From: Kaistia adipata DSM 17808
GTDB taxonomy: Bacteria; Pseudomonadota; Alphaproteobacteria; Rhizobiales; Kaistiaceae
Direction of reading: 5' to 3'
Assembly (NCBI RefSeq): GCF_000423225.1
Contig: NZ_AUHO01000007.1
Location: 558,001 to 622,000, forward strand
Length of the DNA stretch: 64,000 nucleotides
The stretch's first letter is position 1, and each line of letters starts with the position of its first letter. Below the pieces are notes generated by a model. The model had not been told where the DNA came from. It ran no database searches and saw nothing but the letters and a program-made list of their open reading frames with translations. A program made the position numbers and the translations under genes. Positions 1 through 64,000 of the stretch are shown piece after piece.

Positions 1-183
1 CTGTTCGGCGGTTCCGGCACCATCCTGGGCACGGTCGCCGGCGCGCTGGTCATCGCCGTCATCCAGTACGGGCTCGTCTTCATCAATGTCGAGCCGTTCT
101 GGCAGTTCGTCGCCGTCGGCGTCGTCATCATCATCTCGGTGCTGGTCGACCAGACGCAGCGCAAGCTCGGTGGGGATCGCTAG
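1..183 (+). CDS. Sugar ABC transporter permease, C-terminal end (partial)
   Basis: The window opens inside a gene; the first 60 codons in frame 1 run to a TAG at 181-183. The fragment begins LFGGSGTILGTVAGALVIAV, the conserved last periplasm-to-membrane turn of RbsC/FrcC-type permeases (GG.GT..G...GA), and then has a final hydrophobic helix and a short basic tail. It would be the membrane subunit of a ribose/fructose-type (CUT2) importer. The ATPase gene starts right behind it, which fits one operon whose binding protein lies outside the window. The family is clear although only the tail is visible. Confidence 0.85.
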   Translation: MFGGSGTILGTVAGALVIAVIQYGLVFINVEPFWQFVAVGVVIIISVLVDQTQRKLGGDR

Positions 184-185
184 TG

Positions 186-962
186 ATGTCCGTGCAAGCT
201 CAGACGCAATCCCAGCCGCACGCCGCCGAGCCGATCCTCGACGTCCGCTCCGTCTCCAAGCGCTTCGGCGGCGTCGAGGCCCTGAAGGGCGTGTCGATGT
301 CGCTCTATCCGGGCGAGGTCGTGGCGCTTGCCGGCGACAACGGCGCCGGCAAGTCGACCCTGATCAAGACGATCTCGGGCGTGCATGGCCCGGACGGCGG
401 CGAGATCCGCTTCGCCGGCGAGACCGTGCATTTCGCAACGCCGGAGGCGGCGCGGGCGCATGGCATCGAGACGATCTACCAGGACCTCGCGCTTGCCGAT
501 AATCTGTCGATCGGCGCCAACATCTTCCTCGGCCGCGAGCCGATGAAGCGCGTCCTCGGCTTCATCCCCGTGCTCGACCGCCCGGCGATGGCGAAGGCGG
601 CGAAGGAGACGATGGCGCGGCTCGATTTCCACGTGAACCGGCTCGACGCGCCGGTCGGCCGCTTCTCCGGCGGCCAGCGCCAGGCCGTCGCGATCGGCCG
701 GGCGATCTACTGGAACGCCCGCGTCCTGATCATGGACGAGCCGACGGCGGCGCTCGGCGTGCCCGAGCAGCGCAAGGTCGTCTCGCTGATCCAGAACCTG
801 AAGGCGCAGGGGCGTGCGATCATCTTCATCTCGCACAACCTCCAGGACATCTTCGCCGTCGCCGACCGCATCGTCGTGCTACGGCGCGGCGCGCTGGCCG
901 GCGAACGCAAGATCGCCGAGACCAACCATGACGAGATCGTCAAGCTCATGGTCGGTGGTTGA
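186..962 (+). CDS. Sugar ABC transporter ATP-binding protein, single-domain (FrcA-like)
   Basis: A 258-residue ATPase with one nucleotide-binding domain: Walker A GDNGAGKST at about residues 50-58, signature SGGQRQ, Walker B VLIMDEPTAA and the switch His in FISHN. The single-domain size is that of FrcA-type CUT2 ATPases rather than the doubled RbsA. GTG at 183 is in frame directly before ATG 186; ATG is preferred. The start lies 2 bp after the permease stop, so the two are translationally linked. It should power uptake of a monosaccharide such as fructose, mannose or ribose; the substrate cannot be told from the ATPase. Confidence 0.88.
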   Translation: MSVQAQTQSQPHAAEPILDVRSVSKRFGGVEALKGVSMSLYPGEVVALAGDNGAGKSTLIKTISGVHGPDGGEIRFAGETVHFATPEAARAHGIETIYQDLALADNLSIGANIFLGREPMKRVLGFIPVLDRPAMAKAAKETMARLDFHVNRLDAPVGRFSGGQRQAVAIGRAIYWNARVLIMDEPTAALGVPEQRKVVSLIQNLKAQGRAIIFISHNLQDIFAVADRIVVLRRGALAGERKIAETNHDEIVKLMVGG

Positions 963-981
963 TGCAGCTTCTGGAGGGTGC

Positions 982-1872
982 CTAGGCGCCCTCCAGCACC
1001 GCCTGCGCGGTGCGCACGTCGGTGACGAGCGCATTGACGAGGCCGGCGCGGATGGCGCCCCGGATGGCGGGGACCTTGCGCGTCGAAACGGCGACGCCGA
1101 TGACGAGCGGCGTCGCGCGCAGCTGTTCCGGCGTGACGGCGATCAGCCGGCTTTCCCCTTCCCAGGGAACCAGCGCGCCCTCGACGTCGAAATAGTGCCG
1201 CACAACGTCGCCGGCGGCATGCGCCAGCGCCTGCTCGTGCGGCGTCGCCGACGAGGCGCCTTCGGCGGTGTGGGTGAGGCCGATGCCGACGAGGGCCGCG
1301 TCGAGCCGTTCCCAGAGCGCGACGTTCTCGTGGATGATCGGATCGCTCAGGAAGGCGTCGCGGGATTCCGGCGAGGGCAGGTAGGGCGCGTGGATGAAGC
1401 GCGGCGTGCCCCTGAGCTGCTCGGCGGCGAGGCGGACGAATTCGTTGATCTGGAAATGCGGCGCCGATTGCTGCATGCCGCCGGTCGCCGGGACCGTGAT
1501 GACGCCCTCGATTTCCGGCAGGCCGGCCTCGATCACGGCGCGCACGGCCCGACCCCAGCCGATCGCCAGCACGCTGTCGCGCCGAAGCCCGGCCTCGCGC
1601 AGCATCTGGCCGACCGGGCCGGCGAGCGCGGCGAGGAGATTGGCCTCGGGCGCCTCGACCACGGCCGCATGCTTCAGGCCGAGCTTTTGCACCAGGCGCT
1701 GGTTCAGTTCCTCCGGCGTCTCGATGTCGGGGATCTCGATCCGGACGATGCCTTCCTCGCGCGCCCGGCGCAGCAGGCGCGAGATCGTCGGCGCCGAGAC
1801 GTTCAGCCGGCGCGCGATCTCGACCTGCGAGAGGTCCGCCTCGTAGTGCAGCTTGGCGACCGTGTGCAGCAT
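982..1872 (-). CDS. SorC/DeoR-type sugar-responsive transcriptional regulator
   Basis: About 296 residues. An N-terminal helix-turn-helix (LSQVEIARRLNVSAPTISRL, about residues 14-33) is followed by a SorC-type sugar-binding domain with the typical GWGRAVRAVIEAG, GGMQQ and (near the C-terminus) GLVNALVTD segments. SorC proteins are usually repressors released by a phosphorylated sugar. The gene is divergent from the aldolase-kinase operon at 2165 and convergent with the importer at 186, so it likely controls both. The start is uncertain. ATG 1872 has no clear ribosome-binding site, and in-frame codons continue upstream without ATG, GTG or TTG to a CTG preceded by AGAAAGGAA. Confidence 0.85.
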   Translation of the reverse strand: MLHTVAKLHYEADLSQVEIARRLNVSAPTISRLLRRAREEGIVRIEIPDIETPEELNQRLVQKLGLKHAAVVEAPEANLLAALAGPVGQMLREAGLRRDSVLAIGWGRAVRAVIEAGLPEIEGVITVPATGGMQQSAPHFQINEFVRLAAEQLRGTPRFIHAPYLPSPESRDAFLSDPIIHENVALWERLDAALVGIGLTHTAEGASSATPHEQALAHAAGDVVRHYFDVEGALVPWEGESRLIAVTPEQLRATPLVIGVAVSTRKVPAIRGAIRAGLVNALVTDVRTAQAVLEGA

Positions 1873-2164
1873 CGCGCGGCTCGCCGAGGCGTCCGGCGAT
1901 GACGAAGGGACCGGCTTGGAGGACAGCTTGAAATTCCTTTCTGAAAGATGTTACATGCATATACGCATCAGCCTGAGGGAGCCACCGGAAACGCGCAGCT
2001 CCGCCGTACTCTCTCCGTGAATAATCCATTCCGGGAAGGGCGGTCCATGCGCGATGAGGGCGGCGCGATACGGATCCGGCGATCGGATCTGCTATGATCG
2101 CCCCCGGTAGCTCGATGATTTCGCCAAGGCCGGCTCGTCCGGCGACAGATCGGACCATTGCAGC

Positions 2165-3079
2165 ATGACCAGAATGTCGACTTCGGAATTCCGGGGCTAC
2201 CAGCAGATCTGCGGCCGTGACGGCGCCATGATGGTGATCGCCTGCGACCAGCGCGGCGGCATGCGCACCATTCTCGCCAGTGATCCGGAGGAGCAGGCGA
2301 AGATCGGCAACGACATCCTCGGCGATACCAAGGCCGACATCACCCGCTATCTCGCCAACGAGGCCTCCTGCGTCCTGCTCGATCCGGTCTGCGCAGTGCC
2401 GCATGTCATCGAGAACGGCGCCCTGGCGCGCGACACCGCGCTTCTGATCGGCCTCGACGCCTCGGGCTGGGATACCTCGCCCGAAGGCTACCGCCTCTCC
2501 AAGCTCGTGCCCGGCATCAACGCCCGCCGCGTGCGCGAGCTCGGCGGCACCGGTGGCAAGATCATGGTCTATCTGCGCGCCGACCACGCCGGCGCCAATA
2601 CGGCGAACATCGAGATCCTGCGCCAGGTGATCGCGGATTTCACCCGCGAGGACCTGCTGCTCGTCGTCGAGTTCCTGACCTACCAGCTCGAGGGCGAGAG
2701 CAAGGAAGACTACAAGGCGAAGACGCCGTGGCTGATCGAGGAGGGCACGCGCATCTCGCTCGAGCTCGGCGCCAAGGTCTTGAAGCTGCCTTATCCCGGC
2801 ACGGCCGAATCCTGCGCGAAGATCTCCGCCATGGCCGGCGAGGTGCCGTGGGCGGTGCTCTCCGCCGGCGTCGATCACGAGACCTTCCTCGGTCAGGTCG
2901 AGATCGCGATGCAGAACGGCGCCTCGGGCGTCATCGCCGGCCGCGCTCTGTGGAAGGATTGCATCCATCTCGACCGCGACGTGCAGCGCGAGCGGCTGAC
3001 GACGATCGCCGTGCCGCGGCTGCGCCAGATCCAGGCCGTGCTGCAGCGCTATGCGGCCGGCGCGCAGAAGGCGGCCTGA
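2165..3079 (+). CDS. LacD/YihT-type class I aldolase
   Basis: A 304-residue TIM-barrel aldolase of the tagatose-1,6-bisphosphate / sulfofructose-1-phosphate aldolase family. It opens with an ICGRDGAMMVIACDQRGGM segment, has LLDPVCAVP and VEFLTYQ, and carries a likely Schiff-base lysine in AKVLKLPYPG at about residue 215. Such enzymes split a phosphorylated ketose into dihydroxyacetone phosphate and an aldehyde. Its position between SorC and a ROK kinase supports kinase-then-aldolase catabolism of an imported hexose. ATG 2174 is an alternative start. It could be specific for tagatose, a 6-deoxy or sulfo sugar; the sequence does not decide. Confidence 0.8.
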   Translation: MTRMSTSEFRGYQQICGRDGAMMVIACDQRGGMRTILASDPEEQAKIGNDILGDTKADITRYLANEASCVLLDPVCAVPHVIENGALARDTALLIGLDASGWDTSPEGYRLSKLVPGINARRVRELGGTGGKIMVYLRADHAGANTANIEILRQVIADFTREDLLLVVEFLTYQLEGESKEDYKAKTPWLIEEGTRISLELGAKVLKLPYPGTAESCAKISAMAGEVPWAVLSAGVDHETFLGQVEIAMQNGASGVIAGRALWKDCIHLDRDVQRERLTTIAVPRLRQIQAVLQRYAAGAQKAA

Positions 3080-3105
3080 CCTCAACCGCGCGGGAGCCGT
3101 GCACC

Positions 3106-4050
3106 ATGCTCGATACGTCTTCGGCCATCGGCATCGATATCGGCGGTACCAATCTCCGGGCGGCGCGGGTTTCCGGCGCCGGCGCGATCCTCGAACGCGT
3201 CTCCGAGCGCATCGACCGCGAGGCGGACGCGGCCGTGCGGCGGATCGTCGAGCTGGTGCGCCAGCTCGACCGGCCGGAGGTGACCGCGATCGGCATCGGC
3301 GTGCCCGGCCGGGTCGACGCGCGCCGCCGCGCCGTGCTCTCCGGCGGCTATCTGAACCTCGCCGGCACGGCGCTCGCCGAGCGGGTCGAGGGCGCGGTCG
3401 GCAAGCCGGTCGCCATCGACAATGATTGCAACATGGCGCTGGTCGCCGAAATCGCCGTTGGCGCCGCGCGCGGCCGCGAGAACGTCGTGATGTTCACGAT
3501 CGGCACCGGCATTGGCGGCGCCATCGTCCAGGAAGGTCAGATCGTGCGCGGCCGCGGCACGGCCGGCCAGCTCGGCCACATCACCGTCGACGTCAACGGC
3601 GCCCCCTGCGTCTGCGGCCGGCGCGGCTGCGTCGAGACGACGAGCTCCGGCACCGCCTTCGCTCGCCACGTGCTGGAGGCCGGGCTGCCGTCGGGGACCA
3701 CCCTCGACGAGGTGATCCGCCGCGCAGCCAAGGGCGATGAAGCCGCCGGCCGGGTGCTCGACGCCTGGATCCGGCCTTTGCGCGCCGCGATCGACAGCGC
3801 CGCCGCCGCCTTCGATCCCGATCTCGTGCTGCTCGGCGGCGGGCTCGGCAAGGCGGCGCATCGTGCGCTGCGCAAAGCGCCGGCGCTGGCGCCGTGGTAT
3901 CAATGTCCGGTGATGGCGGCCGAGCTCGGCGACGATGCCGGCATGATCGGCGCCGCCGTCAGCGCGTTGATCGAGCATCGTTCGCCGATCCTGCCGCCGG
4001 TGCCGCTCGCGCTGGCGACGGAGCCCTCAGCCCTCGAAAGGCCCGCCTGA
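3106..4050 (+). CDS. ROK-family sugar kinase
   Basis: A 314-residue ROK kinase. The phosphate-binding loop GIDIGGTNLR is at residues 9-18 and the catalytic Asp lies in AIDND at about residue 107. A second phosphate motif is TIGTGIGGAI (131-140), and the ROK zinc site consists of H158 with C168, C170 and C175 (GH...CVCGRRGC). ATG 3106 is chosen because GGGAG lies about 9 bp before it and the glycine-rich N-terminus fits the family; codons upstream only overlap the aldolase in another frame. It likely phosphorylates the sugar brought in by the importer at the left edge before the aldolase step. Confidence 0.88.
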   Translation: MLDTSSAIGIDIGGTNLRAARVSGAGAILERVSERIDREADAAVRRIVELVRQLDRPEVTAIGIGVPGRVDARRRAVLSGGYLNLAGTALAERVEGAVGKPVAIDNDCNMALVAEIAVGAARGRENVVMFTIGTGIGGAIVQEGQIVRGRGTAGQLGHITVDVNGAPCVCGRRGCVETTSSGTAFARHVLEAGLPSGTTLDEVIRRAAKGDEAAGRVLDAWIRPLRAAIDSAAAAFDPDLVLLGGGLGKAAHRALRKAPALAPWYQCPVMAAELGDDAGMIGAAVSALIEHRSPILPPVPLALATEPSALERPA

Positions 4051-4054
4051 TTTC

Positions 4055-4591
4055 ATGAAGCGCGCAGTCCTCGTCAATGGCGTGCCGGCGACCGGCAAGA
4101 GCACGGTTGCGCGCGCGATCTCGGCGCGCATGGGCTGGATCACCCTGACGCTCGATTCCGTCAAGGAGCCGTTCTTCGACCAGCTCGGCCTCGGCGACCG
4201 CGAGTTCAACCGTGCCCTCGGCCGGGCGAGCTACCACGCGATCTGGTCGATCCTCCGCGACGCGCCGGACGAGACGACCGTCATCATCGACGCCTGGTTC
4301 GGCTTCCAGCCGCGCGAGGTGCTGGAGGCGCATATCGCGCGCGCCGGCGTCGGCGCGACGGCGGAGATCTGGTGCCATGCGCCGCCGGAACTCCTGGCGC
4401 AGCGCTATGGCGACCGGCTCGGCGAGCGTCATCCGGGCCATCCCGGCGCTGCCTTCATCCCGGAACTGATCGAGCTCGCCAAGCGCGGCGCACCGGTCGA
4501 CTGCGGCCCGCGCTTCGACGTCGACACGACCGCGCCGCTCGACCTCGACGCGCTGATCGGCTGGCTCCGCCCGGCGCTACGGCTGGGCTGA
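4055..4591 (+). CDS. Small P-loop kinase (AAA_33 / CPT-like)
   Basis: A 178-residue protein beginning with a Walker A motif, NGVPATGKST (about residues 8-17), then TLDSVKEPFF, VIIDAWFG and a late arginine-rich lid segment (AQRYGDRLGERHPGH). This is the layout of small-molecule kinases such as gluconokinase or chloramphenicol-phosphotransferase-like proteins. It starts 4 bp after the ROK kinase stop, so it belongs to the same operon. The substrate is unknown. A sugar or sugar-acid phosphotransferase is the simplest reading, giving the operon two kinases. Confidence 0.7.
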   Translation: MKRAVLVNGVPATGKSTVARAISARMGWITLTLDSVKEPFFDQLGLGDREFNRALGRASYHAIWSILRDAPDETTVIIDAWFGFQPREVLEAHIARAGVGATAEIWCHAPPELLAQRYGDRLGERHPGHPGAAFIPELIELAKRGAPVDCGPRFDVDTTAPLDLDALIGWLRPALRLG

Positions 4592-4595
4592 GCCC

Positions 4596-7500
4596 TCAGG
4601 ACACTTCTGCCCCGAATGACCGTCGCTTCCCGAGGAGGCGGCCGACGAAGAGCTGCGTGTAGATCCCAGGGCCGCTCGAATAGATGCGCCAGCCGCCATC
4701 CGCCGCGATCGAGGCATCGCGCACGCGGTTCCATTCGGCGCTCGCCTGGTAGCGATCGTGGAAGGCCGCGTCGCTGGAGCTGAAATAGGTGTTGCGCTGG
4801 CGCAGCGACGCCTGCGGCAGCAGATCGGTGACGGCGATCGGGTTGACGAAGGCGAGCGCCGCGCGGGCGCCGTCGACGTCGCCGCTGATGGCCAGCGCCT
4901 CGCAATAACGGATATGCGCGTGCACATACATGAGCCCGATCTCGCGGCCGAAGTAGGCGGCGGATTCGGCCCGGCGGAACAGGGTCTCGACGCCGCCGCG
5001 ATAGGCGACGGGCCGATCCATCAGCCTCGCCCCGTCCGGGAAGAGTAGGTGCTGCTCGATCCGTTCGAGATGCCGGCGCGTCTGCTCGGGCGTGAACAGG
5101 CCGCCGATGATGGCCTGCGTCATCGGGATCAGCGAATAGGCGAGTCCCGTACGCTGGTCGCTTGGATGCAGCAGTAGCTCGACCCCGTCATGGTCCGGCG
5201 CGAACACGCCGTAGCCGGCGAGGATATCGTCGCGGATCAGGTGGCGGTTGACCTCGTCGCGCATCGCGTCGGCGAGGCCGTCCAGCCCATCGGCCTCGGC
5301 CGGCGCACCGGTCCGGCGCAGGATCGCCGCATAGCGGCGGACCTGCTCGTAGAGCAGCGCCACGGTCCAGCTCGACACCATCCAGTCGTTCAGATGCGGA
5401 TCGGCTGGCTGGAGGGAATCGTTCCAGTCACCATGGCCGTAGCGGATCAAATGCGTGCCCGGTACGAAGCGGTCGCGCACGGTCTGCAGCAGCAGGTCGA
5501 TATGGGCGCGGATTGGCCCGGTTTCCGCCGTCGGTTCCAGATTGTCGTACCGCCGCCAGGGTAGGGCTTCGTCGAGGATGCCGAGATCGCCCGTCGCCTC
5601 GACATAGTCGCAGAGCGCCTTCAGCGGCCAGACGACGATGTCGCCATGCGCGTCGCCGGCGCGGATGTTGGAATAGGGCGGCAGCATGAACCATTGCGGC
5701 CAGTCGCCCCGCGTCCGGTACTGCTCGGCGAAAACGGCGGTGACGATGGCACGCGCCGTCGTGTCATGGCGCAGCGCCAGCATGAATTCGAGCGGCCCCT
5801 GGCAGACGTCGCGCGTGCCCCAGGCGGCGCCGGTATATTGCTCGAGCCCGTGCGGGACGGTGAGGTGGACGATCGCGTCATGCGCCAGCCAGGGCAGGAT
5901 CGCCTGCTCGGCCGTCAACTCGTCGCCTGCGCCGGGAACGCGCAGATCTCCGGTCACATGGCGCCAGTATCGGCTCGCCGGCTCCAGCATCGCCTTCTCG
6001 TCGACGCCGGCCGCGTAGAGATCGGCAAGCCGATCGGCCTCGGCCGCGTCGGTCATCGAGCCGGTGACGGCGAAGGCGAACGTCTGGGTTGGGGCCGTGC
6101 GGAACGCGGCATAGCCGCCCGTCCGCGTCGCGCCCTCCTCGAAGAGCAGCTCGTCGCCGCCGATCGCCTCGATCGCGTCGGGCGTGCTGGTCGTGAGGTG
6201 ATAGACGGCGTCGGGATGCTTCTGGCCCCAGAGCCAGTCCGGGCCGGGGCGGAAGGCGATCCGTTTCGCCGTCGCGTCGACCGTGATCCGGCCGCTCTGC
6301 TCGTACTCCCGTTCGCCGAGCACGATCTGGCCGAAGACGAGGAAGCGAGCCGGCGGCCCGTCGATTTCGACGCGCCACTGCATGGCGGCGTCGGTGCCGG
6401 AGGCGGCGGCCGAGACGGTGACGATGCGGTCGGCGAGCCGGTAGATCCAGCGGCAGTCGCTCAAGCCCATGTCGAAGGCCGACGGCACGGTGAGCAGCCG
6501 CCAGCCATCGCCGGTGTCGATCAGCATGCGCAGGCCGCTCGCCCGCGTGATGTTGTAGGGATCACGCGAGACGGAAAAGAGCTTGTGGAACGAGGTGTTG
6601 CCGATGGTGAGCTGCGCCGCGAACACGCCATGCATCCAGCAGGTCGCGGCAAGCGTCGCCTCGTCCGGCATCAGGCTCTGGCCGCTCCGGAGGATCGCGC
6701 CGTGCCGGCGGGCGACCAGCAGCTCCTTCTCGGCGAGCACGACATGGCGATTGAGCGTCCCGTCGGGGACGAAGAAGGAGAGGAGCGAGGTCTCGTCCGT
6801 CTCCGCCAGCGCGCGCCGGGGATAGAGGCGGTCGAGCAGCGTCGCGTCGAGGGGGAGGATGGCAAGCGGCGGCGCGTCCTGCAGCAGGCTGCGCGCGGTC
6901 GGCTCTCCCGCCTCCATGCTGGCTTTCGGAGCTGGGGCGGTGATGTCTTCGATCACGGCGAGATCGTCGCCGCCCGAGGCTTCGCGATGATCGGCGGCGA
7001 AATGGCCGAAGAAGGTCCAGCTTGCCATGTTGCCCGGCGTGAGCGTGATCGGCTTTGATTGCAGGGTCGGGCAGGCGAGCTCTTGCTGCTGGACGCGGCT
7101 CGGCAGCGCGATGCCGAAGCCGAAATCCAGGGCCGCGGCGTCGCGATAGCTGGGACCGAAGAGCTGGATCGCATCGGTCGCGAAGGCGGCAACGCCATCG
7201 ACACAGCCCTGAGCGAGCCAGGGAAAGCGCCCGCCCTGGGCGAGGTTTTGCCGGCTCATGATCACCGGTCCGAAGCGCGGATGCTGGGCGATGTGGTGGT
7301 CGAGATATTGCGAGGCATAGGCCTCGCTGCCCATCAGGAAACCGCGTCCGCCGAGTCCGAGGTCCTGCGCCAGGATGATGTCGCAGGGGACGGGTTCGGT
7401 GCCGTCCTCGAGAGCGAGTTCGATCTGCCAGAACCAGCGCGGCGCGTCGGCGCTGAGTTGCAGCGTGACGGTATGGGCGATGCCGTTTGTCGCGCCCGAC

Positions 7501-7811
7501 CAGCGAAAGGCGGAGGCGCTGGCCGCGAAGGACACGTTGGCGCCCGGCCCGACGATCTCGGCGACGAACGGCCTTGCGCCGCCGACGCGCAGCCAGATCC
7601 GGCCGATGCCGCCGTCGACGGGCGAGCCGAGGACCTGGTTGATCAGAATCGCCCCGCCGCCCGCGTCATGGCTGATGGCGAAGAGGGCCCCGTTCGGCAG
7701 GACGGAGACGGAGAGGCCGGCCGCGTTGGTGATCGACCGCAACCCGAGCCCGGCATCGCGGGGCGTCACGAACTCGCGGCTCCTGGAATCCGACATTGTC
7801 GCCTCGCTCAT
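4596..7811 (-). CDS. GH94-like glycoside phosphorylase (large, about 1,070 aa)
   Basis: A long cytosolic protein without signal peptide. The N-terminal half is beta-rich and domain-like (GGGAILINQVLGSP...). The C-terminal half is an (alpha/alpha)6-type region containing GAAWGTRDVCQGPLEFM, GDIVVWPLKALCDYV, GHGDWNDSLQ and AYRGGVETLFRRAESA. The first Asp of GDWND (about residue 795) matches the general-acid position of GH94 cellobiose phosphorylases. The length is closer to 1,2-beta-oligoglucan phosphorylases than to cellobiose phosphorylase (about 800 aa). It converges on the kinase gene with only 4 bp between. ATG 7796 is an alternative start. The phosphorylase activity and the beta-1,2-glucan substrate are inference. 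Confidence 0.7.
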   Translation of the reverse strand: MSEATMSDSRSREFVTPRDAGLGLRSITNAAGLSVSVLPNGALFAISHDAGGGAILINQVLGSPVDGGIGRIWLRVGGARPFVAEIVGPGANVSFAASASAFRWSGATNGIAHTVTLQLSADAPRWFWQIELALEDGTEPVPCDIILAQDLGLGGRGFLMGSEAYASQYLDHHIAQHPRFGPVIMSRQNLAQGGRFPWLAQGCVDGVAAFATDAIQLFGPSYRDAAALDFGFGIALPSRVQQQELACPTLQSKPITLTPGNMASWTFFGHFAADHREASGGDDLAVIEDITAPAPKASMEAGEPTARSLLQDAPPLAILPLDATLLDRLYPRRALAETDETSLLSFFVPDGTLNRHVVLAEKELLVARRHGAILRSGQSLMPDEATLAATCWMHGVFAAQLTIGNTSFHKLFSVSRDPYNITRASGLRMLIDTGDGWRLLTVPSAFDMGLSDCRWIYRLADRIVTVSAAASGTDAAMQWRVEIDGPPARFLVFGQIVLGEREYEQSGRITVDATAKRIAFRPGPDWLWGQKHPDAVYHLTTSTPDAIEAIGGDELLFEEGATRTGGYAAFRTAPTQTFAFAVTGSMTDAAEADRLADLYAAGVDEKAMLEPASRYWRHVTGDLRVPGAGDELTAEQAILPWLAHDAIVHLTVPHGLEQYTGAAWGTRDVCQGPLEFMLALRHDTTARAIVTAVFAEQYRTRGDWPQWFMLPPYSNIRAGDAHGDIVVWPLKALCDYVEATGDLGILDEALPWRRYDNLEPTAETGPIRAHIDLLLQTVRDRFVPGTHLIRYGHGDWNDSLQPADPHLNDWMVSSWTVALLYEQVRRYAAILRRTGAPAEADGLDGLADAMRDEVNRHLIRDDILAGYGVFAPDHDGVELLLHPSDQRTGLAYSLIPMTQAIIGGLFTPEQTRRHLERIEQHLLFPDGARLMDRPVAYRGGVETLFRRAESAAYFGREIGLMYVHAHIRYCEALAISGDVDGARAALAFVNPIAVTDLLPQASLRQRNTYFSSSDAAFHDRYQASAEWNRVRDASIAADGGWRIYSSGPGIYTQLFVGRLLGKRRSFGAEVS

Positions 7812-7960
7812 GCATCGCCGGCGGTCCGGCAGGGCATCTTAGCGCCAGACGGAAGACTTTGCCGAGTGTGGCCCCCTGGAGGCGGCATTCGGGGGTGAGC
7901 ACGGAAAAGTTGTATTGGCGTGCAGTTTATTAGTTTACCTGATTGAAATACCACCATATG

Positions 7961-7972
7961 TTGTCCGGACAA
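7961..7972. promoter_or_regulatory. Perfect 12-bp palindrome upstream of autotransporter
   Basis: TTGTCCGGACAA is a perfect inverted repeat. It sits in an A+T-richer stretch of the 280-bp gap between the divergent GH94-like and autotransporter genes. The position and the TTGTC..GACAA shape suit a repressor operator (such shapes are common for GntR-type proteins). No regulator gene is adjacent, so the binding protein is unknown. Confidence 0.35.
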
Positions 7973-8091
7973 TTTGGGGGAGGGGCCGGTTTCGTCTGTA
8001 GCGGCAAGGGGTTGGTTCGAATTTTGAATCATTTCTTTTGCCCTGACGAAAAGGCCTGGGTCCGCCCTCGGGCGGCATTGGGGCTGACATC

Positions 8092-10947
8092 ATGACACTG
8101 TATTCCGTGGCCGGCGCGCGGGCGAATGGCGCGCGCCGAGTTGGCCGTGTGCTGCGTTCCGGCGCATCGCATCTTGCACTCGGCACCGGCCTGGCGCTGA
8201 TCCTCGGCCAGCCGGCCATGGCGGCGAGCTACACGGCGGGCAGCGAGCAGGAGTTGCGGGACGCTGTCGAAGCTGCGAACGCCGCCGGCGATGCGACATC
8301 GACAATCACGCTGACAGGCAGCTTCACCGTTTCGACCGCGTCGCTGCCGACCGTCACGAAGAATCTGACGATCGACACGGGCAGCTACTTGCTGACTGCC
8401 AATGGGGACAGGAAACTCGCAACGGCCGCCGGTGCCTCCCTGACGATCGTCGGCAAGACCGCCGGGACTGCCGCCTACGGCACCGGGGCTGGCCGGTTGC
8501 TGGTCGACGCCGCGGGCACCGTGGTGATGAGCGGCGTTACCGGGAATTACTACGGCGGCATATCGGTCGAGGCAGGCACGCTCTTGATCAATGGTGGCAG
8601 CCAGATCGAGATGGGCAACACCGTGTTGGACGGATCCGTCCGTCTGACTAGTGATTCTTCCTCCCACCTCATCATTAGCGGCGCGGGCACGGAAGTCCTT
8701 GCGCGTGACGGAACCGGTTCCCTTTCGGGGGATGGCGCCGAAGCCACCATGACCGTCGAGCGTGGCGCGCACTATGTTCAGGGTACTGGGGGCTTCCTCA
8801 TCGCTTCAGGCAGTAACAACCGCAGGGGGACGCTGAACGTCGATGGTGACGGCTCGCTGGTGACGATGGCCGGACTAAGCGTGACCCATGGCCTAGGCAC
8901 CATCAACATTACCAATGGCGGCGCCCTCGAGACGACAAGGGCGGCCCTGGGCGGCTTGCTTCAACTTGCCCAGACCGGCACCGGCGTGGTCACGGTTTCG
9001 GGCGAGGGCTCGCGTTGGACCAACAGCCAAGACTTCCTGCACTATCGAGGCACGATCGACGTGCTCGACGGCGGCGAGATCAGCACGGCATCCATGCGGG
9101 TTGCTCATATCGCGAACACGGTTGCGTCGGTGCGCATCGCCGGCACGGGATCCGCGATCCGGACCACCGGCTCGGGTGACATCGATTTTGGCGCAATCGG
9201 GACCGGAACGCTGACTCTGGCCGACGGTGGACTGCTGAGCGTCCGTGACGGTGCCGGCGTGCTGAAGCTGACCGGCACCAATGCCGCCGGCAAGGCGACA
9301 CTGAACATCGGCGGCGGCGTGGGCCAGGCGGCCACCCGGGCCGGTACTCTCGAGGCGGCCGGAATCACCCTCGGGACCGGTTCAAACGTCATCAACTTCA
9401 ACCACACCGAGACGGGCTATGTCTTCGACATCCCGATTAACGGGTCCGGCGCGGTCAACCAGTTGGCCGGGCACACCATCTTCAACGCCGACCAGACCGA
9501 TTTCGCCGGCCTGACGAGCGTCTATGGCGGCACGCTTTCCGTCAATGGCGAGCTCGGCGGCACGATGGAGGTGCGCGGTGGCCGACTGCAGGGTATCGGC
9601 ACGGTCGGCGATACCGCCAACTATGCCGGCGGCGTCATCGCGCCGGGCAATTCGATCGGCATGCTGACCATCGACGGCGACTACACCGGCCATGGCGGCG
9701 TGCTCGAGATCGAGGCGGTCCTGGGCGCCGACAATTCGTCGACGGACCTGCTCTACATCACCGGCGACAGCCTGATCGGCACCGGCGCGACGCAGGTGCG
9801 GGTTGTCAATGTGGGCGGCGCGGGCGCCGAGACCACCGGTGACGGCATCAAGATCGTCGAGGTCGATGGCGTTTCGGCGGCCGATGCCTTCGTGCTCTCG
9901 GGCCCGGCGATCGGCGGCGCCTACCGCTATGATCTGTTCCAGAACGGCCTCTCTGACCTGACGAACACTGACGGCGACTGGTATCTGCGCGCCGACGGTC
10001 TGGCGCCGACGCCGCCGACCTATGAGAGCTATCCGGCCGTGATGCTCGGCCTGATCTCGCTGCCGACCTTGCAGCAGCGCGTCGGCGATCGTCGCCCCGA
10101 CCGGACCAACGAGGCGGCGGACACCGCGCTCTGGACCCGCATCGAGGGCGCGCATGCCCGCGTCAAGGCCGACAGCTCGACCACCCAGGCGTCGTATGAC
10201 AGCGACCTGTTCCAGCTGCAGGTCGGGCTCGACGGCGAGGTGATGGAGAGCGCCTCCGGCGCGCTCGTCGCCGGGCTGACGGCGCAGTACAGCCGCGTCC
10301 GCGCCGACGTGTCGTCGACGCTCGGCAACGGCTCCAACACCACCGAGGGCTACGGCATCGGCGCCACGCTGACATGGTATGGCGCGAACGGCGTCTATGT
10401 CGACGGCCAGGCGCAGCTCGCCTGGTTCGATACCGACCTCTCGGCCGATGGCGTCGGCAAGCTCGTCGATGGCCATGACGGCACGGGCTATGCGCTCTCG
10501 ATCGAGGCTGGCCGCGAGTTCGCCGTGAAAGAGGGCTGGACGGTGACGCCGCAGGCGCAGCTTGCCTATACCTCGGCCGATTTCGACGATTTCGTCGATC
10601 CCTATGGCGCCGCCGTGTCGCTTTCGAAGGGCGAGAGCCTGGAGGGCCGGGTCGGCGTCGCGCTGGGTCGCGATGCCAGCTGGCAGGATGATTCCGGCCG
10701 CGCCGTCCGCACGCATGTCTACGGCATCACCAGCCTGACCTACGAGTTCCTCGACGGCGCGACCGTCGCTGTCTCGGGCCTCGACCTGGTGGCGGAGCCG
10801 CAGAAGTTCGGCGCCGAGTTCGGCGTCGGCGGCACCTACAACTGGGGCGCCGAGAAATATGCGCTGCATGGCGAGGCGCTCGCCTCGACCAGCTTCGACG
10901 GCTCCTACGGCTACAAGGGCACGGTCGGCCTCACTGTCGGCTTTTGA
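8092..10947 (+). CDS. Autotransporter (type Va) adhesin-like protein
   Basis: A 951-residue protein. A basic, extended signal peptide ends near GQPAMA (about residue 44). The passenger of about 630 residues is a beta-helix of irregular G/T/S/N/V-rich turns (for example ITNGGALETT, LTLADGGLLSV), with the family segment GGVIAPGNSIGMLTIDGDY near its end. The C-terminal 270 residues form an autotransporter beta-barrel (LWTRIEGAHARV ... GYKGTVGLTVGF) ending in Phe as outer-membrane proteins do. No cysteine occurs in the whole protein. No protease catalytic motif is seen, so an adhesin or surface-layer role is more likely than an enzyme. Confidence 0.88.
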   Translation: MTLYSVAGARANGARRVGRVLRSGASHLALGTGLALILGQPAMAASYTAGSEQELRDAVEAANAAGDATSTITLTGSFTVSTASLPTVTKNLTIDTGSYLLTANGDRKLATAAGASLTIVGKTAGTAAYGTGAGRLLVDAAGTVVMSGVTGNYYGGISVEAGTLLINGGSQIEMGNTVLDGSVRLTSDSSSHLIISGAGTEVLARDGTGSLSGDGAEATMTVERGAHYVQGTGGFLIASGSNNRRGTLNVDGDGSLVTMAGLSVTHGLGTINITNGGALETTRAALGGLLQLAQTGTGVVTVSGEGSRWTNSQDFLHYRGTIDVLDGGEISTASMRVAHIANTVASVRIAGTGSAIRTTGSGDIDFGAIGTGTLTLADGGLLSVRDGAGVLKLTGTNAAGKATLNIGGGVGQAATRAGTLEAAGITLGTGSNVINFNHTETGYVFDIPINGSGAVNQLAGHTIFNADQTDFAGLTSVYGGTLSVNGELGGTMEVRGGRLQGIGTVGDTANYAGGVIAPGNSIGMLTIDGDYTGHGGVLEIEAVLGADNSSTDLLYITGDSLIGTGATQVRVVNVGGAGAETTGDGIKIVEVDGVSAADAFVLSGPAIGGAYRYDLFQNGLSDLTNTDGDWYLRADGLAPTPPTYESYPAVMLGLISLPTLQQRVGDRRPDRTNEAADTALWTRIEGAHARVKADSSTTQASYDSDLFQLQVGLDGEVMESASGALVAGLTAQYSRVRADVSSTLGNGSNTTEGYGIGATLTWYGANGVYVDGQAQLAWFDTDLSADGVGKLVDGHDGTGYALSIEAGREFAVKEGWTVTPQAQLAYTSADFDDFVDPYGAAVSLSKGESLEGRVGVALGRDASWQDDSGRAVRTHVYGITSLTYEFLDGATVAVSGLDLVAEPQKFGAEFGVGGTYNWGAEKYALHGEALASTSFDGSYGYKGTVGLTVGF

Positions 10948-10973
10948 ACCGAAACCGTCCCTACGAATGCGAA

Positions 10974-11008
10974 AATGGCCGGGGCAGTGCCCGGCCATTC
11001 TCTTTTTT
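10974..11008 (+). terminator. Rho-independent terminator of autotransporter gene
   Basis: Inverted repeat AATGGCCGGG / CCCGGCCATT (10-bp stem, 6-base loop) followed by TCTTTTTT, 27 bp after the autotransporter stop codon. A shorter T run on the other strand could also help end the minus-strand operon that finishes at 11021. Confidence 0.85.
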
Positions 11009-11020
11009 CCGGATGGGGCA

Positions 11021-11902
11021 TCAGCCCTTGAACGGCACCAGCGGCAGGCCCTTGGCGCCGACGTCGAGCGCGAACAGGCCGCCGGGGTTGCGCTGGCCGG
11101 CGAGCTGTTCCGGCGTACGGTTGTAGATCGCCGTCGTGACATAGAGCACATCGAGATCCCGGCCGCCGAACTCGCAGCAGGTCGGCAAGTCGGTCGGCAT
11201 TTCGATCGTGCGCATCAGCTTACCCGCCGGATCATAGCGCAGCACCTTGCCCTTGAACGGGATCGTCGCCCAGTAGCAGCCCTCGGCATCGACGGTGGAG
11301 CCGTCGACCACGCCGCCCATTTCTGACAGGTCGAAGAAGGGGCGCTGATTCTCGACTTCGCCGGTGGCGGGATCGAAATCCCAGGCCCAGACCACCGGGC
11401 CGTGGCTGTCGGTATAGTAGAGCGTCCGGCTGTCCGGGCTCCAGGCAAGGCCGTTCGAGCAGCCGAAGCCGCCAGCGACCTTGTGCACGGAGAGATCCGT
11501 GTCCATCCGGTAGAGCGAGGCGTTCTTGACCACCGGCTTGCCCGGCGCCTCGAACATCGAGCCCGACCAGAAGCGGCCCTGGCGGTCGGTCTTGCCGTCA
11601 TTGAAGCGGTTGTCGGGGAGGTCGGCCTCCGGGTCGACGATCCGTTCGAATCGACCGCTCGCCGGATCGAAGAAATGGAAGCCGCTTGCCATGGTGAGCA
11701 CCAGCCCGCCCTTCTCGCGGAGCGCGATGCAGCCGAGATATTCCGGCGCGTAATAGGTGTCGGTCTGGCGTGTCGCGGGATCGAAGGCGTGGATCGCCTT
11801 GGCGTAGATGTCGATCCACCAGAGGCGCTGTCCCTGGGGGTCCCAGTAGGTGCTCTCGCCGAGCTGGGCCTTGGCGTCGACGACGCATTCGATGTCGGTC
11901 AT
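11021..11902 (-). CDS. SMP-30/gluconolactonase-family lactonase
   Basis: A 293-residue six-bladed propeller of the regucalcin family. The metal ligands expected of the family are visible: Glu in LGEST (about residue 15), Asn in NRFNDGKTD (about 100), Asn in CSNGLAW (about 150) and Asp in VVDGSTVD (about 200). It should hydrolyse a sugar-1,4- or 1,5-lactone to the aldonate in the cytosol. It is the last gene of the RbsABC-type operon (10 bp after a permease). This implies that the imported sugar, or a derivative, is oxidised to a lactone; the SDRs of the region are candidates for that step. Confidence 0.85.
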   Translation of the reverse strand: MTDIECVVDAKAQLGESTYWDPQGQRLWWIDIYAKAIHAFDPATRQTDTYYAPEYLGCIALREKGGLVLTMASGFHFFDPASGRFERIVDPEADLPDNRFNDGKTDRQGRFWSGSMFEAPGKPVVKNASLYRMDTDLSVHKVAGGFGCSNGLAWSPDSRTLYYTDSHGPVVWAWDFDPATGEVENQRPFFDLSEMGGVVDGSTVDAEGCYWATIPFKGKVLRYDPAGKLMRTIEMPTDLPTCCEFGGRDLDVLYVTTAIYNRTPEQLAGQRNPGGLFALDVGAKGLPLVPFKG

Positions 11903-11912
11903 GGGTATTCCT

Positions 11913-12893
11913 CTAGGCGGATGGGCTTTGCCGGCGGCGGAAGCGCGGCAGGAAGGCGGAGAGGCCGGAGACGGCGTCGCTGGCGAGCGAGACGGTGACG
12001 AGGATGACGACGCCGTAGACGATCAGCAGCGCGCCGCTCGAAAGGTTCAGCGCCGGCAGCAGTCCGGTCAGGATCGTCAGCACGAGGGCGCCGGCGATGG
12101 TGCCGATATAGTGGCCGCTGCCGCCGAGGATCGACGCGCCGCCGATCGCCACCGCGGCGATCGAGGTGAAGAGATAGGGATCGCCCATGCCGAGATAGGC
12201 CTGCGCCGTGTAGCCGGTGAGCAACATGCCGGCGAGGGCGGCCGTGAAGCCGGAAAGCGTGTAGGCGAGCACCGTCGTCAGGAAGGTCGGCACGCCGGAG
12301 AACTCGGCGACGGTGGCGCTGGTGCCGACCGCGTAGAGATAGCGGCCGAAGGCGGATTTCGACAGCAGCACGGTCGCGACGACCGCGAGCGCGATCCAGA
12401 TCAGCACGACGACCGGGAAGCCCAGGATCCGCCCGACGGCGAGGAACTGGATCATCGGCGGCGCCGTCGCGGTCGGCGCGCCGCCCGTATAGACGAGGAT
12501 GCCGCCCTGCAGGATGACGTTGACGGCGAGCGTCATAATGATCGGCGGCACGCCGAACAGCGCGACGCCGAGCCCGTTCACCATGCCGACCAGCGCGCCG
12601 GCGGCGAGCAGCAGCGGCACGATCCAGAGGAGCGGCGCGTCCTGGCTGCCGGCCAAGAGCGTCATCAGCACGGCGGCCGAGTTCAGCACCCAGGGCACCG
12701 AGAGGTCGATGCCGCCGCCGATGATGACGAAGGTCTGGCCGAGCGCGACGATGCCGATGAAGGCGGCGAGCACGGCCGTGCTGCGGAGATGGGTCGGCGA
12801 CAGGAAGCCCGGCGCGACGACGCTGGTCAGCAGCAGCAGCACGATCATGCCGAGATAGGCGAGCAGGATGGCCCGGTGCCGGCGCAGGTTCAT
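11913..12893 (-). CDS. Sugar ABC transporter permease (RbsC-type), second subunit
   Basis: A 326-residue membrane protein with about 8-10 hydrophobic helices and the CUT2 motifs ALGQTFVIIGGGIDLSVPW and AVAIGGASILGGSGHYIGT. It overlaps the preceding permease by ATGA (translational coupling). Having two different permeases in one CUT2 operon suggests a heterodimeric channel. Its substrate follows the binding protein at 15545. Confidence 0.9.
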   Translation of the reverse strand: MNLRRHRAILLAYLGMIVLLLLTSVVAPGFLSPTHLRSTAVLAAFIGIVALGQTFVIIGGGIDLSVPWVLNSAAVLMTLLAGSQDAPLLWIVPLLLAAGALVGMVNGLGVALFGVPPIIMTLAVNVILQGGILVYTGGAPTATAPPMIQFLAVGRILGFPVVVLIWIALAVVATVLLSKSAFGRYLYAVGTSATVAEFSGVPTFLTTVLAYTLSGFTAALAGMLLTGYTAQAYLGMGDPYLFTSIAAVAIGGASILGGSGHYIGTIAGALVLTILTGLLPALNLSSGALLIVYGVVILVTVSLASDAVSGLSAFLPRFRRRQSPSA

Positions 12894-13927
12894 GTGAGGC
12901 TCCGTCGGGCGGATTTCTCGGCGATCGAGCTGGCGAGCACGGCGACCAGCAGGATGATGCCGGAGACGATCGGCTGCCAGTAGCTCGAGATCTCGAGCAC
13001 GAAGACGAGATTGCCGATGATGGTGAGGATGTAGGCGCCGATGATCGTGCCGACGAGGCCGCCGCGGCCGCCGAACAGGCTGATGCCGCCGATCACTGCC
13101 GCCGCCACCGAGGGCAGGATGTAGTCCTTGCCGATGGTGGGCGAGCCGGCGCCGGTCTGGGTCGTCAGGTAGAGCGCCGCCAATGCCGCGAACAGGCCGG
13201 AGAGCGCATAGGTGGCGACATTGATGCGAAGCGGCGAGACGCCGGAGAGCAGGGCTGAGCGCTCGTTCGAGCCGGTGGCGCGGATCGAGATGCCGAGCCT
13301 TGTCCGCTTGAACCAGAACCAGAAGGCGAGGAGCAGGATCAGCAGCCAGACCGAGCTCGAGAGCCCCAGCCAGTTGGCGAAGCCGAACCGCATCCAGCCG
13401 GCCGGCAGGCTGCCGCCATCGGTCGGCAGGATGATCATCGCCGCGCCGGACAGGATCGACCAGGTGGCGAGCGTCACCAGGAAGGGCTGCAGCCGCAGCA
13501 CGGTGATGAGCACGCCGTTGAGCGCGCCGACCAGGCCGCCGATGGCGACGATGCCGATTGCCCAGGCCGTGGCCTGCGCCGGATCGGTGCCGAAGCGGGT
13601 GGCGGCGAGCACGGTGCCGAGGCTGATCATGCCGCCGATCGAGAGGTCGATGCCGCCGCGCAGGAGCACGATGGTCTGGCCGGTCGCGGCGAGGATCAGC
13701 GTCATCGCCGCGGCGGTGTCGAGGTTGAGCTCGTCGATCGTGAACACGCCCTCGCGCAGTGTGCCGTAGAGCGCGAGCAGCGCGACAAGCATCACGCAGG
13801 GAATGATCAGCGACGCCCGGTCGATGAGGGCGGCGCGCAGGCCGGCCGTGGCGGCAGGGCGCGGCTGTGCGTCTGGCGCGGGATGGGAGGAGGCCGGCTT
13901 CGGCCGATCGATCGTCGTCATCGTCAT
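12890..13927 (-). CDS. Sugar ABC transporter permease (RbsC-type), first subunit
   Basis: A 345-residue protein. A polar N-terminal tail of about 30 residues is followed by CUT2 permease helices with TGQTIVLLRGGIDLSIGGMI and AAVIGGISLFGGRGGLVGT. ATG 13927 overlaps the ATPase stop (ATGA); ATG 13921 is an alternative two codons later. It is paired with the permease at 11913. Confidence 0.9.
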   Translation of the reverse strand: MTMTTIDRPKPASSHPAPDAQPRPAATAGLRAALIDRASLIIPCVMLVALLALYGTLREGVFTIDELNLDTAAAMTLILAATGQTIVLLRGGIDLSIGGMISLGTVLAATRFGTDPAQATAWAIGIVAIGGLVGALNGVLITVLRLQPFLVTLATWSILSGAAMIILPTDGGSLPAGWMRFGFANWLGLSSSVWLLILLLAFWFWFKRTRLGISIRATGSNERSALLSGVSPLRINVATYALSGLFAALAALYLTTQTGAGSPTIGKDYILPSVAAAVIGGISLFGGRGGLVGTIIGAYILTIIGNLVFVLEISSYWQPIVSGIILLVAVLASSIAEKSARRSLT

Positions 13928-15426
13928 GCCGCCCTCTCGATCATGGCGGCGCGCAGGATCTGCCGTTCCGAATTGTCCTCGCCCTCCAGCACCGCCCCGA
14001 GCCGGCCGTTACGCAGCACCGCGACACGGTCGGCGACATGCACCAGTTCGGCGAGGTCGCTCGAATAGAACAGGATGGCGTAGCCCTTGGCCGCCAGGTC
14101 GCGCATCAACTGGAAGATCTCGCCCTTGGTGCCGACGTCGATGCCGCGCGTCGGATCGTAGAGCAACAGGATGCGCGCTTCGGTCAGCAGCATCTTGCCG
14201 AAGATGACCTTCTGCTGGTTGCCGCCGGAGAGCGTGCCGGCGAGCTGCTCGGGCGTTCCCGCCTTGATCTTCAGCGCCGCGATCATCTCGTCGACGAGCT
14301 TCGCCTCGCGCTTCGGATCGGTGAGGCCGAAGCGGGTGAAGCGCGAGATCACCGAGAGCGTCAGGTTCTCGCGCACGCTGCGCGACAAGAGCAGGCCGTG
14401 ATTGCGCCGGTCCTCGGGAACGAGGGCGAGGCCATCCCGGCCGGTCAGTGCCTGGCGCGGACCGCGGATCGTCTTGGCCTTGCCCCAGATCTCGACCGTG
14501 CCGCGCGCGCCGCCGATGCCGAACAGCGCCTGGAACAGCTCGCGCTGGCCGTGGCCCTGCATGCCGGCGACGCCGAGGACCTCGCCCTCGCGGAGGTCGA
14601 GGTCGATGTCGGCGAGGCGGTGGCCGGCGCCGAAGCCGCGCAACCGGACGGCGACCCGGTCGGTCGCCGTCGGCTTCCGTTCCGGATAGAGGCGGTCCAT
14701 GCGGCGGCCGAGCATGTCGGCGATGATCGTCTCGTCGTCGACTTCCTTGGTGTCATAGGCGGCGACCGTCGCGCCGTTGCGGAAGACGGTGATGCGATCG
14801 GCGATCTGGCGCACCTCGCCGAGCCGGTGCGAGATATAGATGACCAGCGTGCCGGCCCTGGCCAGGCCCTGCGACAGCCCGAGCAGCCACTCCGTCTCGC
14901 GGGGCCCGAGCGCCGAGGTCGCCTCGTCGAGGATCAGCACCTTGGGATCGGCGGAAAGCGCCTTGGCGATCTCGACCAGCTGGCGATCGGCGAGCGTCAG
15001 CCGGCGCAGCTCCTGGTCTGGGCGGATCGCCGGGAACTGGTGCCGGGCGAACAGCGCCTCGGTCGCCTCGCGCAGCGCGCGGGCCCTGACGGTGCGGGCA
15101 AACGACAATGGCTCGCGGCGGAACCAGATGTTCTGCTCGACCGTCAGGTCGGGGATCAGCGACAATTCCTGGAACACCGGCGAGATGCCGGCGTCGCGCG
15201 CGTCCTGCGGATGGCGCGGCCGATAGGGCTGGCCGCCGAGTGTGACCGTGCCGCCGTTCGGCCGCACGGCTCCGGCGAGGATCTGGATGAAAGTGCTCTT
15301 GCCGGCGCCGTTCTCGCCGAGCAGCGCATGCACTTCGCCGGCGCGTGCCGAGAAATCCGCGCGGCTCAGCGCGACGATACCGCCATAGTTCTTGGTGACG
15401 GCGGTGGCGGTCAGAAGTTCGGTCAT
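13924..15426 (-). CDS. Sugar ABC transporter ATPase, double-domain (RbsA-type)
   Basis: About 500 residues with two nucleotide-binding domains. The first has GENGAGKST and a relaxed signature (LTLADRQLVEIAKAL). The second has a degenerate Walker A region (GMQGHGQRE) but an intact LSGGNQQKV signature, the usual asymmetry of RbsA-like ATPases. ATG 15426 (MTELLTATAVTKNYGG) is chosen. The in-frame upstream codons to 15504 encode a Pro/Arg-rich stretch with no family likeness. It lies 118 bp downstream of the binding-protein gene. Confidence 0.9.
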   Translation of the reverse strand: MTELLTATAVTKNYGGIVALSRADFSARAGEVHALLGENGAGKSTFIQILAGAVRPNGGTVTLGGQPYRPRHPQDARDAGISPVFQELSLIPDLTVEQNIWFRREPLSFARTVRARALREATEALFARHQFPAIRPDQELRRLTLADRQLVEIAKALSADPKVLILDEATSALGPRETEWLLGLSQGLARAGTLVIYISHRLGEVRQIADRITVFRNGATVAAYDTKEVDDETIIADMLGRRMDRLYPERKPTATDRVAVRLRGFGAGHRLADIDLDLREGEVLGVAGMQGHGQRELFQALFGIGGARGTVEIWGKAKTIRGPRQALTGRDGLALVPEDRRNHGLLLSRSVRENLTLSVISRFTRFGLTDPKREAKLVDEMIAALKIKAGTPEQLAGTLSGGNQQKVIFGKMLLTEARILLLYDPTRGIDVGTKGEIFQLMRDLAAKGYAILFYSSDLAELVHVADRVAVLRNGRLGAVLEGEDNSERQILRAAMIERAA

Positions 15427-15544
15427 GCTCGGCCGAGCCCTCGACGGGAATGGAAGGCGAGACGCCGTCTGTCGGGCGGGCGTCCATGAGGGCCTCGCCC
15501 CCATGCGGGGCGAGGCGATGGCGACAGGGTGCCTGCCGGCTTCG

Positions 15545-16603
15545 TCAGGTGCCGGCGGCTTCCTGCGGCGTGATCTCGACCCAGTCCGGCGTGATCGGCA
15601 GCGACAGGCCCGGCGCGAGATCCGGGAAGGCGTTCTTGCCGATCTCGATCTTCTCCATCTTCACGTCCGGATAGAGCTTCGAGGGCTGCGGATCGGTGGC
15701 GAGGAAGGGGCCGTAGACGAAGACGTGCTTGTCCTTGACTTCCTTGCCGTCGAGGATGTCGACCGCGAGCTTCAGCGCCTCGGCCGAGAGATAGGCCGGG
15801 TTGGTCTCAAGGATGCACTCAGCCCCTTCGGTCTGCGCGCAGACCAGCGAGGCGGTGTTGTAGCCGCCGCCGGCGACCGGCACGAGCGGGCGGCCGGCAT
15901 CCTGAAGTGCCTTGATCGCGCCGGAGCCGTAGCCCTGGGTCAGGATCGCGTCGACCTGCGGATGGGCGGCGAGCAGCGAGGCGACGCCCTCCTGCTCGGG
16001 GCCGAGCGCGTAATTGCCGTTGAAGTAGCCGACGATCTCGATGCCGGGATAGTTCTTCAGCACCTTCTCGAAGCCGGATTGCAGCTGCTCGGAGATCGGC
16101 GCGCCGGCGAGGCCGCGATCAACGAACACCTTGCCCTTGCCGCCGATCTTCTCGGCGATCCATTCCGCCTGCACGGCTGGAATGCGGTTCCAGTCAGATT
16201 CGAGCTTGTAGGCGCAGTCGGCGGTGGCCACCTGGTCGAAGGTGATGACGAGAATGCCGGCGGCGCAGGCCTTCTCGATCGTCGGGTTCAGCGCCGTCGG
16301 CGAGCCGACGTCGATCAGGATGGCGTCCGGCTTGGCGCGGATGATGTTGTTGAGCGAGTTGATCTGCGCCTGCGTCGTCGTCTCGACATTCTCGACCTTC
16401 AGGTCGACGCGGCCGGCGAGCGGCGGCTTCTTCACGGTGGTTTCGGCGATGCGCAGCATCTGCTGGCGCCAGTCATTGCCGACGAAATTGTTGGAGAGAT
16501 AGATCTTGTAGGGCTTCTTTTCCTCGGCCTTGGCCCCGGGAACGAGGCTAGACGTCAGAACGATCGCCGACAGGGCGGCGAGTGCGGCGGCTGTGCGCTT
16601 CAC
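15545..16603 (-). CDS. Periplasmic sugar-binding protein (RbsB-type)
   Basis: About 352 residues with a GTG start at 16603 preceded by GGGAGG at ideal spacing; the 132 in-frame bases upstream lie in the promoter/operator region and are not coding. A signal peptide (KRTAAALAALSAIVLTSSLVPGAKA) is followed by a peripla_BP_4-type fold with IYLSNNFVGNDWRQQM, DAILIDVGSPTALNP, QGYGSGAIKAL and VPVAGGGYNTAS. It is the first gene of the operon SBP-ATPase-permease-permease-lactonase. Upstream are a LacI-type palindrome (16674) and the shared 18-bp operator (16744), so it probably has two inputs. The ligand is a sugar or polyol of unknown identity. Confidence 0.9.
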   Translation of the reverse strand: MKRTAAALAALSAIVLTSSLVPGAKAEEKKPYKIYLSNNFVGNDWRQQMLRIAETTVKKPPLAGRVDLKVENVETTTQAQINSLNNIIRAKPDAILIDVGSPTALNPTIEKACAAGILVITFDQVATADCAYKLESDWNRIPAVQAEWIAEKIGGKGKVFVDRGLAGAPISEQLQSGFEKVLKNYPGIEIVGYFNGNYALGPEQEGVASLLAAHPQVDAILTQGYGSGAIKALQDAGRPLVPVAGGGYNTASLVCAQTEGAECILETNPAYLSAEALKLAVDILDGKEVKDKHVFVYGPFLATDPQPSKLYPDVKMEKIEIGKNAFPDLAPGLSLPITPDWVEITPQEAAGT

Positions 16604-16673
16604 GGTGTTTCCTCCCTCAAGGAACGCTGTCCAGCATGGGTGCGGATGCTTCTTCCGAAAGGCGGCATCCGTT

Positions 16674-16689
16674 TTGATAACGCTACCAT
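16674..16689. promoter_or_regulatory. LacI-type operator-like site upstream of RbsABC operon
   Basis: TTGATAACGCTACCAT matches the reverse complement of the palindrome at 37843-37858 at 13 of 16 positions, with the same central CG. It lies 71 bp upstream of the binding-protein start, between that gene and the 18-bp A+T-rich operator. The LacI-family gene at 30470 is the proposed regulator (inference). Confidence 0.5.
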
Positions 16690-16743
16690 CATCCGGCGAC
16701 CCCGAAAGGGCCGACGATCCGCCGCATCTCCTCAATGCGGCGA

Positions 16744-16761
16744 ATAAAGATATGCTATTAT
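16744..16761. promoter_or_regulatory. Shared 18-bp operator, copy A (RbsABC operon)
   Basis: ATAAAGATATGCTATTAT agrees at 14 of 18 positions with the copies at 21888 and 29778. The outer arms ATAA...TTAT are inverted. Read on the minus strand it overlaps TATAAT, a likely -10 box for the binding-protein operon, so a bound protein would block transcription. Confidence 0.6.
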
Positions 16762-16792
16762 AATCTCTGTAAGTTGTCCAGCCGGTGGCGGC

Positions 16793-17617
16793 TCAGCCGA
16801 GATCGTTCGGCGCGTCGTAAGAAAGGCTGAACAGATCGGCGCGGTTCTTGTTGATCGTCAGCTCGACCGCTTCGCCGGTGGTCGAGAAATACAGCATCTC
16901 GATGACGAGGATCGGGCCGCCGACGGCGTAGTCGAGCGCCTTCGCCAGCGCCTCGTCGGCGATGTCGGCGCGCACCGTGATGCGGGCGTTGGAGAGCTGG
17001 ATGCCGAGATGGCGCTGCAGCGCGCGGAACACCACCACGTCGTCGAAATCGGCCCGCTTCAGCCGGCTGCCGATCGCCGGCGGAAAGTAGAAGGTGGTCT
17101 GCCCGGTGGGGCCGTCCTTCTGGTGCAGCGTCGCGCGCAGGCAGTGGCAGGTCTCGTCCGCCTTCAGGCCGAACGCGGCGGCGGCCGTGGCCGAGCGTTC
17201 CTTGCGGTAGGAATGGATCTCGAGCGCGCGGCCCTTGGTCGATTCCGCGATCTGCGCGAAGCTCCGGAAGGCGAAGCTCGGCATGGCCGGGGCCGGCGGC
17301 GCCGTCACGATCGCCGGCTTGGCGGCGCGCTTCTTGATCAGGCCGTCATTCTCGAGGTCGCGCAGCGCCTGGCGCACGGTGATCAGGCTGACGCCGAAGC
17401 GCTCGGCGAGATCGGCCTCGCGCGGCAGCGATGTCCCCGGCACGAGCGTGCCATTGGCGATCGGCTCCTTCAGGATGCCGAGCAACTGTCGGTAGAGCGG
17501 GCCGTCCTCGCGCGAGAGAATGCGCGGCTGGAAGCTTTCGAGTGAGGCCGTGGCGCCGGCGGAATCGGTCGACGTCTCGCCGAACTGCTCCATCTTGCTT
17601 GATTCCACCCTGCTCAT
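16793..17617 (-). CDS. GntR/HutC-family transcriptional regulator
   Basis: A 274-residue regulator. A flexible N-terminus of about 35 residues is followed by a winged helix (PLYRQLLGILKEPIANGTLVPG ... FGVSLITVRQALRDLENDGLI, about residues 40-95) and a UTRA effector domain (about 115-270). Start choice is loose: ATG 17593 is an alternative with better ribosome-binding-site spacing. It lies between the RbsABC operon and the divergent SDR, each with a copy of the shared operator, so autoregulation and control of a multi-operon regulon are likely (inference). The effector is probably a sugar or sugar-phosphate. Confidence 0.88.
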   Translation of the reverse strand: MSRVESSKMEQFGETSTDSAGATASLESFQPRILSREDGPLYRQLLGILKEPIANGTLVPGTSLPREADLAERFGVSLITVRQALRDLENDGLIKKRAAKPAIVTAPPAPAMPSFAFRSFAQIAESTKGRALEIHSYRKERSATAAAAFGLKADETCHCLRATLHQKDGPTGQTTFYFPPAIGSRLKRADFDDVVVFRALQRHLGIQLSNARITVRADIADEALAKALDYAVGGPILVIEMLYFSTTGEAVELTINKNRADLFSLSYDAPNDLG

Positions 17618-17704
17618 TCCTCAGAATCGCTTTTGTTCGCCAGTCAAATTAGCGAGTTTCAGCGCCTAGTTCCAACCGCTCGCAATTGCCGTCCTGTCGG
17701 TTAG

Positions 17705-17720
17705 ATTATAGTATCATAAT
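17705..17720. promoter_or_regulatory. Shared operator, copy B (GntR/SDR divergent promoter)
   Basis: ATTATAGTATCATAAT is an imperfect inverted repeat (6 of 8 per half). Read on the minus strand and extended to 18 bp, it matches the operator consensus at 12 of 18 positions, making it one of the two most divergent copies. It lies between the GntR start (17617) and the SDR start (17773), suitable for autoregulation. Confidence 0.45.
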
Positions 17721-17772
17721 AGATAAAAGAAGTCCGATCGGTTCGGACCGGCATTGGGGAAGGGCAGGGCAT

Positions 17773-18552
17773 ATGCGCAGCGATCTCACGGGCAAGGTCG
17801 CCTTCGTCACGGGGGCGGCCGGCGGCATCGGGCGCGGCATCGTCGCCCGCCTGGCAGCGAACGGCGCCTCGGTGATCGTCGCCGACATCAACGAGGCCGG
17901 CGCGCGCGAGGTGGCGGACAGCCTGCCGGATGCGCTCGCCGCGACCGTCGACATCCGCGATCCCGGCTCGATCGACGCCGCCGTCGCCGCGACGATGGCG
18001 GCCTATGGCCGGCTCGACATCCTCGTCAACAATGCCGGCGTCAACACCCACGCGCACCGGGTCAATGTCGACCAGTTTCCGGACGACGAATGGGGCCGGA
18101 TCGTCGGCATCGACCTCGACGGGCTGTTCCGCATGAGCCGGGGCGCGCTGGCGCCGATGCTGGCCGGCGGCCGCGGCGGGCGGGTGATCAACATCGCTTC
18201 GGTGGTCGGCCTCGCGGCGATGCGGCTGCAGAGCCCGTTCGTCGCCGCCAAGGCGGGCATCATCCACCTGACCCGCTCGATGGCGCTGGAGCTCGGGCCG
18301 CAGGGCGTGCTCACCAACGCGATCGCGCCGGGCTCGATCATGACCGAGGGCACCAAGGCGCTGTTCTATGGCGCCGAGGGTCAGTTCCAGGCCAAGACCA
18401 AGGCGTTCATGGAGCACATTCCGCTCGGCCGGCCCGGCACGCCGGAGGAGATCGCGGAGGCCGTGCTGTTCCTCGCGGCGCCGGAATCCGCCTACATCAA
18501 CGGCCAGATCCTCGCCGTCGATGGGGGCTGGACGGCCGGCTACATGATGTGA
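17773..18552 (+). CDS. SDR-family protein with altered catalytic tetrad
   Basis: A 259-residue classical-length SDR. The cofactor loop TGAAGGIG (13-20), NNAG (86-89), S143 and K160 are intact. The catalytic Tyr is Phe156 (SPFVAAK), and the usual tetrad Asn in the VNLxG segment is Asp114 (IDLDG). The C-terminus carries DGGWTAGYMM. ATG 17773 has AGGGCAGGG upstream; an in-frame ATG at 17686 lies inside the operator region and is rejected. It may bind NAD(P) yet be catalytically weak, or use other chemistry. It is transcribed divergently from GntR and is part of the shared-operator regulon. Confidence 0.85.
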   Translation: MRSDLTGKVAFVTGAAGGIGRGIVARLAANGASVIVADINEAGAREVADSLPDALAATVDIRDPGSIDAAVAATMAAYGRLDILVNNAGVNTHAHRVNVDQFPDDEWGRIVGIDLDGLFRMSRGALAPMLAGGRGGRVINIASVVGLAAMRLQSPFVAAKAGIIHLTRSMALELGPQGVLTNAIAPGSIMTEGTKALFYGAEGQFQAKTKAFMEHIPLGRPGTPEEIAEAVLFLAAPESAYINGQILAVDGGWTAGYMM

Positions 18553-18566
18553 CGGCCTGAAACGCG

Positions 18567-18602
18567 AGAGGGGTTAACACGATTTCGCGTGTTAGCCCCT
18601 CT
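18567..18602. terminator. Hairpin between convergent SDR and E2 genes
   Basis: A 15-bp stem (AGAGGGGTTAACACG / CGTGTTAGCCCCTCT, one G-U pair) with a 6-base loop, 14 bp after the SDR stop and 40 bp after the E2 stop. It lacks a long T run, so it is a probable bidirectional terminator or mRNA-end structure rather than a textbook one. Confidence 0.55.
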
Positions 18603-18642
18603 GTTAGCGTCCCGGCACCATTCCGTTAGCGCGGACGCGGCC

Positions 18643-19344
18643 TCAGACGAGAAGCCGCAGCGGCGCCTCGATCAGGTCGCGGAATCCGGCGAGGATCTCT
18701 GTCGCGTCGCCCTCCGGAATGACCTCCGCATCGTGCACCAGCAGCACCTCCGCCGTCGCCGCGTCGTCGCTGGCGACGACGAGGAAGCGGAGATCGGCAT
18801 CGGCCGGCAGCGAGCCGGCGACCGGCCGGATGCCCTTCGTCGTCAGCCGCGACAGCACCAAAGCCTTGCCGCTTGCGCCGGCGTTCGCGTCGCCGGCCAG
18901 CAGGCGGGCGATCTCGGTCGGCGCGAGCGCCACGGCGCGCGGGATGGTCACGCCGCCGCCCTCCGGCTTGATCCAGCGAACGGCATCGGCCTTCGTCCCG
19001 GCGGCGCGGGCCGCCGCCTTGACCAGGAAGGCGTCGATTGGAAGCTCGGCGCCGGACGCGGCGACGAACTCGGCAAGCGGGCCGAGTTCGACGGTCGCGG
19101 AAAAGGCCGAGATCGACCTTGCTGGCGCCGCGGCAACGACCGGAGCCGCTGCGGGGGCGGGGGCCGCCACCTCGACAGCTGGGGCCGGGCCGGGAGCCAC
19201 CGCCACGGCCGCCGTCAGCGGAACGTCGCCGGCGACGATGCGGCCGTTGGGGCCGGAGCCGGCGACGAGCGACAGCGGGATGCCGCGCTCGCGGGCGAGC
19301 CGTCGCGCATAGGGCGAGGCGAGGGTTCTCAACGGGGCGTTCAT
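18643..19344 (-). CDS. Mini-E2 (PSBD plus degenerate acyltransferase domain) of a 2-oxoacid-dehydrogenase-like complex
   Basis: Only 233 residues. A peripheral subunit-binding domain (ASPYARRLARERGIPLSLV then GPNGRIVAGDV, about residues 9-42) is followed by an Ala/Pro linker and a shortened acyltransferase fold (about 75-233). It has no lipoyl domain of its own. Canonical E2 ends with DHRxxDG; the aligned stretch here is DAEVIPE, so the catalytic His and Asp are absent, although the flanking LIEAPLRLLV tail is kept. It follows the E1 fusion gene by 10 bp. It probably organises the complex rather than transferring acyl groups (inference). Confidence 0.8.
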   Translation of the reverse strand: MNAPLRTLASPYARRLARERGIPLSLVAGSGPNGRIVAGDVPLTAAVAVAPGPAPAVEVAAPAPAAAPVVAAAPARSISAFSATVELGPLAEFVAASGAELPIDAFLVKAAARAAGTKADAVRWIKPEGGGVTIPRAVALAPTEIARLLAGDANAGASGKALVLSRLTTKGIRPVAGSLPADADLRFLVVASDDAATAEVLLVHDAEVIPEGDATEILAGFRDLIEAPLRLLV

Positions 19345-19354
19345 CGGATCCCCC

Positions 19355-21814
19355 TCAGCGCCGGACGCTGCCGATGCGGCCGCCCATCGGCACGACCGCG
19401 CCCTTTTGCTGCTCGATCGGCCCGAGAATGCCGTCGACCGGCGCCTCGATCTCGACCACCGCCTTGTCGGTTTCGATCTCGGCGACGATCTCGCCGGCCT
19501 TGACCGTGTCGCCTTCCGCCTTCAGCCAGCCGACGATCGTGCCTTCCGAGACGGTCAGGTCGCCGAACGGCATGGTGATCGGCTCGCCGTCACCGGCCGG
19601 CGCAGCCGCCGGGGCAGGGGCAGCCGCAGCCGCTGGGGCGGGCGCCGGAACGGGTGCCGCAACAGGGGCCGCCGCGACCGGTGCCGCCGCGAGCTGGCCG
19701 CCGCCGACATGGCGCCAGTGCTTCGGCACCGGCGGCTTGCCGGCCAGCACGCCCTTGGCGCCGGCGACGATCTTGTCGGTGTCGACCAGCATGGCGCGCT
19801 CGAGCGCCGGGGCGAGCGGGTGCGGCTGCGCGTCGGTGTTCAACCGGCCGACCGGCGCGTCGAGATCGTCGAAGGCGAGCTCGTTCATCGCCTGCGCCAC
19901 CTCGGCGCCGACGCCGAACGCGCCCCAGCCCTCGTCGACCACCAGCAGCCGGTGCGTCTTCGAAACCGATTTCGCCACCGTGCCGACATCGAGCGGCATG
20001 ATGGTGCGGAGGTCGATCACCTCGGCTGAAATGCCCTCGGCGGCGAGCTTCTCCGCCGCCTCCAGCGCACGGTGCACCAGTTGCCCGGCCGCGACGATGG
20101 TGATGTCGGCGCCCTCGCGGGCGATCCTGGCGAGGCCGAACGGCACCAGATGCTCGCCGGTCGGCACCGCGCCCTTGGTGGCGAACAGCGCCTTCGGCTC
20201 CAGCATGATCACCGGGTCGCCGGCCCGGAGCGCCGTCTTCATCAACCCCTTGGCGTCGGCCGGCGTCGAGGGCATGCAGACGATCAGGCCCGGGATGTTG
20301 GCCCAGCTCGGATGATAGGTGCCGCTGTGATGGGGGCCTGCCGAGCGCACCGCGCCGGAGCCGACGCGCACCACCATCGGCGCGTTCATCTGGCCGTTCG
20401 ACATGTAGCGCAGCTTCGCCGCCTGCAAGACGATCTGGCCCGCCGCCTCGAACACGAAATCGGCGAACATAAGATCCGCGATGGTTCGGGATCCCGTCGC
20501 CGAGGCGCCGATCGCGGCGCCGGTAAAGCCCTGCTCGGAGATCGGCGTGTCGACCATCCGCTTCGGGCCGAACTCGGTCCAGAGGTTCTTGGTGTGGGCG
20601 AAGGTGCCGCCGCGCTCGCCCGTGCCCTCGCCGAGATAGAGGATGTTTCGGTCGCGGCGCATCTCCTCGGCGATGCCGTCGCGCACCGCATCGAGCCAGC
20701 TCTGCGTCTGGCTTGCCGTCGGCGCTGCCTGCACCAGCGCATCGGCCGGGTTGATCGGCTCGGCATAGACATGCAGCGCCGTCGTCGCGGCGTCCGGCTC
20801 CGGCGAATTGCGGGCGAATTCGAGCGACTTCTGCACGACGGCGTCGATCTTCGCGTCGATCGCGTCGAGCTCCGCCGCCGAGGCCGTGGCGAAATCATCG
20901 ACGATGCGGGCGCGCAGCATCCGGATCGGATCGCGCTTCGCCCATTCGTCGACCTCCGCCTGGGTGCGGTAGGTGCCGGTGACCGGGTCGCCCTCGTGAT
21001 GGCCGACGGTGCGGTAGGTCTTTGCCTCGATCAGCGTCGGGCCCTCGCCGGAGCGGGCGCGCGCCGTCGCCTCGGCCATCACCTGCCACACGGCGATGAC
21101 GTCGTTGCCGTCGACGGCGACGCCGGGAATGCCGTAGGCCGCCGCGCGGGTGGCGATCTCCGGGTTCAGCGTCGCCGAGGCGAGCGGCGTCGCGGTCGCG
21201 TAGAGGTTGTTCTCGCAGACGAAGATCGCCGGCGCCTTCTGGATGCCGGCGAAGTTGAGCGATTCATGGAAGCCGCCATGGTTGGTGGCGCCGTCGCCGA
21301 AGAAGGCGACGCCGATGTCGTCGCGGCCCTGGGTGCGGGCCGACATGCCGGCGCCGACCGCGTGGCTGATGCCGGCGGCGACGATGCCGTTGGTGCCGAA
21401 CAGGCCGACCGAGCGGTCATAGAGATGCATGGTGCCGCCGCGGCCGCCGCAGCAGCCGTCGCGCTTGCCGAACAGCTCCGCCATCAGGATGTCGGGGTCC
21501 ATGCCCTTGGCGAGCGCGTGGCCATGGCCGCGATGGGTCGAGGTGATCCAGTCGGCCGGCCTGAGATGCGCGCAGACGCCGACGGCGGTCGCTTCCTCGC
21601 CGATATAGAGATGCAGGAATCCGGGCGTCTCGCCCTTGCGGCAGGCGGTCTGCGCCACGCTCTCGAATTTCCGCAGCAGCACCATCTGCTCGTAGAGATC
21701 GAGCAGCGCCTTGGCGGTCAGCCCCTCCGGCAGCGCCTTGCCCGGCGCGCTGCGGAAGACCGGGGCGTCGACCTTCGGCGCGCGGATCGTCGGTGTCATC
21801 ACTTGAGCGCTCAT
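19355..21814 (-). CDS. E1alpha-E1beta-lipoyl fusion of a 2-oxoacid/acetoin-dehydrogenase-like complex
   Basis: About 819 residues. The E1alpha part (about 25-340) has the thiamine-diphosphate motif GDGATNHGG (173) to NN (202-203) and YRTVGHHEGDP. The E1beta part (about 365-695) has PISEQGFTGAAIG (active-site Glu), AAKLRYMSNGQ and VVDEGWGAFG. An Ala/Pro linker follows, then a lipoyl domain with ETDKAVVEI, where Lys784 is the lipoylation site. The similarity is to acetoin- and pyruvate-type E1. ATG 21814 (MSAQVMTPT) with AGGGAGG upstream is preferred over ATG 21874. No E3 gene is in the window. It likely cleaves a C-C bond next to a keto group and loads the acyl unit on its own lipoyl arm; the substrate is unknown. 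Confidence 0.88.
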   Translation of the reverse strand: MSAQVMTPTIRAPKVDAPVFRSAPGKALPEGLTAKALLDLYEQMVLLRKFESVAQTACRKGETPGFLHLYIGEEATAVGVCAHLRPADWITSTHRGHGHALAKGMDPDILMAELFGKRDGCCGGRGGTMHLYDRSVGLFGTNGIVAAGISHAVGAGMSARTQGRDDIGVAFFGDGATNHGGFHESLNFAGIQKAPAIFVCENNLYATATPLASATLNPEIATRAAAYGIPGVAVDGNDVIAVWQVMAEATARARSGEGPTLIEAKTYRTVGHHEGDPVTGTYRTQAEVDEWAKRDPIRMLRARIVDDFATASAAELDAIDAKIDAVVQKSLEFARNSPEPDAATTALHVYAEPINPADALVQAAPTASQTQSWLDAVRDGIAEEMRRDRNILYLGEGTGERGGTFAHTKNLWTEFGPKRMVDTPISEQGFTGAAIGASATGSRTIADLMFADFVFEAAGQIVLQAAKLRYMSNGQMNAPMVVRVGSGAVRSAGPHHSGTYHPSWANIPGLIVCMPSTPADAKGLMKTALRAGDPVIMLEPKALFATKGAVPTGEHLVPFGLARIAREGADITIVAAGQLVHRALEAAEKLAAEGISAEVIDLRTIMPLDVGTVAKSVSKTHRLLVVDEGWGAFGVGAEVAQAMNELAFDDLDAPVGRLNTDAQPHPLAPALERAMLVDTDKIVAGAKGVLAGKPPVPKHWRHVGGGQLAAAPVAAAPVAAPVPAPAPAAAAAPAPAAAPAGDGEPITMPFGDLTVSEGTIVGWLKAEGDTVKAGEIVAEIETDKAVVEIEAPVDGILGPIEQQKGAVVPMGGRIGSVRR

Positions 21815-21887
21815 CATTCCTCCCTTTCCCCGCTGTTGACGGGGCGATGCGGCCGCGCGTCCGGACATGGACACCGCATCTAAAATT

Positions 21888-21905
21888 ATAATAGCATGAT
21901 GTTAT
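21888..21905. promoter_or_regulatory. Shared 18-bp operator, copy C (E1 operon / degenerate SDR)
   Basis: ATAATAGCATGATGTTAT is an imperfect inverted repeat centred on CATG. It is identical over all 18 bp to the reverse complement of the copy at 29778-29795. It overlaps TATAAT on both strands and lies 74 bp upstream of the E1 fusion on one side and about 210 bp upstream of the degenerate SDR on the other. Confidence 0.7.
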
Positions 21906-22112
21906 GTTATCGGGCGGCGAGTTGCCAAGACCCAATCGGACTCGCCAAGGCCCAATCGACGGTGCGTGCACAGCGTTTGCGGCGGGTTCCGCCGAGCCGC
22001 GCATCGACAGCCGGAGATGGATGCCGCAAACAGGACGCCTGCCGCTGGCGGCGGAAACAGGGAAGAGGGCCGGGGCAGCGCCGCGAGGCGCCCGGCGGGG
22101 GAGGAGAAGATC

Positions 22113-22703
22113 ATGGAGATCGAGATCGCGGGCCGCGCGGCGCGCATTCTTGGCGCGCGCAACGCTGTTGCGGAAAGCGTGGCGGCGGCGCTCGCCGAAA
22201 ACGGCGCTGTTGTCGCCTGGGGCGAGGCGTCCGGCGGCGCCGGCACGCCCGACATCCTCGTGCTCTCGCATGCGCTGGCGCCCGACGCGGAAGATCAGCC
22301 CGAGGCGCTTGCGGCGCGCGCCGAGGCGATCGCGGCCGCCATGGTCGCGCGCGGCTCGGGCCGCATCGTTCATCTCGTCTCGGCCGCCGGCCTCGTGCCG
22401 ATGCGCCGCCATCCGGCCTGGTCGGCGGCGCATGCCGGCGCCATCGCCGCGATGCGCGGCCTCGCCATGGCGAGCGGCCCGGCCGTCCAGGTCAACGCCG
22501 TCGCCGTCGGCCGCATCGAGGCCGACGACGCCACGACCGGCGACGCCGCCATGCTCTCCCACGTCCCGCTCGGCCGCGCCGGCAGTGTCGACGACGTCGC
22601 CAACGCCGTGCTCTTTCTCGTCGACCCGCTGAACAGCTACACCACCGGCCAGTCCCTCGCCGTCGACGGCGGCTGGACCACCGGCTACGGCCGGAATTTT
22701 TGA
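22113..22703 (+). CDS. Degenerate SDR-fold protein (probable pseudoenzyme)
   Basis: A 196-residue SDR relative, shorter than the usual 250. The cofactor signature TGxxxGIG is replaced by LGARNAVAES (13-22). NNAG is missing, the serine is kept (S90), but Tyr and Lys are W103 and H107 (HPAWSAAHAG). The C-terminal SDR features are kept: LGRAGSVDDVANAVLFL and DGGWTTGY, which closely match the end of the SDR at 17773. ATG 22113 follows GGGGGAGGAG. An open, intact frame with a good ribosome-binding site argues for a working non-catalytic subunit rather than decay. It is divergent from the E1 operon with a shared operator between. Confidence 0.75.
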   Translation: MEIEIAGRAARILGARNAVAESVAAALAENGAVVAWGEASGGAGTPDILVLSHALAPDAEDQPEALAARAEAIAAAMVARGSGRIVHLVSAAGLVPMRRHPAWSAAHAGAIAAMRGLAMASGPAVQVNAVAVGRIEADDATTGDAAMLSHVPLGRAGSVDDVANAVLFLVDPLNSYTTGQSLAVDGGWTTGYGRNF

Positions 22704-22719
22704 TTCTTCTTTGCCCTCG

Positions 22720-22745
22720 CCGGAAGGGTTCCGCTTTTTCTTTTG
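22720..22745 (+). terminator. Terminator after degenerate SDR
   Basis: A short hairpin, CGGAA-GGG-TTCCG, followed by CTTTTTCTTTT, just downstream of the stop at 22703. The hairpin unit of about 24 bp is repeated directly once more at 22742-22765, without a T tract the second time. Confidence 0.55.
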
Positions 22746-22782
22746 CCTCGCCGGAAGGGTTCCGCCGTCAGCTCACCCTCGC

Positions 22783-23420
22783 CGTCATTCCTGCGAAAGC
22801 AGGGATCCACGGCTTCTCCTCTCCCATGGGAGAGGTCGGCCCGAAGCGCCGGATGAGGGGACAGGGGCCGTCCGGACGGAGCACCGCCCTCCGCCGTCAT
22901 CCCGGCGAAGGCCGGGATCCAGACACACCGGCGGATGACCAGAGGGCGGCCAGATTTCGTTGGCCGGTGTTCATGGGCCCCGGCCTCCGCCGGGGCGACG
23001 GCGTCCCACTGTGGGCTGTCCTCTGCAAAGGTCTTCGAAGGGAGTGGCGATGGACTGTTTCCGGCATTGCCTCCGCCGTCATCCCAATCTCGCCGTCATC
23101 GGAGGGCAGGTCTCCGGGCGACGAGGCGGGGCGCCGCTTCACCTCTCCCGCCGGGAGAGGTGAAGAATTCCCGGCATTGCCTCCGCCGTCACCCCACCCT
23201 CGCCGTCATCCCGGGCTTGACCCGGGATCCATTCAGCCGGGATGTGCGCTGCGCGAACCTCCCGGAGCCTCGGGATGCATGGATCCCCGCCTTCGCGGGG
23301 ATGACGGGGAGGGGGCGGATCGGAGCGGGCCGGGAAAGAAAGTCACGGTCAAGCCGACCTGCCCGTCACCGTCCCCCAACATCCTGAGGAGGGCCGCAGG
23401 CCCGTCTCGAAGGACGCACG
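22783..23420. repeat. Mosaic of palindromic intergenic repeats (REP/BIME-like)
   Basis: Most of the 867-bp gene-free stretch 22704-23570 is repeats of three families. Family 1 (GTCATCCCGGCGAAGGCCGG type): 22783-22810, 22892-22922, 22968-23002, 23200-23235, 23277-23309. Family 2 (CCTCTCCC...GGGAGAGG type): 22818-22860 and a perfect 27-bp palindrome at 23138-23164. Family 3 (ATCCTGAGGAGGG...TCTCGAAGGA type): 23378-23420. A further direct repeat beginning CCGGCATTGCCTCCGCCGTC occurs at 23061 and 23171. No convincing gene lies here. Confidence 0.8.
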
Positions 23421-23570
23421 GCGTGGGGGCAAGGACGTCCGAAACCTCGCCGTCATCCCTGACCCATCCCGACCGCCCCCGGAAAGCGGGGACGACGCAA
23501 GCCGGCCCCTTTCGCGCGGGCGCCCGGCGGCTAACATCGAAGCCACGAACAGAACCCAAGGAAACGCCCG

Positions 23571-24440
23571 ATGATCGAACTCGCCGCCGGAGACCTCTCC
23601 CTCGTCCTCGCGCCGGAAATCGGCGGCTCGATCGCCGCCTTCCGGAAGAACGGCGTCGATGTCATGCGGGCGCTGACGCCGGAGCGCGCCGCGAAGGGCG
23701 ACGTTCTCGGCGTCGCCTCCTTCCCGATGCTGCCCTATGCCAACCGCATCGATGGCAACCAGTTCACCTTCGACGGCGTCACCTACCGCTTCGCCGCCAA
23801 CAACGGCGCCGAGCGCTTCAACGTGCATGGCACGGGCTGGCATTCGGCCTGGGCCGCGAAGCAGATCTCCGACACCTCCGTTGAAATGACGCTGGAGCGC
23901 CGCGTCGCCGGCGAGCCCTACCAGTACCGCGCCACGCAGCGTTTCGAGCTTTCGCCCGAGGGGCTGGTGCTTTCGACGACGCTCGAAAATCTCGGCCCGG
24001 TCCGCATGCCGTTCGGCTTCGGCCACCATCCCTGGTTCGACCGCGACGCCGATGTCGTGATGACCTTTGCCGCCAAGCACTTCTGGCTCGAGGCGCCGGA
24101 CGGCGTCGCCGGCTCGCGCATCGCCACCTCGCCCGAGCTCGATTTCTCCCGCGGCGCCGGCCTGCCAAACCACTGGCGCAACAATGATTATTCCGGCTGG
24201 GACGGAAGCGCCACGCTGCGTTTTCCCTCGCGCGGCGTGACGCTCGTCATCGAGGCCGATCCGATCTTCGAAAACCTGATGCTCTACGCCGACCCGAAGC
24301 AGAGCTTCTTCTGCCTTGAACCCCAGACCAACGTCCCCTGCGCCCCCAACAAGCTGGAAGCCGGCGAGGAAGGACTCGGCCTGGTGGTGCTCAAGCCGGG
24401 CGAGGCGATGGCGGGGGTGGTGCGGTTTGGGGTGAGGTGA
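23571..24440 (+). CDS. Aldose 1-epimerase (mutarotase) family protein
   Basis: A 289-residue GalM-type fold: N-terminal APEIGGSIAAF, then LPYANRI (substrate Arg), NVHGTGW, the catalytic-His segment FGFGHHPWF (about residues 158-166) and LEPQTNVPC, where the Glu would be the base. It interconverts alpha and beta anomers of a free sugar in the cytosol. It stands alone between repeat-filled gaps, on the opposite strand to the importer genes downstream. The exact sugar is unknown, but the location fits the sugar-catabolic island. Confidence 0.85.
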   Translation: MIELAAGDLSLVLAPEIGGSIAAFRKNGVDVMRALTPERAAKGDVLGVASFPMLPYANRIDGNQFTFDGVTYRFAANNGAERFNVHGTGWHSAWAAKQISDTSVEMTLERRVAGEPYQYRATQRFELSPEGLVLSTTLENLGPVRMPFGFGHHPWFDRDADVVMTFAAKHFWLEAPDGVAGSRIATSPELDFSRGAGLPNHWRNNDYSGWDGSATLRFPSRGVTLVIEADPIFENLMLYADPKQSFFCLEPQTNVPCAPNKLEAGEEGLGLVVLKPGEAMAGVVRFGVR

Positions 24441-24550
24441 GGGGCCTTGCCCCGCGCAAGCCTCAGGATGACGGAGGTTGGGGCGGCGGGCTGGTCGGTC
24501 GGGTCTTGGGCGTGCCAAGGTTTCGACGCCGCAGGGGGAGAGCTCGGCCG

Positions 24551-24788
24551 TTCACCTCTCCCGGCGGGAGAGGTCGGCGCGGAGCGCCGGGTGAGGGGTT
24601 AGGGAATCCTCCGGATACGGCGCACGTCCGCAAGGTGGTCTGTCGGTGGGGTAGTAGACCCTCACCTGCCGGCCTGCGGCCGTCGACCCTCCCTCAGGGA
24701 GAGCTGAAGGGGCGGGCCTCTGACGGGCGGCTTGCGCCGAAGGACGGCGCCGGTACCCCCACCCCGACCCTCCCCGCAAGGGGGAGGG
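24551..24788. repeat. Family 2 repeats in head-to-head arrangement
   Basis: The gap of 388 bp between the epimerase and the SDR holds a family 2 unit at 24551-24598, its inverted partner at 24658-24708 and a further CCCTCCCC/GGGGAGGG palindrome at 24768-24788. The first two units face each other as in BIME elements. No gene is seen. Confidence 0.75.
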
Positions 24789-24828
24789 GGCGCACTGCGG
24801 CTGTCCCCGCAGGGTTGTGCGGAATCCC

Positions 24829-25605
24829 CTACAGCAACAGCGCCGTCAGGCCGCCATCGGCGGTGAACGCGCTACCGGTGACGAAGGACGCGTCGTCGGA
24901 GAGCAGGAAGGCGATGGCGCGGGCAAGCTCCTTGGGGTCGGCGACGCGCGGCACCCTGCGCTCGTCGAAATAGAGCCCGGCCGCCTCGACCCTTTCGCGC
25001 GCGTCGGGCGCGTCGCCGAGCGTCATCCGCGTCGCCACCGAGCCGACGACAACCGCGTTGACGCGGATGCGGTCGCAAGCATAGTCGAGCGCCATCTGCT
25101 TCGAGAGGCCGACCACGGCCGCCTTGGTGGCGGCATAGGCGGGGACGCCGGGGACGGTCGCGATCGCGTGCACCGAGGCCAGATTGACGACCGAGCCGCC
25201 GCCCGAAGCGCGGAGCCACGGCAGCGCCGCGCGGCAGACGCGAAAGATGGCGGTCAGATTGACCGAGACGCAGAGATCCCACTCGGCATCCGTGACGTCT
25301 TCCAGGCGCTTGCCGGTCGGATAGATGCCGGCGCAGTTGACGACGGCGTCGAGCCGCCCGGACTGTTTCTGCGCACCCGCGACCGCCGCGCGGATCGCGG
25401 CGTCGTCGGTCAGGTCTACTTCCGAGAAGAAGAGCGGCAGGCCGCGTTTCGCGTAGTCGGTGGCGAGCGCCTGGCCTTCGGCCGCGTCGAGGCCGATGCC
25501 GTGCACGCTGGCTCCCTCGGCGACGAGATGTTCGGCGGTGGCGCGGCCGATGCCGGTCGCGGCGCCCGTGACCAGGATTGATTTGCCGGCGAAGCGTTTC
25601 GTCAT
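24829..25605 (-). CDS. SDR-family oxidoreductase
   Basis: A 258-residue classical SDR with intact motifs: TGAATGIG (about residues 14-21), NCAG, VNLTAIF (tetrad Asn), LASVHA (Ser) and YAATK (Tyr/Lys). It ends with TADGGLTALLL. ATG 25605 overlaps the ATPase stop codon; longer in-frame extension upstream is only the shadow of the ATPase gene. As last gene of the second RbsABC operon it likely oxidises the imported sugar or polyol with NAD(P). Its intact tetrad contrasts with the two altered SDRs of the same regulon. Confidence 0.87.
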   Translation of the reverse strand: MTKRFAGKSILVTGAATGIGRATAEHLVAEGASVHGIGLDAAEGQALATDYAKRGLPLFFSEVDLTDDAAIRAAVAGAQKQSGRLDAVVNCAGIYPTGKRLEDVTDAEWDLCVSVNLTAIFRVCRAALPWLRASGGGSVVNLASVHAIATVPGVPAYAATKAAVVGLSKQMALDYACDRIRVNAVVVGSVATRMTLGDAPDARERVEAAGLYFDERRVPRVADPKELARAIAFLLSDDASFVTGSAFTADGGLTALLL

Positions 25606-27179
25606 TTCGCGTGTCCCGCCTTCGCCAGCGCGTCGCGCTGCATTTCGGCCTGCGCCGCGGTGATGGTGCGCAGCACCTTGTCCTCGCTGCCCTCGGCGCG
25701 CTGGAATTCGCCGACCAGGCGGCCATCGGCGACGACGAGGCAGCGGTCGGCGATGCCGATCACTTCCTCCAGCTCCGAGGCGACGACGACGAGCGCCACG
25801 CCCTTGTCGGCGAGGTCGACGATCAGCCGGTAGATCTCGGCGCGGGTCGCCGCGTCGACGCCCTTGGTCGGCTCGTCGAGCAGCAGCACGCGCGGCGCGC
25901 TCATCAGCACGCGGGCGAAGAGCAGCTTCTGCTGGTTGCCGCCGGAGAGGTGGGCGACGGAGGATTGCGGCGAGCGGGCCTTGACGTTCAACGCCCGCAT
26001 GGCGGCGAGCACGGCGCTCTTCTCGCGGCCGTCGCGCACCATGCCGTGGCTCGACAGCTTCGTCAGGTTGCCGATGGTGATGTTGGCGCCGACCGGGAGG
26101 TTGAACAGCAGCCCGTCGCGCTTGCGGTCCTCGGTCAGGAGCGCGATGCCAGCCGCGCGGGCGTCGGCGGCGGTCGCGATCGCGACGTCGCGGCCGTCGA
26201 TGGCGATGGCGCCGGAATAGGGGATGCGGCCGTAGATCGCGTGCAGGATCTCGGTACGGCCGGAGCCGAGCAGGCCGGCAAGGCCGAGGATCTCGCCGGG
26301 GCGCACGTCGAAGGAGACGTCGCTGACACCGCGATTGACGCCGAAGCGGCCGGCGATCGAGAGGTTTTTCACCGAAAGCAGCGGCTTCGTCGCCGCTGGC
26401 GGCGCCTCGTGATGCGGATAGAGGCGCTGCAGCTTCTGGCCCGACATGGCGTAGATGAACTGCTCCTCGTCGAAGGCGTCGCGCTCGATGGCGGCGGCGA
26501 CGCGGCCGTCGCGCAGCACCGTGGCGCGGTCGCAGATGGCGAGCACCTCGGGCAGGCGGTGGGTGATGAAGATCATCGTCTTGCCCTGCGCCTTGAGGCG
26601 GCGGAGCACGGAGAACAGCCGCTCGACCTCGACGCCGGAGAGCGAGGCGGTCGGCTCGTCCAGCATCAGGACGCGGGGCTTGAAGGAGAGGGCGCGCGCG
26701 ATCATCACGAGGTGGCGCTGCGCGGACGTGAGGCTCGCGACCAGCATGCGCGGGTCGATCTGAAGGCCGAGCTCGTCGAACAGCGCGCGCGCCTCCTGCT
26801 CCATGCGGCGGCGGTTGATGATCGGGCCGCGGCCGAGGCCGGTATGGCCGGCGAAGACGTTTTCCGCGACGGTGAGCTGTTCCAGCACCTCGATTTCCTG
26901 CGGCACGTAGCCGACGCCGCAGGCGCGGGCTTCCGAGGTCGAGGCAAAGGTGACCGGCTTGCCGTCGACGAGGATCTCGCCCGAATAGGAGCCGGCCTTG
27001 TGCACGCCGTTCAGGATCTTGACGAGGGTCGATTTCCCGGCGCCGTTCTGGCCGAGCAGGGCGTGGATCTCGCCGGGATGGACAGCGAAATCGACGCCGC
27101 GCAGCGCCTGCACGCCGGAGAAGCTCTTGACGATGGCGCGGGTCTGGATGACGGGCGGGGCGGTGTCTGGGTCGGTCAT
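25602..27179 (-). CDS. Sugar ABC transporter ATPase, double-domain (RbsA-type)
   Basis: A 525-residue tandem ATPase. Domain 1 has GQNGAGKST, a relaxed signature LTSAQRHLVMIARAL and MLDEPTASL. Domain 2 has a degenerate Walker A (GLLGSGRTE), an intact LSGGNQQKL and LLDEPTKGVD. This is the normal RbsA asymmetry. It lies between the binding-protein gene (330 bp away, repeats between) and the SDR (4-bp overlap). Confidence 0.9.
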   Translation of the reverse strand: MTDPDTAPPVIQTRAIVKSFSGVQALRGVDFAVHPGEIHALLGQNGAGKSTLVKILNGVHKAGSYSGEILVDGKPVTFASTSEARACGVGYVPQEIEVLEQLTVAENVFAGHTGLGRGPIINRRRMEQEARALFDELGLQIDPRMLVASLTSAQRHLVMIARALSFKPRVLMLDEPTASLSGVEVERLFSVLRRLKAQGKTMIFITHRLPEVLAICDRATVLRDGRVAAAIERDAFDEEQFIYAMSGQKLQRLYPHHEAPPAATKPLLSVKNLSIAGRFGVNRGVSDVSFDVRPGEILGLAGLLGSGRTEILHAIYGRIPYSGAIAIDGRDVAIATAADARAAGIALLTEDRKRDGLLFNLPVGANITIGNLTKLSSHGMVRDGREKSAVLAAMRALNVKARSPQSSVAHLSGGNQQKLLFARVLMSAPRVLLLDEPTKGVDAATRAEIYRLIVDLADKGVALVVVASELEEVIGIADRCLVVADGRLVGEFQRAEGSEDKVLRTITAAQAEMQRDALAKAGHAK

Positions 27180-27274
27180 GTCTCGGTCCCCGAAGTCCTT
27201 GTCTCACCTCTACCAGAGGAGATCCTTGCAGTGCGTTGAAGGTCGCATCCGGCCACGGTGCATGGGTCGGAGCG

Positions 27275-27495
27275 CGTCGCCCCGGCGGAGGCCGGGGCCC
27301 ATGAACACCGGCCATGCAAGCCATGGCGCAGCCTTTCGGCCGCGGGCCGGTGTGTCTGGATCCCGGCCTCCGCCGGGATGACGGCGGAGCGTCGCGGGCA
27401 TCGTGCCGAAATTCCCCACGAAGAGGTGGGTGACCTCAGCCCTTGCTTCGGCGAGGAAGCAAGTCCGTCACCCTCTCCCGCCGGGCGGGAGAGGG
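27275..27495. repeat. Family 1 and family 2 repeats inside importer operon
   Basis: The 330-bp gap 27180-27509 between ATPase and binding-protein genes contains two family 1 units facing each other (27275-27311 and 27349-27387) and a CCCTCTCCCG/CGGGAGAGGG palindrome at 27471-27495. The position after the binding-protein gene suits 3'-end protection or transcript attenuation, giving more binding protein than ATPase (inference). Confidence 0.75.
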
Positions 27496-27509
27496 CAGGT
27501 TGGCGGCCC

Positions 27510-28487
27510 TTACTGGCCGGCGCGGTCGAGCATCGCGTAATAGGGGTCGAGGTCGCCGGCGGTGATGACGCCCGCCGGCAGCGGGTTCAGGTAGGGAACC
27601 TCCTTGCCCTCGGCGAGGTCGTTGGCGAGCTCGGCCGTCTTGGCGCTTTCCTCGTAGAGCGGCTGGGCGACGACGCCATAGACCGCGCCCGACTTCACCA
27701 GGTCGAGGTTCTGGCGGATGTAGTCCATGCCGATGATGACGAGCGGGCGGTCGGCCTTGCGCGACGCGCCGGACCAGGTCTGGGCGCCGTTGCCCGTGGT
27801 CGAGAAGGCGGCGACGACGTCCGGGTTGCCCTGCAGCAGCGCCACGGCCTTGGCCTCGGCGGAGGACGGCTCGAAGCCTTCCATCTGGGTGTCGAGGATC
27901 TTCACCTCGGGGAAGCGCTCGGCCATCGTCTTGCGGAATGAATCCGCCATGACGTTCTCGGTGTCGTTGGACGAGCCCTGGGTGAGCGCGATCACGCCCT
28001 TGCCGCCCAGCTTCTCGCCCATCGAGATGGCGGCCGACTGGCCGGCCGACGGGATGTCCTCGCCGACGGCGGCCTTGAGGCCGGCGACCGAGCCCTCCGG
28101 CGGCAGCACGTGCCAGGTGACGACCGGGAAGCCTTCCTTGCCGAGCTTGCCGATGAACGGGAAGATCTCGGGGCCGGGGCCATAGACGGCGATGGCGTCG
28201 AACTTGGTGCGGGCCATGGCGGCCTCGGCAAGCGGGATCGACGCCGAGACGTCATAGTTGGTCGAGCTCGGATTGCCGACCACTTCGCAGGTATTGCCGA
28301 GTTCCTTGCACTTCTCCAGGAAGCCGGCCTGCATCAGGCGGTGCACCGGATGGTCGCGCATGGGCTGGACCCAGAGCACGTTCTTGCCGGCCGCGAGGCT
28401 GGCCTCGGGCAGGGCGGCGAGGCCGGCCGTCACGGCGACGGTGGCCAGCAGCGCGGATTTCAGCAGGCTGGAAAATCGTTCGGTCAT
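27510..28487 (-). CDS. Periplasmic sugar-binding protein (RbsB-type)
   Basis: A 325-residue protein with signal peptide ending near ALPEASLA (about residue 32) and a peripla_BP_4-type fold: VLWVQPMRDHPVHRLM, FDAIAVYGPGPEIFP, VIALTQGSSNDTENV, VVAAFSTTGNGAQTWSG and VIIGMDYIRQNLDLV. GGGAGG precedes the ATG. It is the second gene after the permease at 28632. Its ligand is a sugar or polyol, and it differs clearly from the binding protein at 15545, so the two importers probably take different but related substrates. Confidence 0.9.
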   Translation of the reverse strand: MTERFSSLLKSALLATVAVTAGLAALPEASLAAGKNVLWVQPMRDHPVHRLMQAGFLEKCKELGNTCEVVGNPSSTNYDVSASIPLAEAAMARTKFDAIAVYGPGPEIFPFIGKLGKEGFPVVTWHVLPPEGSVAGLKAAVGEDIPSAGQSAAISMGEKLGGKGVIALTQGSSNDTENVMADSFRKTMAERFPEVKILDTQMEGFEPSSAEAKAVALLQGNPDVVAAFSTTGNGAQTWSGASRKADRPLVIIGMDYIRQNLDLVKSGAVYGVVAQPLYEESAKTAELANDLAEGKEVPYLNPLPAGVITAGDLDPYYAMLDRAGQ

Positions 28488-28631
28488 TGGTAGTCCTCCC
28501 TCTGGTTGACCGCCTTGTGGCGGTCTTTTCGACTGGTTCCCTTGGTGGTCGCGTTCTCTTCACGCGAACCGGTGTCGACTTCGCTTGAAGGCGCTTGGCG
28601 TCATGCCGTCCGGCCGGGGCCGGACGGGTGT

Positions 28632-29693
28632 TCAGGATGGCTTGCTGGCGGGCTCGGTGGTGGCGGCGGGCTGGGCGCCGCCGGATCCGGCGATGAAGAA
28701 GCGGCGGCGCAGGATGTCGAGGCCGACGGCCATCACCATGATCACGCCGACGGCGATCTGCTGCCAGTTGGCGTTGACGCCGACGACGACGAGGCCGCTG
28801 GTGACGACCTGCAAGAGCAGCACGCCGATCAGGCCGCCGGCCATGGTGCCGGCGCCGCCGAACAGGCTGACGCCGCCGACGACGACGCCGGCGATGACGT
28901 TCAGTTCCCAGCCGCTGCCGATCGACGTGGTGCCGGAGGCAAGGTCGGCCATGACGAACATGCCGGCGATGGCGGCGAGCGCGCCAACCGTCATGAAGGC
29001 GCCGATCTTGTACCAGTTGGTGTCGATGCCAACGAGGCGGGCGACTTCGGGATTGCCGCCGGTCGCGTACATGTTGCGGCCGAGCACCGTGCGGCGAAGC
29101 ACGAAATCGGCCCCGAGCGCGGCGATCACGAAGAAGACAAAGCTCCAGCCGAGCCCGAAGATGATGCTGGCATAGCCGATGTCGCTGATCACCGGCGGCA
29201 GCGGATAGACCGGGTAGCCATTGGTGACGACCTGGATCAGGCCCTGGCCGATGAACAGCATGCCGAGCGTCTGGATGAAGGCCGGGATCTTGAACTTGAC
29301 CACGACGAGGCCGTTGATCAGTCCGATGCCGGCGCCGACCAGCACGCCACCGAGAAGCGCCAGCGGCACGGGCAGGGCGAGGGCGGTCATCAATTTCGCG
29401 CTGCAGACCGCCGATAGCCCCGCGACGGCACCGACCGACAGGTCGAACTCGCCGCAGACGAGCAGGATGGTCTGGCCGATGGCGATGATGCCGATGAAGG
29501 AGACGACGCGCAGGATGGCGCGGATGTTGCGCTCCGACAGGAACGCCGGCTCCATCATGTAGAAAAAGGCGACGAGCACGATCAGCGCGAGCAGAACGCC
29601 CACCTCGCCGACCGCGACAAGCCGCGTCAACCGATCGCGCAGCGCGCGGCCGGATCCTTCGAGGCCGGAGTCTCGTTCGGCGGTACGTTCCAT
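28632..29693 (-). CDS. Sugar ABC transporter permease (RbsC-type)
   Basis: A 353-residue permease: a polar N-terminus, then about 8-10 membrane helices with the CUT2 motifs AIGQTILLVCGEFDLSVGAVAG and VVGGVSLFGGAGTMAGGLIG. ATG 29693 with GGGAGGAAAAC upstream is chosen; a longer reading frame to 29777 would begin beside the operator. It is first in the order permease-SBP-ATPase-SDR, unlike the SBP-first operon at 11-16.6 kb, so the two importers are not simple duplicates. Confidence 0.9.
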   Translation of the reverse strand: MERTAERDSGLEGSGRALRDRLTRLVAVGEVGVLLALIVLVAFFYMMEPAFLSERNIRAILRVVSFIGIIAIGQTILLVCGEFDLSVGAVAGLSAVCSAKLMTALALPVPLALLGGVLVGAGIGLINGLVVVKFKIPAFIQTLGMLFIGQGLIQVVTNGYPVYPLPPVISDIGYASIIFGLGWSFVFFVIAALGADFVLRRTVLGRNMYATGGNPEVARLVGIDTNWYKIGAFMTVGALAAIAGMFVMADLASGTTSIGSGWELNVIAGVVVGGVSLFGGAGTMAGGLIGVLLLQVVTSGLVVVGVNANWQQIAVGVIMVMAVGLDILRRRFFIAGSGGAQPAATTEPASKPS

Positions 29694-29777
29694 GTTTTCC
29701 TCCCTGTCCACCGGGGGCATCCTCCTCGATGCGGTCTCCGGCAGGACCGCCTCAGAACGTTGAGGCGGCCAGCTCAC

Positions 29778-29795
29778 ATAACATCATGCTATTAT
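29778..29795. promoter_or_regulatory. Shared 18-bp operator, copy D (second RbsABC operon)
   Basis: ATAACATCATGCTATTAT, identical to the reverse complement of the copy at 21888. It is an imperfect inverted repeat around CATG and overlaps a TATAAT on the minus strand, 85 bp upstream of the permease start. Confidence 0.7.
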
Positions 29796-29992
29796 AAACT
29801 TATCAACTCTCGCCGCGCGGCATCCACGGAAAACTGGAGGCGAGGGGATCGGTCGATGGGCGGAAGAGAGCATCCTGGTTGCACGGGCTGCACAAGCCGC
29901 ATCCGCCATCGTTCGCCGCAGGCGTCGATCCCCCCTCCGCCGTCGTCCCGGTTCCCGAGCCGGGCAAAGCCGTATTCGATCCGCGCACGTCC

Positions 29993-30297
29993 TTCACCTC
30001 TCCCATGGGGAGAGGTCGGAGCAAAGCTCCGGGTGAGGGGGTAGGGAACCATCTGGAGAGGCCGCAAACCCTCACCCGCCGCACTGCGTCCGTCGACCTC
30101 CTTCTCGGGGAGAGGGGGAAAAGAGGGCGTCGACGGCATTCTGCGCCGGCCGCCTGGGAGCTTTACGCACCACGCTGAGAACGCACCGCCGTCATCCCGG
30201 CGGAGGCCGGGATCCAGATCCGCCGAGCTGTGGCCGGAGGGCGCGCCACGCTCTTTTGGCCCGTGTCTATGGGCCCCGGCCTTCGCCGGGGCGACGC
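29993..30297. repeat. Family 2 and family 1 repeats between divergent operons
   Basis: The stretch 29796-30469 has no gene. It holds a family 2 pair in opposite orientation (29993-30041 and 30067-30118) and two family 1 units facing each other (30187-30217 and 30262-30297). The rest, up to the LacI start, is unremarkable. Confidence 0.75.
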
Positions 30298-30469
30298 CCG
30301 GCTGCCCTTGGCCGGAGACCAGCATTAATTCTGGATCGATAGACTGCTCTGCCGTCCTCTGGCCGTGCTCGAAGCATGTCGCGACATGGATCCGGTTCAT
30401 CGGCACGGGATGTATCTCTAGAATAGCCGAAGGGGCCGATTCCATCCGGCACATTGAGCGAGCGTTGCG

Positions 30470-31507
30470 ATGGTGAATTCCGATCCGCGTGATCCCGGCA
30501 AGCCACGGCTGAGCATGAAGGAAATCGCGCGTCGCGCCGGCGTCGCGCCGATGACCGTGTCGCGGGCGCTCGCCGATCCGGACAAGGTTTCGCCGGCGAC
30601 GCGGGCTCGCGTGATGGAGGTGGTCGAGCGCGAGGGCTTCATCCGCAACCAGCTCGCCTCCTCGATGTCGTCCAATCGCAACCGCCGGCGCATCATCGGC
30701 ACGATGGTGCCGCCGCTGATCAATTCCGGCATCGCCGAGCAGGTGCAGGGCATGTCGGATGCCTGCCACGAGGCGGGCTACCAGCTGCTGCTGATCCAGG
30801 GCGACTTCGATCCCGAGGGCGAGGAGCAGGCGATCCGCGCGCTGCTCGGCTGGCAGCCGGCCGGGCTGATCCTGCAGGCCTTCGTCAATTCCGACGCCGC
30901 GCGGACGCTGCTCGGTTCCGGCGAGGTGGCGGTCGTCGAGATCAGCGAGATCCGCGGCCGCGAACCGATCGACATGGCGGTCGGCGTCTCGAACTTCGAC
31001 ACCGCCTATGCCATGACCTGCCACCTGGTCGACAGGGGCTATCGCCGCATCGGCTTCGCCTCGACCCCGGTGCACGGCAATGACCGCCTGCAGCAGCGCC
31101 GCATCGGCTATCGCCAGGCGCTGGTCGATCGCGGCCATGCCTATCCCGGAAGCCTGGAGATCGAGGTGCCGATCACCGCCGAGGGCGGCGCCACGGCGCT
31201 GGCGGCGCTGGTGGAACGGGATCCCGAACTCGACGTGCTGTTCTGCTCGTCCGACACGCTGGCGATCGGCGCGGTGCAGGAGTGCCACCGGCGCGGCTGG
31301 AAGATCCCGGAGCGCATGGCGATCGCCGGCTATGGCGACATGGACCTGGCCGCCGAGCTCTATCCGAGGCTCACGACGCTGCGCGTGCCGCGCCTCGCCA
31401 TGGGGCGGCTGGCGGTCGAGCAGTTGTTGAAGCGGTTGAAGGGCGAGGCGGAGCTGCCGCGCATCGTGCCGGTCGGCTTCGAGATCGTCGAGCGCGAGAG
31501 CGCCTGA
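30470..31507 (+). CDS. LacI-family transcriptional regulator
   Basis: A 345-residue repressor. The HTH (SMKEIARRAGVAPMTVSRALADPDKVSPATR, about residues 15-45) has the hinge helix after it, and the effector domain is periplasmic-binding-protein-like (GTMVPPLINSGIAEQVQG, GFASTPVHGND, LFCSSDTLAIGAVQ, IAGYGDMDLAA). It resembles the GntR/gluconate-operon branch of LacI regulators. ATG 30515 is an alternative start. It is divergent from the second RbsABC operon and ends 7 bp before the convergent permease stop. CpG-centred palindromes at 37843 and 16674 are its proposed operators. Confidence 0.88.
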   Translation: MVNSDPRDPGKPRLSMKEIARRAGVAPMTVSRALADPDKVSPATRARVMEVVEREGFIRNQLASSMSSNRNRRRIIGTMVPPLINSGIAEQVQGMSDACHEAGYQLLLIQGDFDPEGEEQAIRALLGWQPAGLILQAFVNSDAARTLLGSGEVAVVEISEIRGREPIDMAVGVSNFDTAYAMTCHLVDRGYRRIGFASTPVHGNDRLQQRRIGYRQALVDRGHAYPGSLEIEVPITAEGGATALAALVERDPELDVLFCSSDTLAIGAVQECHRRGWKIPERMAIAGYGDMDLAAELYPRLTTLRVPRLAMGRLAVEQLLKRLKGEAELPRIVPVGFEIVERESA

Positions 31508-31514
31508 CGCGGGC

Positions 31515-32189
31515 TCAGGCGAGCGCCGCACGGCCCCGTCCCTCCACCTCGAGGCGACGCTCCAGGCGCTTCGCGAGCAGCGACAGCGGCCAGCACAGCG
31601 CGAAATAGATCAGCGCGACGGTGCCGAACACCAGCATCGGCTCGAAGGTCACCGTGTTGATCATGGTGGCGGTGCGGGCGAGCTCGGTGAGCCCGATCAG
31701 CGAGGCGACCGAGGTGGTTTTCACGATCTGCACCATGAAGCCGACCGTCGGCGGCAGCATCAGCTTCAGCGCCTGCGGGAAGATGACGAGGCGTAGCGTC
31801 GGCACGAAGCGCAGGCTGAGCGCCTTCGCTGCCTCCCATTGGCCGCTGGGGATCGCCTCGATCGAGCCGCGAACGATGTCGCCGAAGAAGGCGGCCGAGT
31901 TGAGCGAGAAGGTGATCGCCGCCGCCGTCCAGGGATCCGGGCTCAAGCCGATGAAGGCGGTGCCGTAATAGGCCATGAAGAGCTGGATCAGGATCGGCGT
32001 GCTCTGGAAGAAGCGGATATAGCCGGCCGCGATCATCCTGAGCGGCTTCGAGGCGCTGATCCGCAGGCTCCCGACGAGGATGCCGAGGATGCCGCCGCCG
32101 GCGAAGGCGATCAGCGACAAGAGGATCGTCCAGCGCGCCGAGAGGAGCAGGAAGCTGAATTCGCCGAAGCCGAACTCGCGCAGGTTCAT
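31515..32189 (-). CDS. Polar amino-acid-type ABC permease (HisM/GlnP family), subunit 2
   Basis: A 224-residue permease with five likely helices, the family sequences YIRFFQSTPILIQLF and GIEAIPSGQWEAAKAL (as SIEAIPSGQWEAAKAL) and a basic C-terminus. It is paired with the permease at 32200. This family normally carries amino acids, but relatives near sugar genes can carry opines, sugar acids or amino sugars. No matching ATPase is adjacent. Confidence 0.87.
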   Translation of the reverse strand: MNLREFGFGEFSFLLLSARWTILLSLIAFAGGGILGILVGSLRISASKPLRMIAAGYIRFFQSTPILIQLFMAYYGTAFIGLSPDPWTAAAITFSLNSAAFFGDIVRGSIEAIPSGQWEAAKALSLRFVPTLRLVIFPQALKLMLPPTVGFMVQIVKTTSVASLIGLTELARTATMINTVTFEPMLVFGTVALIYFALCWPLSLLAKRLERRLEVEGRGRAALA

Positions 32190-32199
32190 CGGAGGCTCC

Positions 32200-32868
32200 T
32201 CATGTCTTCCAGCGGAAGAAGAAGCGGGAAAAGCCCTGGAACAGCAGGATGAAACCCTGCACCAGCACGAAATAGATGATCGCGACGACGATATAGACCT
32301 CGAAGGAGCGGAAGGTCTGCATCACCATGTTGTTGGCGATCGCCGTCAGTTCCTCCGCCGCGATCGCCGAGATGATGCTGGTGCCGAGCAATTGCAGGAT
32401 GAACTGGCCGCAGAGCGCCGGATAGATGGCGCGGAGCGCCTGCAAGAGCACGATGTGGCGGATGATCTTGTAGGGCTTGAGGCCGAGCGACTTCGCCGCC
32501 TCGATCTGGCCGGACGGGATCGACTGGATGCCTGCCCGCATGATCTCGGTCGCATAGGCGCCGAGATGGATCGAGAGCGCCAGGATGGCGGCGGCGCTGC
32601 TCGAGAGCTTCAGCCCCAGGAAGGGTAGGGTGAAGAAGACGAAATAGAGCTGGATCAGCAGCGGCGTGTTGCGGATCAGCTCGACATAGGCGGCGACGAT
32701 CCGCGACAGCCAGCGCGGGCCGAACGAGCGCGCCACCGCGCCGAGGATGCCGATGGCGAGGCCCAGTATCATCGACACGCTGGCGAACCAGATGGTCAGC
32801 CAGGCGCCGTGGATCAGCTCCTCCGAGCGGATCAGGATCGGGCCGAACTGGAAGACGTAGCTCTGCAT
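32200..32868 (-). CDS. Polar amino-acid-type ABC permease (HisM/GlnP family), subunit 1
   Basis: About 222 residues from ATG 32868 (MQSYVFQFG). A GTG at 32946 extends the frame by 26 Pro/Ala/Arg-rich residues that overlap a repeat element and are not family-like. Motifs: YVELIRNTPLLIQLYFVFF and GIQSIPSGQIEAAKSLGL. It lies 10 bp before the second permease. A repeat pair separates it from the binding protein. Confidence 0.87.
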   Translation of the reverse strand: MQSYVFQFGPILIRSEELIHGAWLTIWFASVSMILGLAIGILGAVARSFGPRWLSRIVAAYVELIRNTPLLIQLYFVFFTLPFLGLKLSSSAAAILALSIHLGAYATEIMRAGIQSIPSGQIEAAKSLGLKPYKIIRHIVLLQALRAIYPALCGQFILQLLGTSIISAIAAEELTAIANNMVMQTFRSFEVYIVVAIIYFVLVQGFILLFQGFSRFFFRWKT

Positions 32869-32940
32869 GAGGCCGTCCGATCGGTTCTGGGCTGGTGGCG
32901 CAGGCGGTGCCCGGTCCGCCGGGCGGTCCTGCGTCTCGCT

Positions 32941-33066
32941 CTTCACCTCCCCCTGAGGGGGAGGTCGACGGCGAAGCCGGCGGGTGAGGGTTTAGGGAAC
33001 CATCCGGAGAGGCCGTAAACCCTCACCCGGCCCTGCGGGCCGACCTCTCCCGCAGGGAGAGGTGAA
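32941..33066. repeat. Family 2 repeat pair inside the polar-substrate importer operon
   Basis: Two family 2 units in opposite orientation (32941-32993 and 33017-33066) fill the gap between the binding-protein stop and the first permease. Together they can form a long foldback in the mRNA, of the kind that protects an upstream binding-protein message. Confidence 0.75.
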
Positions 33067-33073
33067 AGTCGCC

Positions 33074-33892
33074 TCAGAACACCGGCAGCGGCGGCAACGG
33101 GGTGTTGCGGTATTTCTGCGACAGCCGCTCCAGCGTGCCGTCCTGCTTCAGCGTGAAGATGAAGGTGTTCAGCCACTGCAGGATGTCGGGATTGCCGCGC
33201 CGGACGCCGACGCCGAAATAGAACGTCTTCAGGATGTACTTCATCTCGAAGTCCTCTCCCTTGTCGCTCTTCTTCAGATAGATGTCGCCATAATCGCCGC
33301 CGCCCATCGCGTCGATCTGGCCGGAGACCATGGCCTGCAGTAGCGAGGCATAGTCGTCGAAGCGCAGGATCTCGATTCCGGGATTGGCCTTGGCCGCCTC
33401 GGTCAAAAGGCCGTCCTCGCCGGTGCCGCGCGTCAGCCCGACCTTCTTGCCGACGAGATCGGCGTGGCTCTTGATGTTGGAGGATTTCGGCGCGATCACC
33501 ACCGCCGACTGGCCGGCATAGGGAATGGAAAAGTTGACCTGCAGCGCGCGCGGCGCGGTGATCGAGAAGATCGACACCACGAGGTCGGCGCGGTTGGTCA
33601 GGAGCGCCGGGATGCGGCCGGGCGAGGTGACGGTGACGAACTCGACCGGCACGCCGAGCGCCGCGCCGATCAGCTTGGCGAACTCGATGTCGAAGCCGGC
33701 CGGCTGGAACTCCTCGTCGATCATGCCGTAGGGCGGCGTCGTGGTGTCGATGGCGATCACCACCTTGCCGCGCGAGATGATGTCGTCGACGGTCTCGGCG
33801 GCGGCCTGTCGCGGCGCGGCGGTTAGAAGCAGAGCGGACATCGCCAGCGCGGCGCAGCCGGCAACGATGGTCCTCAAGCGAGTCTTGAACAT
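33074..33892 (-). CDS. Periplasmic polar-substrate-binding protein (SBP_bac_3 family)
   Basis: About 272 residues from ATG 33892, which has GGGAGGGAAG upstream. The signal peptide ends near RQAAA (about residue 32). The fold is shown by GKVVIAIDTTTPPYGM, AGFDIEFAKLIGAALG, GRIPALLTNRADLV, KVGLTRGTGEDGLL and QAMVSGQIDAMGGGDYGD. It is the first gene of SBP-permease-permease and the last copy of the shared operator lies about 100 bp upstream. The ligand is unknown. The operon placement suggests a sugar-linked compound rather than a plain amino acid (inference). Confidence 0.88.
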   Translation of the reverse strand: MFKTRLRTIVAGCAALAMSALLLTAAPRQAAAETVDDIISRGKVVIAIDTTTPPYGMIDEEFQPAGFDIEFAKLIGAALGVPVEFVTVTSPGRIPALLTNRADLVVSIFSITAPRALQVNFSIPYAGQSAVVIAPKSSNIKSHADLVGKKVGLTRGTGEDGLLTEAAKANPGIEILRFDDYASLLQAMVSGQIDAMGGGDYGDIYLKKSDKGEDFEMKYILKTFYFGVGVRRGNPDILQWLNTFIFTLKQDGTLERLSQKYRNTPLPPLPVF

Positions 33893-33995
33893 GCCTTCCC
33901 TCCCTGATGCGCGTCGCCGCGCGGCCATTTCCTCTCGTGTAGCGTCTGGGTGGCCCGTCTTCCGGTCGTTCGGACCGCGCGCGCCTTGGCCCCTA

Positions 33996-34013
33996 GTGTG
34001 AACATACTATTAT
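33996..34013. promoter_or_regulatory. Shared operator, copy E (polar-substrate importer)
   Basis: GTGTGAACATACTATTAT keeps the right arm CATRCTATTAT of the other copies (12 of 18 overall) but has a diverged left arm. It overlaps TATAAT on the minus strand, 104 bp upstream of the binding-protein start. Part of the match could be the -10 box alone. Confidence 0.45.
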
Positions 34014-34045
34014 AATCATATCAAGATGTGGTTGCGCCCTGAGGG

Positions 34046-35212
34046 TCACTTCTCGGTCCGCTGCCCCAGCCGCTTCTCCCAGCCCTCGGCGTGGATGTTG
34101 AGGAACGCCCTGGGGTCATAGGGATGGGCGCACGCCACCTCGTCGTTGAGCTCGATGCCGAGGCCCGGCGCGTCGGGCAGCGACAGATGGCCGTTCGCCG
34201 GATCGATCACCGGGTGCCAGCTGACGAGGTCGCGCGTCCACGGCTCGTTGAAGGCGTCGAAATGCTCCTGGATCAGGAAATTCTCGACGCAGGCGGCGAG
34301 CTGCAGGCAGACGGCGGTGGCGACCGGGCCGCCGCTCTGGTGCGGGGCGATGTAGCTGCCATGCGCCTGCGCCAGATGGGCGACGGCCATCGAATTGCCG
34401 ATGCCGCCGAGCGACATCGGCTCGGGCTGGAAGATGTTGACGCCGCCGCCCTCGGCCAGGGTGAAGAACTGGCCGACGGTATCGTACATCTCGCCGGTCG
34501 CGACGCGGATCGGGCTCGCATGGCCGACCGCGTGCACCGTCTCCTGCCGGTCGCGCGTCGTCGGTTCCTCCCACCAGTAGAGGTCGAGATGCGCCAGCCG
34601 GTTGGCGGCGCGGATCGCCTCGGCCTCGGTGAAGCGGGCATGCACGTCGATCAGCAGATGCGTGTGCTTCGGCAGCCCTTCGCGCAGCGCTGTGAGGATC
34701 TGCTCCGCCAGATCCAGCTCGGGCTCGGATATAAAACCCTGCGCGGTGCCGAACGGGTCGAGCTTCATCGCCTTGAAGCCTTTTCCGATGACGGCCTTCG
34801 CCGCGTCGAGGAAGGCCTCCGGCGTGCGTTCGGCGCGATACCAGCCATTGGCGTAGCCGAGCATGCTGTCGCGCACCCGGCCGCCGAGCAGCTGGTGCAC
34901 CGGAACGCCGAGCGATTTTCCCAGAATGTCCCAGCAGGCGACCTCGATCGCCGCGATCGCCGTGCGGTGGATGTGGCCGCCGTCGAGCGAGACGCTGTCG
35001 AGCATTTTTCTCGCCAAGGCCGTGACGCGGCGCGGATCGGCGCCGATGACGAAATGCTCCAGCTCGCGGATCGCCGCCTCGGTCGTGCGGATGAAGCCGT
35101 TCAGCGTGCCTTCGCCGAGGCCCGTGATGCCGGCATCGGTATGGACGCGGACGAACAGCCAGTTCTTCCAGCCGGCGCCGACGGCGAAGGTCTCGATCTC
35201 GGTGATCTTCAT
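34046..35212 (-). CDS. Enolase-superfamily sugar-acid dehydratase (mandelate racemase type)
   Basis: About 388 residues. ATG 35212 (MKITEIETFAV) has GGGGGAG upstream. The capping domain has GTLNGFIRTTEAAI, and barrel residues are visible: Lys in GFKAMKLDPFG, the metal ligands Asp in LLIDVHARFT, Glu in WWEEPT and Glu in VATGEMYD, and His in APHQSGGP. The arrangement resembles gluconate/galactonate-type dehydratases, which give a 2-keto-3-deoxy acid. It is the last gene of the SDR-transketolase operon. The exact aldonate is unknown. Confidence 0.82.
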   Translation of the reverse strand: MKITEIETFAVGAGWKNWLFVRVHTDAGITGLGEGTLNGFIRTTEAAIRELEHFVIGADPRRVTALARKMLDSVSLDGGHIHRTAIAAIEVACWDILGKSLGVPVHQLLGGRVRDSMLGYANGWYRAERTPEAFLDAAKAVIGKGFKAMKLDPFGTAQGFISEPELDLAEQILTALREGLPKHTHLLIDVHARFTEAEAIRAANRLAHLDLYWWEEPTTRDRQETVHAVGHASPIRVATGEMYDTVGQFFTLAEGGGVNIFQPEPMSLGGIGNSMAVAHLAQAHGSYIAPHQSGGPVATAVCLQLAACVENFLIQEHFDAFNEPWTRDLVSWHPVIDPANGHLSLPDAPGLGIELNDEVACAHPYDPRAFLNIHAEGWEKRLGQRTEK

Positions 35213-36189
35213 GCTCTCTCCCCCGTCGCGGCGGCGACCAGATCGTCCATCATCAGCCCGTATCGCCTTTGCAGCGTCGGCACGGAGCCGCATTCGATAT
35301 AGCGGTCGGGCAGGCCGATCCGCTGAAGCCGCTTCGTCATGCCGGCGTCGAACAGCGTTTCCGCCACCAGCGAGGCGAGGCCGCCGCGCACGACATGGTT
35401 CTCGGCCGTGACCAGATGCTCGACCTCTCCCGCGAAGCGGATCACCGCCTCGGCGTCGAACGGCTTCAGCGTCGGCGCATGCAGCACGCCGGCGGAAATC
35501 CCGCGCTTTTCCAGCGCCTCCGCCGCGTCGAGCGCGCGTTCGGTCATGAAGCCGGTCGAGACGAAGCCGACATCGCCGCCTTCGCGCAAAAGCCGTGCCT
35601 TACCGATCGCGAAGTCGAAGCCGTCCGGCTCGAACACGACCGGCACCTTGCCACGCAGCAGCCTCATGTAGACCGGCCCCGGATGCACGGCCGCCGCCTT
35701 CGTCGCGGCGGCGATCTCGGTAGCGTCGCAGGGGTCGATGACGACGAGATCGGGGATCAGGCGCATCAGCCCGGTATCCTCGATCGCCTGATGCGTGCCG
35801 CCATAGCCGGTGGTCAGCCCCGGCAGGCCGGCGACGATCTTCACCGGCAGGTTCGAATGGGCGCAGGCGATGGCGATGAAATCGAAGGCGCGGCGCGAGG
35901 CGAAGACGCCATAGGTGGTGGCGAACGGCACGAGGCCGGTGCGCGCCAGCCCCGCCGCGACGGCGACGAGGTTCTGCTCCGCCATGCCGACATTGAAGAA
36001 GCGTTCCGGATGGGCGTCGCGGAACGGCAGTATGTCGGTGTATTTGCCGAGATCGGCCGTCAGGCCGACGATGTCGGTGCGCGTCCGCGCGATCTCGACG
36101 AGGGCGTTGCCGAAGGGGGCGTCGACGGTGGCGCGGCCGCCCGTCGCCTCGTCGCGTCCCATGGCCTGCGTATAGGCGCGCTCAGCCAT
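35209..36189 (-). CDS. Transketolase, C-terminal half (pyrimidine-binding subunit)
   Basis: A 326-residue split-transketolase subunit: DAPFGNALVEIARTR, GLTADLGKYTD, the catalytic Glu in FFNVGMAEQNLVAVAAGLA (about residue 72), YGVFASRRAFDF and GLTTGYGGTHQAIED. It overlaps the N-terminal subunit gene by 8 bp and the dehydratase gene by 4 bp. With the other half it should move two-carbon ketol units, or act on an unusual ketose such as a branched or 4-carbon sugar. Confidence 0.88.
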   Translation of the reverse strand: MAERAYTQAMGRDEATGGRATVDAPFGNALVEIARTRTDIVGLTADLGKYTDILPFRDAHPERFFNVGMAEQNLVAVAAGLARTGLVPFATTYGVFASRRAFDFIAIACAHSNLPVKIVAGLPGLTTGYGGTHQAIEDTGLMRLIPDLVVIDPCDATEIAAATKAAAVHPGPVYMRLLRGKVPVVFEPDGFDFAIGKARLLREGGDVGFVSTGFMTERALDAAEALEKRGISAGVLHAPTLKPFDAEAVIRFAGEVEHLVTAENHVVRGGLASLVAETLFDAGMTKRLQRIGLPDRYIECGSVPTLQRRYGLMMDDLVAAATGERA

Positions 36190-37033
36190 GATCCGCCTCC
36201 GTCCGGTCGAGTTCGTCGATCAGCGCGTCCCATTCGTCCGGCTCGACGCGGACGAAATGCGCCTTTTCGCGCGCCAGCAAGGTGGGCACGCCCTGGCCCG
36301 GCCGGGTGCGCAGCACGATCGCGTGCGGCTTGCCGTCCGTGGCGCGCGCCTTCTCCAGCGCCGCCACCACCGCCGCGAGATCGTTGCCGTCGATCTCCTG
36401 CGTCGCGAAGCCGAAGGCGCGCCATTTGTCGGCGACGGGCTCCATGTCGAGCACCACCGGACCGTCGGCCTGGATGCCGTTGCAGTCGATCAGCGCGACG
36501 AGGTTGTCGAGAGAGAAATGGCCGGCCGCCATCGCCGCCTCCCAGGTCGATCCCTCCTGCATCTCGCCGTCGGAGAGCTCGCAGAAGATGCGCGCCGGCG
36601 ATTTCGCCAGGCGCAAGCCGAGCGCCATGCCGATCGCCTGGCCGAGGCCATGGCCGAGCGATCCGCCGATCATCTCGACGCCCGGCGTAGTGTCGAGCGT
36701 CGACATTTCGAGCCGGCTGTCGTCGGCGCCATAGGTGACGAGTTCGTCGAGCGGGATGACGCCGGCTTCCGCCAGCGCCGCCCAGAGCGCGATCGAATAA
36801 TGCCCGGTCGAAAGCAGGAAGCGGTCGCGGTCGGCGGCCTTCACGTCGGCCGGATCCCAGCGCATCTCGTGGAAATAGAGCGCGGCGAGCACGTCGCTGA
36901 TGCCGAGCCCCTGGCCGACATAGCCCTGGCCCGGCCCGCGCGCCATCGCGAGAACATGCCGGCGCATCGATTTCGCCCGCGCTCTCAGCGCTGCGAGATC
37001 CGCCGTGGCGGGGGGATGATTGGCGAGCGCCAT
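36182..37033 (-). CDS. Transketolase, N-terminal half (diphosphate-binding subunit)
   Basis: A 283-residue subunit with the thiamine-diphosphate motif ELSDGEMQEGSTWEA ... LIDCNG (GDG replaced by SDG), LSTGHYSIALWAALAEAG and IGGSLGHGLGQAIGMALG. Split transketolases of this size are frequent in sugar-catabolic operons and are distinct from the housekeeping enzyme. It starts 2 bp after the SDR stop. Confidence 0.88.
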   Translation of the reverse strand: MALANHPPATADLAALRARAKSMRRHVLAMARGPGQGYVGQGLGISDVLAALYFHEMRWDPADVKAADRDRFLLSTGHYSIALWAALAEAGVIPLDELVTYGADDSRLEMSTLDTTPGVEMIGGSLGHGLGQAIGMALGLRLAKSPARIFCELSDGEMQEGSTWEAAMAAGHFSLDNLVALIDCNGIQADGPVVLDMEPVADKWRAFGFATQEIDGNDLAAVVAALEKARATDGKPHAIVLRTRPGQGVPTLLAREKAHFVRVEPDEWDALIDELDRTEADHG

Positions 37034-37035
37034 GG

Positions 37036-37815
37036 CTAGTCCCTGTCCAGGCCGCCGGAGGCGTTGAGGCGCTCGGCGGTGATGTAGGAGGGCGCGTCGA
37101 GGGCGAGCCAGATCACGGCGGCGGCGACCTCGGCGATCTCGGCGCGGCGGCCGATCGGCACGCGTTTCGTCCGTTCGTCGAGGAAGGCCTGGACGTCGGC
37201 GCGGCCCTCGATGCGGGCGAGGTCCGCCTCGGTCGAGCGCTGCATCTCGGTGTCCATCATGCCGGGAGCGACGCTGTTGACGCGCACGCCGAACGGCGCC
37301 AGCGCGATCGCCGCCGCGCGGGTGATGGAATCGACGCCGGCCTTCGAGGCGGCATAGGCGGCGTAGTTGGGGAGCGCCATGCGCGAGGCCGGCGAGGTCA
37401 GGTTGACGATCCGGCCCTGGCCCTGCCGCTTCATGATCGCGCCGGCGGCGATCGTCATCATCGCCACCGCCGTGACGTTGACGGCGAGCGTCTTCTGCCA
37501 GGTCGCGGCCGACATTTCGAGGAAGGGCTCGATGCGGCCAAAGCCGGCATTGTTGATCAGGATGTCGAGCCCGCCCCAGTCGCGCTCGATCCGGCCGAGG
37601 ATGTCGGATGGCGCATCCGGCGCCGTCAGGTCGGCCGCGATCACCAGCGGTGGCGCGGGCGTGTCGCCCAGCAGCGCGCGCGTCTCGTCCAGCCCCTTGC
37701 CGTCGATGTCGATCAGCGCGACGGCGACGCCGCGGCGCGACAGTTCGATGCTGAGTTCGCGGCCGAGCCCGGCCGCGGCGCCGGTGACGGCGGCGCGTTT
37801 CCCCTCGAAGCCCAA
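37036..37815 (-). CDS. SDR-family oxidoreductase
   Basis: A 259-residue classical SDR, intact: TGAAAGLG (about 11-18), NNAGFG, VNVTAVA (Asn), LTSPAS (Ser) and YAAYAASK (Tyr/Lys). It starts with TTG at 37815, which has GGGGAGGAAAACCAA before it. It is the first gene of the operon SDR-TK(N)-TK(C)-dehydratase. A LacI-type palindrome lies about 30 bp upstream. It likely oxidises a polyol or sugar to the ketose used by the transketolase. Confidence 0.86.
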   Translation of the reverse strand: MGFEGKRAAVTGAAAGLGRELSIELSRRGVAVALIDIDGKGLDETRALLGDTPAPPLVIAADLTAPDAPSDILGRIERDWGGLDILINNAGFGRIEPFLEMSAATWQKTLAVNVTAVAMMTIAAGAIMKRQGQGRIVNLTSPASRMALPNYAAYAASKAGVDSITRAAAIALAPFGVRVNSVAPGMMDTEMQRSTEADLARIEGRADVQAFLDERTKRVPIGRRAEIAEVAAAVIWLALDAPSYITAERLNASGGLDRD

Positions 37816-37842
37816 TTGGTTTTCCTCCCCAATTTGATAGTT

Positions 37843-37858
37843 ATGGTACCGTTACCAT
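37843..37858. promoter_or_regulatory. LacI-type operator at SDR-transketolase promoter
   Basis: ATGGTACCGTTACCAT, an inverted repeat with 7 of 8 positions matching per half and a central CG, the classic LacI-family operator geometry. It lies 28 bp upstream of the TTG start. A second version lies at 16674-16689. Confidence 0.65.
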
Positions 37859-37952
37859 TCGGGTTGTCAATCGGGATTGGCAGGGGAGGTGAGTGCCGGT
37901 GGTGCGGAACGAGGCGGAGGCGGCGGCGATGCCATGTCCCTAGGCTCCGGTT

Positions 37953-38481
37953 GTATGGATCCCGGCCTTCGCCGGGATAATGGCGGAGGTTCGAGAGCGG
38001 CAGCCCGTATCACGTCGGAACTCGATTCAAGCCGCAATCCCACCACGCGGCCATCATCCTGAGGTGCCCGGCGCAGCCGGGCCCCGAAGGAGGGTCCAGG
38101 GAACGCAGTGGCGAGGGCGGACTCTTGGGACGGGGCGGCGAACCGGGGTTTCTTCAGAGGCGTCGGATGCATGGATCCCTGCTTTCGCAGGGATGACGGA
38201 GCCTCTCCTTGTGCCGTGTTACCCGCCCAGAGCTGGCCCGTATGACACACGCAGTCGTCATCCCTGCGAAAGCAGGGATCCATGGTGCGGCTGGCAGACG
38301 GCCCGCTGGATCCTCCTTCGAGGCTTCGCTCTGCGAAGCACCTCAGGATGACGGCGGAGCAGTGGGCGACGCCGCCTCCCAGGACCTCTGCTGAATGGAT
38401 CCCGGCCTTCGCCGGGATGACGGTGGAGGCTAGCCCCGCCGCCAGGCGCCTCGGCATCCCGGGTCAAGCCGGGGATGACGG
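37953..38481. repeat. Cluster of family 1 and family 3 repeats
   Basis: The 699-bp gap 37816-38514 contains family 1 units at 37953-37988, 38169-38200, 38254-38284, 38394-38425 and 38454-38481, and family 3 units at 38055-38098 and 38312-38354. No gene is seen; short open frames across it are produced by the GC-rich repeats. Confidence 0.8.
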
Positions 38482-38514
38482 CGAAGGTGGCATCGAGGCG
38501 GGGCCTCGCCCCTT

Positions 38515-39309
38515 CTATTCCGCCGCCGCCTTCGCCTTGGCAACGTAGGTCTGCCAGTCGCGGAACTGGGCCTCGGCGGCGACGCGGAAATAGTGGAGGT
38601 CGCTGCCGGAGGCGACGAAGGCGAAACCGTCGTCGAAGCATTGCTGCCAGGTCCTGCCGCGGCGCGGCACGGTGGCGAGCGGCTTGCCGGTCGGCGCGAC
38701 CGCAGCACAGCATTCGGCGATCAGCGCCTCGACCTCCGGGGCGCCGGTCTGGCCCGGCAGGCCGATGCTGCCGGAAAGGTCGGTCGGGCCGATGAACACC
38801 ACGTCGACGCCGTCGACCTCGGCGATGGCGCGGGCGTTCTCGACGCCCTTTTTCGTCTCGATCTGCACGACGATAAGAAGCTCGTCATGCACGCGCTCCA
38901 TGTAGTCCCTCGCGATGCCGTAGCCGGCGGCGCGGGTGATGTCCCAGGCATTGCCGCGTCTGCCGAGCGGCGGGAAGCGGCAGGCGTTTACGATCTTCTT
39001 CGCTTCCTCCGCCGTCTCGACCATCGGCACCAGCAGCGCCTCGGCACCGGCGTCGGCGATGCGACGCAGCGTGATCGGGTCGGAGGAGGGCACGCGGATC
39101 ATCGCGGTCGAATTCGTGCAGGCGGCGGCGCGCATCACCTCGACCGCCGTCAGCACGTCGCCGGTGCCGTGCTCGAGATCGAAGATGAAGAAGTCGAAGC
39201 CGGCCAGCGCCGTGATCTCGGCGAAGGTCGGGTCGGGGCTCTGCAGCCACATGCCGAAGGATTTCTGTCCGGCCCTGAGATTGGCCTTCAGACGGTTTCT
39301 GCGGATCAT
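38515..39309 (-). CDS. HpcH/HpaI-family 2-keto-3-deoxy acid aldolase
   Basis: A 264-residue TIM barrel: GMWLQSPDPTFAEITALAGFDFFIFDLEHG (the segment with the active-site His), AMIRVPSSDP, ALLVPMVETAEEA, QIETKKGVENA (metal-binding Glu) and VVFIGPTDLSGSIG (metal-binding Asp). It should cleave a 2-keto-3-deoxy-sugar acid to pyruvate and an aldehyde. It ends the minus-strand operon that starts with the dehydratase at 40418, and so completes a non-phosphorylative sugar-acid route. Confidence 0.85.
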   Translation of the reverse strand: MIRRNRLKANLRAGQKSFGMWLQSPDPTFAEITALAGFDFFIFDLEHGTGDVLTAVEVMRAAACTNSTAMIRVPSSDPITLRRIADAGAEALLVPMVETAEEAKKIVNACRFPPLGRRGNAWDITRAAGYGIARDYMERVHDELLIVVQIETKKGVENARAIAEVDGVDVVFIGPTDLSGSIGLPGQTGAPEVEALIAECCAAVAPTGKPLATVPRRGRTWQQCFDDGFAFVASGSDLHYFRVAAEAQFRDWQTYVAKAKAAAE

Positions 39310-39320
39310 CTTGGTCTCGG

Positions 39321-40421
39321 CTATTCCGGAGGGTCGGAGGGGGTGAAGCGGGCGAGTTTGGCCAGGAAGCCCGGCCGTTCGAGAACGGCGGGATTGACGA
39401 TGGTAGCGGGAATCCGGCCCTCCGCCACGCCGATCATGCCGTCTGCGATCAGCGTCATGGTGAGCCGGGCGGCGTCGCGGGTCGAGGGCAGCCAGTGCGG
39501 CGTCAGGATCACGTTCGGAAGCGAGACGAGCGGGTCGTCCTTCGGCAGCGGCTCGTGCTCGTAGACGTCGAGCCCGGCGCCGGCGATCCAGTGGTCGCGA
39601 AGCGCCGTGACGAGCCCCGCCTGGTCGACGATCTCGCCGCGCGCGACGTTGATGAAATAGGCGGTCGGCTTCATGCGCCGGAAATGCGCCGCCGTGATCA
39701 GCCCGCGCGTCGTCGCGTCGAGGCGGTTGTGCAGCGAGACGAAATCGGAGGCGGCGAAGAGCTCGTCGAGGCTCGCGACCAGCGTGACGCCGAGATGCGC
39801 CGCCTCGATCTCGGACGCGCGCGGCGAGAAGGCGAGGATGTTCATGCCCCAGGGCGCGGCGAGGCGGGTGAGTTCGCGGCCCGACGCGCCGAGGCCGACG
39901 ATGCCGAGCGTCTTGCCCGGCAGGTCGAGGCCCATGGTGACGGGCTGGAGGTCCCAGCGCCCGTCGCGCACCATGCGCTCCTGCTCCGGCAGGCGCTTCG
40001 CCAGCGCTAGCATCAGCAGGAAGGCGGAGGAGGCGGTGGCGTGGGTCAGCGTGTCCGGCGCATTGTAGACGGCGACGTCGTTTTCCGTGCAGGCGTCGAG
40101 GTCGATCTTGTCGATGCCGGCGCCGGCGCGGCCGATCACGACGAGCCGCTCGGCGCCTTCGGCGAAGGCGGAGGCCTTCACCCAGGGACGGAAGACGACG
40201 ATGCCCTCGGCACTGGCAACGTGCTGTGGTGTGATCTCGAGCGAATAGAGCCGCTCCTGATAGGCTTTGTCGTCGGGCGTCGGCGCCAGGTCGCGCAGGA
40301 AATCGACGGTGATCGCGGGATGGCCGTCATAGCGGTCGAGCGCGATGTCGGCGATGGCGAGGCGGCCGTCCGGGCCGAGATAGTCGCCGGTATAGGCGAC
40401 GGTGAAGGGGGCGTCGGTCAC
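39321..40421 (-). CDS. D-isomer-specific 2-hydroxyacid dehydrogenase
   Basis: About 366 residues from GTG 40421, whose GTGA overlaps the stop of the upstream dehydratase. The in-frame extension to 40913 is only the complement of that gene. The Rossmann loop is LGIVGLGASGREL. The catalytic Arg lies in NVARGEIVD, Glu in VYEHEPL and His in LTPHWLPST. RAGAGIDKIDLDAC and NAPDTLTHATASSA are further family blocks. It probably reduces or oxidises a 2-keto/2-hydroxy acid made in the pathway. Confidence 0.86.
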   Translation of the reverse strand: MTDAPFTVAYTGDYLGPDGRLAIADIALDRYDGHPAITVDFLRDLAPTPDDKAYQERLYSLEITPQHVASAEGIVVFRPWVKASAFAEGAERLVVIGRAGAGIDKIDLDACTENDVAVYNAPDTLTHATASSAFLLMLALAKRLPEQERMVRDGRWDLQPVTMGLDLPGKTLGIVGLGASGRELTRLAAPWGMNILAFSPRASEIEAAHLGVTLVASLDELFAASDFVSLHNRLDATTRGLITAAHFRRMKPTAYFINVARGEIVDQAGLVTALRDHWIAGAGLDVYEHEPLPKDDPLVSLPNVILTPHWLPSTRDAARLTMTLIADGMIGVAEGRIPATIVNPAVLERPGFLAKLARFTPSDPPE

Positions 40422-41689
40422 CACCGCTTCAGGCTTTCTTCGGTGGTGGTTTCGACCCGCGCGCCGGGCCGGGTGAGGAGGTCCTCGCGCAGCTTGGTGC
40501 CGAGGCCGGGCCGGTCGGGAAGGTGCAGGTGGCCGTCGCGCACCTCGATCCGGTCGGTGACGACGTCGTCGTACCAGCCGTCGATATAGCCGCGCACCGT
40601 CTCCATGATCATGCCGTTCGGGATGTGGTGCATCAGATGCGTCGCCGCCCAGAGCGCCACCGGGCCGATGGTGTCGTGGCAGGTGACGGGCAGCATGTAG
40701 GTGTCGGCCATCGCCGCGATCTTGCGGCCTTCGGTCAGGCCGCCGCCCCAGGAGAGGTCGGGCATGATGATGTCGGCGGCGCCGCGCTCGATCCAGGGCC
40801 GGAAGCCGAAGCGCGTGAAGACGCGTTCGCTCTGGCAGATCGGGATGGTCGTCGTCTGCTTCAGCCGGACATAGCTCTCGACATTGTCGGGCGGCATGAT
40901 CTCTTCCAGCCACAGGATGTCATAAGGTTCTAGGGCGCGGGCGATCTTCGTCGAGGTGGGAAGATCCCAGCGCGCATGGCCCTCGATGGCGATCGCCATG
41001 CGGTCGCCGACCGCGGCGCGGATGTCGGCGACGATCTTCAGTCCGGCGGCGAGGTCGTCGTTCGAGAGCGCATGGCCGAGCGGGCCGGCCGCCGTCTGCG
41101 CGCCCCAGATCACCATCGGCTTCCTGGTGTCGACCGGGCCGGAAAGCGTCGGGCCGAACTGGTCGAACGGCCAGATCTTCATCGCGGTGACGCCCTGGGC
41201 GAGCAGGCTCTGCGCCAGTTCGCCCGCCTTGCCGGTCAGCCAGGCGTTGAGGTCGTCATATTTTCCGTAGCCGACGCAGGTGTTGTAGATCTGGATGCGG
41301 TCGCGGCTGCGGCCGCCGAGCATGTTGTAGATCGGCTCGCCGGCGTTCTGGCCGGCCAGATCCCAGAGCGCGACGTCGATGGCCGAAGTCGCCCGCATCT
41401 CGGCGCCGTTCGAGCCGCAGAAATTCGCCAGCGCGGCCATGTTGGCCCAGTGGTTCTCGATGTCGCGGGCGTCGCGGCCGATCAGGAGCGGCGCGTAGAT
41501 GTCGTGGATGATCGCGGCGACGGCGCGCGGCAGGTAGTAGGTCTCGCCGAGCCCGACGAGGCCCTTGTCGGTGTGGATCTGGACCCAGAGATTGTTGGGC
41601 AGCGCCTGCCGCGCCTTGGGGTTCCGCTTCGCCCACTCGGCCTGCGGCAGCGCCTCGAACCAGACCGTCTCGATCTTCGTGATCTTCAT
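40418..41689 (-). CDS. Enolase-superfamily sugar-acid dehydratase (mandelate racemase type)
   Basis: A 423-residue member: N-terminal MKITKIETVWFEALPQ, a variable loop, GLGETYYLPRAV, SAIDVALWDLAGQ, GVTAMKIWPFDQFG (Lys), AIAIEGHARWD (metal-binding Glu), LWLEEIMPPDN (Glu), ICQSERVFTRFG (Glu) and PVTCHDTIGPVAL (His). The EGHARW and CHDTIGP pattern is like mannonate/altronate-type dehydratases. It has AGGGG before the ATG. It starts the enzyme part dehydratase-dehydrogenase-aldolase, downstream of the MalFG importer. Confidence 0.85.
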   Translation of the reverse strand: MKITKIETVWFEALPQAEWAKRNPKARQALPNNLWVQIHTDKGLVGLGETYYLPRAVAAIIHDIYAPLLIGRDARDIENHWANMAALANFCGSNGAEMRATSAIDVALWDLAGQNAGEPIYNMLGGRSRDRIQIYNTCVGYGKYDDLNAWLTGKAGELAQSLLAQGVTAMKIWPFDQFGPTLSGPVDTRKPMVIWGAQTAAGPLGHALSNDDLAAGLKIVADIRAAVGDRMAIAIEGHARWDLPTSTKIARALEPYDILWLEEIMPPDNVESYVRLKQTTTIPICQSERVFTRFGFRPWIERGAADIIMPDLSWGGGLTEGRKIAAMADTYMLPVTCHDTIGPVALWAATHLMHHIPNGMIMETVRGYIDGWYDDVVTDRIEVRDGHLHLPDRPGLGTKLREDLLTRPGARVETTTEESLKRW

Positions 41690-41779
41690 GGCAGTCCCCT
41701 AGAGCTATTGCCGATGCGAAACGTTCCGGTTTGGCGTCACGCCAGCAAGCGGTGTGTCATGCTTTGACGATATCCGGCC

Positions 41780-41892
41780 TCGCCGTCATCCCGGGCGCAG
41801 CGAAGCGGAGACCCGGGGTCCATCCAGCCGAGGCGAAAACGATAACGCATCTCGGCTGCATGGATCCCCGCTTTCGCGGGGATGACGGCGGA
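41780..41892. repeat. Two family 1 repeats between permease and dehydratase genes
   Basis: Units at 41780-41829 (a longer variant, CATCCCGGGC...GACCCGGGGTC) and 41858-41892 (standard). They separate importer and enzyme genes that otherwise look like one transcription direction. Confidence 0.7.
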
Positions 41893-41919
41893 GTCTGGCT
41901 GCCGCGACCCAGCATCCGA

Positions 41920-42780
41920 TCAGCCCTTGACCGCGCCGGCGGTGAGGCCGCGCAGCAGATGGCGCTGGATCGCCATGTAGAAGAGCACGGGCAGCACCGA
42001 GAAAGTAACGCCCGCCGCCATCAGCACGAAGAGCGGCGTGTCGAGCTGGGTCATCAGCGTCGCGAGGCCGAGCGAGGCGGTGTAGAGGTCGTTCCGGGTG
42101 ATCAGCGTCGAGGCGAACAGATATTCGTTCCAGCTGGCGAAGAAGGCGATGACGCTGACGGCGACGAGGCCGGGCTTCGTCAGCGGCAGCACGACCAGCC
42201 AGAGCACCTTCCAGCGGTCGCAGCCATCGATCAGCGCTGCCTCGACGATCTCCTTCGGCACGGCGTCGAACGACGCCTTCAGCACCCAGGCGCACAGCGG
42301 CACGACGAAGGCGGTGTGGAGCAGCGCCAGCGCCCAGAGATTGTCGGTCCAGCCGAGACCCCGATAGAGCGCCAGCACCGGCGCGACGACGACCGCTGCC
42401 GGCATCATCTGCGTGAAGAGCAGCAGCAGGCCGAAGGCCGATCGGCCGGGCCAGTAGAGCCGCGACAGCGCGTAGGCGGCCGGAATGACGAGGATCAGCG
42501 TGCCGATCACGGTCAGCGACGCGACCAGCGTCGAGAGCAGCAGCCAGCGCGCGATCGGCTTCTCGACGAAGAGCTGGACATAGGATTGCAGGTCGATCGA
42601 GCCGGGCAGCAGCGGCGGCGGGAAGGAGAGCGATTCCGCCGACGGGCGGATCGACGAGACGATCATCCAGTAGACCGGGAAGAAGATGATCGCCGAGATG
42701 ACGACGATCGCGGCGCCGCGCAGCGCGTCCTCGAGCGAGGGTAGGCGCCGGCGCGTGGCGGTGGGGCGCAGGGTGCTCAT
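41920..42780 (-). CDS. Carbohydrate ABC transporter permease (MalG type)
   Basis: About 286 residues from ATG 42780, overlapping the MalF-type stop by ATGA; the longer in-frame reading to 43215 is a shadow. Six helices, the EAA loop EAALIDGCDRWKVLWLVVLPLTKPG and the MalG-type end LLRGLTAGAVKG are visible. It works with the permease at 42777 and the binding protein at 44203. Confidence 0.9.
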   Translation of the reverse strand: MSTLRPTATRRRLPSLEDALRGAAIVVISAIIFFPVYWMIVSSIRPSAESLSFPPPLLPGSIDLQSYVQLFVEKPIARWLLLSTLVASLTVIGTLILVIPAAYALSRLYWPGRSAFGLLLLFTQMMPAAVVVAPVLALYRGLGWTDNLWALALLHTAFVVPLCAWVLKASFDAVPKEIVEAALIDGCDRWKVLWLVVLPLTKPGLVAVSVIAFFASWNEYLFASTLITRNDLYTASLGLATLMTQLDTPLFVLMAAGVTFSVLPVLFYMAIQRHLLRGLTAGAVKG

Positions 42781-43721
42781 GACTGCGCCTCCACGCGACG
42801 CTGCAGCACGACGAAGCAGAGCGTCGCGATCGCCGAGATGCCGAAGCCGACCACGGCGATCGCGCCGGCATAGCTGAAATTGTAGAAGCGGAAGGCCTGC
42901 ATGTAGATCGCCGGCGCCAGTGTCGTCGTGGCGTCGACGGGGCCGCCACCGGTGATCAGCCAGATCAGCGTGAATTGCTGGGTCGAGTAGATGAAGGCGA
43001 GCACGGCGAGCAGCGCCAGCGTCGGGCGGATGCCGGGCAAAGTGATGTAGCGGAACTGGGCGAAGCGGCCGGCGCGGTCGATCTTCGCCGCCTCGTAGAG
43101 CTCGTCCGGGACGTTCTGAAGCGCCGAGAGCAGCACCAGCGAATAGAACGGGAATCCCTTCCAGACGGTCGCGCCGATCACGACCAGCATGGCGAGCACC
43201 GGATCGAGCAGCCATTGCGGGTTCTCGGTGACGCCGGGGACGAGGCGCAGGAAGGCGTTGAACACGCCGAAGCTCGGGTCGAGCATCAGCACGAAGGTGA
43301 TGGCGACCGGCACCTCCGGGATCGCCCAGGGCACGGTCAAAAGGCTTCTCACCACGCCGCGCCCGCGAAAACTCCAGTTCATCAGCAGCGCCAGCGACAG
43401 GCCGATGGCGAGGATGGCGACGACGACGGAGAGGGTGAAGACCAGCGTGTGCTGGATCATCCGCCAGAAATCAGGATCCACCAGCATATAGCGGTAATTG
43501 TCGAGCCCGAGCCCGGCCGGCGTGTCGAGGCTGAACAGCGCGCCGCGCAGGATCGGATAGATCACCAGCGCGCCCTCGAGCGCCAGCATGGGCAGGATCA
43601 GGAGATAGGGGAAGGCGCGGCTGCCGACCACGCCGTTGCGCCGGGCGCGCTTTGGACGGCTTGCGCGATCCGTCGTCTGGGTGAGCGCCGAAGCCATTGC
43701 CAATCCAAATTCCTCGGTCAT
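42777..43721 (-). CDS. Carbohydrate ABC transporter permease (MalF type)
   Basis: A 314-residue permease with a basic N-terminus, six helices and the EAA loop EAAKIDRAGRFAQFRYITLPGIRP. ATG 43697 is a possible later start. It is followed by the MalG-type gene with 4-bp overlap and separated from the binding-protein gene by a 481-bp repeat-filled gap. Confidence 0.9.
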   Translation of the reverse strand: MTEEFGLAMASALTQTTDRASRPKRARRNGVVGSRAFPYLLILPMLALEGALVIYPILRGALFSLDTPAGLGLDNYRYMLVDPDFWRMIQHTLVFTLSVVVAILAIGLSLALLMNWSFRGRGVVRSLLTVPWAIPEVPVAITFVLMLDPSFGVFNAFLRLVPGVTENPQWLLDPVLAMLVVIGATVWKGFPFYSLVLLSALQNVPDELYEAAKIDRAGRFAQFRYITLPGIRPTLALLAVLAFIYSTQQFTLIWLITGGGPVDATTTLAPAIYMQAFRFYNFSYAGAIAVVGFGISAIATLCFVVLQRRVEAQS

Positions 43722-43827
43722 GGGCGGCCCGATGAGCGGGCTCGGTATCTTGTTGGGTCGCGTTTTCTTGACGCGGGCCGGTGTCCGCTTCGCTCGAAAG
43801 CGCTCCGGAAATCCGCCGGCCCCACCA

Positions 43828-44149
43828 CCATCCCGGGCGAACCCGGGATCGGGCCGGCCTGGAAGGTGGCCGGCCGGATCCCCGCTTGCGCGGAGATGGC
43901 GGGGGAGGAGGAGCCTGCGAACTGCGATGGCGTCGTCCCTCAGGCGGAAGGGGCGACGGAGTGGGCGCTCTTTACCTCTCCCGGCGGGAGACCTTGCATC
44001 GAACGCTGTCGATCCGTCCGTGGCGCCTCGGCCGGTGCTCGTCGCCCCGGCGGAGGCCGGGGCCCATGAACACGGGCCCGGGAAACCGTGGTCCAGCCTT
44101 CCCCGGCCGGTGTTTCTGGATCCCGGCCTTCGCCGGGATGACGGCGGAG
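43828..44149. repeat. Family 1 repeats between binding-protein and permease genes
   Basis: The 481-bp gap 43722-44202 contains family 1-like units at 43828-43850, about 43876-43902, 44040-44074 and 44110-44149, the last two facing each other, and a CTCTCCCGGCGGGAGA palindrome at about 43976-43991. No gene is visible. Confidence 0.75.
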
Positions 44150-44202
44150 GGAGGGTCGGCGTCGTGCAAGGACTCCCATAAGGGAGAGGAGACGATCCTG
44201 GT

Positions 44203-45516
44203 CTAGAGCCGTGTCGCCAGCGCCTCGAGCTGGCGCTGGGCGCCGTCCATCGCCGTCTTCACGGATCCGCCGGGGCGCAGCGCGCTCTGGAAGTTCTGCA
44301 TGATGATGCGGCCGAACTGGTCGTCGGCGAAGGCGAAGTCGCCCATCACGTCGATCGGCGACACCTGCTTCGCCTCGTTGAAGCCGGTCACCCATGGCTT
44401 GTCGGCCAGGAAGGCGGCGAACTTCTCCGACTTCGCGGCGAGGTCGTAGGGCGGCATGACGTAGAGGTTGGTGATCATCAGATCGGCCATCACGTCCGGC
44501 GACATGACGAACTTGATGAACTCCTTGGCGCCGTCCGAATTCTTACCCTTGAGCGCGATCAGCGGGTGGATGCGGTCGAGCGAGCGGCGGCTCGCCCAGG
44601 GCGGCGCGGCCGAGAGCAGGTCCGGGTAGATGTCCGGGTTGGTGGCGCGCAGCACCACGACGGTCGGGTTGACGCCGAAGGCCTGGGCGACGCGCCCGTC
44701 GGCGGCGAGCTTCATGATCGCGCTCTGCGCCGTGCCCTGCGGCACGCCGGCCTCGTAGAGGCTCTTCCAGAGCTCGAGGCCCTTGACCACTTCGGGCGAA
44801 TTGGCCAGCGGCGTCTTGCCCTCGGCCCATTTGCCGTCGAAGGGCAGGCAGAAATTCTGCAGCTGGAACCACCATTCGCCGGAATCGGCGATGACGTTGG
44901 TGAGCGCGATGCCGAACTGGTCGGGTCGGCTGGTCAGCTTGGCAGTGGTCTCGATCCACTCTTCCGGCGTCGTTGCCGGCTTGACGCCGGCCTTCTCCAG
45001 CAGCGCCTTGTTGTAGATCAGCGCGAAATTCACGTCGATCGCCGAGAGGCCGTAGAGCTGGCCGTCCTTGCGCAGGAACTCATGGCCGCCGGAGGGCGTG
45101 ATGCCGAGCGCCTTGACGACGTCGTCGAGCGGCTCGGCGAGCTGGAACTTGCGGATCACCTGGGCGGAGAGATCCGGCATCGCCATCAGGATGTCGGCGT
45201 CGATGCCGCCGGCCTGCGCCTGGATGACGACGTTGGAGACATACTGGCTGGCCGGCCAGCCGGTCCATTCGACCAGGTACTTGTCCTGCGACTGGTTGAA
45301 TTTGTCGAGGACGGCGTTCCAGCCCTCCTTCTCGCCGGGCTGGAACTGTTCCCAGCTCATCAGCTTCAGCGGGATGCGGTCGGCGGCGCGCGCCGACCGG
45401 CTCGAAAACGATGTCGCCGCCAGCGTGCCGCCCATGGCGGCGGCGCCGGCCAGCAGCTGGCGCCGCGTCGGGCGGAGGCCCGTCAATGCTGAAGACGGCT
45501 TGTCCGGATTCGTCAT
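44203..45516 (-). CDS. Carbohydrate-binding protein with Tat signal (SBP family 1)
   Basis: About 437 residues from ATG 45516, which has GGGAGGAG upstream. The signal is twin-arginine (TRRQLLAGAAAMGGTLAATS) and the mature protein starts near ADRIPLKLMSW. Family 1 blocks: QAGGIDADILMAMPDLSAQVI, YGLSAIDVNFALIYNKALLEKAG, PEEWIETTAKL and MKLAADGRVAQAFGVNPT. The Tat signal is unusual among the binding proteins here; all others look Sec-dependent. FadR-type operator TGTTAACAAT lies 75 bp upstream. No ATPase gene accompanies this importer. Confidence 0.88.
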   Translation of the reverse strand: MTNPDKPSSALTGLRPTRRQLLAGAAAMGGTLAATSFSSRSARAADRIPLKLMSWEQFQPGEKEGWNAVLDKFNQSQDKYLVEWTGWPASQYVSNVVIQAQAGGIDADILMAMPDLSAQVIRKFQLAEPLDDVVKALGITPSGGHEFLRKDGQLYGLSAIDVNFALIYNKALLEKAGVKPATTPEEWIETTAKLTSRPDQFGIALTNVIADSGEWWFQLQNFCLPFDGKWAEGKTPLANSPEVVKGLELWKSLYEAGVPQGTAQSAIMKLAADGRVAQAFGVNPTVVVLRATNPDIYPDLLSAAPPWASRRSLDRIHPLIALKGKNSDGAKEFIKFVMSPDVMADLMITNLYVMPPYDLAAKSEKFAAFLADKPWVTGFNEAKQVSPIDVMGDFAFADDQFGRIIMQNFQSALRPGGSVKTAMDGAQRQLEALATRL

Positions 45517-45590
45517 GCTCGTTCTCCTCCCTCGGGTGCGGCGGGACGCGCGCACGCCCAGAGGCGGATTGTTTCCGCCACATTGTTAAT

Positions 45591-45600
45591 TGTTAACAAT
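45591..45600. promoter_or_regulatory. FadR-type operator at binding-protein promoter
   Basis: TGTTAACAAT forms the right part of the perfect 12-bp palindrome ATTGTTAACAAT (45589-45600); a half-copy ATTGTTAA is repeated directly before it (45582-45589). The same 10 bp recur at 46382, so both promoters next to the FCD-type regulator carry it. Confidence 0.65.
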
Positions 45601-45663
45601 GAAACGATAGCATGAGGGGGCAGGCTGTCAAGGCGGACGTCAAGTTGGACTTGGTGGCGGTCC

Positions 45664-46368
45664 CTAGCGGGCGGCGGCTGCCTCGGTGTCGAGCAGGTGT
45701 TCCTTCAGGCGGCCATAGGCGGCCTCGATATGCTCTTCGATACAGGCGAGGGCGGTGGCGGAATCCCGGTTGCGCACCATTGCGAGCAGCCGGGCATGTG
45801 CCAGGTACCACGAGGTCAGATAGTCCTCGGGCAAGCCGTCGCGGAGCAGCAGGAAGACGAAGATCTGCGAGCGCAGCGCCTCCCAGGCGCGGTAGAGCCG
45901 GGCATGGTGGGCGGCGCGGAACAGCGCGTCATGGAAGTCGATGTCGAGCTCGGCGACCCGGCGCCGCGTCATCGTCGCGCGCGGAATCGATTGGAAAAGC
46001 AGGAGAATTGCCTCCAGAGGCGCAAGATCGGCCTCGGTCGCGTTGAGGCAGGCCTGCTCGACGGCGAGCTTCTCCAGCGCCTTGCGCAGGCTGTAGATCT
46101 CGCTCGCATCCTGCAGCGAGATCTGCGCCACGGTGGCGCCGCGATGCGTCTCGTGCACCACCAGCCCTTCCTGCTGCAGGCGGAAGATCGCCTGCCGGAT
46201 CGGGCCGCGGCTGACGTTCAGGCTCTCGGCCAGCTCGTCCTCGATCAGCCGTTCGCCGCGCTTGAAACGGCCGCTCAAAATCGCCTCGCGCAGCGCGTCG
46301 GCAACGTCGTCGGTCAGTACGCGGCGCTCCCGGCGCTGCAAGGGGGGCGTGATTGGGCTCTTGCTCAT
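45664..46368 (-). CDS. GntR/FadR-family (FCD) transcriptional regulator
   Basis: A 234-residue regulator: winged helix (LTDDVADALREAILSGRFKRGERLIEDELAESLNVSRGPIRQAIFRLQQEGLV broken here as residues 18-70) and an all-helical FCD domain with the metal-site pattern DIDFHDALFRAAHH. It lies between the importer operon (same strand, downstream) and the divergent hydroxyacid dehydrogenase. Its two flanking promoters share TGTTAACAAT, so it probably controls both and itself. The effector is likely the sugar acid or a keto-acid intermediate. Confidence 0.87.
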   Translation of the reverse strand: MSKSPITPPLQRRERRVLTDDVADALREAILSGRFKRGERLIEDELAESLNVSRGPIRQAIFRLQQEGLVVHETHRGATVAQISLQDASEIYSLRKALEKLAVEQACLNATEADLAPLEAILLLFQSIPRATMTRRRVAELDIDFHDALFRAAHHARLYRAWEALRSQIFVFLLLRDGLPEDYLTSWYLAHARLLAMVRNRDSATALACIEEHIEAAYGRLKEHLLDTEAAAAR

Positions 46369-46381
46369 CGCTACAGTCTAC

Positions 46382-46391
46382 TGTTAACAAT
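46382..46391. promoter_or_regulatory. FadR-type operator in divergent promoter
   Basis: TGTTAACAAT, identical to 45591-45600, 14 bp upstream of the regulator start and 47 bp upstream of the hydroxyacid dehydrogenase start. Confidence 0.65.
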
Positions 46392-46437
46392 CCTGCCAAC
46401 GCCAGCGTGAATCTGGCGAGGAACGGCAGGAAACACT

Positions 46438-47475
46438 ATGCGCATTCTGAAAGCCAATTGGTATCCGCCCGAGAATCCGGAGCTGCTCGAGCTGTTCGGA
46501 TCGAAGGCGGAATTCGACATCGACCCGATCCCCGCCGATCCGGCCTACCGTCTGGCGCGGGCCCGCAGCGCCGCCGCCGACGCGGTGATCAACTGCTCGG
46601 CCACCCACCTGCTGCCGGCCGATCTCGACGATTTCGAGAAGGTGAAGATCGTCGTGCGCGAGGGCGTCGGCTACGACAATCTCGACCTCGAGGGCTGGGG
46701 CGCGCGCGGCGTGCCGGTCTGCAACGTGCCGGACTACGGCACCACCGAGGTGGCCGACCATGCGCTGGCGCTGATGCTGGCGCTGACGCGCGGCACCGAC
46801 ACCTATGACCGGCTGCTCAACACCGATCCTGTCAACGGCTGGAGTTTTTCGCGCGCGCCGCTGGTGCGACGCCTGCGCGGCGCCACCTTCGGCGTCGTCG
46901 GCCTCGGCCGCATCGGCCTCGCCGCCGCCCGCCGCGCCGCCGCCTTCGACATGCGCGTCGTCTTCTACGATCCGCATCTCTCGAACGGCGTCGAGCTTTC
47001 CACCGGCTATGAGCGGGTGCACAGCCTCAACGAGCTGATGGCGATCAGCGACATACTCAGCCTGCATGCGCCGCGCAGCGCCGAGACCACCGGCATGATC
47101 AACGCGTCGGCGCTCGCCGCCGCCAAGCCGGGCCTGATCCTGGTCAATACGGCGCGCGGGCCGATCGTCGATCTCGACGCGCTCTACGACGCGATGAAGG
47201 ATGGTCGCGTCGCCGGCGCCGGCCTCGACGTGCTGCCGCAGGAGCCGGCCGACCGCAGCCAGAAGCTGATCGCCGCCTGGGCGGCGAACGAGCCCTGGAT
47301 CGAGGGGCGGCTGGTGCTGTCGCCGCACGCCGCCTTCTACAGCCCGGCCGCGATGAAGGACATGCAGCGCAAGGCCGTCGAGTGCATCCTCACCTATCTG
47401 AACGAGGGCCGCCTCACCAACTGTGTCAACCGCGAGTTCCTGGTCGCGCCGGCCAAGGTGCGCAAGGCGTCCTGA
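46438..47475 (+). CDS. D-isomer-specific 2-hydroxyacid dehydrogenase (CtBP/hydroxypyruvate-reductase-like)
   Basis: A 345-residue dehydrogenase with REGVGYDNLDLEGWGARG, the Rossmann loop FGVVGLGRIGLAA (about residues 150-162), and catalytic residues Arg in NTARGPIVD, Glu in LPQEPAD and His in LSPHAAFYS. It is similar in type but not in sequence detail to the dehydrogenase at 39321. It is divergent from the FadR-type regulator with a common operator, so it belongs to the same regulon. Confidence 0.88.
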   Translation: MRILKANWYPPENPELLELFGSKAEFDIDPIPADPAYRLARARSAAADAVINCSATHLLPADLDDFEKVKIVVREGVGYDNLDLEGWGARGVPVCNVPDYGTTEVADHALALMLALTRGTDTYDRLLNTDPVNGWSFSRAPLVRRLRGATFGVVGLGRIGLAAARRAAAFDMRVVFYDPHLSNGVELSTGYERVHSLNELMAISDILSLHAPRSAETTGMINASALAAAKPGLILVNTARGPIVDLDALYDAMKDGRVAGAGLDVLPQEPADRSQKLIAAWAANEPWIEGRLVLSPHAAFYSPAAMKDMQRKAVECILTYLNEGRLTNCVNREFLVAPAKVRKAS

Positions 47476-47529
47476 CACCGACCTCCGCGTCATCCCGGGC
47501 TCGGGAGGTTCACTCGTTGGCGCCTCGGC

Positions 47530-47562
47530 GGCATGGATCCTCGCCTTCGCGAGGATGACGGA
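47530..47562. repeat. Family 1 repeat
   Basis: GCATGGATCCTCGCCTTCG...GGATGACGG-type unit, preceded at about 47486 by a degenerate CATCCCGGGCTCGGGA half. It sits between convergent genes. Confidence 0.6.
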
Positions 47563-47621
47563 GAGCGCGGGGCACGCGCCGGTGAAGGCAACCTGGCGGC
47601 GCGGCGGACGGAACAGAAACA

Positions 47622-47654
47622 AAAATGGGGCGGCGATCGCGCGATCGCCGCCCC
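47622..47654 (-). terminator. Rho-independent terminator of Ldh2-type gene
   Basis: A perfect 14-bp inverted repeat (GGGGCGGCGATCGC / GCGATCGCCGCCCC, 47627-47654). Read on the minus strand it is followed by ATTTTTGTTT, 26 bp after the stop of the dehydrogenase at 47680. On the plus strand the tail is only TTCTT, so it may also help stop the convergent dehydrogenase. Confidence 0.8.
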
Positions 47655-47679
47655 TTCTTGATTCAGGAGACGCTGGGCG

Positions 47680-48768
47680 TCAGCCGTTGTCGGCGGTCGC
47701 GGCCGGGACCTTGACGCCGAGCTTGGCGGCGAAGCCCTCGAGCGCGCCCCAGGTGACGTTGTCGACCGGGATGCCTTCGACGGCGCGCTGCTTCGCCTCG
47801 GCCTTCTCGATGTCGGACGGGGCATAGACCTTCTGGCCGGGCTTGGCCGGCTGGGCGCGCAGGTCGGCGAGGAAGGCCGAGATGCGCGCGTCGAAGGCGG
47901 ACAGCGCCTGGAACACAGCCGGCGACAGCACGATGAAGAAATGGCCGATCTGGATCGGCTTGGCGAAGTCCGGGCCGTTGAAGGCGGCCAGCGTGTTGCC
48001 GTGGCCCATGCCGGTGAAGGCCGAGCAGAGCAGGTCGACCATGCCGGCGAGGCCCGAGCCCTTGTAGCCGAAATCGGCGCCGCCGACCGGGGCGACCCAG
48101 ACGGCCGCGTTGGCGTCGGTGGTGAACACGCCCTTGTCGTCGACGGCGACCTCTTCCGGCAGCGGCTGGCCGGTGGCGCGGCGCAGGCCGACGCGGTTGA
48201 ACGGGATCGAGCTGGTCGCCATGTCGAGCACCATCGGATCCTCGCCCTCGACCGGCACGGCGAAGGAGAGCGGGTTGGTGCCGAAGAAGGCCGAGGCGCC
48301 GCCATGCGGGATCACCATGGCGTCGGCGTGCGTCATGCCGATGGCGACGAAGCCCTTGGTGGCGGCGTAGCGCGTGTAGACGCCGGTGGCGCCGTGATGG
48401 GTCGAGCGGCCGACGGTCGCGACGGCGACGCCGGTCTTCTCGGCGAGCTTGGCCGCCTCGTCGATGGCGCGGTAGCTGGCGTAGTGGCCGAGGCCGTCAT
48501 CGGCGTCGACATGCACGGCCGAGGCGGCCTTCTCGGTGACGGTGAGCGACGGCGTCTTGTTGATGCGGCCGCCGTCGAGGCCCTGCATGTAGAACGGGAT
48601 CAGGCGGACGCCATGCGTGTCATAGGCGCGGGACGAGGCGTCGACCACGGCGCGGGCGCAGGCTTCGGCGCTCTCGCGGTTCACGCCGGCTGCGATGAAC
48701 AGCTCGGCGACGAACGGTTCGACGTCACGGGCCGCGGCGCGAACGCCCGCGATCTTTTCCAGGGCCAT
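47680..48768 (-). CDS. Ldh2-family (malate/L-lactate-type) dehydrogenase
   Basis: About 362 residues from ATG 48768, which has GAGGAAG upstream. Family blocks: ASSRAYDTHGVRLIPFY (catalytic His in DTHG), HVDADDGLGHYAS, STHHGATGVYTRYAA, FFGTNPLSFAVP and GADFGYKGSGLAGMVDLL. This NAD(P)-dependent family includes sulfolactate, ureidoglycolate and 2,3-diketogulonate enzymes. It is probably co-transcribed with the BtpA-type and DeoR genes upstream. Confidence 0.87.
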   Translation of the reverse strand: MALEKIAGVRAAARDVEPFVAELFIAAGVNRESAEACARAVVDASSRAYDTHGVRLIPFYMQGLDGGRINKTPSLTVTEKAASAVHVDADDGLGHYASYRAIDEAAKLAEKTGVAVATVGRSTHHGATGVYTRYAATKGFVAIGMTHADAMVIPHGGASAFFGTNPLSFAVPVEGEDPMVLDMATSSIPFNRVGLRRATGQPLPEEVAVDDKGVFTTDANAAVWVAPVGGADFGYKGSGLAGMVDLLCSAFTGMGHGNTLAAFNGPDFAKPIQIGHFFIVLSPAVFQALSAFDARISAFLADLRAQPAKPGQKVYAPSDIEKAEAKQRAVEGIPVDNVTWGALEGFAAKLGVKVPAATADNG

Positions 48769-49034
48769 GTTTTCTTCCTCGAGCAAGCGTTGAACCGGCC
48801 GCCGTCGGGCCGACGCCGTGGTTCGCCAGATGACAATCTTCGGCAGGTGCGGGCACCGTGGCGGGCCTGCGCAGCCGCATACCCTCGTCTAAGGGGAATC
48901 CGCGTCGCATTCAAACGATGATTGGCAGGGAAGATGGGGCGGACGCTGGGGAAGGCGTCAGAAAATCACACGGTGGTCTGGTTGTATGACATTTCGCCCA
49001 CAGATGGCGCCGCGCGCCCGGGCGAAACGAGGTT

Positions 49035-49062
49035 CCTCCGGCCGGAGGCGTCCGGCCGGAGG
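49035..49062. terminator. GC-rich hairpin after BtpA-type gene
   Basis: CCTCCGGCCGGA / TCCGGCCGGAGG with a 4-base loop, 14 bp beyond the stop at 49077. There is no T tract. The remainder of the 308-bp gap 48769-49076 shows no gene, so this may be a transcript-end or attenuating hairpin between the BtpA-type and Ldh2-type genes. Confidence 0.45.
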
Positions 49063-49076
49063 GGTGTTCGTTGCGA

Positions 49077-49877
49077 TCAGCGCAGCTTGTTCACGACGTC
49101 CATGAAGCGCTTGACGCGGTCGGCGTCGACGGCGTTCCAGGTGTAGCCGTCGACCTTGAAATGCGTGCCGATGACGACGCCGGAGGCGTAGTTGAATATG
49201 TCGGTGACGTTGTCGATGTTGACGCCGGTATTGGCGAAGATCGGTACCGTCTTCACGGTCTCGGCGACCTTGCGCAGGTTCGACGCGTCGGCCGGCTCGC
49301 CGGTGATCGGGCCGGAGACCAGGATGGCGTCGGCGAGCGAGGAGAACACGGCGCTCTTGGCGCGCAGCTCGATCGGACGCTGGTCGAGCGAATGCGCGAA
49401 CTCGGCGTTGATGTTGAAGAGCAGCTTCATGTCATCGCGGCCGAGATTGTGGCGGAGCCGCGAGGCCTGGGCGCAGTTCGGCTCCCACACGCCCATGTCG
49501 GAGGCGAACACGCCAGTGAAGATCTCGCGCACGAAGGAGGCGCCGGTCACCGCGCCGATCGACACCGAGGCGATCGGATCCCAGAGGAAGTTGACGCCGA
49601 ACGGCACCTTCAGCTCGGGCTTGATCGCCTGCACGATGGCCGACATGGCGGCGATCGCTTCCGGGGCGCCCTTGAACACGTAGGGGCGGTCGTTCTCGTT
49701 GCCGAACATGATGGCGTCGACGCCGCCGGCCTGCAGCTTCTCGACATCGGCCATCGCGTCGTCGATCAGCTTGTTGAGGCCACCCTTGGCGTCATACAGC
49801 GGCGAACCCGGAAGGGCGCCGATATGAGACATCGAGATGACGACCTTCTTCTTGTCGCCGAAGAAATCGAAAACCAT
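49077..49877 (-). CDS. BtpA/SgcQ-family TIM-barrel protein
   Basis: About 266 residues; ATG 49877 follows GGAGCGG and is preferred over ATG 49889. Blocks: MSHIGALPGSPLYDAKGG, KLQAGGVDAIMFGNENDRPY, FGVNFLWDPIASVSIGA, ITGEPADASNLRKV and IFANTGVNIDNVTDI. BtpA was named for photosystem I in cyanobacteria, but relatives in heterotrophs (SgcQ) sit in sugar operons and their reaction is unknown. Here it lies between a DeoR regulator and an Ldh2-type dehydrogenase, so a catabolic role is likely. Confidence 0.82.
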   Translation of the reverse strand: MVFDFFGDKKKVVISMSHIGALPGSPLYDAKGGLNKLIDDAMADVEKLQAGGVDAIMFGNENDRPYVFKGAPEAIAAMSAIVQAIKPELKVPFGVNFLWDPIASVSIGAVTGASFVREIFTGVFASDMGVWEPNCAQASRLRHNLGRDDMKLLFNINAEFAHSLDQRPIELRAKSAVFSSLADAILVSGPITGEPADASNLRKVAETVKTVPIFANTGVNIDNVTDIFNYASGVVIGTHFKVDGYTWNAVDADRVKRFMDVVNKLR

Positions 49878-49926
49878 AGTCCGCTCCATTCAATTGGGAT
49901 GACAGGATAGGGTGAGGCGAGCCTCG

Positions 49927-50760
49927 TTAAGGGGCGATCTGGACATCGACGCGTGCCGCCTCGAGCGCCGCCGCGATCGGTGGCGGCGGTGCGGCGTCGG
50001 TGATCAGGACGTCGATGTCGGTGAGCGTCGCGACATGCACGAGCGACATGCGCTGGAACTTCGAGGCGTCGCAGAGCGCCACCTTGATGCCCGAGCGGCC
50101 GAGATAGACCTTCTTCAACTCGACGTCCTCGATCGAATAGTCGAACAGCCCGTCCTCGGTGACGCCGGACAGGCCGACGAAGCAGATGTCGAACCAGAGC
50201 TTCTCGAACTGTGCCACGGCCTCGGCGCCGCCGACGGAAAGCTCGTCGCCGCGGACCCGGCCACCGGCGAGATAGACCTCGGCCTGGCCGGCCGAAAGCA
50301 GGGTGGCGGCGCGCACGCTGTTGGTGAAGATCTTGGCATGCGGGCGCTCGCGCAGGTGCTGCGCCATCAGATAGGTCGAGGTGCCGACATCGAGGGCGAT
50401 GGCGCGATGGGCCAGCGCCAGCGCGGCGGCGCGGGCGGCGATCCGCTCCTTGCCCGAGCGCTGGCGGCGCAGGCGGGACTCGAAGTCCGGCTCCTCGCTG
50501 TCCATGGTGACGGTGGGCGTCGCGGCGGCGCTGATGGCGCCGCCATGGGTGCGTACCAGCCGGCCGGCGCGCTCGAGCTCGAGCAGGTCGCGCCGCACGG
50601 TCATGTCGGAAACCTGCAGCGCCGCCGCGATCTCCGCGACATGCACGGCGCCGTTCAGGCGCAGTGTCTCCAGGATGGCGGCCTGGCGCATTTCCGGCAG
50701 GCGAGGCCGCGCCGGGACGTCGGCGACGGAGGTCCGGTGCGCGGCAGGCTGTTTCGGCAA
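49927..50760 (-). CDS. DeoR-family transcriptional regulator
   Basis: About 277 residues from TTG 50760, which has GAGGAGAGAGAA directly before; ATG 50691 (MRQAAILETL) and ATG 50817 are alternatives. HTH: VAEIAAALQVSDMTVRRDLLELERAGRLVRTHGGA. The sensor domain contains AIALDVGTSTYLMAQ, TNSVRAATLL, DICFVGLSGVTEDG and SGIKVALCDASKF. DeoR regulators usually respond to phosphorylated sugars. It is divergent from the Ugp/Mal-type importer at 51139; repeated AAATTCAAACACG-type motifs lie in between. Confidence 0.87.
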   Translation of the reverse strand: MPKQPAAHRTSVADVPARPRLPEMRQAAILETLRLNGAVHVAEIAAALQVSDMTVRRDLLELERAGRLVRTHGGAISAAATPTVTMDSEEPDFESRLRRQRSGKERIAARAAALALAHRAIALDVGTSTYLMAQHLRERPHAKIFTNSVRAATLLSAGQAEVYLAGGRVRGDELSVGGAEAVAQFEKLWFDICFVGLSGVTEDGLFDYSIEDVELKKVYLGRSGIKVALCDASKFQRMSLVHVATLTDIDVLITDAAPPPPIAAALEAARVDVQIAP

Positions 50761-50818
50761 TTCTCTCTCCTCGAGGACCGTCAAAAGGCTGCGACACCGA
50801 CCATAGCAGCGCCCCAAA

Positions 50819-51043
50819 CAAATTCAAACACGTCGCGTTGATAATTGTGCGATCATGTTGATGTCGTCGGGTGGGTGTGGAAAAGTCACATGCGGCAATT
50901 TCGTTCCTGTTCGTGCTGAATCGGCAATTTATCACTATTTTTCAAATGCTTCTGTCTTGTGCGGGCGTGGTTGCATCGGGTGCAACGCTAAAATTTGAAC
51001 ACGATCGACCAAAATTGCTCCTTGAGGCGTTTGAATTTGTTCG
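50819..51043. promoter_or_regulatory. Three AAATT(C/T)(A/G)AACACG-type motifs, candidate DeoR sites
   Basis: The 378-bp gap 50761-51138 is A+T-rich and holds CAAATTCAAACACG at 50819-50832, AAATTTGAACACG at 50991-51003 and, inverted, GCGTTTGAATTTGTTCG at 51027-51043. Spaced copies of one motif are typical of DeoR-family operators. The first lies just upstream of the DeoR start, the other two upstream of the importer operon. Confidence 0.45.
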
Positions 51044-51138
51044 CCTACAATCGCCGCTACGAGGGAGGTCGGCCCGGTGCCGGCCGAACGCGGAAGGCGC
51101 GGCGGAGGGCCGGGCGCTTTCGCCGCACGAGGAACAAC

Positions 51139-52269
<1,131 letters not shown>

Positions 52270-52285
52270 TCAGGGCGAGGAACCC

Positions 52286-53083
52286 ATGCGCAAGTTCGGC
52301 CTGCATTTCGGTTTGATCCTGGCATGCGTGGTCGTGCTCCTGCCGCCGCTTTGGGCGCTGCGCACCAGCTTCGTGCCGGAATCGATGTCCTACAGCACGG
52401 AGATCCTGCCGGCGTTCACGCTCGACAACTATGCCGGCCTGTTCGAGAAGAACCGCTTCGGCACCTTCTACGTCAACAGCCTGATCGTGGCGCTCGGCTC
52501 CGTCGTCCTGGCTCTGCCCTTCGCGGCCTGCACCGGCTACGCCTTCGCCCGCTTCCGCACCGGCGGCCGCTTCGCCCGCTTCGTCGTGCTCGCCACCCAG
52601 ATGCTGCCGCCCGTGGCGCTGGTGCTGCCCGCCTTCGCGCTTTTGCGCGGCGCCGGCCTGACCAACTCGCTGCCCGGCCTGATCCTCGTCTATTCGGCGC
52701 TGAACCTGCCGTTCCTGACCTGGATCCTGATGGGCTTCTTCGAGGGCGTGCCGGTCGACATGGAATGGGCGGCGCAGACCGACGGCGCCACCGCCTGGGG
52801 CGCGTTCTGGCGCATCGTCGTGCCGGTGTCGCTGCCCGGCATCGCGGCGGCCGGCGTGCTCGGCTTCATCCTGTCGTGGAACGAATTCCTGTTCGCGCTG
52901 GTCCTGAGCGGGCCGCAGACGGCGACGATCCCCGTCTCGCTGGCGGCGCTACAGACCTCGAACGGGGTGCAGATCGCCAAGGTTTCGGCGGGCGTGGTGC
53001 TGGCCATCCTGCCGCTCGTCATCGCATCGCGTTTCATCCAGCGCTTCATCATCCAGGGGTTGACGTTCGGCGGTGTCAAATAG
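52286..53083 (+). CDS. Carbohydrate ABC transporter permease (MalG type)
   Basis: About 265 residues from ATG 52286 with GGCGAGGAA before it. Six helices, the EAA-like loop EWAAQTDGATAWGAFWRIVVPVSLPG and the MalG-type tail IQGLTFGGVK. It lies 16 bp after the ATPase stop. Confidence 0.9.
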   Translation: MRKFGLHFGLILACVVVLLPPLWALRTSFVPESMSYSTEILPAFTLDNYAGLFEKNRFGTFYVNSLIVALGSVVLALPFAACTGYAFARFRTGGRFARFVVLATQMLPPVALVLPAFALLRGAGLTNSLPGLILVYSALNLPFLTWILMGFFEGVPVDMEWAAQTDGATAWGAFWRIVVPVSLPGIAAAGVLGFILSWNEFLFALVLSGPQTATIPVSLAALQTSNGVQIAKVSAGVVLAILPLVIASRFIQRFIIQGLTFGGVK

Positions 53084-53129
53084 GCCCGGAGGGACCCGGG
53101 CACTGCCGGCAGAGAGAGGGAGAACATCA

Positions 53130-54404
53130 ATGACGCTGAAGAAAGTTCTGTATGCGGCCGCCGGCATCGGCGCGCTGATGGCGGCTTCGCCCGCCAACGC
53201 CGACGAGATCGTGCTGCGGGCGCTCATGGAGGACGTGCCCGAGACGCAGATCATCGAGGCGATGCTGCCCGATTTCGAGAAGGAGACCGGCATCAAGGTC
53301 GAGTTCGAGAAGATCGGCTATGGCGACATGCACGACAAGCTGGTGTCGCAGCTCGTCTCGCCGCAGAGCTACTACAACCTGCTCGAGGTCGACTTCCTCT
53401 GGGCCGGTGAATTCCCGGCCGCCGGTTGGCTCGCCGACCTGAAGCCGTTCGTCGAGAAGTCGAACTACGACCTGTCGCCGTTCATCCCGTCGACCCTCGA
53501 CCTGCTCGGCCGCACGGAGGACAGCCTCCAGATCCTGCCGATGTACAACTACTCGATGGGCCTGCTCTACCGGAAGGACCTGCTCGAGGATCCGAAGCTC
53601 AAGGAAGCCTTCAAGGCCGCGACCGGCAAGGAACTCGCCGTTCCGACGACGCTCGCCGACTATGTCGAGATCTCGAAGTTCATGAAGGCGAATGCCGACG
53701 TCGCCGGCGCGGCGATGCAGGGCCAGCGCGGCGATCCGAACAGCATGGAGTTCTCGAACTACCTGTTCTCGGCCGGCGGTTCCTATCTCGGCGACGGCAA
53801 GAAGGTCACGCTCAACAGCCCCGAGGGCAAGGTGGCGATCGACCTCTATGTCGACAACATCAAGAACGGTGCCCAGCAGGGCGCGCTCTCGGCGACGCTT
53901 GACGACACGCTGCGCCTGATGTGCAGCGGCAAGGCGTTCAGCATGGTCACCTACTGGTGGATGCTGCCGCAGGTCGACAATGCCGAGAAGTGCCCCGAGG
54001 TCGCCGGCAAGGTCGCGCTGTCGGTCATGCCCGGCGGTCATGGCGAGAGCGGCGGCTGGGGCTGGGGCATTCCGAAGAATGTGACCCCGGAAGAGCAGGA
54101 AGCCGCCTGGAAGTTCATCCAGTGGGTGCAGAGCAGGGACGTCTCCGTCGCCCGCGCCCTGCAGGGCCATGCGCCGGTCCGCGCCGACGTCTACACGGAC
54201 GCCAAGGTGCTGGAGAAGTACCCCTACTACAAGACCGCCCAGGACGTCGTGGCGACCGGCAAGTCGTTCCCGATCTTCGCCTATTCGGCGCAGTACGAGG
54301 ACGTGCTCGGCACCAGCCTGTCGCAGGCCGGTGGCGGCGAGGTGACGACCGACGCGGCGCTCGAGGCGGCCCACAAGGGCCTCGAGGAACTGCTGGCCAA
54401 GTAA
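53130..54404 (+). CDS. Carbohydrate-binding protein (SBP family 1)
   Basis: A 424-residue secreted protein with Sec signal peptide MTLKKVLYAAAGIGALMAAS ending at PANA. Family 1 features: MLPDFEKETGIKVEFEKIGYGDMHDKLVSQL, NLLEVDFLWAGEFPAAGWL, LPMYNYSMGLLYRKDLLEDP and WGWGIPKNVTPEEQEAAWKFIQW. It lies in the middle of its operon (permease genes on both sides), preceded by AGAGAGGGAG. The ligand is unknown; oligosaccharide, polyol or glycerol-phosphate are family possibilities. Confidence 0.9.
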   Translation: MTLKKVLYAAAGIGALMAASPANADEIVLRALMEDVPETQIIEAMLPDFEKETGIKVEFEKIGYGDMHDKLVSQLVSPQSYYNLLEVDFLWAGEFPAAGWLADLKPFVEKSNYDLSPFIPSTLDLLGRTEDSLQILPMYNYSMGLLYRKDLLEDPKLKEAFKAATGKELAVPTTLADYVEISKFMKANADVAGAAMQGQRGDPNSMEFSNYLFSAGGSYLGDGKKVTLNSPEGKVAIDLYVDNIKNGAQQGALSATLDDTLRLMCSGKAFSMVTYWWMLPQVDNAEKCPEVAGKVALSVMPGGHGESGGWGWGIPKNVTPEEQEAAWKFIQWVQSRDVSVARALQGHAPVRADVYTDAKVLEKYPYYKTAQDVVATGKSFPIFAYSAQYEDVLGTSLSQAGGGEVTTDAALEAAHKGLEELLAK

Positions 54405-54423
54405 GCCGGCCCTGAAGACACGA

Positions 54424-54450
54424 CGGAGCGCGGCGGCCCGCCGCGCTCCG
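54424..54450 (+). other. Perfect GC hairpin in operon after binding-protein gene
   Basis: CGGAGCGCGGCGG / CCGCCGCGCTCCG, 13 complementary positions per arm with a one-base centre, 20 bp after the SBP stop and before the next permease. It has no T tract. Such hairpins often protect binding-protein mRNA from 3' decay and raise its share relative to the downstream permease. Confidence 0.6.
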
Positions 54451-54500
54451 GACACCCGCGTGGCACGGCCGCGCATGACGCAAGAGCGGACGGTAGAGTG

Positions 54501-55391
54501 ATGACGGGCTGGAAGAGATTTGCAGAGCGCGAGATCCGCATCGGCTGGGGCTTCGCCGCGCCGGGCATGCTGCTGCTCGCCATCGTCATGGGCTTTCCGC
54601 TGCTCTATGCCTGCCTGCTTTCGGTCTCGTCCTACACGCTGATGAAGCCGGCCATCCTGCCGATCGTCGGCGTCGACAACTTCGCCACCATGATGGCGAA
54701 CGAGCGCTTCTGGAACGCCACCTGGCTGACCGTGAAGTATTCGGTCGTCACCGTCGCCGTGCAGTTCGTCGTCGGCCTCGGCATCGCGCTGATGCTGAAC
54801 CGGGTCGTCAGGACCAAGCCGATCTACTTCGCCATCCTCACCATTCCGATGGCGATGTCGCCGGTCAGCGTGGCGCTGATCTGGCGCATGCTGCTGCAGC
54901 CCAATCTCGGCATCATCAACCATTTGATGGAGACGATCGGCCTGCCGCGCTTCGACTGGCTCGGCTCGCCCAACCTGGCGCTCTGGACCATGGCCTTCAT
55001 CGATGTCTGGCAGCAGATGTCCTTCGTCATCCTGATCCTGGCGGCCGGTCTCGCCTCGCTGCCGCGCGAGCCCTACGAGGCGGCCGAGGTCGACGGCGCC
55101 CGTCCGCTGCAGCAGTTCTGGTTCCTGACGCTGCCGATGCTGCGCCCGGTCGCGGCGATCACCGTCATCATCCAGCTGATCAACGAATTCCGCACCTACG
55201 ACCTGCCCTATGTGCTGACCAAGGGCGGCCCCGGCACGGCGACCGAGGTGCTGAGCTTCTTCGCCTACCGCCAGGCCTTCCTCGGCCTCTCGATCAACGA
55301 GGGCGCGGCCGCCGCCTTCGTGCTGCTCGTCATCGTGCTGGCGATGACCGTGGTGTTCTTCGCGATGCTGGAAAAGCGCGCCAAGGGGTAG
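54501..55391 (+). CDS. Carbohydrate ABC transporter permease (MalF type)
   Basis: A 296-residue permease (GTG 54498 directly before ATG 54501 is also possible). Six helices, EAA loop EAAEVDGARPLQQFWFLTLPMLRP and YVLTKGGPGTATEVLSFFAY. The order ATPase-MalG-SBP-MalF is unusual, since MalF-type genes normally precede MalG-type. Confidence 0.9.
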   Translation: MTGWKRFAEREIRIGWGFAAPGMLLLAIVMGFPLLYACLLSVSSYTLMKPAILPIVGVDNFATMMANERFWNATWLTVKYSVVTVAVQFVVGLGIALMLNRVVRTKPIYFAILTIPMAMSPVSVALIWRMLLQPNLGIINHLMETIGLPRFDWLGSPNLALWTMAFIDVWQQMSFVILILAAGLASLPREPYEAAEVDGARPLQQFWFLTLPMLRPVAAITVIIQLINEFRTYDLPYVLTKGGPGTATEVLSFFAYRQAFLGLSINEGAAAAFVLLVIVLAMTVVFFAMLEKRAKG

Positions 55392-55430
55392 GGCGGGCGA
55401 GGGGGACCCGCGGTCCCGCGTCGTGCGGTC

Positions 55431-55700
55431 CTCGTCATCCCCGCGAAGGCGGGGATCCATGCCGCGCAAGGCGTGACCGTCCAGGCGCCCTGGAACCCGG
55501 CTGGATGGATCCCGGGTCAGGCCCGGCGAATGTGGCGCTCGTCTCTACCTCTTCCTGAGGGGATCCTCGCGCAACGCCATTCTCAACATGCTGAGGAGGC
55601 CCGAAGGGCCGTCTCGAAGCACGCAGAATGGTCCTGCAGCTCTCGAAGGTCGTGCGTCCTTCGAGACGGCTTGCTGCCGCAAGCCTCCTCAGGATGTTGA
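55431..55700. repeat. Family 1 repeats and an inverted pair of family 3 repeats
   Basis: The gap of 326 bp between convergent genes contains a family 1 unit at 55431-55461, a second degenerate one near 55504-55530, and two family 3 units in opposite orientation at 55584-55625 and 55651-55700, able to fold into one long stem. No gene is seen. Confidence 0.78.
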
Positions 55701-55717
55701 AGGCCGGTAATGGCTCC

Positions 55718-56662
55718 TCAGCCCTTCAGCCCCAGCCCGTCATGGCCGCTGCCGCAGAGGACGACCACCGTCCTCTCGCCGGGCGCGATCCTGACGTGGC
55801 CGTTGAGGACGGCGGCGGCGGCCGTCGCGGCGCCGAGCTCGACCGCGAGGCCGGTGTTCTTCCACATCCATTCCGCCGCGCCGACCGGCTCGTCCTCCGG
55901 CACCAGCACGATCTCGTCGACGCAGCGCTCGATGATCTCGAAATTGATCGGCTCGGTCGACCGCGCCGCGAGGATCGGAACGTTGGTGACGACATTCTCG
56001 AGCATGACCGGATGGCCGGCCTTGCGGGCCTCGTAGAGCGTCGGGCAGCCGACCGTCTCGACGCCGACGACGCGCACGCCCGGCTTCCGCTGCTTGATCG
56101 CCTCGGCGATGCCGGCGATCAGGCCGCCGCCGCCGATCGACACGACGACGGTGTCGACGTCGGGCATGTCCTCGAGGATCTCGAGCCCGATCGTGCCCTG
56201 GCCGGCGATCGTCGCCTCGTCGGCGAAGGGATGCAGCAGCGCGCCGCCGCGTTCCTCGGCAAGCTTGCGCCCGGCTTCCCAGGAGAGGTCCCAGAACTGG
56301 CCGACGACGTGCAGCTCCGCGCCATAGGAGGCGATGCGCTTGCGGGCGAGCTCGGTGGAGGTCGTCATCACGCAGATGCTGGCCGGCACGCCGAGCTGCT
56401 CGGCCGCATAGGCGATCGCCGCGCCGAAGTTGCCGCCCGACGCGGTGACGACGCCGCGCTTCCGCACGTCGTCCGGCAGAGACAGCACGCCGTTGAACGC
56501 GCCGCGCGCCTTGAACGAGCCGGAGACCTGCAGGCATTCCGGCTTGAACCAGAGATCGGCCCCCTCTGCTCGGCGAGGCGAGGGCGCGGCCGGCACCAGC
56601 GGCGTGCGGCGGACATGGCCGCGAATGCGGCGGGCGGCGTCGGTATAGGCGGTCGGTTGCAT
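55718..56662 (-). CDS. Threonine-dehydratase-like PLP enzyme
   Basis: About 314 residues from ATG 56662 (MQPTAYTDAARRI). The PLP lysine lies in VSGSFKARGAFNGV (about residue 55), SGGNFGAAIAYAA follows, and the glycine loop for the PLP phosphate is VVSIGGGGLIAGIAEAI. It is catalytic-domain only, with no ACT regulatory domain, as in catabolic serine/threonine or hydroxyectoine-type (EutB) dehydratases. It is the last gene of the importer operon at 56.7-59.8 kb. It would give an enamine/imine, which fits a RidA-family gene nearby (62997). Confidence 0.82.
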   Translation of the reverse strand: MQPTAYTDAARRIRGHVRRTPLVPAAPSPRRAEGADLWFKPECLQVSGSFKARGAFNGVLSLPDDVRKRGVVTASGGNFGAAIAYAAEQLGVPASICVMTTSTELARKRIASYGAELHVVGQFWDLSWEAGRKLAEERGGALLHPFADEATIAGQGTIGLEILEDMPDVDTVVVSIGGGGLIAGIAEAIKQRKPGVRVVGVETVGCPTLYEARKAGHPVMLENVVTNVPILAARSTEPINFEIIERCVDEIVLVPEDEPVGAAEWMWKNTGLAVELGAATAAAAVLNGHVRIAPGERTVVVLCGSGHDGLGLKG

Positions 56663-56696
56663 GGCATCACCGTGAGACGAACGATGGACGGGGCGG

Positions 56697-57542
56697 TCAG
56701 CCCTTGACGGCGCCGGCAAGCATCGACTTGCCGATATAGGGATAGGCGAACAGGCCGAGGATCAGCGGCGGCAGGATGCCGAGCGTGATGGCGGCCGAGG
56801 TCGGGCCCCATTCGATGCCGCGCGAGGTGACGAAGAAGGTGGCGCCGACGGTCACCGGCACGGCGCTCTTCGTCGTCAGGATCAGGCCGAACAGGAACTC
56901 GTTCCAGCTGTAGATGAACGAGAGCAGGAACACCGCCAGCATCACCGGCCGGCTCAGCGGCAGCACGACGTGCCAGAGCGTCTTCCACATCGAGGCGCCG
57001 TCGATCCGTGCCGCGTCGTCGAGCTCGCGCGGCACGTCCTGCACGAAGCCGACGAACAGCACCAGCGCGACCGGGATGTTGATGATGCAGGAGATCAGCG
57101 CGAGGCCGAGCCGGGTGTCGAGCAGGCCGACCTGCTTGTACATGAAGTAGAACGGGATCGCGAAGATGATCAGCGGCAGGGCACGCAGGTTGGTGATGAC
57201 CGGCAGCAGCCAGCCGGTGCCGATCTTGTGCCGCGCCATCGCATAGGCGGCCGGCAGCGTCAGCAGGATGGCGAAGAGCGTGCCGGTCGTCGCGATGATG
57301 ACGCTGTTCAGGATGTAGTGGCCGTAGTCGATGTTCGGCGAGGCGAGCACGGCGCGGTAGTGCTCGAGCGTCGGCTCGAAGATCCATTTCGGCGGATAGG
57401 CGTTGATGTCGGCGTTGGTCTTGAACGAGGTCAGGATGGTCGAGAGCACCGGGAAATTGACCAGGATGGCGACGGCGACGAAGACGATCCAGCGGCCGGC
57501 GTGAACGACGCCGTCGAGGCGGGAGCGGCGGGTGACGATCAT
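56697..57542 (-). CDS. Carbohydrate ABC transporter permease (MalG type)
   Basis: A 281-residue permease with GGAGGAG upstream of the ATG, six helices, EAA loop DDAARIDGASMWKTLWHVVLPLSRP and end KSMLAGAVKG. It starts one base after the MalF-type stop region (57544). The threonine-dehydratase-like gene follows after 34 bp. Confidence 0.9.
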   Translation of the reverse strand: MIVTRRSRLDGVVHAGRWIVFVAVAILVNFPVLSTILTSFKTNADINAYPPKWIFEPTLEHYRAVLASPNIDYGHYILNSVIIATTGTLFAILLTLPAAYAMARHKIGTGWLLPVITNLRALPLIIFAIPFYFMYKQVGLLDTRLGLALISCIINIPVALVLFVGFVQDVPRELDDAARIDGASMWKTLWHVVLPLSRPVMLAVFLLSFIYSWNEFLFGLILTTKSAVPVTVGATFFVTSRGIEWGPTSAAITLGILPPLILGLFAYPYIGKSMLAGAVKG

Positions 57543-57543
57543 C

Positions 57544-58419
57544 TCAGCTCCTCCGCACGACGAGGCGCATCGCCGAGGCGATCAGCGCGAGCGACATCAG
57601 CAGCAGCAGGATCGAGACGGCGACCGCCTCGCCAAGCGTGTGCTGCACGAAGAACAGCTTGTAGATGTAGATGCTGATCGAGGTGGTGAGGTTGCCGGGA
57701 CCGCCGCCGGTCAGCACGTAGATGTGGTCGAACACGCGGAAACTGTCGATGAAGCGCACGAACAGGACGATCACCAGCGCCGGTATCATCAGCGGCAGCA
57801 GGATGTGGAAGCTCGAGCGGAAGCCGGTGGCGCCGTCGACGGCCGCGGCTTCCTCCAACTCGTAGGAAATGGTCTGGCGCGCTGTGAGCAGGATCAGGAA
57901 CGCGAACGGCGTCCACTGCAGTACCTCGATGGCGACGATGGTCTTGTAGATGTTGCCGCGGCCGAGGAAGTTGACGCCGTAGCCCATCATCTCGAGATAG
58001 ACCGGGATCGGACCGGTGAACTCGTTCAGGATCAGCCGGTACATGACGCCCATCAGCGCCGGCGACACCATCATCGGCAGCATCAGGATGGCGGTCATCC
58101 AGGGCCGCTTCACCAGCAGCGGATGCAGGATGAAGACGAGGACGAGGGCGGCGGCGACCTCGATCACCGTGCAGAGGACGGCGAATTTCAGCGAGAAGCC
58201 GAGCGCCTGCCACATCTTCGGATTGGAGAGCGCGGCGACGTAGTTGTCGAGCCCGACGAAGCTGCCGACCAGGTTCTGGAACGACACGTCGCTGAACGAG
58301 TACCAGAGGTTGATCAGCGTCGGGAAGCCGAGCAGCGCGGCCATGAACAGGCAGAGGGGCACGAGCAGGACCCGCGCCGAGGCGCGCTGCTGTTGTTCGA
58401 AACTGGTCGCGTCGGACAT
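57544..58419 (-). CDS. Carbohydrate ABC transporter permease (MalF type)
   Basis: A 291-residue permease with GGAGCG before the ATG. N-terminal polar segment, six helices, EAA loop EEAAAVDGATGFRSSFHILLPLMIP and YVLTGGGPGNLTTSISIYIY. It follows the binding-protein gene by 64 bp. Confidence 0.9.
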   Translation of the reverse strand: MSDATSFEQQQRASARVLLVPLCLFMAALLGFPTLINLWYSFSDVSFQNLVGSFVGLDNYVAALSNPKMWQALGFSLKFAVLCTVIEVAAALVLVFILHPLLVKRPWMTAILMLPMMVSPALMGVMYRLILNEFTGPIPVYLEMMGYGVNFLGRGNIYKTIVAIEVLQWTPFAFLILLTARQTISYELEEAAAVDGATGFRSSFHILLPLMIPALVIVLFVRFIDSFRVFDHIYVLTGGGPGNLTTSISIYIYKLFFVQHTLGEAVAVSILLLLMSLALIASAMRLVVRRS

Positions 58420-58483
58420 TCTCGCTCCGGGGCCGGGACTGCCGCGGGCGGAGCCGCGACAGTCCGTTCAGTGGGCAGATGGC

Positions 58484-59818
58484 TTAGGGCGCGAATGCCT
58501 TCTTCATGTCGGCGGTGACGTTGGCGATCGCCTCGTCCTCCTCGATCTCGCCGGTCCAGTAGCCGGTGAAGTTCTCGGCCTGGTTGGTGTAGATGCCGAG
58601 CGCCTTGGCGCTGGTGCCGCCGTTCATGACGAAGCCGTATTTGGCGGCGTGCTCGCCCATCAGCGCCATTTCCGGCCGGTCGGCGGCGATCACCGCCAGC
58701 GGACCCTCGGCGAGCGGCGGCGAGCCGCCTTCCTTGGCGTAGAGCGTCAGCGCGTCGGAGCTGCCGAGCCAGGAGAGGAACTTCTTCGCCTCGTCCTGCT
58801 TGTCGGAGTTCTTGTTGATGCCGAGGCCGAGGCTGTGGAAGTGGGTCTTCGGGCCTTCCGAGCCGGCCGGCTCGTGGCTGAGGCCGAGCTTGCCGGCAAC
58901 GGCCGGGTATTTGGTGGCGTCGTTGAACTCCGGCACGGCGGCGTTCCACTGCAGCATGAAGGCGACCTGGCCGGCGCCGAAGACGCTGTTGGCTTCGCCA
59001 TATTCATAGGTCGAGCTGTCGCCCGGCGTCGCCTCGTTGTCGGTGATGATCTTGTAGATCTCGAGGCCGCGCTTGTAGGCCGGCGAGTCGATGGTGATGT
59101 TGCCGTCCTTGTCGCGCCAGTCGCCGCCGTTCGAGGCGACCGTGCCCTGCCACAGCATGATGTTGTAGAGCAGGTTCTTCATCTGCAGCACGGTGCCGTA
59201 GCGGGTCGGGCTGTCGGGATTGATCGACTTGGTGAAGAACAGCGCCGAGGCGATGAAATCGTCCCAGTTCCACTGGTCGGCCGGCTTCGGCGACAGCTTC
59301 TTGCCGAGGATCTTCTCGGAGATCTCCTCGTATTTCGCCTTCCAGGCCGGATCGGAATTCAGCTGGTCGATCAGGTCGTTGCGGTAATAGAGGAAGTGCA
59401 GGCTGAGATCGGTCGGGATGCCGTAGGTCTTGCCCTCATACTTCTGCGTCTCGATCGAGTTCTTGGAGACGACCTTGTAGACGTCCTCGGTGATGATGTC
59501 GTCGATCGGCGTCATGAACGGCGCGTAGAGGCCGACGTCATAGGTCGCCGTCAGCATCACGTCGAACTCCTTCGAGCCCGCAGCGACGTCGGCCAGCATC
59601 TTCTCCTTGAAGCCCTGCTGGCTGAAATAGATGACCGAGGCCTTCGAGTTGTTCTTGGCGCCTTCCGTCGTATTGTAGAGGTCGAGCACCTTGCGGAAGG
59701 CGGATTCCGACGGCTCGCCGGGCCAGGCCAGGATGGTGATGTCGGCAAGGGCGGCCGTGCCGGACAGGAGCGTGGCGAGCAGCGCGGCCGTGGCCGTCTT
59801 GAAATTGGATCTCAGCAT
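58484..59818 (-). CDS. Carbohydrate-binding protein (SBP family 1)
   Basis: A 444-residue protein with Sec signal peptide ending near GTAALA (about 25) and GGGGAA before the ATG. Blocks: TILAWPGEPSESAFRKVLDLY, SQQGFKEKMLADVAAGSKEFDV, GIPTDLSLHFLYYRNDLIDQL, AGQVAFMLQWNAAVPEF and SDALTLYAKEGGSPPLAEG. It is the first gene of SBP-MalF-MalG-dehydratase. A 19-bp element that recurs at 62901 lies 114 bp upstream. No ATPase gene belongs to this operon. Confidence 0.9.
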   Translation of the reverse strand: MLRSNFKTATAALLATLLSGTAALADITILAWPGEPSESAFRKVLDLYNTTEGAKNNSKASVIYFSQQGFKEKMLADVAAGSKEFDVMLTATYDVGLYAPFMTPIDDIITEDVYKVVSKNSIETQKYEGKTYGIPTDLSLHFLYYRNDLIDQLNSDPAWKAKYEEISEKILGKKLSPKPADQWNWDDFIASALFFTKSINPDSPTRYGTVLQMKNLLYNIMLWQGTVASNGGDWRDKDGNITIDSPAYKRGLEIYKIITDNEATPGDSSTYEYGEANSVFGAGQVAFMLQWNAAVPEFNDATKYPAVAGKLGLSHEPAGSEGPKTHFHSLGLGINKNSDKQDEAKKFLSWLGSSDALTLYAKEGGSPPLAEGPLAVIAADRPEMALMGEHAAKYGFVMNGGTSAKALGIYTNQAENFTGYWTGEIEEDEAIANVTADMKKAFAP

Positions 59819-59931
59819 GTCGTTCCCCGTTGCTGAACCCTGGATGCGGTGTGCCGGCGGGACGGGGCGGCGCGGTCCTTGAAGTCCGCCGCGCCTTGAA
59901 ACTCCGATCGCTCGCCAACGGTGATGAATTT

Positions 59932-59950
59932 ATTCCATAGTTACAGAATT
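59932..59950. promoter_or_regulatory. Candidate IclR operator, copy 1
   Basis: ATTCCATAGTTACAGAATT matches 15 of 19 positions of the element at 62901-62919 and has the same TTCCA-N6-(T/C)(G/A)GAA layout. It lies upstream of the binding-protein operon, in a 276-bp gene-free stretch. Confidence 0.6.
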
Positions 59951-60094
59951 GAATTCACTACAACGGAAGCCTAACATGGTGACCTCGCGGGTCAAGGCCC
60001 GTCGTTTGTTCCGATCGTCACCGCAGGGCGCGCCGCGATGATCCTCATTCGTCCGGGCCGGCCCGTGCGCCGGCCCGATCCAGGCCCGCGCGGT

Positions 60095-61099
60095 TCAGGC
60101 GAAGCGCGCCAGGTTGAGCAGGCAGTCGCCCGACTGGCTGTGCGTGTGCAGCCGGCGCGACAGCACGATGCCGGCCTCCCTGAAATGCAGAACCGCGGGC
60201 GCCTCCAGTGGCCGTTCCAGGTCATGCAGCCAGCCGGCGACGTCGCCGGCCGCCACCGTGTCGCCGATCTCGACGGCAGGCTCGAACCAGCCCTCGCGCT
60301 CGGCATAGACGAAGAGCGACTGGCCGCCGGTCGCCAGCACCACCGTTTCCGGGCCGCGATCGGTATCGGTGTAGAGGATCGGTCGGCTGGTGAGGCCGAG
60401 GGCGAGCAGCAGGTTGTCGACGGCGCGCTGCGTCACCGCCATCGTCGCCTTGGTGGCGGTCGCGCCGCCGCCGAACTCGCCCGACAGCGCGATGCAGCCG
60501 GCGCGCAGCGCCGCCGCCATCGAGGTCGGCGAATCCGGGCCGTTGTCGGCGATCATGCCATAGGGCAGGCGCATCGCCTTCATCAGCTCCAGCCCCCGCG
60601 CGTAACGCTCGGCATCGCCCAGCCGCTCGATCAGGCTGCAGATCAGGTGGTCCATGCTGGTGCCGCCCGAATGCAGGTCGAGCACCACCTCGTGGCGCGG
60701 GAAGATCTCGTGCTCGATGTAATGCGCCATGCGCTGGGTCGGGCCGCCATAGGGATTGCCGGGAAAGGCGCGGTTCATGTTGCCGCCGTCGAAGGGCGAG
60801 CAGCGCTTCGCCGCCATCACGGCCGGGGTGTTGGCCGCCGGCAGGATGGTCAGCGCGCCCTGGATGTCGGCGGCCTCGATCAGGCGGATCGCCTTCAGGA
60901 GCGTCAGCTCGCCCTCATATTCGTCGCCATGGTTGCCGGCCATCAGCACCAGGCTCGGGCCGTCGCCGTTCCTGATCCGGCAGACCGGCATCTTGATCTG
61001 GTAGTAGGGCGAGCGGTCGATCGAATAGGGGAAGCTGAAGAAGCCGACCTGCTTGCCGTCCTTGTCCCAGTCGATGTCGGAAAAGGCGCCCGTATGCAT
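60095..61099 (-). CDS. Succinylglutamate desuccinylase/aspartoacylase-family deacylase (DoeB-like)
   Basis: A 334-residue zinc amidohydrolase: zinc ligands His and Glu in LMAGNHGDEYEGE (about residues 56-64) and His in VVLDLHSGGTSMD (about 145), MNRAFPG (substrate Arg), catalytic Glu in ALSGEFGGG. The family removes an acyl group from an N-acyl amino acid; DoeB acts on N-acetyl-diaminobutyrate in ectoine breakdown. It is divergent from the hydrolase at 61221. With the importer, the dehydratase and RidA it suggests use of an N-acylated amino acid or conjugate (inference). Confidence 0.82.
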   Translation of the reverse strand: MHTGAFSDIDWDKDGKQVGFFSFPYSIDRSPYYQIKMPVCRIRNGDGPSLVLMAGNHGDEYEGELTLLKAIRLIEAADIQGALTILPAANTPAVMAAKRCSPFDGGNMNRAFPGNPYGGPTQRMAHYIEHEIFPRHEVVLDLHSGGTSMDHLICSLIERLGDAERYARGLELMKAMRLPYGMIADNGPDSPTSMAAALRAGCIALSGEFGGGATATKATMAVTQRAVDNLLLALGLTSRPILYTDTDRGPETVVLATGGQSLFVYAEREGWFEPAVEIGDTVAAGDVAGWLHDLERPLEAPAVLHFREAGIVLSRRLHTHSQSGDCLLNLARFA

Positions 61100-61220
61100 G
61101 TTTGGTGTCCTTCGTGATGCGGTTTCGCCGTCGGCCGGGCCGGCGGCTCGATGTCTAGAAATGCGGTGATCGGCACGGCCCCGAGGGGTGGCGTCGTGGA
61201 AACGGGGAGACGGTGAGGCG

Positions 61221-61961
61221 ATGCGTATCGAGGCGGGGCTCTATCTGGTGATGAGCGGCGGCGGCGGGTTCGACCTGACCGACAACTATGACTGCAACGT
61301 CTTCCTGGTCGAGGCCGAGGAGGGCTGGCTGATGTTCGACGCCGGCGCCGGCCGCTTCCCGGAGCAGGTCTTCGCCGTGCTCGCCGAGGACGGCATTGAT
61401 CCGGCGCGGATCCGCCACCTGTTCCTGACGCATGGCCATGCCGACCATTCCGGCGGCGCGGCGGTTTTGCGCGAGCGGCTCGGCCTCACCATCCATGCCG
61501 GCGCGGCGACGGCGGCGATGGTGGCTGCCGGTGACGAGGAGGGGATCAGCCTCGGCAAGGCGAAGCGCGGCGGCGTCTATCCGCTGGACTACGCCTATCG
61601 CGCCTGCCCGGTCGACCGCGTCTGGTCTCCCGGCGAGACGCGACGCTTCGGCGACGTGACGGTCGAGATGATCCCGACGCCGGGCCACAGCCGCGACCAC
61701 GTCTCCTATCTCGTCACCACGCCGCGCCGGCGCATGCTCGTCGCCGGCGACGCGCTGTTCCATGGCGGCAAGGTGGCAATCCAGGACATCGCCGATTGCG
61801 ACATCGCCGCGATCTGCGAGACGGTGCGGGTGCTCGCCGCGCGTGACTTCGACACGCTGCTGCCCGGCCATCTCGCCTTCACGCTGAAGGATGCCCGCCG
61901 CCACGCGGATCTGGCGCTCGCCTGCGTCGATCGCCTGCAATGCCCGCCCTCCATCATCTGA
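61221..61961 (+). CDS. Metallo-beta-lactamase-fold hydrolase
   Basis: About 246 residues from ATG 61221 (a GGTGAGG lies before it). The zinc motif HxHxDH is present as LTHGHADHSGG (about residues 72-82), with further ligands in TPGHSRDHVSY, VAGDALFHGG and LPGHLAF. It resembles glyoxalase-II-like or lactonase-like members. Possible roles are thioester, lactone or phosphoester hydrolysis; the neighbours do not settle it. Confidence 0.85.
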   Translation: MRIEAGLYLVMSGGGGFDLTDNYDCNVFLVEAEEGWLMFDAGAGRFPEQVFAVLAEDGIDPARIRHLFLTHGHADHSGGAAVLRERLGLTIHAGAATAAMVAAGDEEGISLGKAKRGGVYPLDYAYRACPVDRVWSPGETRRFGDVTVEMIPTPGHSRDHVSYLVTTPRRRMLVAGDALFHGGKVAIQDIADCDIAAICETVRVLAARDFDTLLPGHLAFTLKDARRHADLALACVDRLQCPPSII

Positions 61962-61987
61962 ACCATGCAGGACGGGGAGGGGGCGCA

Positions 61988-62875
<888 letters not shown>

Positions 62876-62900
62876 CTAACGTTCCATTCTAGTGATCGCA

Positions 62901-62919
62901 ATTCCACAGATATGGAATT
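62901..62919. promoter_or_regulatory. Candidate IclR operator, copy 2
   Basis: ATTCCACAGATATGGAATT contains TTCCA-N6-TGGAA, a perfect inverted repeat of the IclR type. A further half, GTTCCATTCTAGTG, lies at 62881. It sits between the divergent SDR (62812) and RidA-family (62997) genes; a partial IclR gene follows at 63500. Confidence 0.65.
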
Positions 62920-62996
62920 ATCGACCGGGCGTCTCGGCTTCGCGCGTCGCCCGGAATTTCGAATGTGCCCTTGCGGCGCGGGAAACGGATGGTCCG

Positions 62997-63494
62997 ATGA
63001 GCAAGCCTATCACCGCCGCTGCGGAGGGTAACTCCCCCCATGACCGGCTGCGCGCTTTGGGGATCGAGCTGCCGCGCCCGCCGCTGCCGGTGGCGAATTT
63101 CGTCACCCATGTGCGCGAGGGCAACCTGCTGTTCCTGTCGGGACAGGGGCCGATGCAGCCGGATGGCTTCGAGCATCATGGCAAGGTCGGCGCCGACGTG
63201 ACGGTCGAGCAGGCCTATGACCACGCCCGCATCACCGGCATCAACCTGCTGGCCGTGATGCAGGACGCGCTTGGCTCGCTGGATCGGGTGCGGCGGGTGG
63301 TCAAGCTTCTCGGCATGGTCAACGCCGTGCCGGATTTCACCGCTCATCCGCAGGTGATCAATGGCTGCTCGGACCTGTTCCTGGCCGTGTTCGGCGAGGA
63401 GAAGGGCCGTCACGCCCGCTCGGCCGTCGGCATGGGTTCGCTGCCGAACCGCATCACCGTCGAGATCGAGGCGGTGATCGCCGTCGAGGACTGA
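62997..63494 (+). CDS. RidA (YjgF/YER057c/UK114) family protein
   Basis: About 165 residues from ATG 62997 (GGAAACGG upstream); the in-frame ATG at 62892 would place the operator inside the gene. Blocks: FVTHVREGNLLFLSGQGPMQPDG, QAYDHARITGINLLAVMQDALG and the arginine of the active site in GRHARSAVGMGSLPNRITVEIEAVIAV. RidA proteins hydrolyse reactive enamine/imine intermediates released by PLP dehydratases, which fits the enzyme at 55718. It is longer than E. coli RidA (about 128 aa), so another Rid subfamily is likely. Confidence 0.87.
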   Translation: MSKPITAAAEGNSPHDRLRALGIELPRPPLPVANFVTHVREGNLLFLSGQGPMQPDGFEHHGKVGADVTVEQAYDHARITGINLLAVMQDALGSLDRVRRVVKLLGMVNAVPDFTAHPQVINGCSDLFLAVFGEEKGRHARSAVGMGSLPNRITVEIEAVIAVED

Positions 63495-63499
63495 GCCGC

Positions 63500-64000
63500 C
63501 TAGCGCTCGCGCCAGCCGAGCCGGCGCTCGATCGTCGCCGAGGCGTTGCGAACCGCGTCGGCATAGAGCTCCGGATTGGCGACGGCCTTGTGCTCGGGCA
63601 GGACGATCGAGATCGTCGCCACGCATTTTCCCGACGCGTCGCAGATCGGCGAGGCGACGCAGGAGACGAGGAAGTCCGTCTCGCTGATCTGGATCGAGAG
63701 CCGCTCCGCGAAGGCGCGGGCCGCGAGCCGCGACAGCGCCACCGCGTCCGTCTCGGCGCGCTCGGTCGGCGAGACGCGGGCGCTGCCGCGGAAGAGCGCG
63801 ATCCGCTCCGCTTCGGGCAGGTGGCCGATCAGCAGCCGGCCCGACGCCGTCCAGTTCAGCGGCACGCGCGTGCCCACTTCCGACATGACGCGGAAATGGC
63901 CGGGGCCGTCGGCCATTGCGAGGACGACCATGTGGTCGCCGTCGAGGCCGCAGATCTGCACCGCCTCGCCGATCTCGCGGCCGAGCTCGTGCATGACGTG
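63500..64000 (-). CDS. IclR-family transcriptional regulator (partial, C-terminal part)
   Basis: The frame runs from the stop at 63500 to the right edge (167 codons), so the N-terminal helix-turn-helix is missing. The effector-binding domain is visible: EVGTRVPLNWTASGRLLIGHLP, SISETD-like stretch IQISETDFLVSCVASPICDASG, and ATISIVLPEHKA. It converges on the RidA-family gene with 5 bp between. It probably senses an aromatic or organic acid and acts on the ATTCCA...GGAATT elements at 59932 and 62901 (inference). Confidence 0.82.
   Translation of the reverse strand, partial: HVMHELGREIGEAVQICGLDGDHMVVLAMADGPGHFRVMSEVGTRVPLNWTASGRLLIGHLPEAERIALFRGSARVSPTERAETDAVALSRLAARAFAERLSIQISETDFLVSCVASPICDASGKCVATISIVLPEHKAVANPELYADAVRNASATIERRLGWRER

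Follow-up and report, generated by a model that had tools for sequence, protein, structure and literature searches.

An E1-alpha/E1-beta/lipoyl fusion beside a predicted pseudo-E2 in Kaistia adipata

Two adjacent minus-strand genes in a 64,000-nucleotide stretch of the Kaistia adipata DSM 17808 genome (the window) encode a protein that combines both E1 halves and a lipoyl domain in one chain (819 aa; 19355..21814) and a partner of 233 aa, mini-E2 (18643..19344), that looks like a pseudo-E2 and not a working E2. In the textbook division of labour, E1 makes, E2 carries and transfers, and E3 resets. Here the partner looks like a broken-down acyltransferase, and the usual last step would therefore have to fall to another component or be omitted. 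We consider it probable that the pair constitutes an E1 with its own arm and a pseudo-E2 that recruits a shared E3, with acyl transfer either borrowed or absent. A more specific proposal, which we advance tentatively, is that the arm-bearing E1 is served by an E3BP-like pseudo-E2 that arose independently in bacteria, in a complex without an acyltransferase of its own. Such a complex would either plug into the pyruvate dehydrogenase (PDH) core, mirroring OdhA, or constitute a novel ThDP-lipoyl enzyme converting a sugar ketone to a free acid.

The domain make-up of the fusion was established by ORF reading and Pfam searches. An E1_dh (E1-alpha) domain with the motifs THRGHGH and GHHEGD (residues 43-341; 20792..21688; 1.2e-80) is followed by Transket_pyr (E1-beta N-terminal part, residues 371-544; 20183..20704; 2.9e-37) and Transketolase_C (E1-beta C-terminal part, residues 561-682; 19769..20134; 9e-37), so that all three domains of an alpha/beta-type E1 were found. 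An Ala/Pro-rich linker (residues 699-740; 19595..19720; model pLDDT <50) leads to a Biotin_lipoyl domain (residues 753-813; 19376..19558; 2.3e-14), all on the minus strand; a longer alternative ORF starting at GTG 21874 would add 20 aa. The lipoyl domain scored 53 bits against a cut-off of 22, upholding the initial annotation, which had placed both E1 halves and a lipoyl domain with Lys784 on a single chain. The top NCBIfam model for this part was that of an acetoin E2 (NF011457), with a score below its cut-off. Lys784 lies in an ETDKA hairpin, whose DKA we take to mark a lipoyl and not a biotinyl domain, and is the predicted lipoylation site. It is a lysine in all 33 fusions aligned (the window and 32 loci, six of 38 fused-E1 loci having been omitted as truncated by contig ends). 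Also invariant in the 33 rows are G173 D174 G175 and N202 N203, presumably the ThDP motif, and H272, E427 and H495/H496, which we take to be active-site residues.

The start codon of mini-E2 lies 10 bases past the end of the fusion, on the same strand. Its sole Pfam match at E<=1 is an E3_binding (peripheral subunit-binding) domain (residues 8-41; 19222..19323, minus strand; 8.9e-16), in agreement with the earlier description of a partner with a subunit-binding domain and no lipoyl domain. The designation of that partner as an E2 did not hold: the core is E2-derived, yet Pfam 2-oxoacid_dh gave no match at E<=1 and the catalytic residue is missing. The last 158 aa (residues 76-233; 18646..19119, minus strand) correspond to a degenerate E2 catalytic domain from which about 65 residues are missing. 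HHalign comparison of this core with 13 E2 catalytic domains gave a probability of 97.4 (E 1.3e-11, 157 columns); in control comparisons the probability stayed at or below 1.3 for 30 column shuffles and 0.7 for four unrelated families, and was 0.4 for the reversed profile. The predicted model (pLDDT 86) is consistent with the fold of an E2 core, since the 50 matches listed, of 131 found by Foldseek with E<=0.001, were E2 cores, E3BP or E2-containing models (E 5e-13 to 1e-7), with modest TM scores of 0.48-0.58 by query. Where E2s read DHRxxDG, mini-E2 reads DAEVIPE, with Ala206 (18727..18729, minus strand) at the position of the catalytic histidine. The histidine of HxxxDG is missing in all 17 mini-E2s aligned (distinct rows, identical copies and one partial sequence (G007, L054) having been dropped beforehand) and in one more (L096), and is kept in 13 of 13 comparison E2s, eight of which were chosen by that very motif. 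Because of this loss and the missing Pfam match, mini-E2 is by sequence a likely pseudo-E2. The possibility of a merely divergent E2 was considered and rejected, given that the profile comparison extends as far as the C-terminus and that the active-site column is unambiguous.

The host genome holds two acyltransferase (2-oxoacid_dh) domains, in PDH and OGDH, and no third. Both lipoamide dehydrogenases scoring above the family cut-off are encoded next to PDH and OGDH on other contigs, confirming that no E3 is adjacent to the fusion; two further proteins (320-335 bits, below the cut-off) are on yet other contigs. Among 16 other fusion genomes, of unstated assembly completeness, eight had exactly two acyltransferase matches and seven had three to six above the cut-off.

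A single pattern scan of genome contigs, which detects close relatives only, returned 38 loci with a fused E1, 34 of them extending to the lipoyl domain; the 38 loci may represent 37 genes, because two (L040 and L042) derive from one MAG and may be the two ends of one gene. The fusion is thus not unique, and no characterised member, nor any description of an E1-lipoyl fusion or of a bacterial E3BP, was found in the open-access literature. A mini-E2 ORF adjoins the fusion in 12 loci whose labels span several genera, and within the host genus mini-E2 was present in 13 of 14 genomes, the remaining one being also devoid of the fusion. Neither mini-E2 nor an E2 was found downstream of the fusion in 21 of the 34 loci with readable downstream DNA, and the family as a whole therefore does not depend on the pseudo-E2. 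A flank scan of 34 fusion loci (matches at E<=1e-4, with dehydrogenase profiles built from those same loci) detected no intact acyltransferase domain in the available flank of 33. In a Verrucomicrobia relative (L036), a lipoyl-free E2 with an intact active site stands beside the same kind of fusion, and two loci (L080 and L085) carry a fused E1-alpha/beta without a lipoyl domain. Plasmid searches gave no match to mini-E2 at E<=1e-5 and 740 records for the fusion, every one below 60% identity; the fusion architecture was absent from the 13 annotated plasmid regions inspected, of 15 opened (L082 and L083, unannotated, were left out).

The surroundings of the pair match the sugar-gene setting described initially. 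At lower window coordinates are a ribose-type sugar ABC transporter with two permeases, an ATPase and a binding protein (11913..16735, minus strand), a GntR/HutC-type regulator that is a conserved partner in many fusion loci (16793..17617, minus strand) and the conserved partner SDR-A, in which the catalytic YxxxK reads FxxxK (17686..18552, plus strand). On the other side are a second conserved partner, SDR-B, a degenerate SDR without the Gly motif or YxxxK (21966..22703, plus strand), and an aldose-1-epimerase-like protein (23571..24440, plus strand; match below the curated cut-off). Further neighbours comprise sugar-type ABC transporters, SDRs and an SMP-30 lactonase. Within about 20 kb, SDRs, a lactonase, the epimerase-like gene, a sugar-acid dehydratase, an HpcH aldolase and a split transketolase were observed, from which no pathway could be assigned. 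The substrate is possibly a sugar-derived, acetoin-like alpha-hydroxyketone and not pyruvate.

The E1-alpha motif GHxEGD was present in all 11 fusions sampled and in two of 13 other E1s, both from operons with a butanediol dehydrogenase, that is, acetoin-operon E1s; the other motif, THRGHGH, also occurs in six non-acetoin E1 rows. The fusion E1 shares 41-45% identity with all ten separate-subunit E1s sampled, 42-44% with the two from butanediol dehydrogenase operons and 39% with host PDH, values that do not single out acetoin enzymes. In an E1 tree built from 24 sampled rows, in which branches are long and 10 of 21 forks are open, the fusions (11 rows) formed one clade with support of 100/100, their sister was not resolved and they were not placed inside the acetoin clade.

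In the mechanism that we favor, the products of the two genes would form a compact ThDP-lipoyl enzyme. After binding its substrate, the fused chain would cleave it with ThDP and, by reductive acylation, load the lipoyl arm that it carries at Lys784, while the E3-binding domain of mini-E2 would tether a shared lipoamide dehydrogenase. The dead, shrunken core of mini-E2 may provide a scaffold for oligomerisation or docking, the part played by E3BP in eukaryotic PDH. Because the genome has no dedicated acyltransferase domain, the PDH E2 core, acting in trans, would most likely transfer the acyl group to CoA; alternatively, the group would be freed as an acid.

A narrower account, overlapping in part with this one and in our view rather unlikely, dispenses with acyltransferases entirely: the acyl-dihydrolipoyl thioester would be hydrolysed, yielding free acid plus aldehyde and NADH from E3, and mini-E2 would recruit E3 only. 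The acyltransferase-free flanks of 33 of 34 loci and the confinement of host E2 domains to PDH and OGDH are compatible with it, as is a fused E1 in Agrobacterium that is accompanied by an alpha/beta hydrolase and a separate protein of the biotin/lipoyl type; however, the 26 distinct ORFs scanned in the window included no such hydrolase, and a related Phaeobacter operon retains an intact E2. Highly improbable is the view that mini-E2 continues to transfer acyl groups through other residues, as part of an ordinary complex of the acetoin or pyruvate type, since the histidine is lost in every aligned row together with a sizeable part of the domain and any 2-oxoacid_dh match at E<=1, despite an E2-like predicted fold, a conserved motif of its own in the 17-row alignment (GxRPV) and the intact active site of the Verrucomicrobia homologue. 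Mini-E2 is under weaker constraint than the fusion, with Nei-Gojobori dN/dS values, rough here because many pairs have high synonymous differences, of 0.21-0.92 for its core (45 pairs) versus 0.12-0.27 for the fusion (15 pairs). This, its lost catalytic residues and its absence beside many fusions might suggest a functionless, decaying remnant, an idea even less probable given that the ORF persists beside the fusion in 12 loci carrying labels of several genera and occurs in 13 of 14 congeneric genomes, that core dN/dS is 0.21-0.37 in the closest 17 of the 45 pairs and that the predicted fold is confident.

The combination of a carrier on E1 with a dead-looking local transferase, in a genome where acyltransferase domains are otherwise confined to PDH and OGDH, provides a natural setting in which to ask whether the core of another complex can serve a lipoyl arm, or whether such an arm can work without CoA transfer. 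Among known systems, the acetoin dehydrogenase E1 (AcoA/AcoB-like) has GHxEGD of its E1-alpha in common with the fusion, which differs in joining alpha and beta, in its C-terminal lipoyl arm, in its sugar setting without AcoC and in its equally high identity to non-acetoin E1s. The relocation of the lipoyl arm to E1, as initially proposed, is seen in the fusion but is not in itself new, for host PDH E1-beta carries an N-terminal lipoyl domain; in that complex, unlike the fusion, E1-alpha is separate and E2 is intact with its own lipoyl domain. Plasmid operons of Phaeobacter/Rhodobacteraceae (L068, L071) likewise combine a sugar ABC and SDR setting with an E2 without a lipoyl domain, but have separate E1-alpha and E1-beta, lipoyl domains off E1, an intact E2 and, in L068, an E3. 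They also encode a protein that has two lipoyl domains, a weak E3-binding match and a tail without assignment, which in Phaeobacter gave unconvincing HHalign values of 10.8 and 12.7% to mini-E2 and E2, from two sequences only.

According to PMC10415282, actinobacterial OdhA (KGD) is also a rearranged complex obliged to share parts with PDH in trans, and its borrowing of PDH lipoyl arms sets a precedent for such sharing. OdhA is in this respect the mirror image, having E1 and acyltransferase and borrowing the arm, whereas the fusion has E1 and arm and misses the acyltransferase. A parallel to mini-E2 is E3BP/PDHX and fungal PX, described in PMC10156792 as a subunit-binding domain with an inactive E2-derived core that is also reduced in fungi; the same source argues that the E3BP gene is spread broadly among eukaryotes, and states that bacterial subunit-binding domains need not favor E3 over E1. 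Mini-E2 has the binding domain, linker and core of the E3BP domain order and not the lipoyl domain, and its core appears, by sequence, catalytically inactive and of E2 descent, as expected of an E3BP. It differs in being bacterial, in standing beside an acetoin-like E1 and in having no E2 of its own. The likeness would be one of make-up, not of demonstrated common descent, and, measured against E3BP as portrayed in that paper, a bacterial pseudo-E2 in which a binding domain is joined to a reduced core would be an instance of convergence, with the advantage of small size for study.

A Pfam domain search bore out the initial annotation of the minus-strand pair at 18643-21814 as a single E1-alpha/E1-beta/lipoyl chain with a small E2-like partner. 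The fusion (19355-21814; 819 aa) carries, from N- to C-terminus, E1_dh, Transket_pyr, Transketolase_C and Biotin_lipoyl, each scoring over its Pfam cut-off. Between the E1 part and the lipoyl domain lie some 40 Ala/Pro-rich linker residues that are disordered in a predicted model of middling quality (mean pLDDT 70). Its best four relatives among named genomes belong to Kaistia species (83-89% identity), with a fifth Kaistia at 78%. Judged by its sequence, the pair belongs to the 2-oxoacid dehydrogenase kind as an unusual variant.

The partner (mini-E2; 18643-19344, minus strand; 233 aa) starts 10 bases past the fusion end, and E3_binding was its sole Pfam match at E ≤ 1. When an alignment of 17 distinct mini-E2 sequences, the window's included, was compared with a profile built from 13 E2 catalytic domains, the last ~160 residues matched over 157 columns (97.4% probability, E 1.3e-11); in controls the probability was 0.4% for the reversed profile and did not exceed 1.3% for 30 column-shuffled versions of the E2 profile or 0.7% for four unrelated local families. 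An AlphaFold2 model built from 14 sequences (mean pLDDT 86) retrieved E2 cores, the eukaryotic E3-binding protein (E3BP) or E2-containing models as the best 50 of 131 Foldseek matches in the PDB with E ≤ 0.001 (E 5e-13 to 1e-7, query TM-scores 0.48-0.58). The core is about 30% shorter than that of normal E2s (158 vs 213-226 aa), and the catalytic His of DHRxxDG is replaced by Ala, Ser, Glu or Pro in all 17 mini-E2s; an eighteenth case, L096, which belongs to a different family in the order, has Glu. This His was kept in all 13 E2s compared, eight of which had been selected by the His motif and five (L036, L068, L070, L071 and L072) independently of it. Given the E2-like profile and fold, the reduced core and the missing His, the partner, initially called an E2, is classed on sequence grounds as a pseudo-E2, with a docking domain attached to a core that is reduced and, as far as the sequence shows, inactive.

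A single pattern scan of genome contigs, reaching close relatives only, yielded 39 loci; E1 is fused in 38 of them and encoded by separate genes in L047. The lipoyl domain was present in 34 of the 38 (33 by motif search, L036 by alignment), the other four stopping at a contig edge ahead of it. Immediately downstream of these 34 fusions lay a mini-E2 (12 loci), a D-2-hydroxyacid dehydrogenase (15), an Ldh_2 protein (one, L017), an intact E2 with a binding domain and no lipoyl domain (one, L036, from Verrucomicrobia) or none of these (five), Pfam identity having been checked on one example of each type. An intact acyltransferase domain occurred in the available flank of one of the 34, the downstream flanks spanning ~1 to 8 kb. 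The mini-E2 core was found in 13 of 397 genomes of the order and mini-E2 in 13 of 14 of the genus, the remaining one also lacking the fusion. In the E1 tree, L036 branched first among 11 sampled fusions (support for the rest, 90/92), a position that, in this small sample, would suit loss of an ancestral active E2.

In the window and at 14 further loci, including L023 (Rhodospirillales), an SDR often conserved beside the fusion (17686-18552, plus strand) has Phe for the catalytic Tyr (SPFVAAKAG); the Tyr is kept in 10 other orthologues, mostly of the Rhodospirillales kind, and in L036. Twelve other fusion loci contain counterparts of a degenerate SDR-like gene (21966-22703, plus strand) that has neither the nucleotide (Gly) motif nor YxxxK; it is possibly a pseudo-enzyme partner of the first SDR. 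In this lineage, the E2 and both of these SDRs seem to have departed jointly from normal catalysis. In a third SDR (24829-25602), the catalytic motif is normal (YAATK).

The sugar-gene setting first proposed was recovered: the fusion neighbours two sets of sugar ABC transporter genes, one of them ribose-type, as well as SDRs, a lactonase and a protein resembling aldose epimerases. The E1 part of the fusion was 41-45% identical to every one of the 10 sampled E1s with separate subunits; two of these come from operons that include butanediol dehydrogenase, the remainder from settings of sugar or other type. Identity to the PDH of its own genome was 39%. THRGHGH was shared by the 11 sampled fusions and eight of the 10 separate-subunit E1s, acetoin and sugar types both. 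GHxEGD occurred in the 11 fusions and in two of 13 other E1s, only the two acetoin-type ones, and the own PDH has YRDHGH and GHSMSD; this thin motif evidence favours alpha-hydroxyketone cleavage over pyruvate decarboxylation. Elsewhere in the window lie a transketolase split into genes for its N- and C-terminal halves (35209-37033, minus strand), adjoined by an enolase-superfamily sugar-acid dehydratase (34046-35293); an HpcH/HpaI aldolase with a D-2-hydroxyacid dehydrogenase ORF (38515-40913, minus strand), gene types also found beside fusions in other genomes; and an autotransporter with autochaperone and beta-domain (8092-10947, plus strand).

Other arrangements were also observed. Two-lipoyl proteins with an unassigned tail (L068 9962-11248, where the E3-binding domain matches weakly, under the Pfam cut-off, and L071 10043-11338) adjoin a separate intact E2 without a lipoyl domain, a candidate for a further bacterial E3BP-like arrangement. 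An Agrobacterium plasmid (L085 3881-7364) encodes, one after the other, a fused E1-alpha/beta, a stand-alone biotin/lipoyl-type protein and an alpha/beta hydrolase; lipA lies close by. On a Sphingomonas plasmid (L088 4959-7942), close to genes for aromatic degradation, E1-alpha, E1-beta, a 77-aa lipoyl protein and a 233-aa E2 each have a gene of their own.

In the own genome, acyltransferase domains were found in two proteins, the PDH E2 and the OGDH E2. Adjoining these E2s are the two lipoamide dehydrogenases that exceed the family cut-off, while a further two, weaker relatives scoring 320-335 bits, map to other contigs. All of them lie away from the fusion, in agreement with the earlier reading that no E3 is adjacent. 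Among 16 other fusion genomes, eight had two acyltransferase matches and no more, G065 had two above and one below the cut-off, and the other seven had three to six. With only two such matches, any acyl group on Lys784, the predicted lipoylation site, would on this gene inventory have to be transferred to the E2 core of another complex, hydrolysed or passed to an unrecognised acceptor. No dedicated replacement for the E2 transferase was found in the own genome, which, together with the pseudo-E2 partner, makes the system more interesting than initially stated. Sharing of parts between complexes is known: according to PMC10415282, OdhA of actinobacteria has E1 and transferase and borrows the PDH lipoyl arm. 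The fusion system would be the reverse case.
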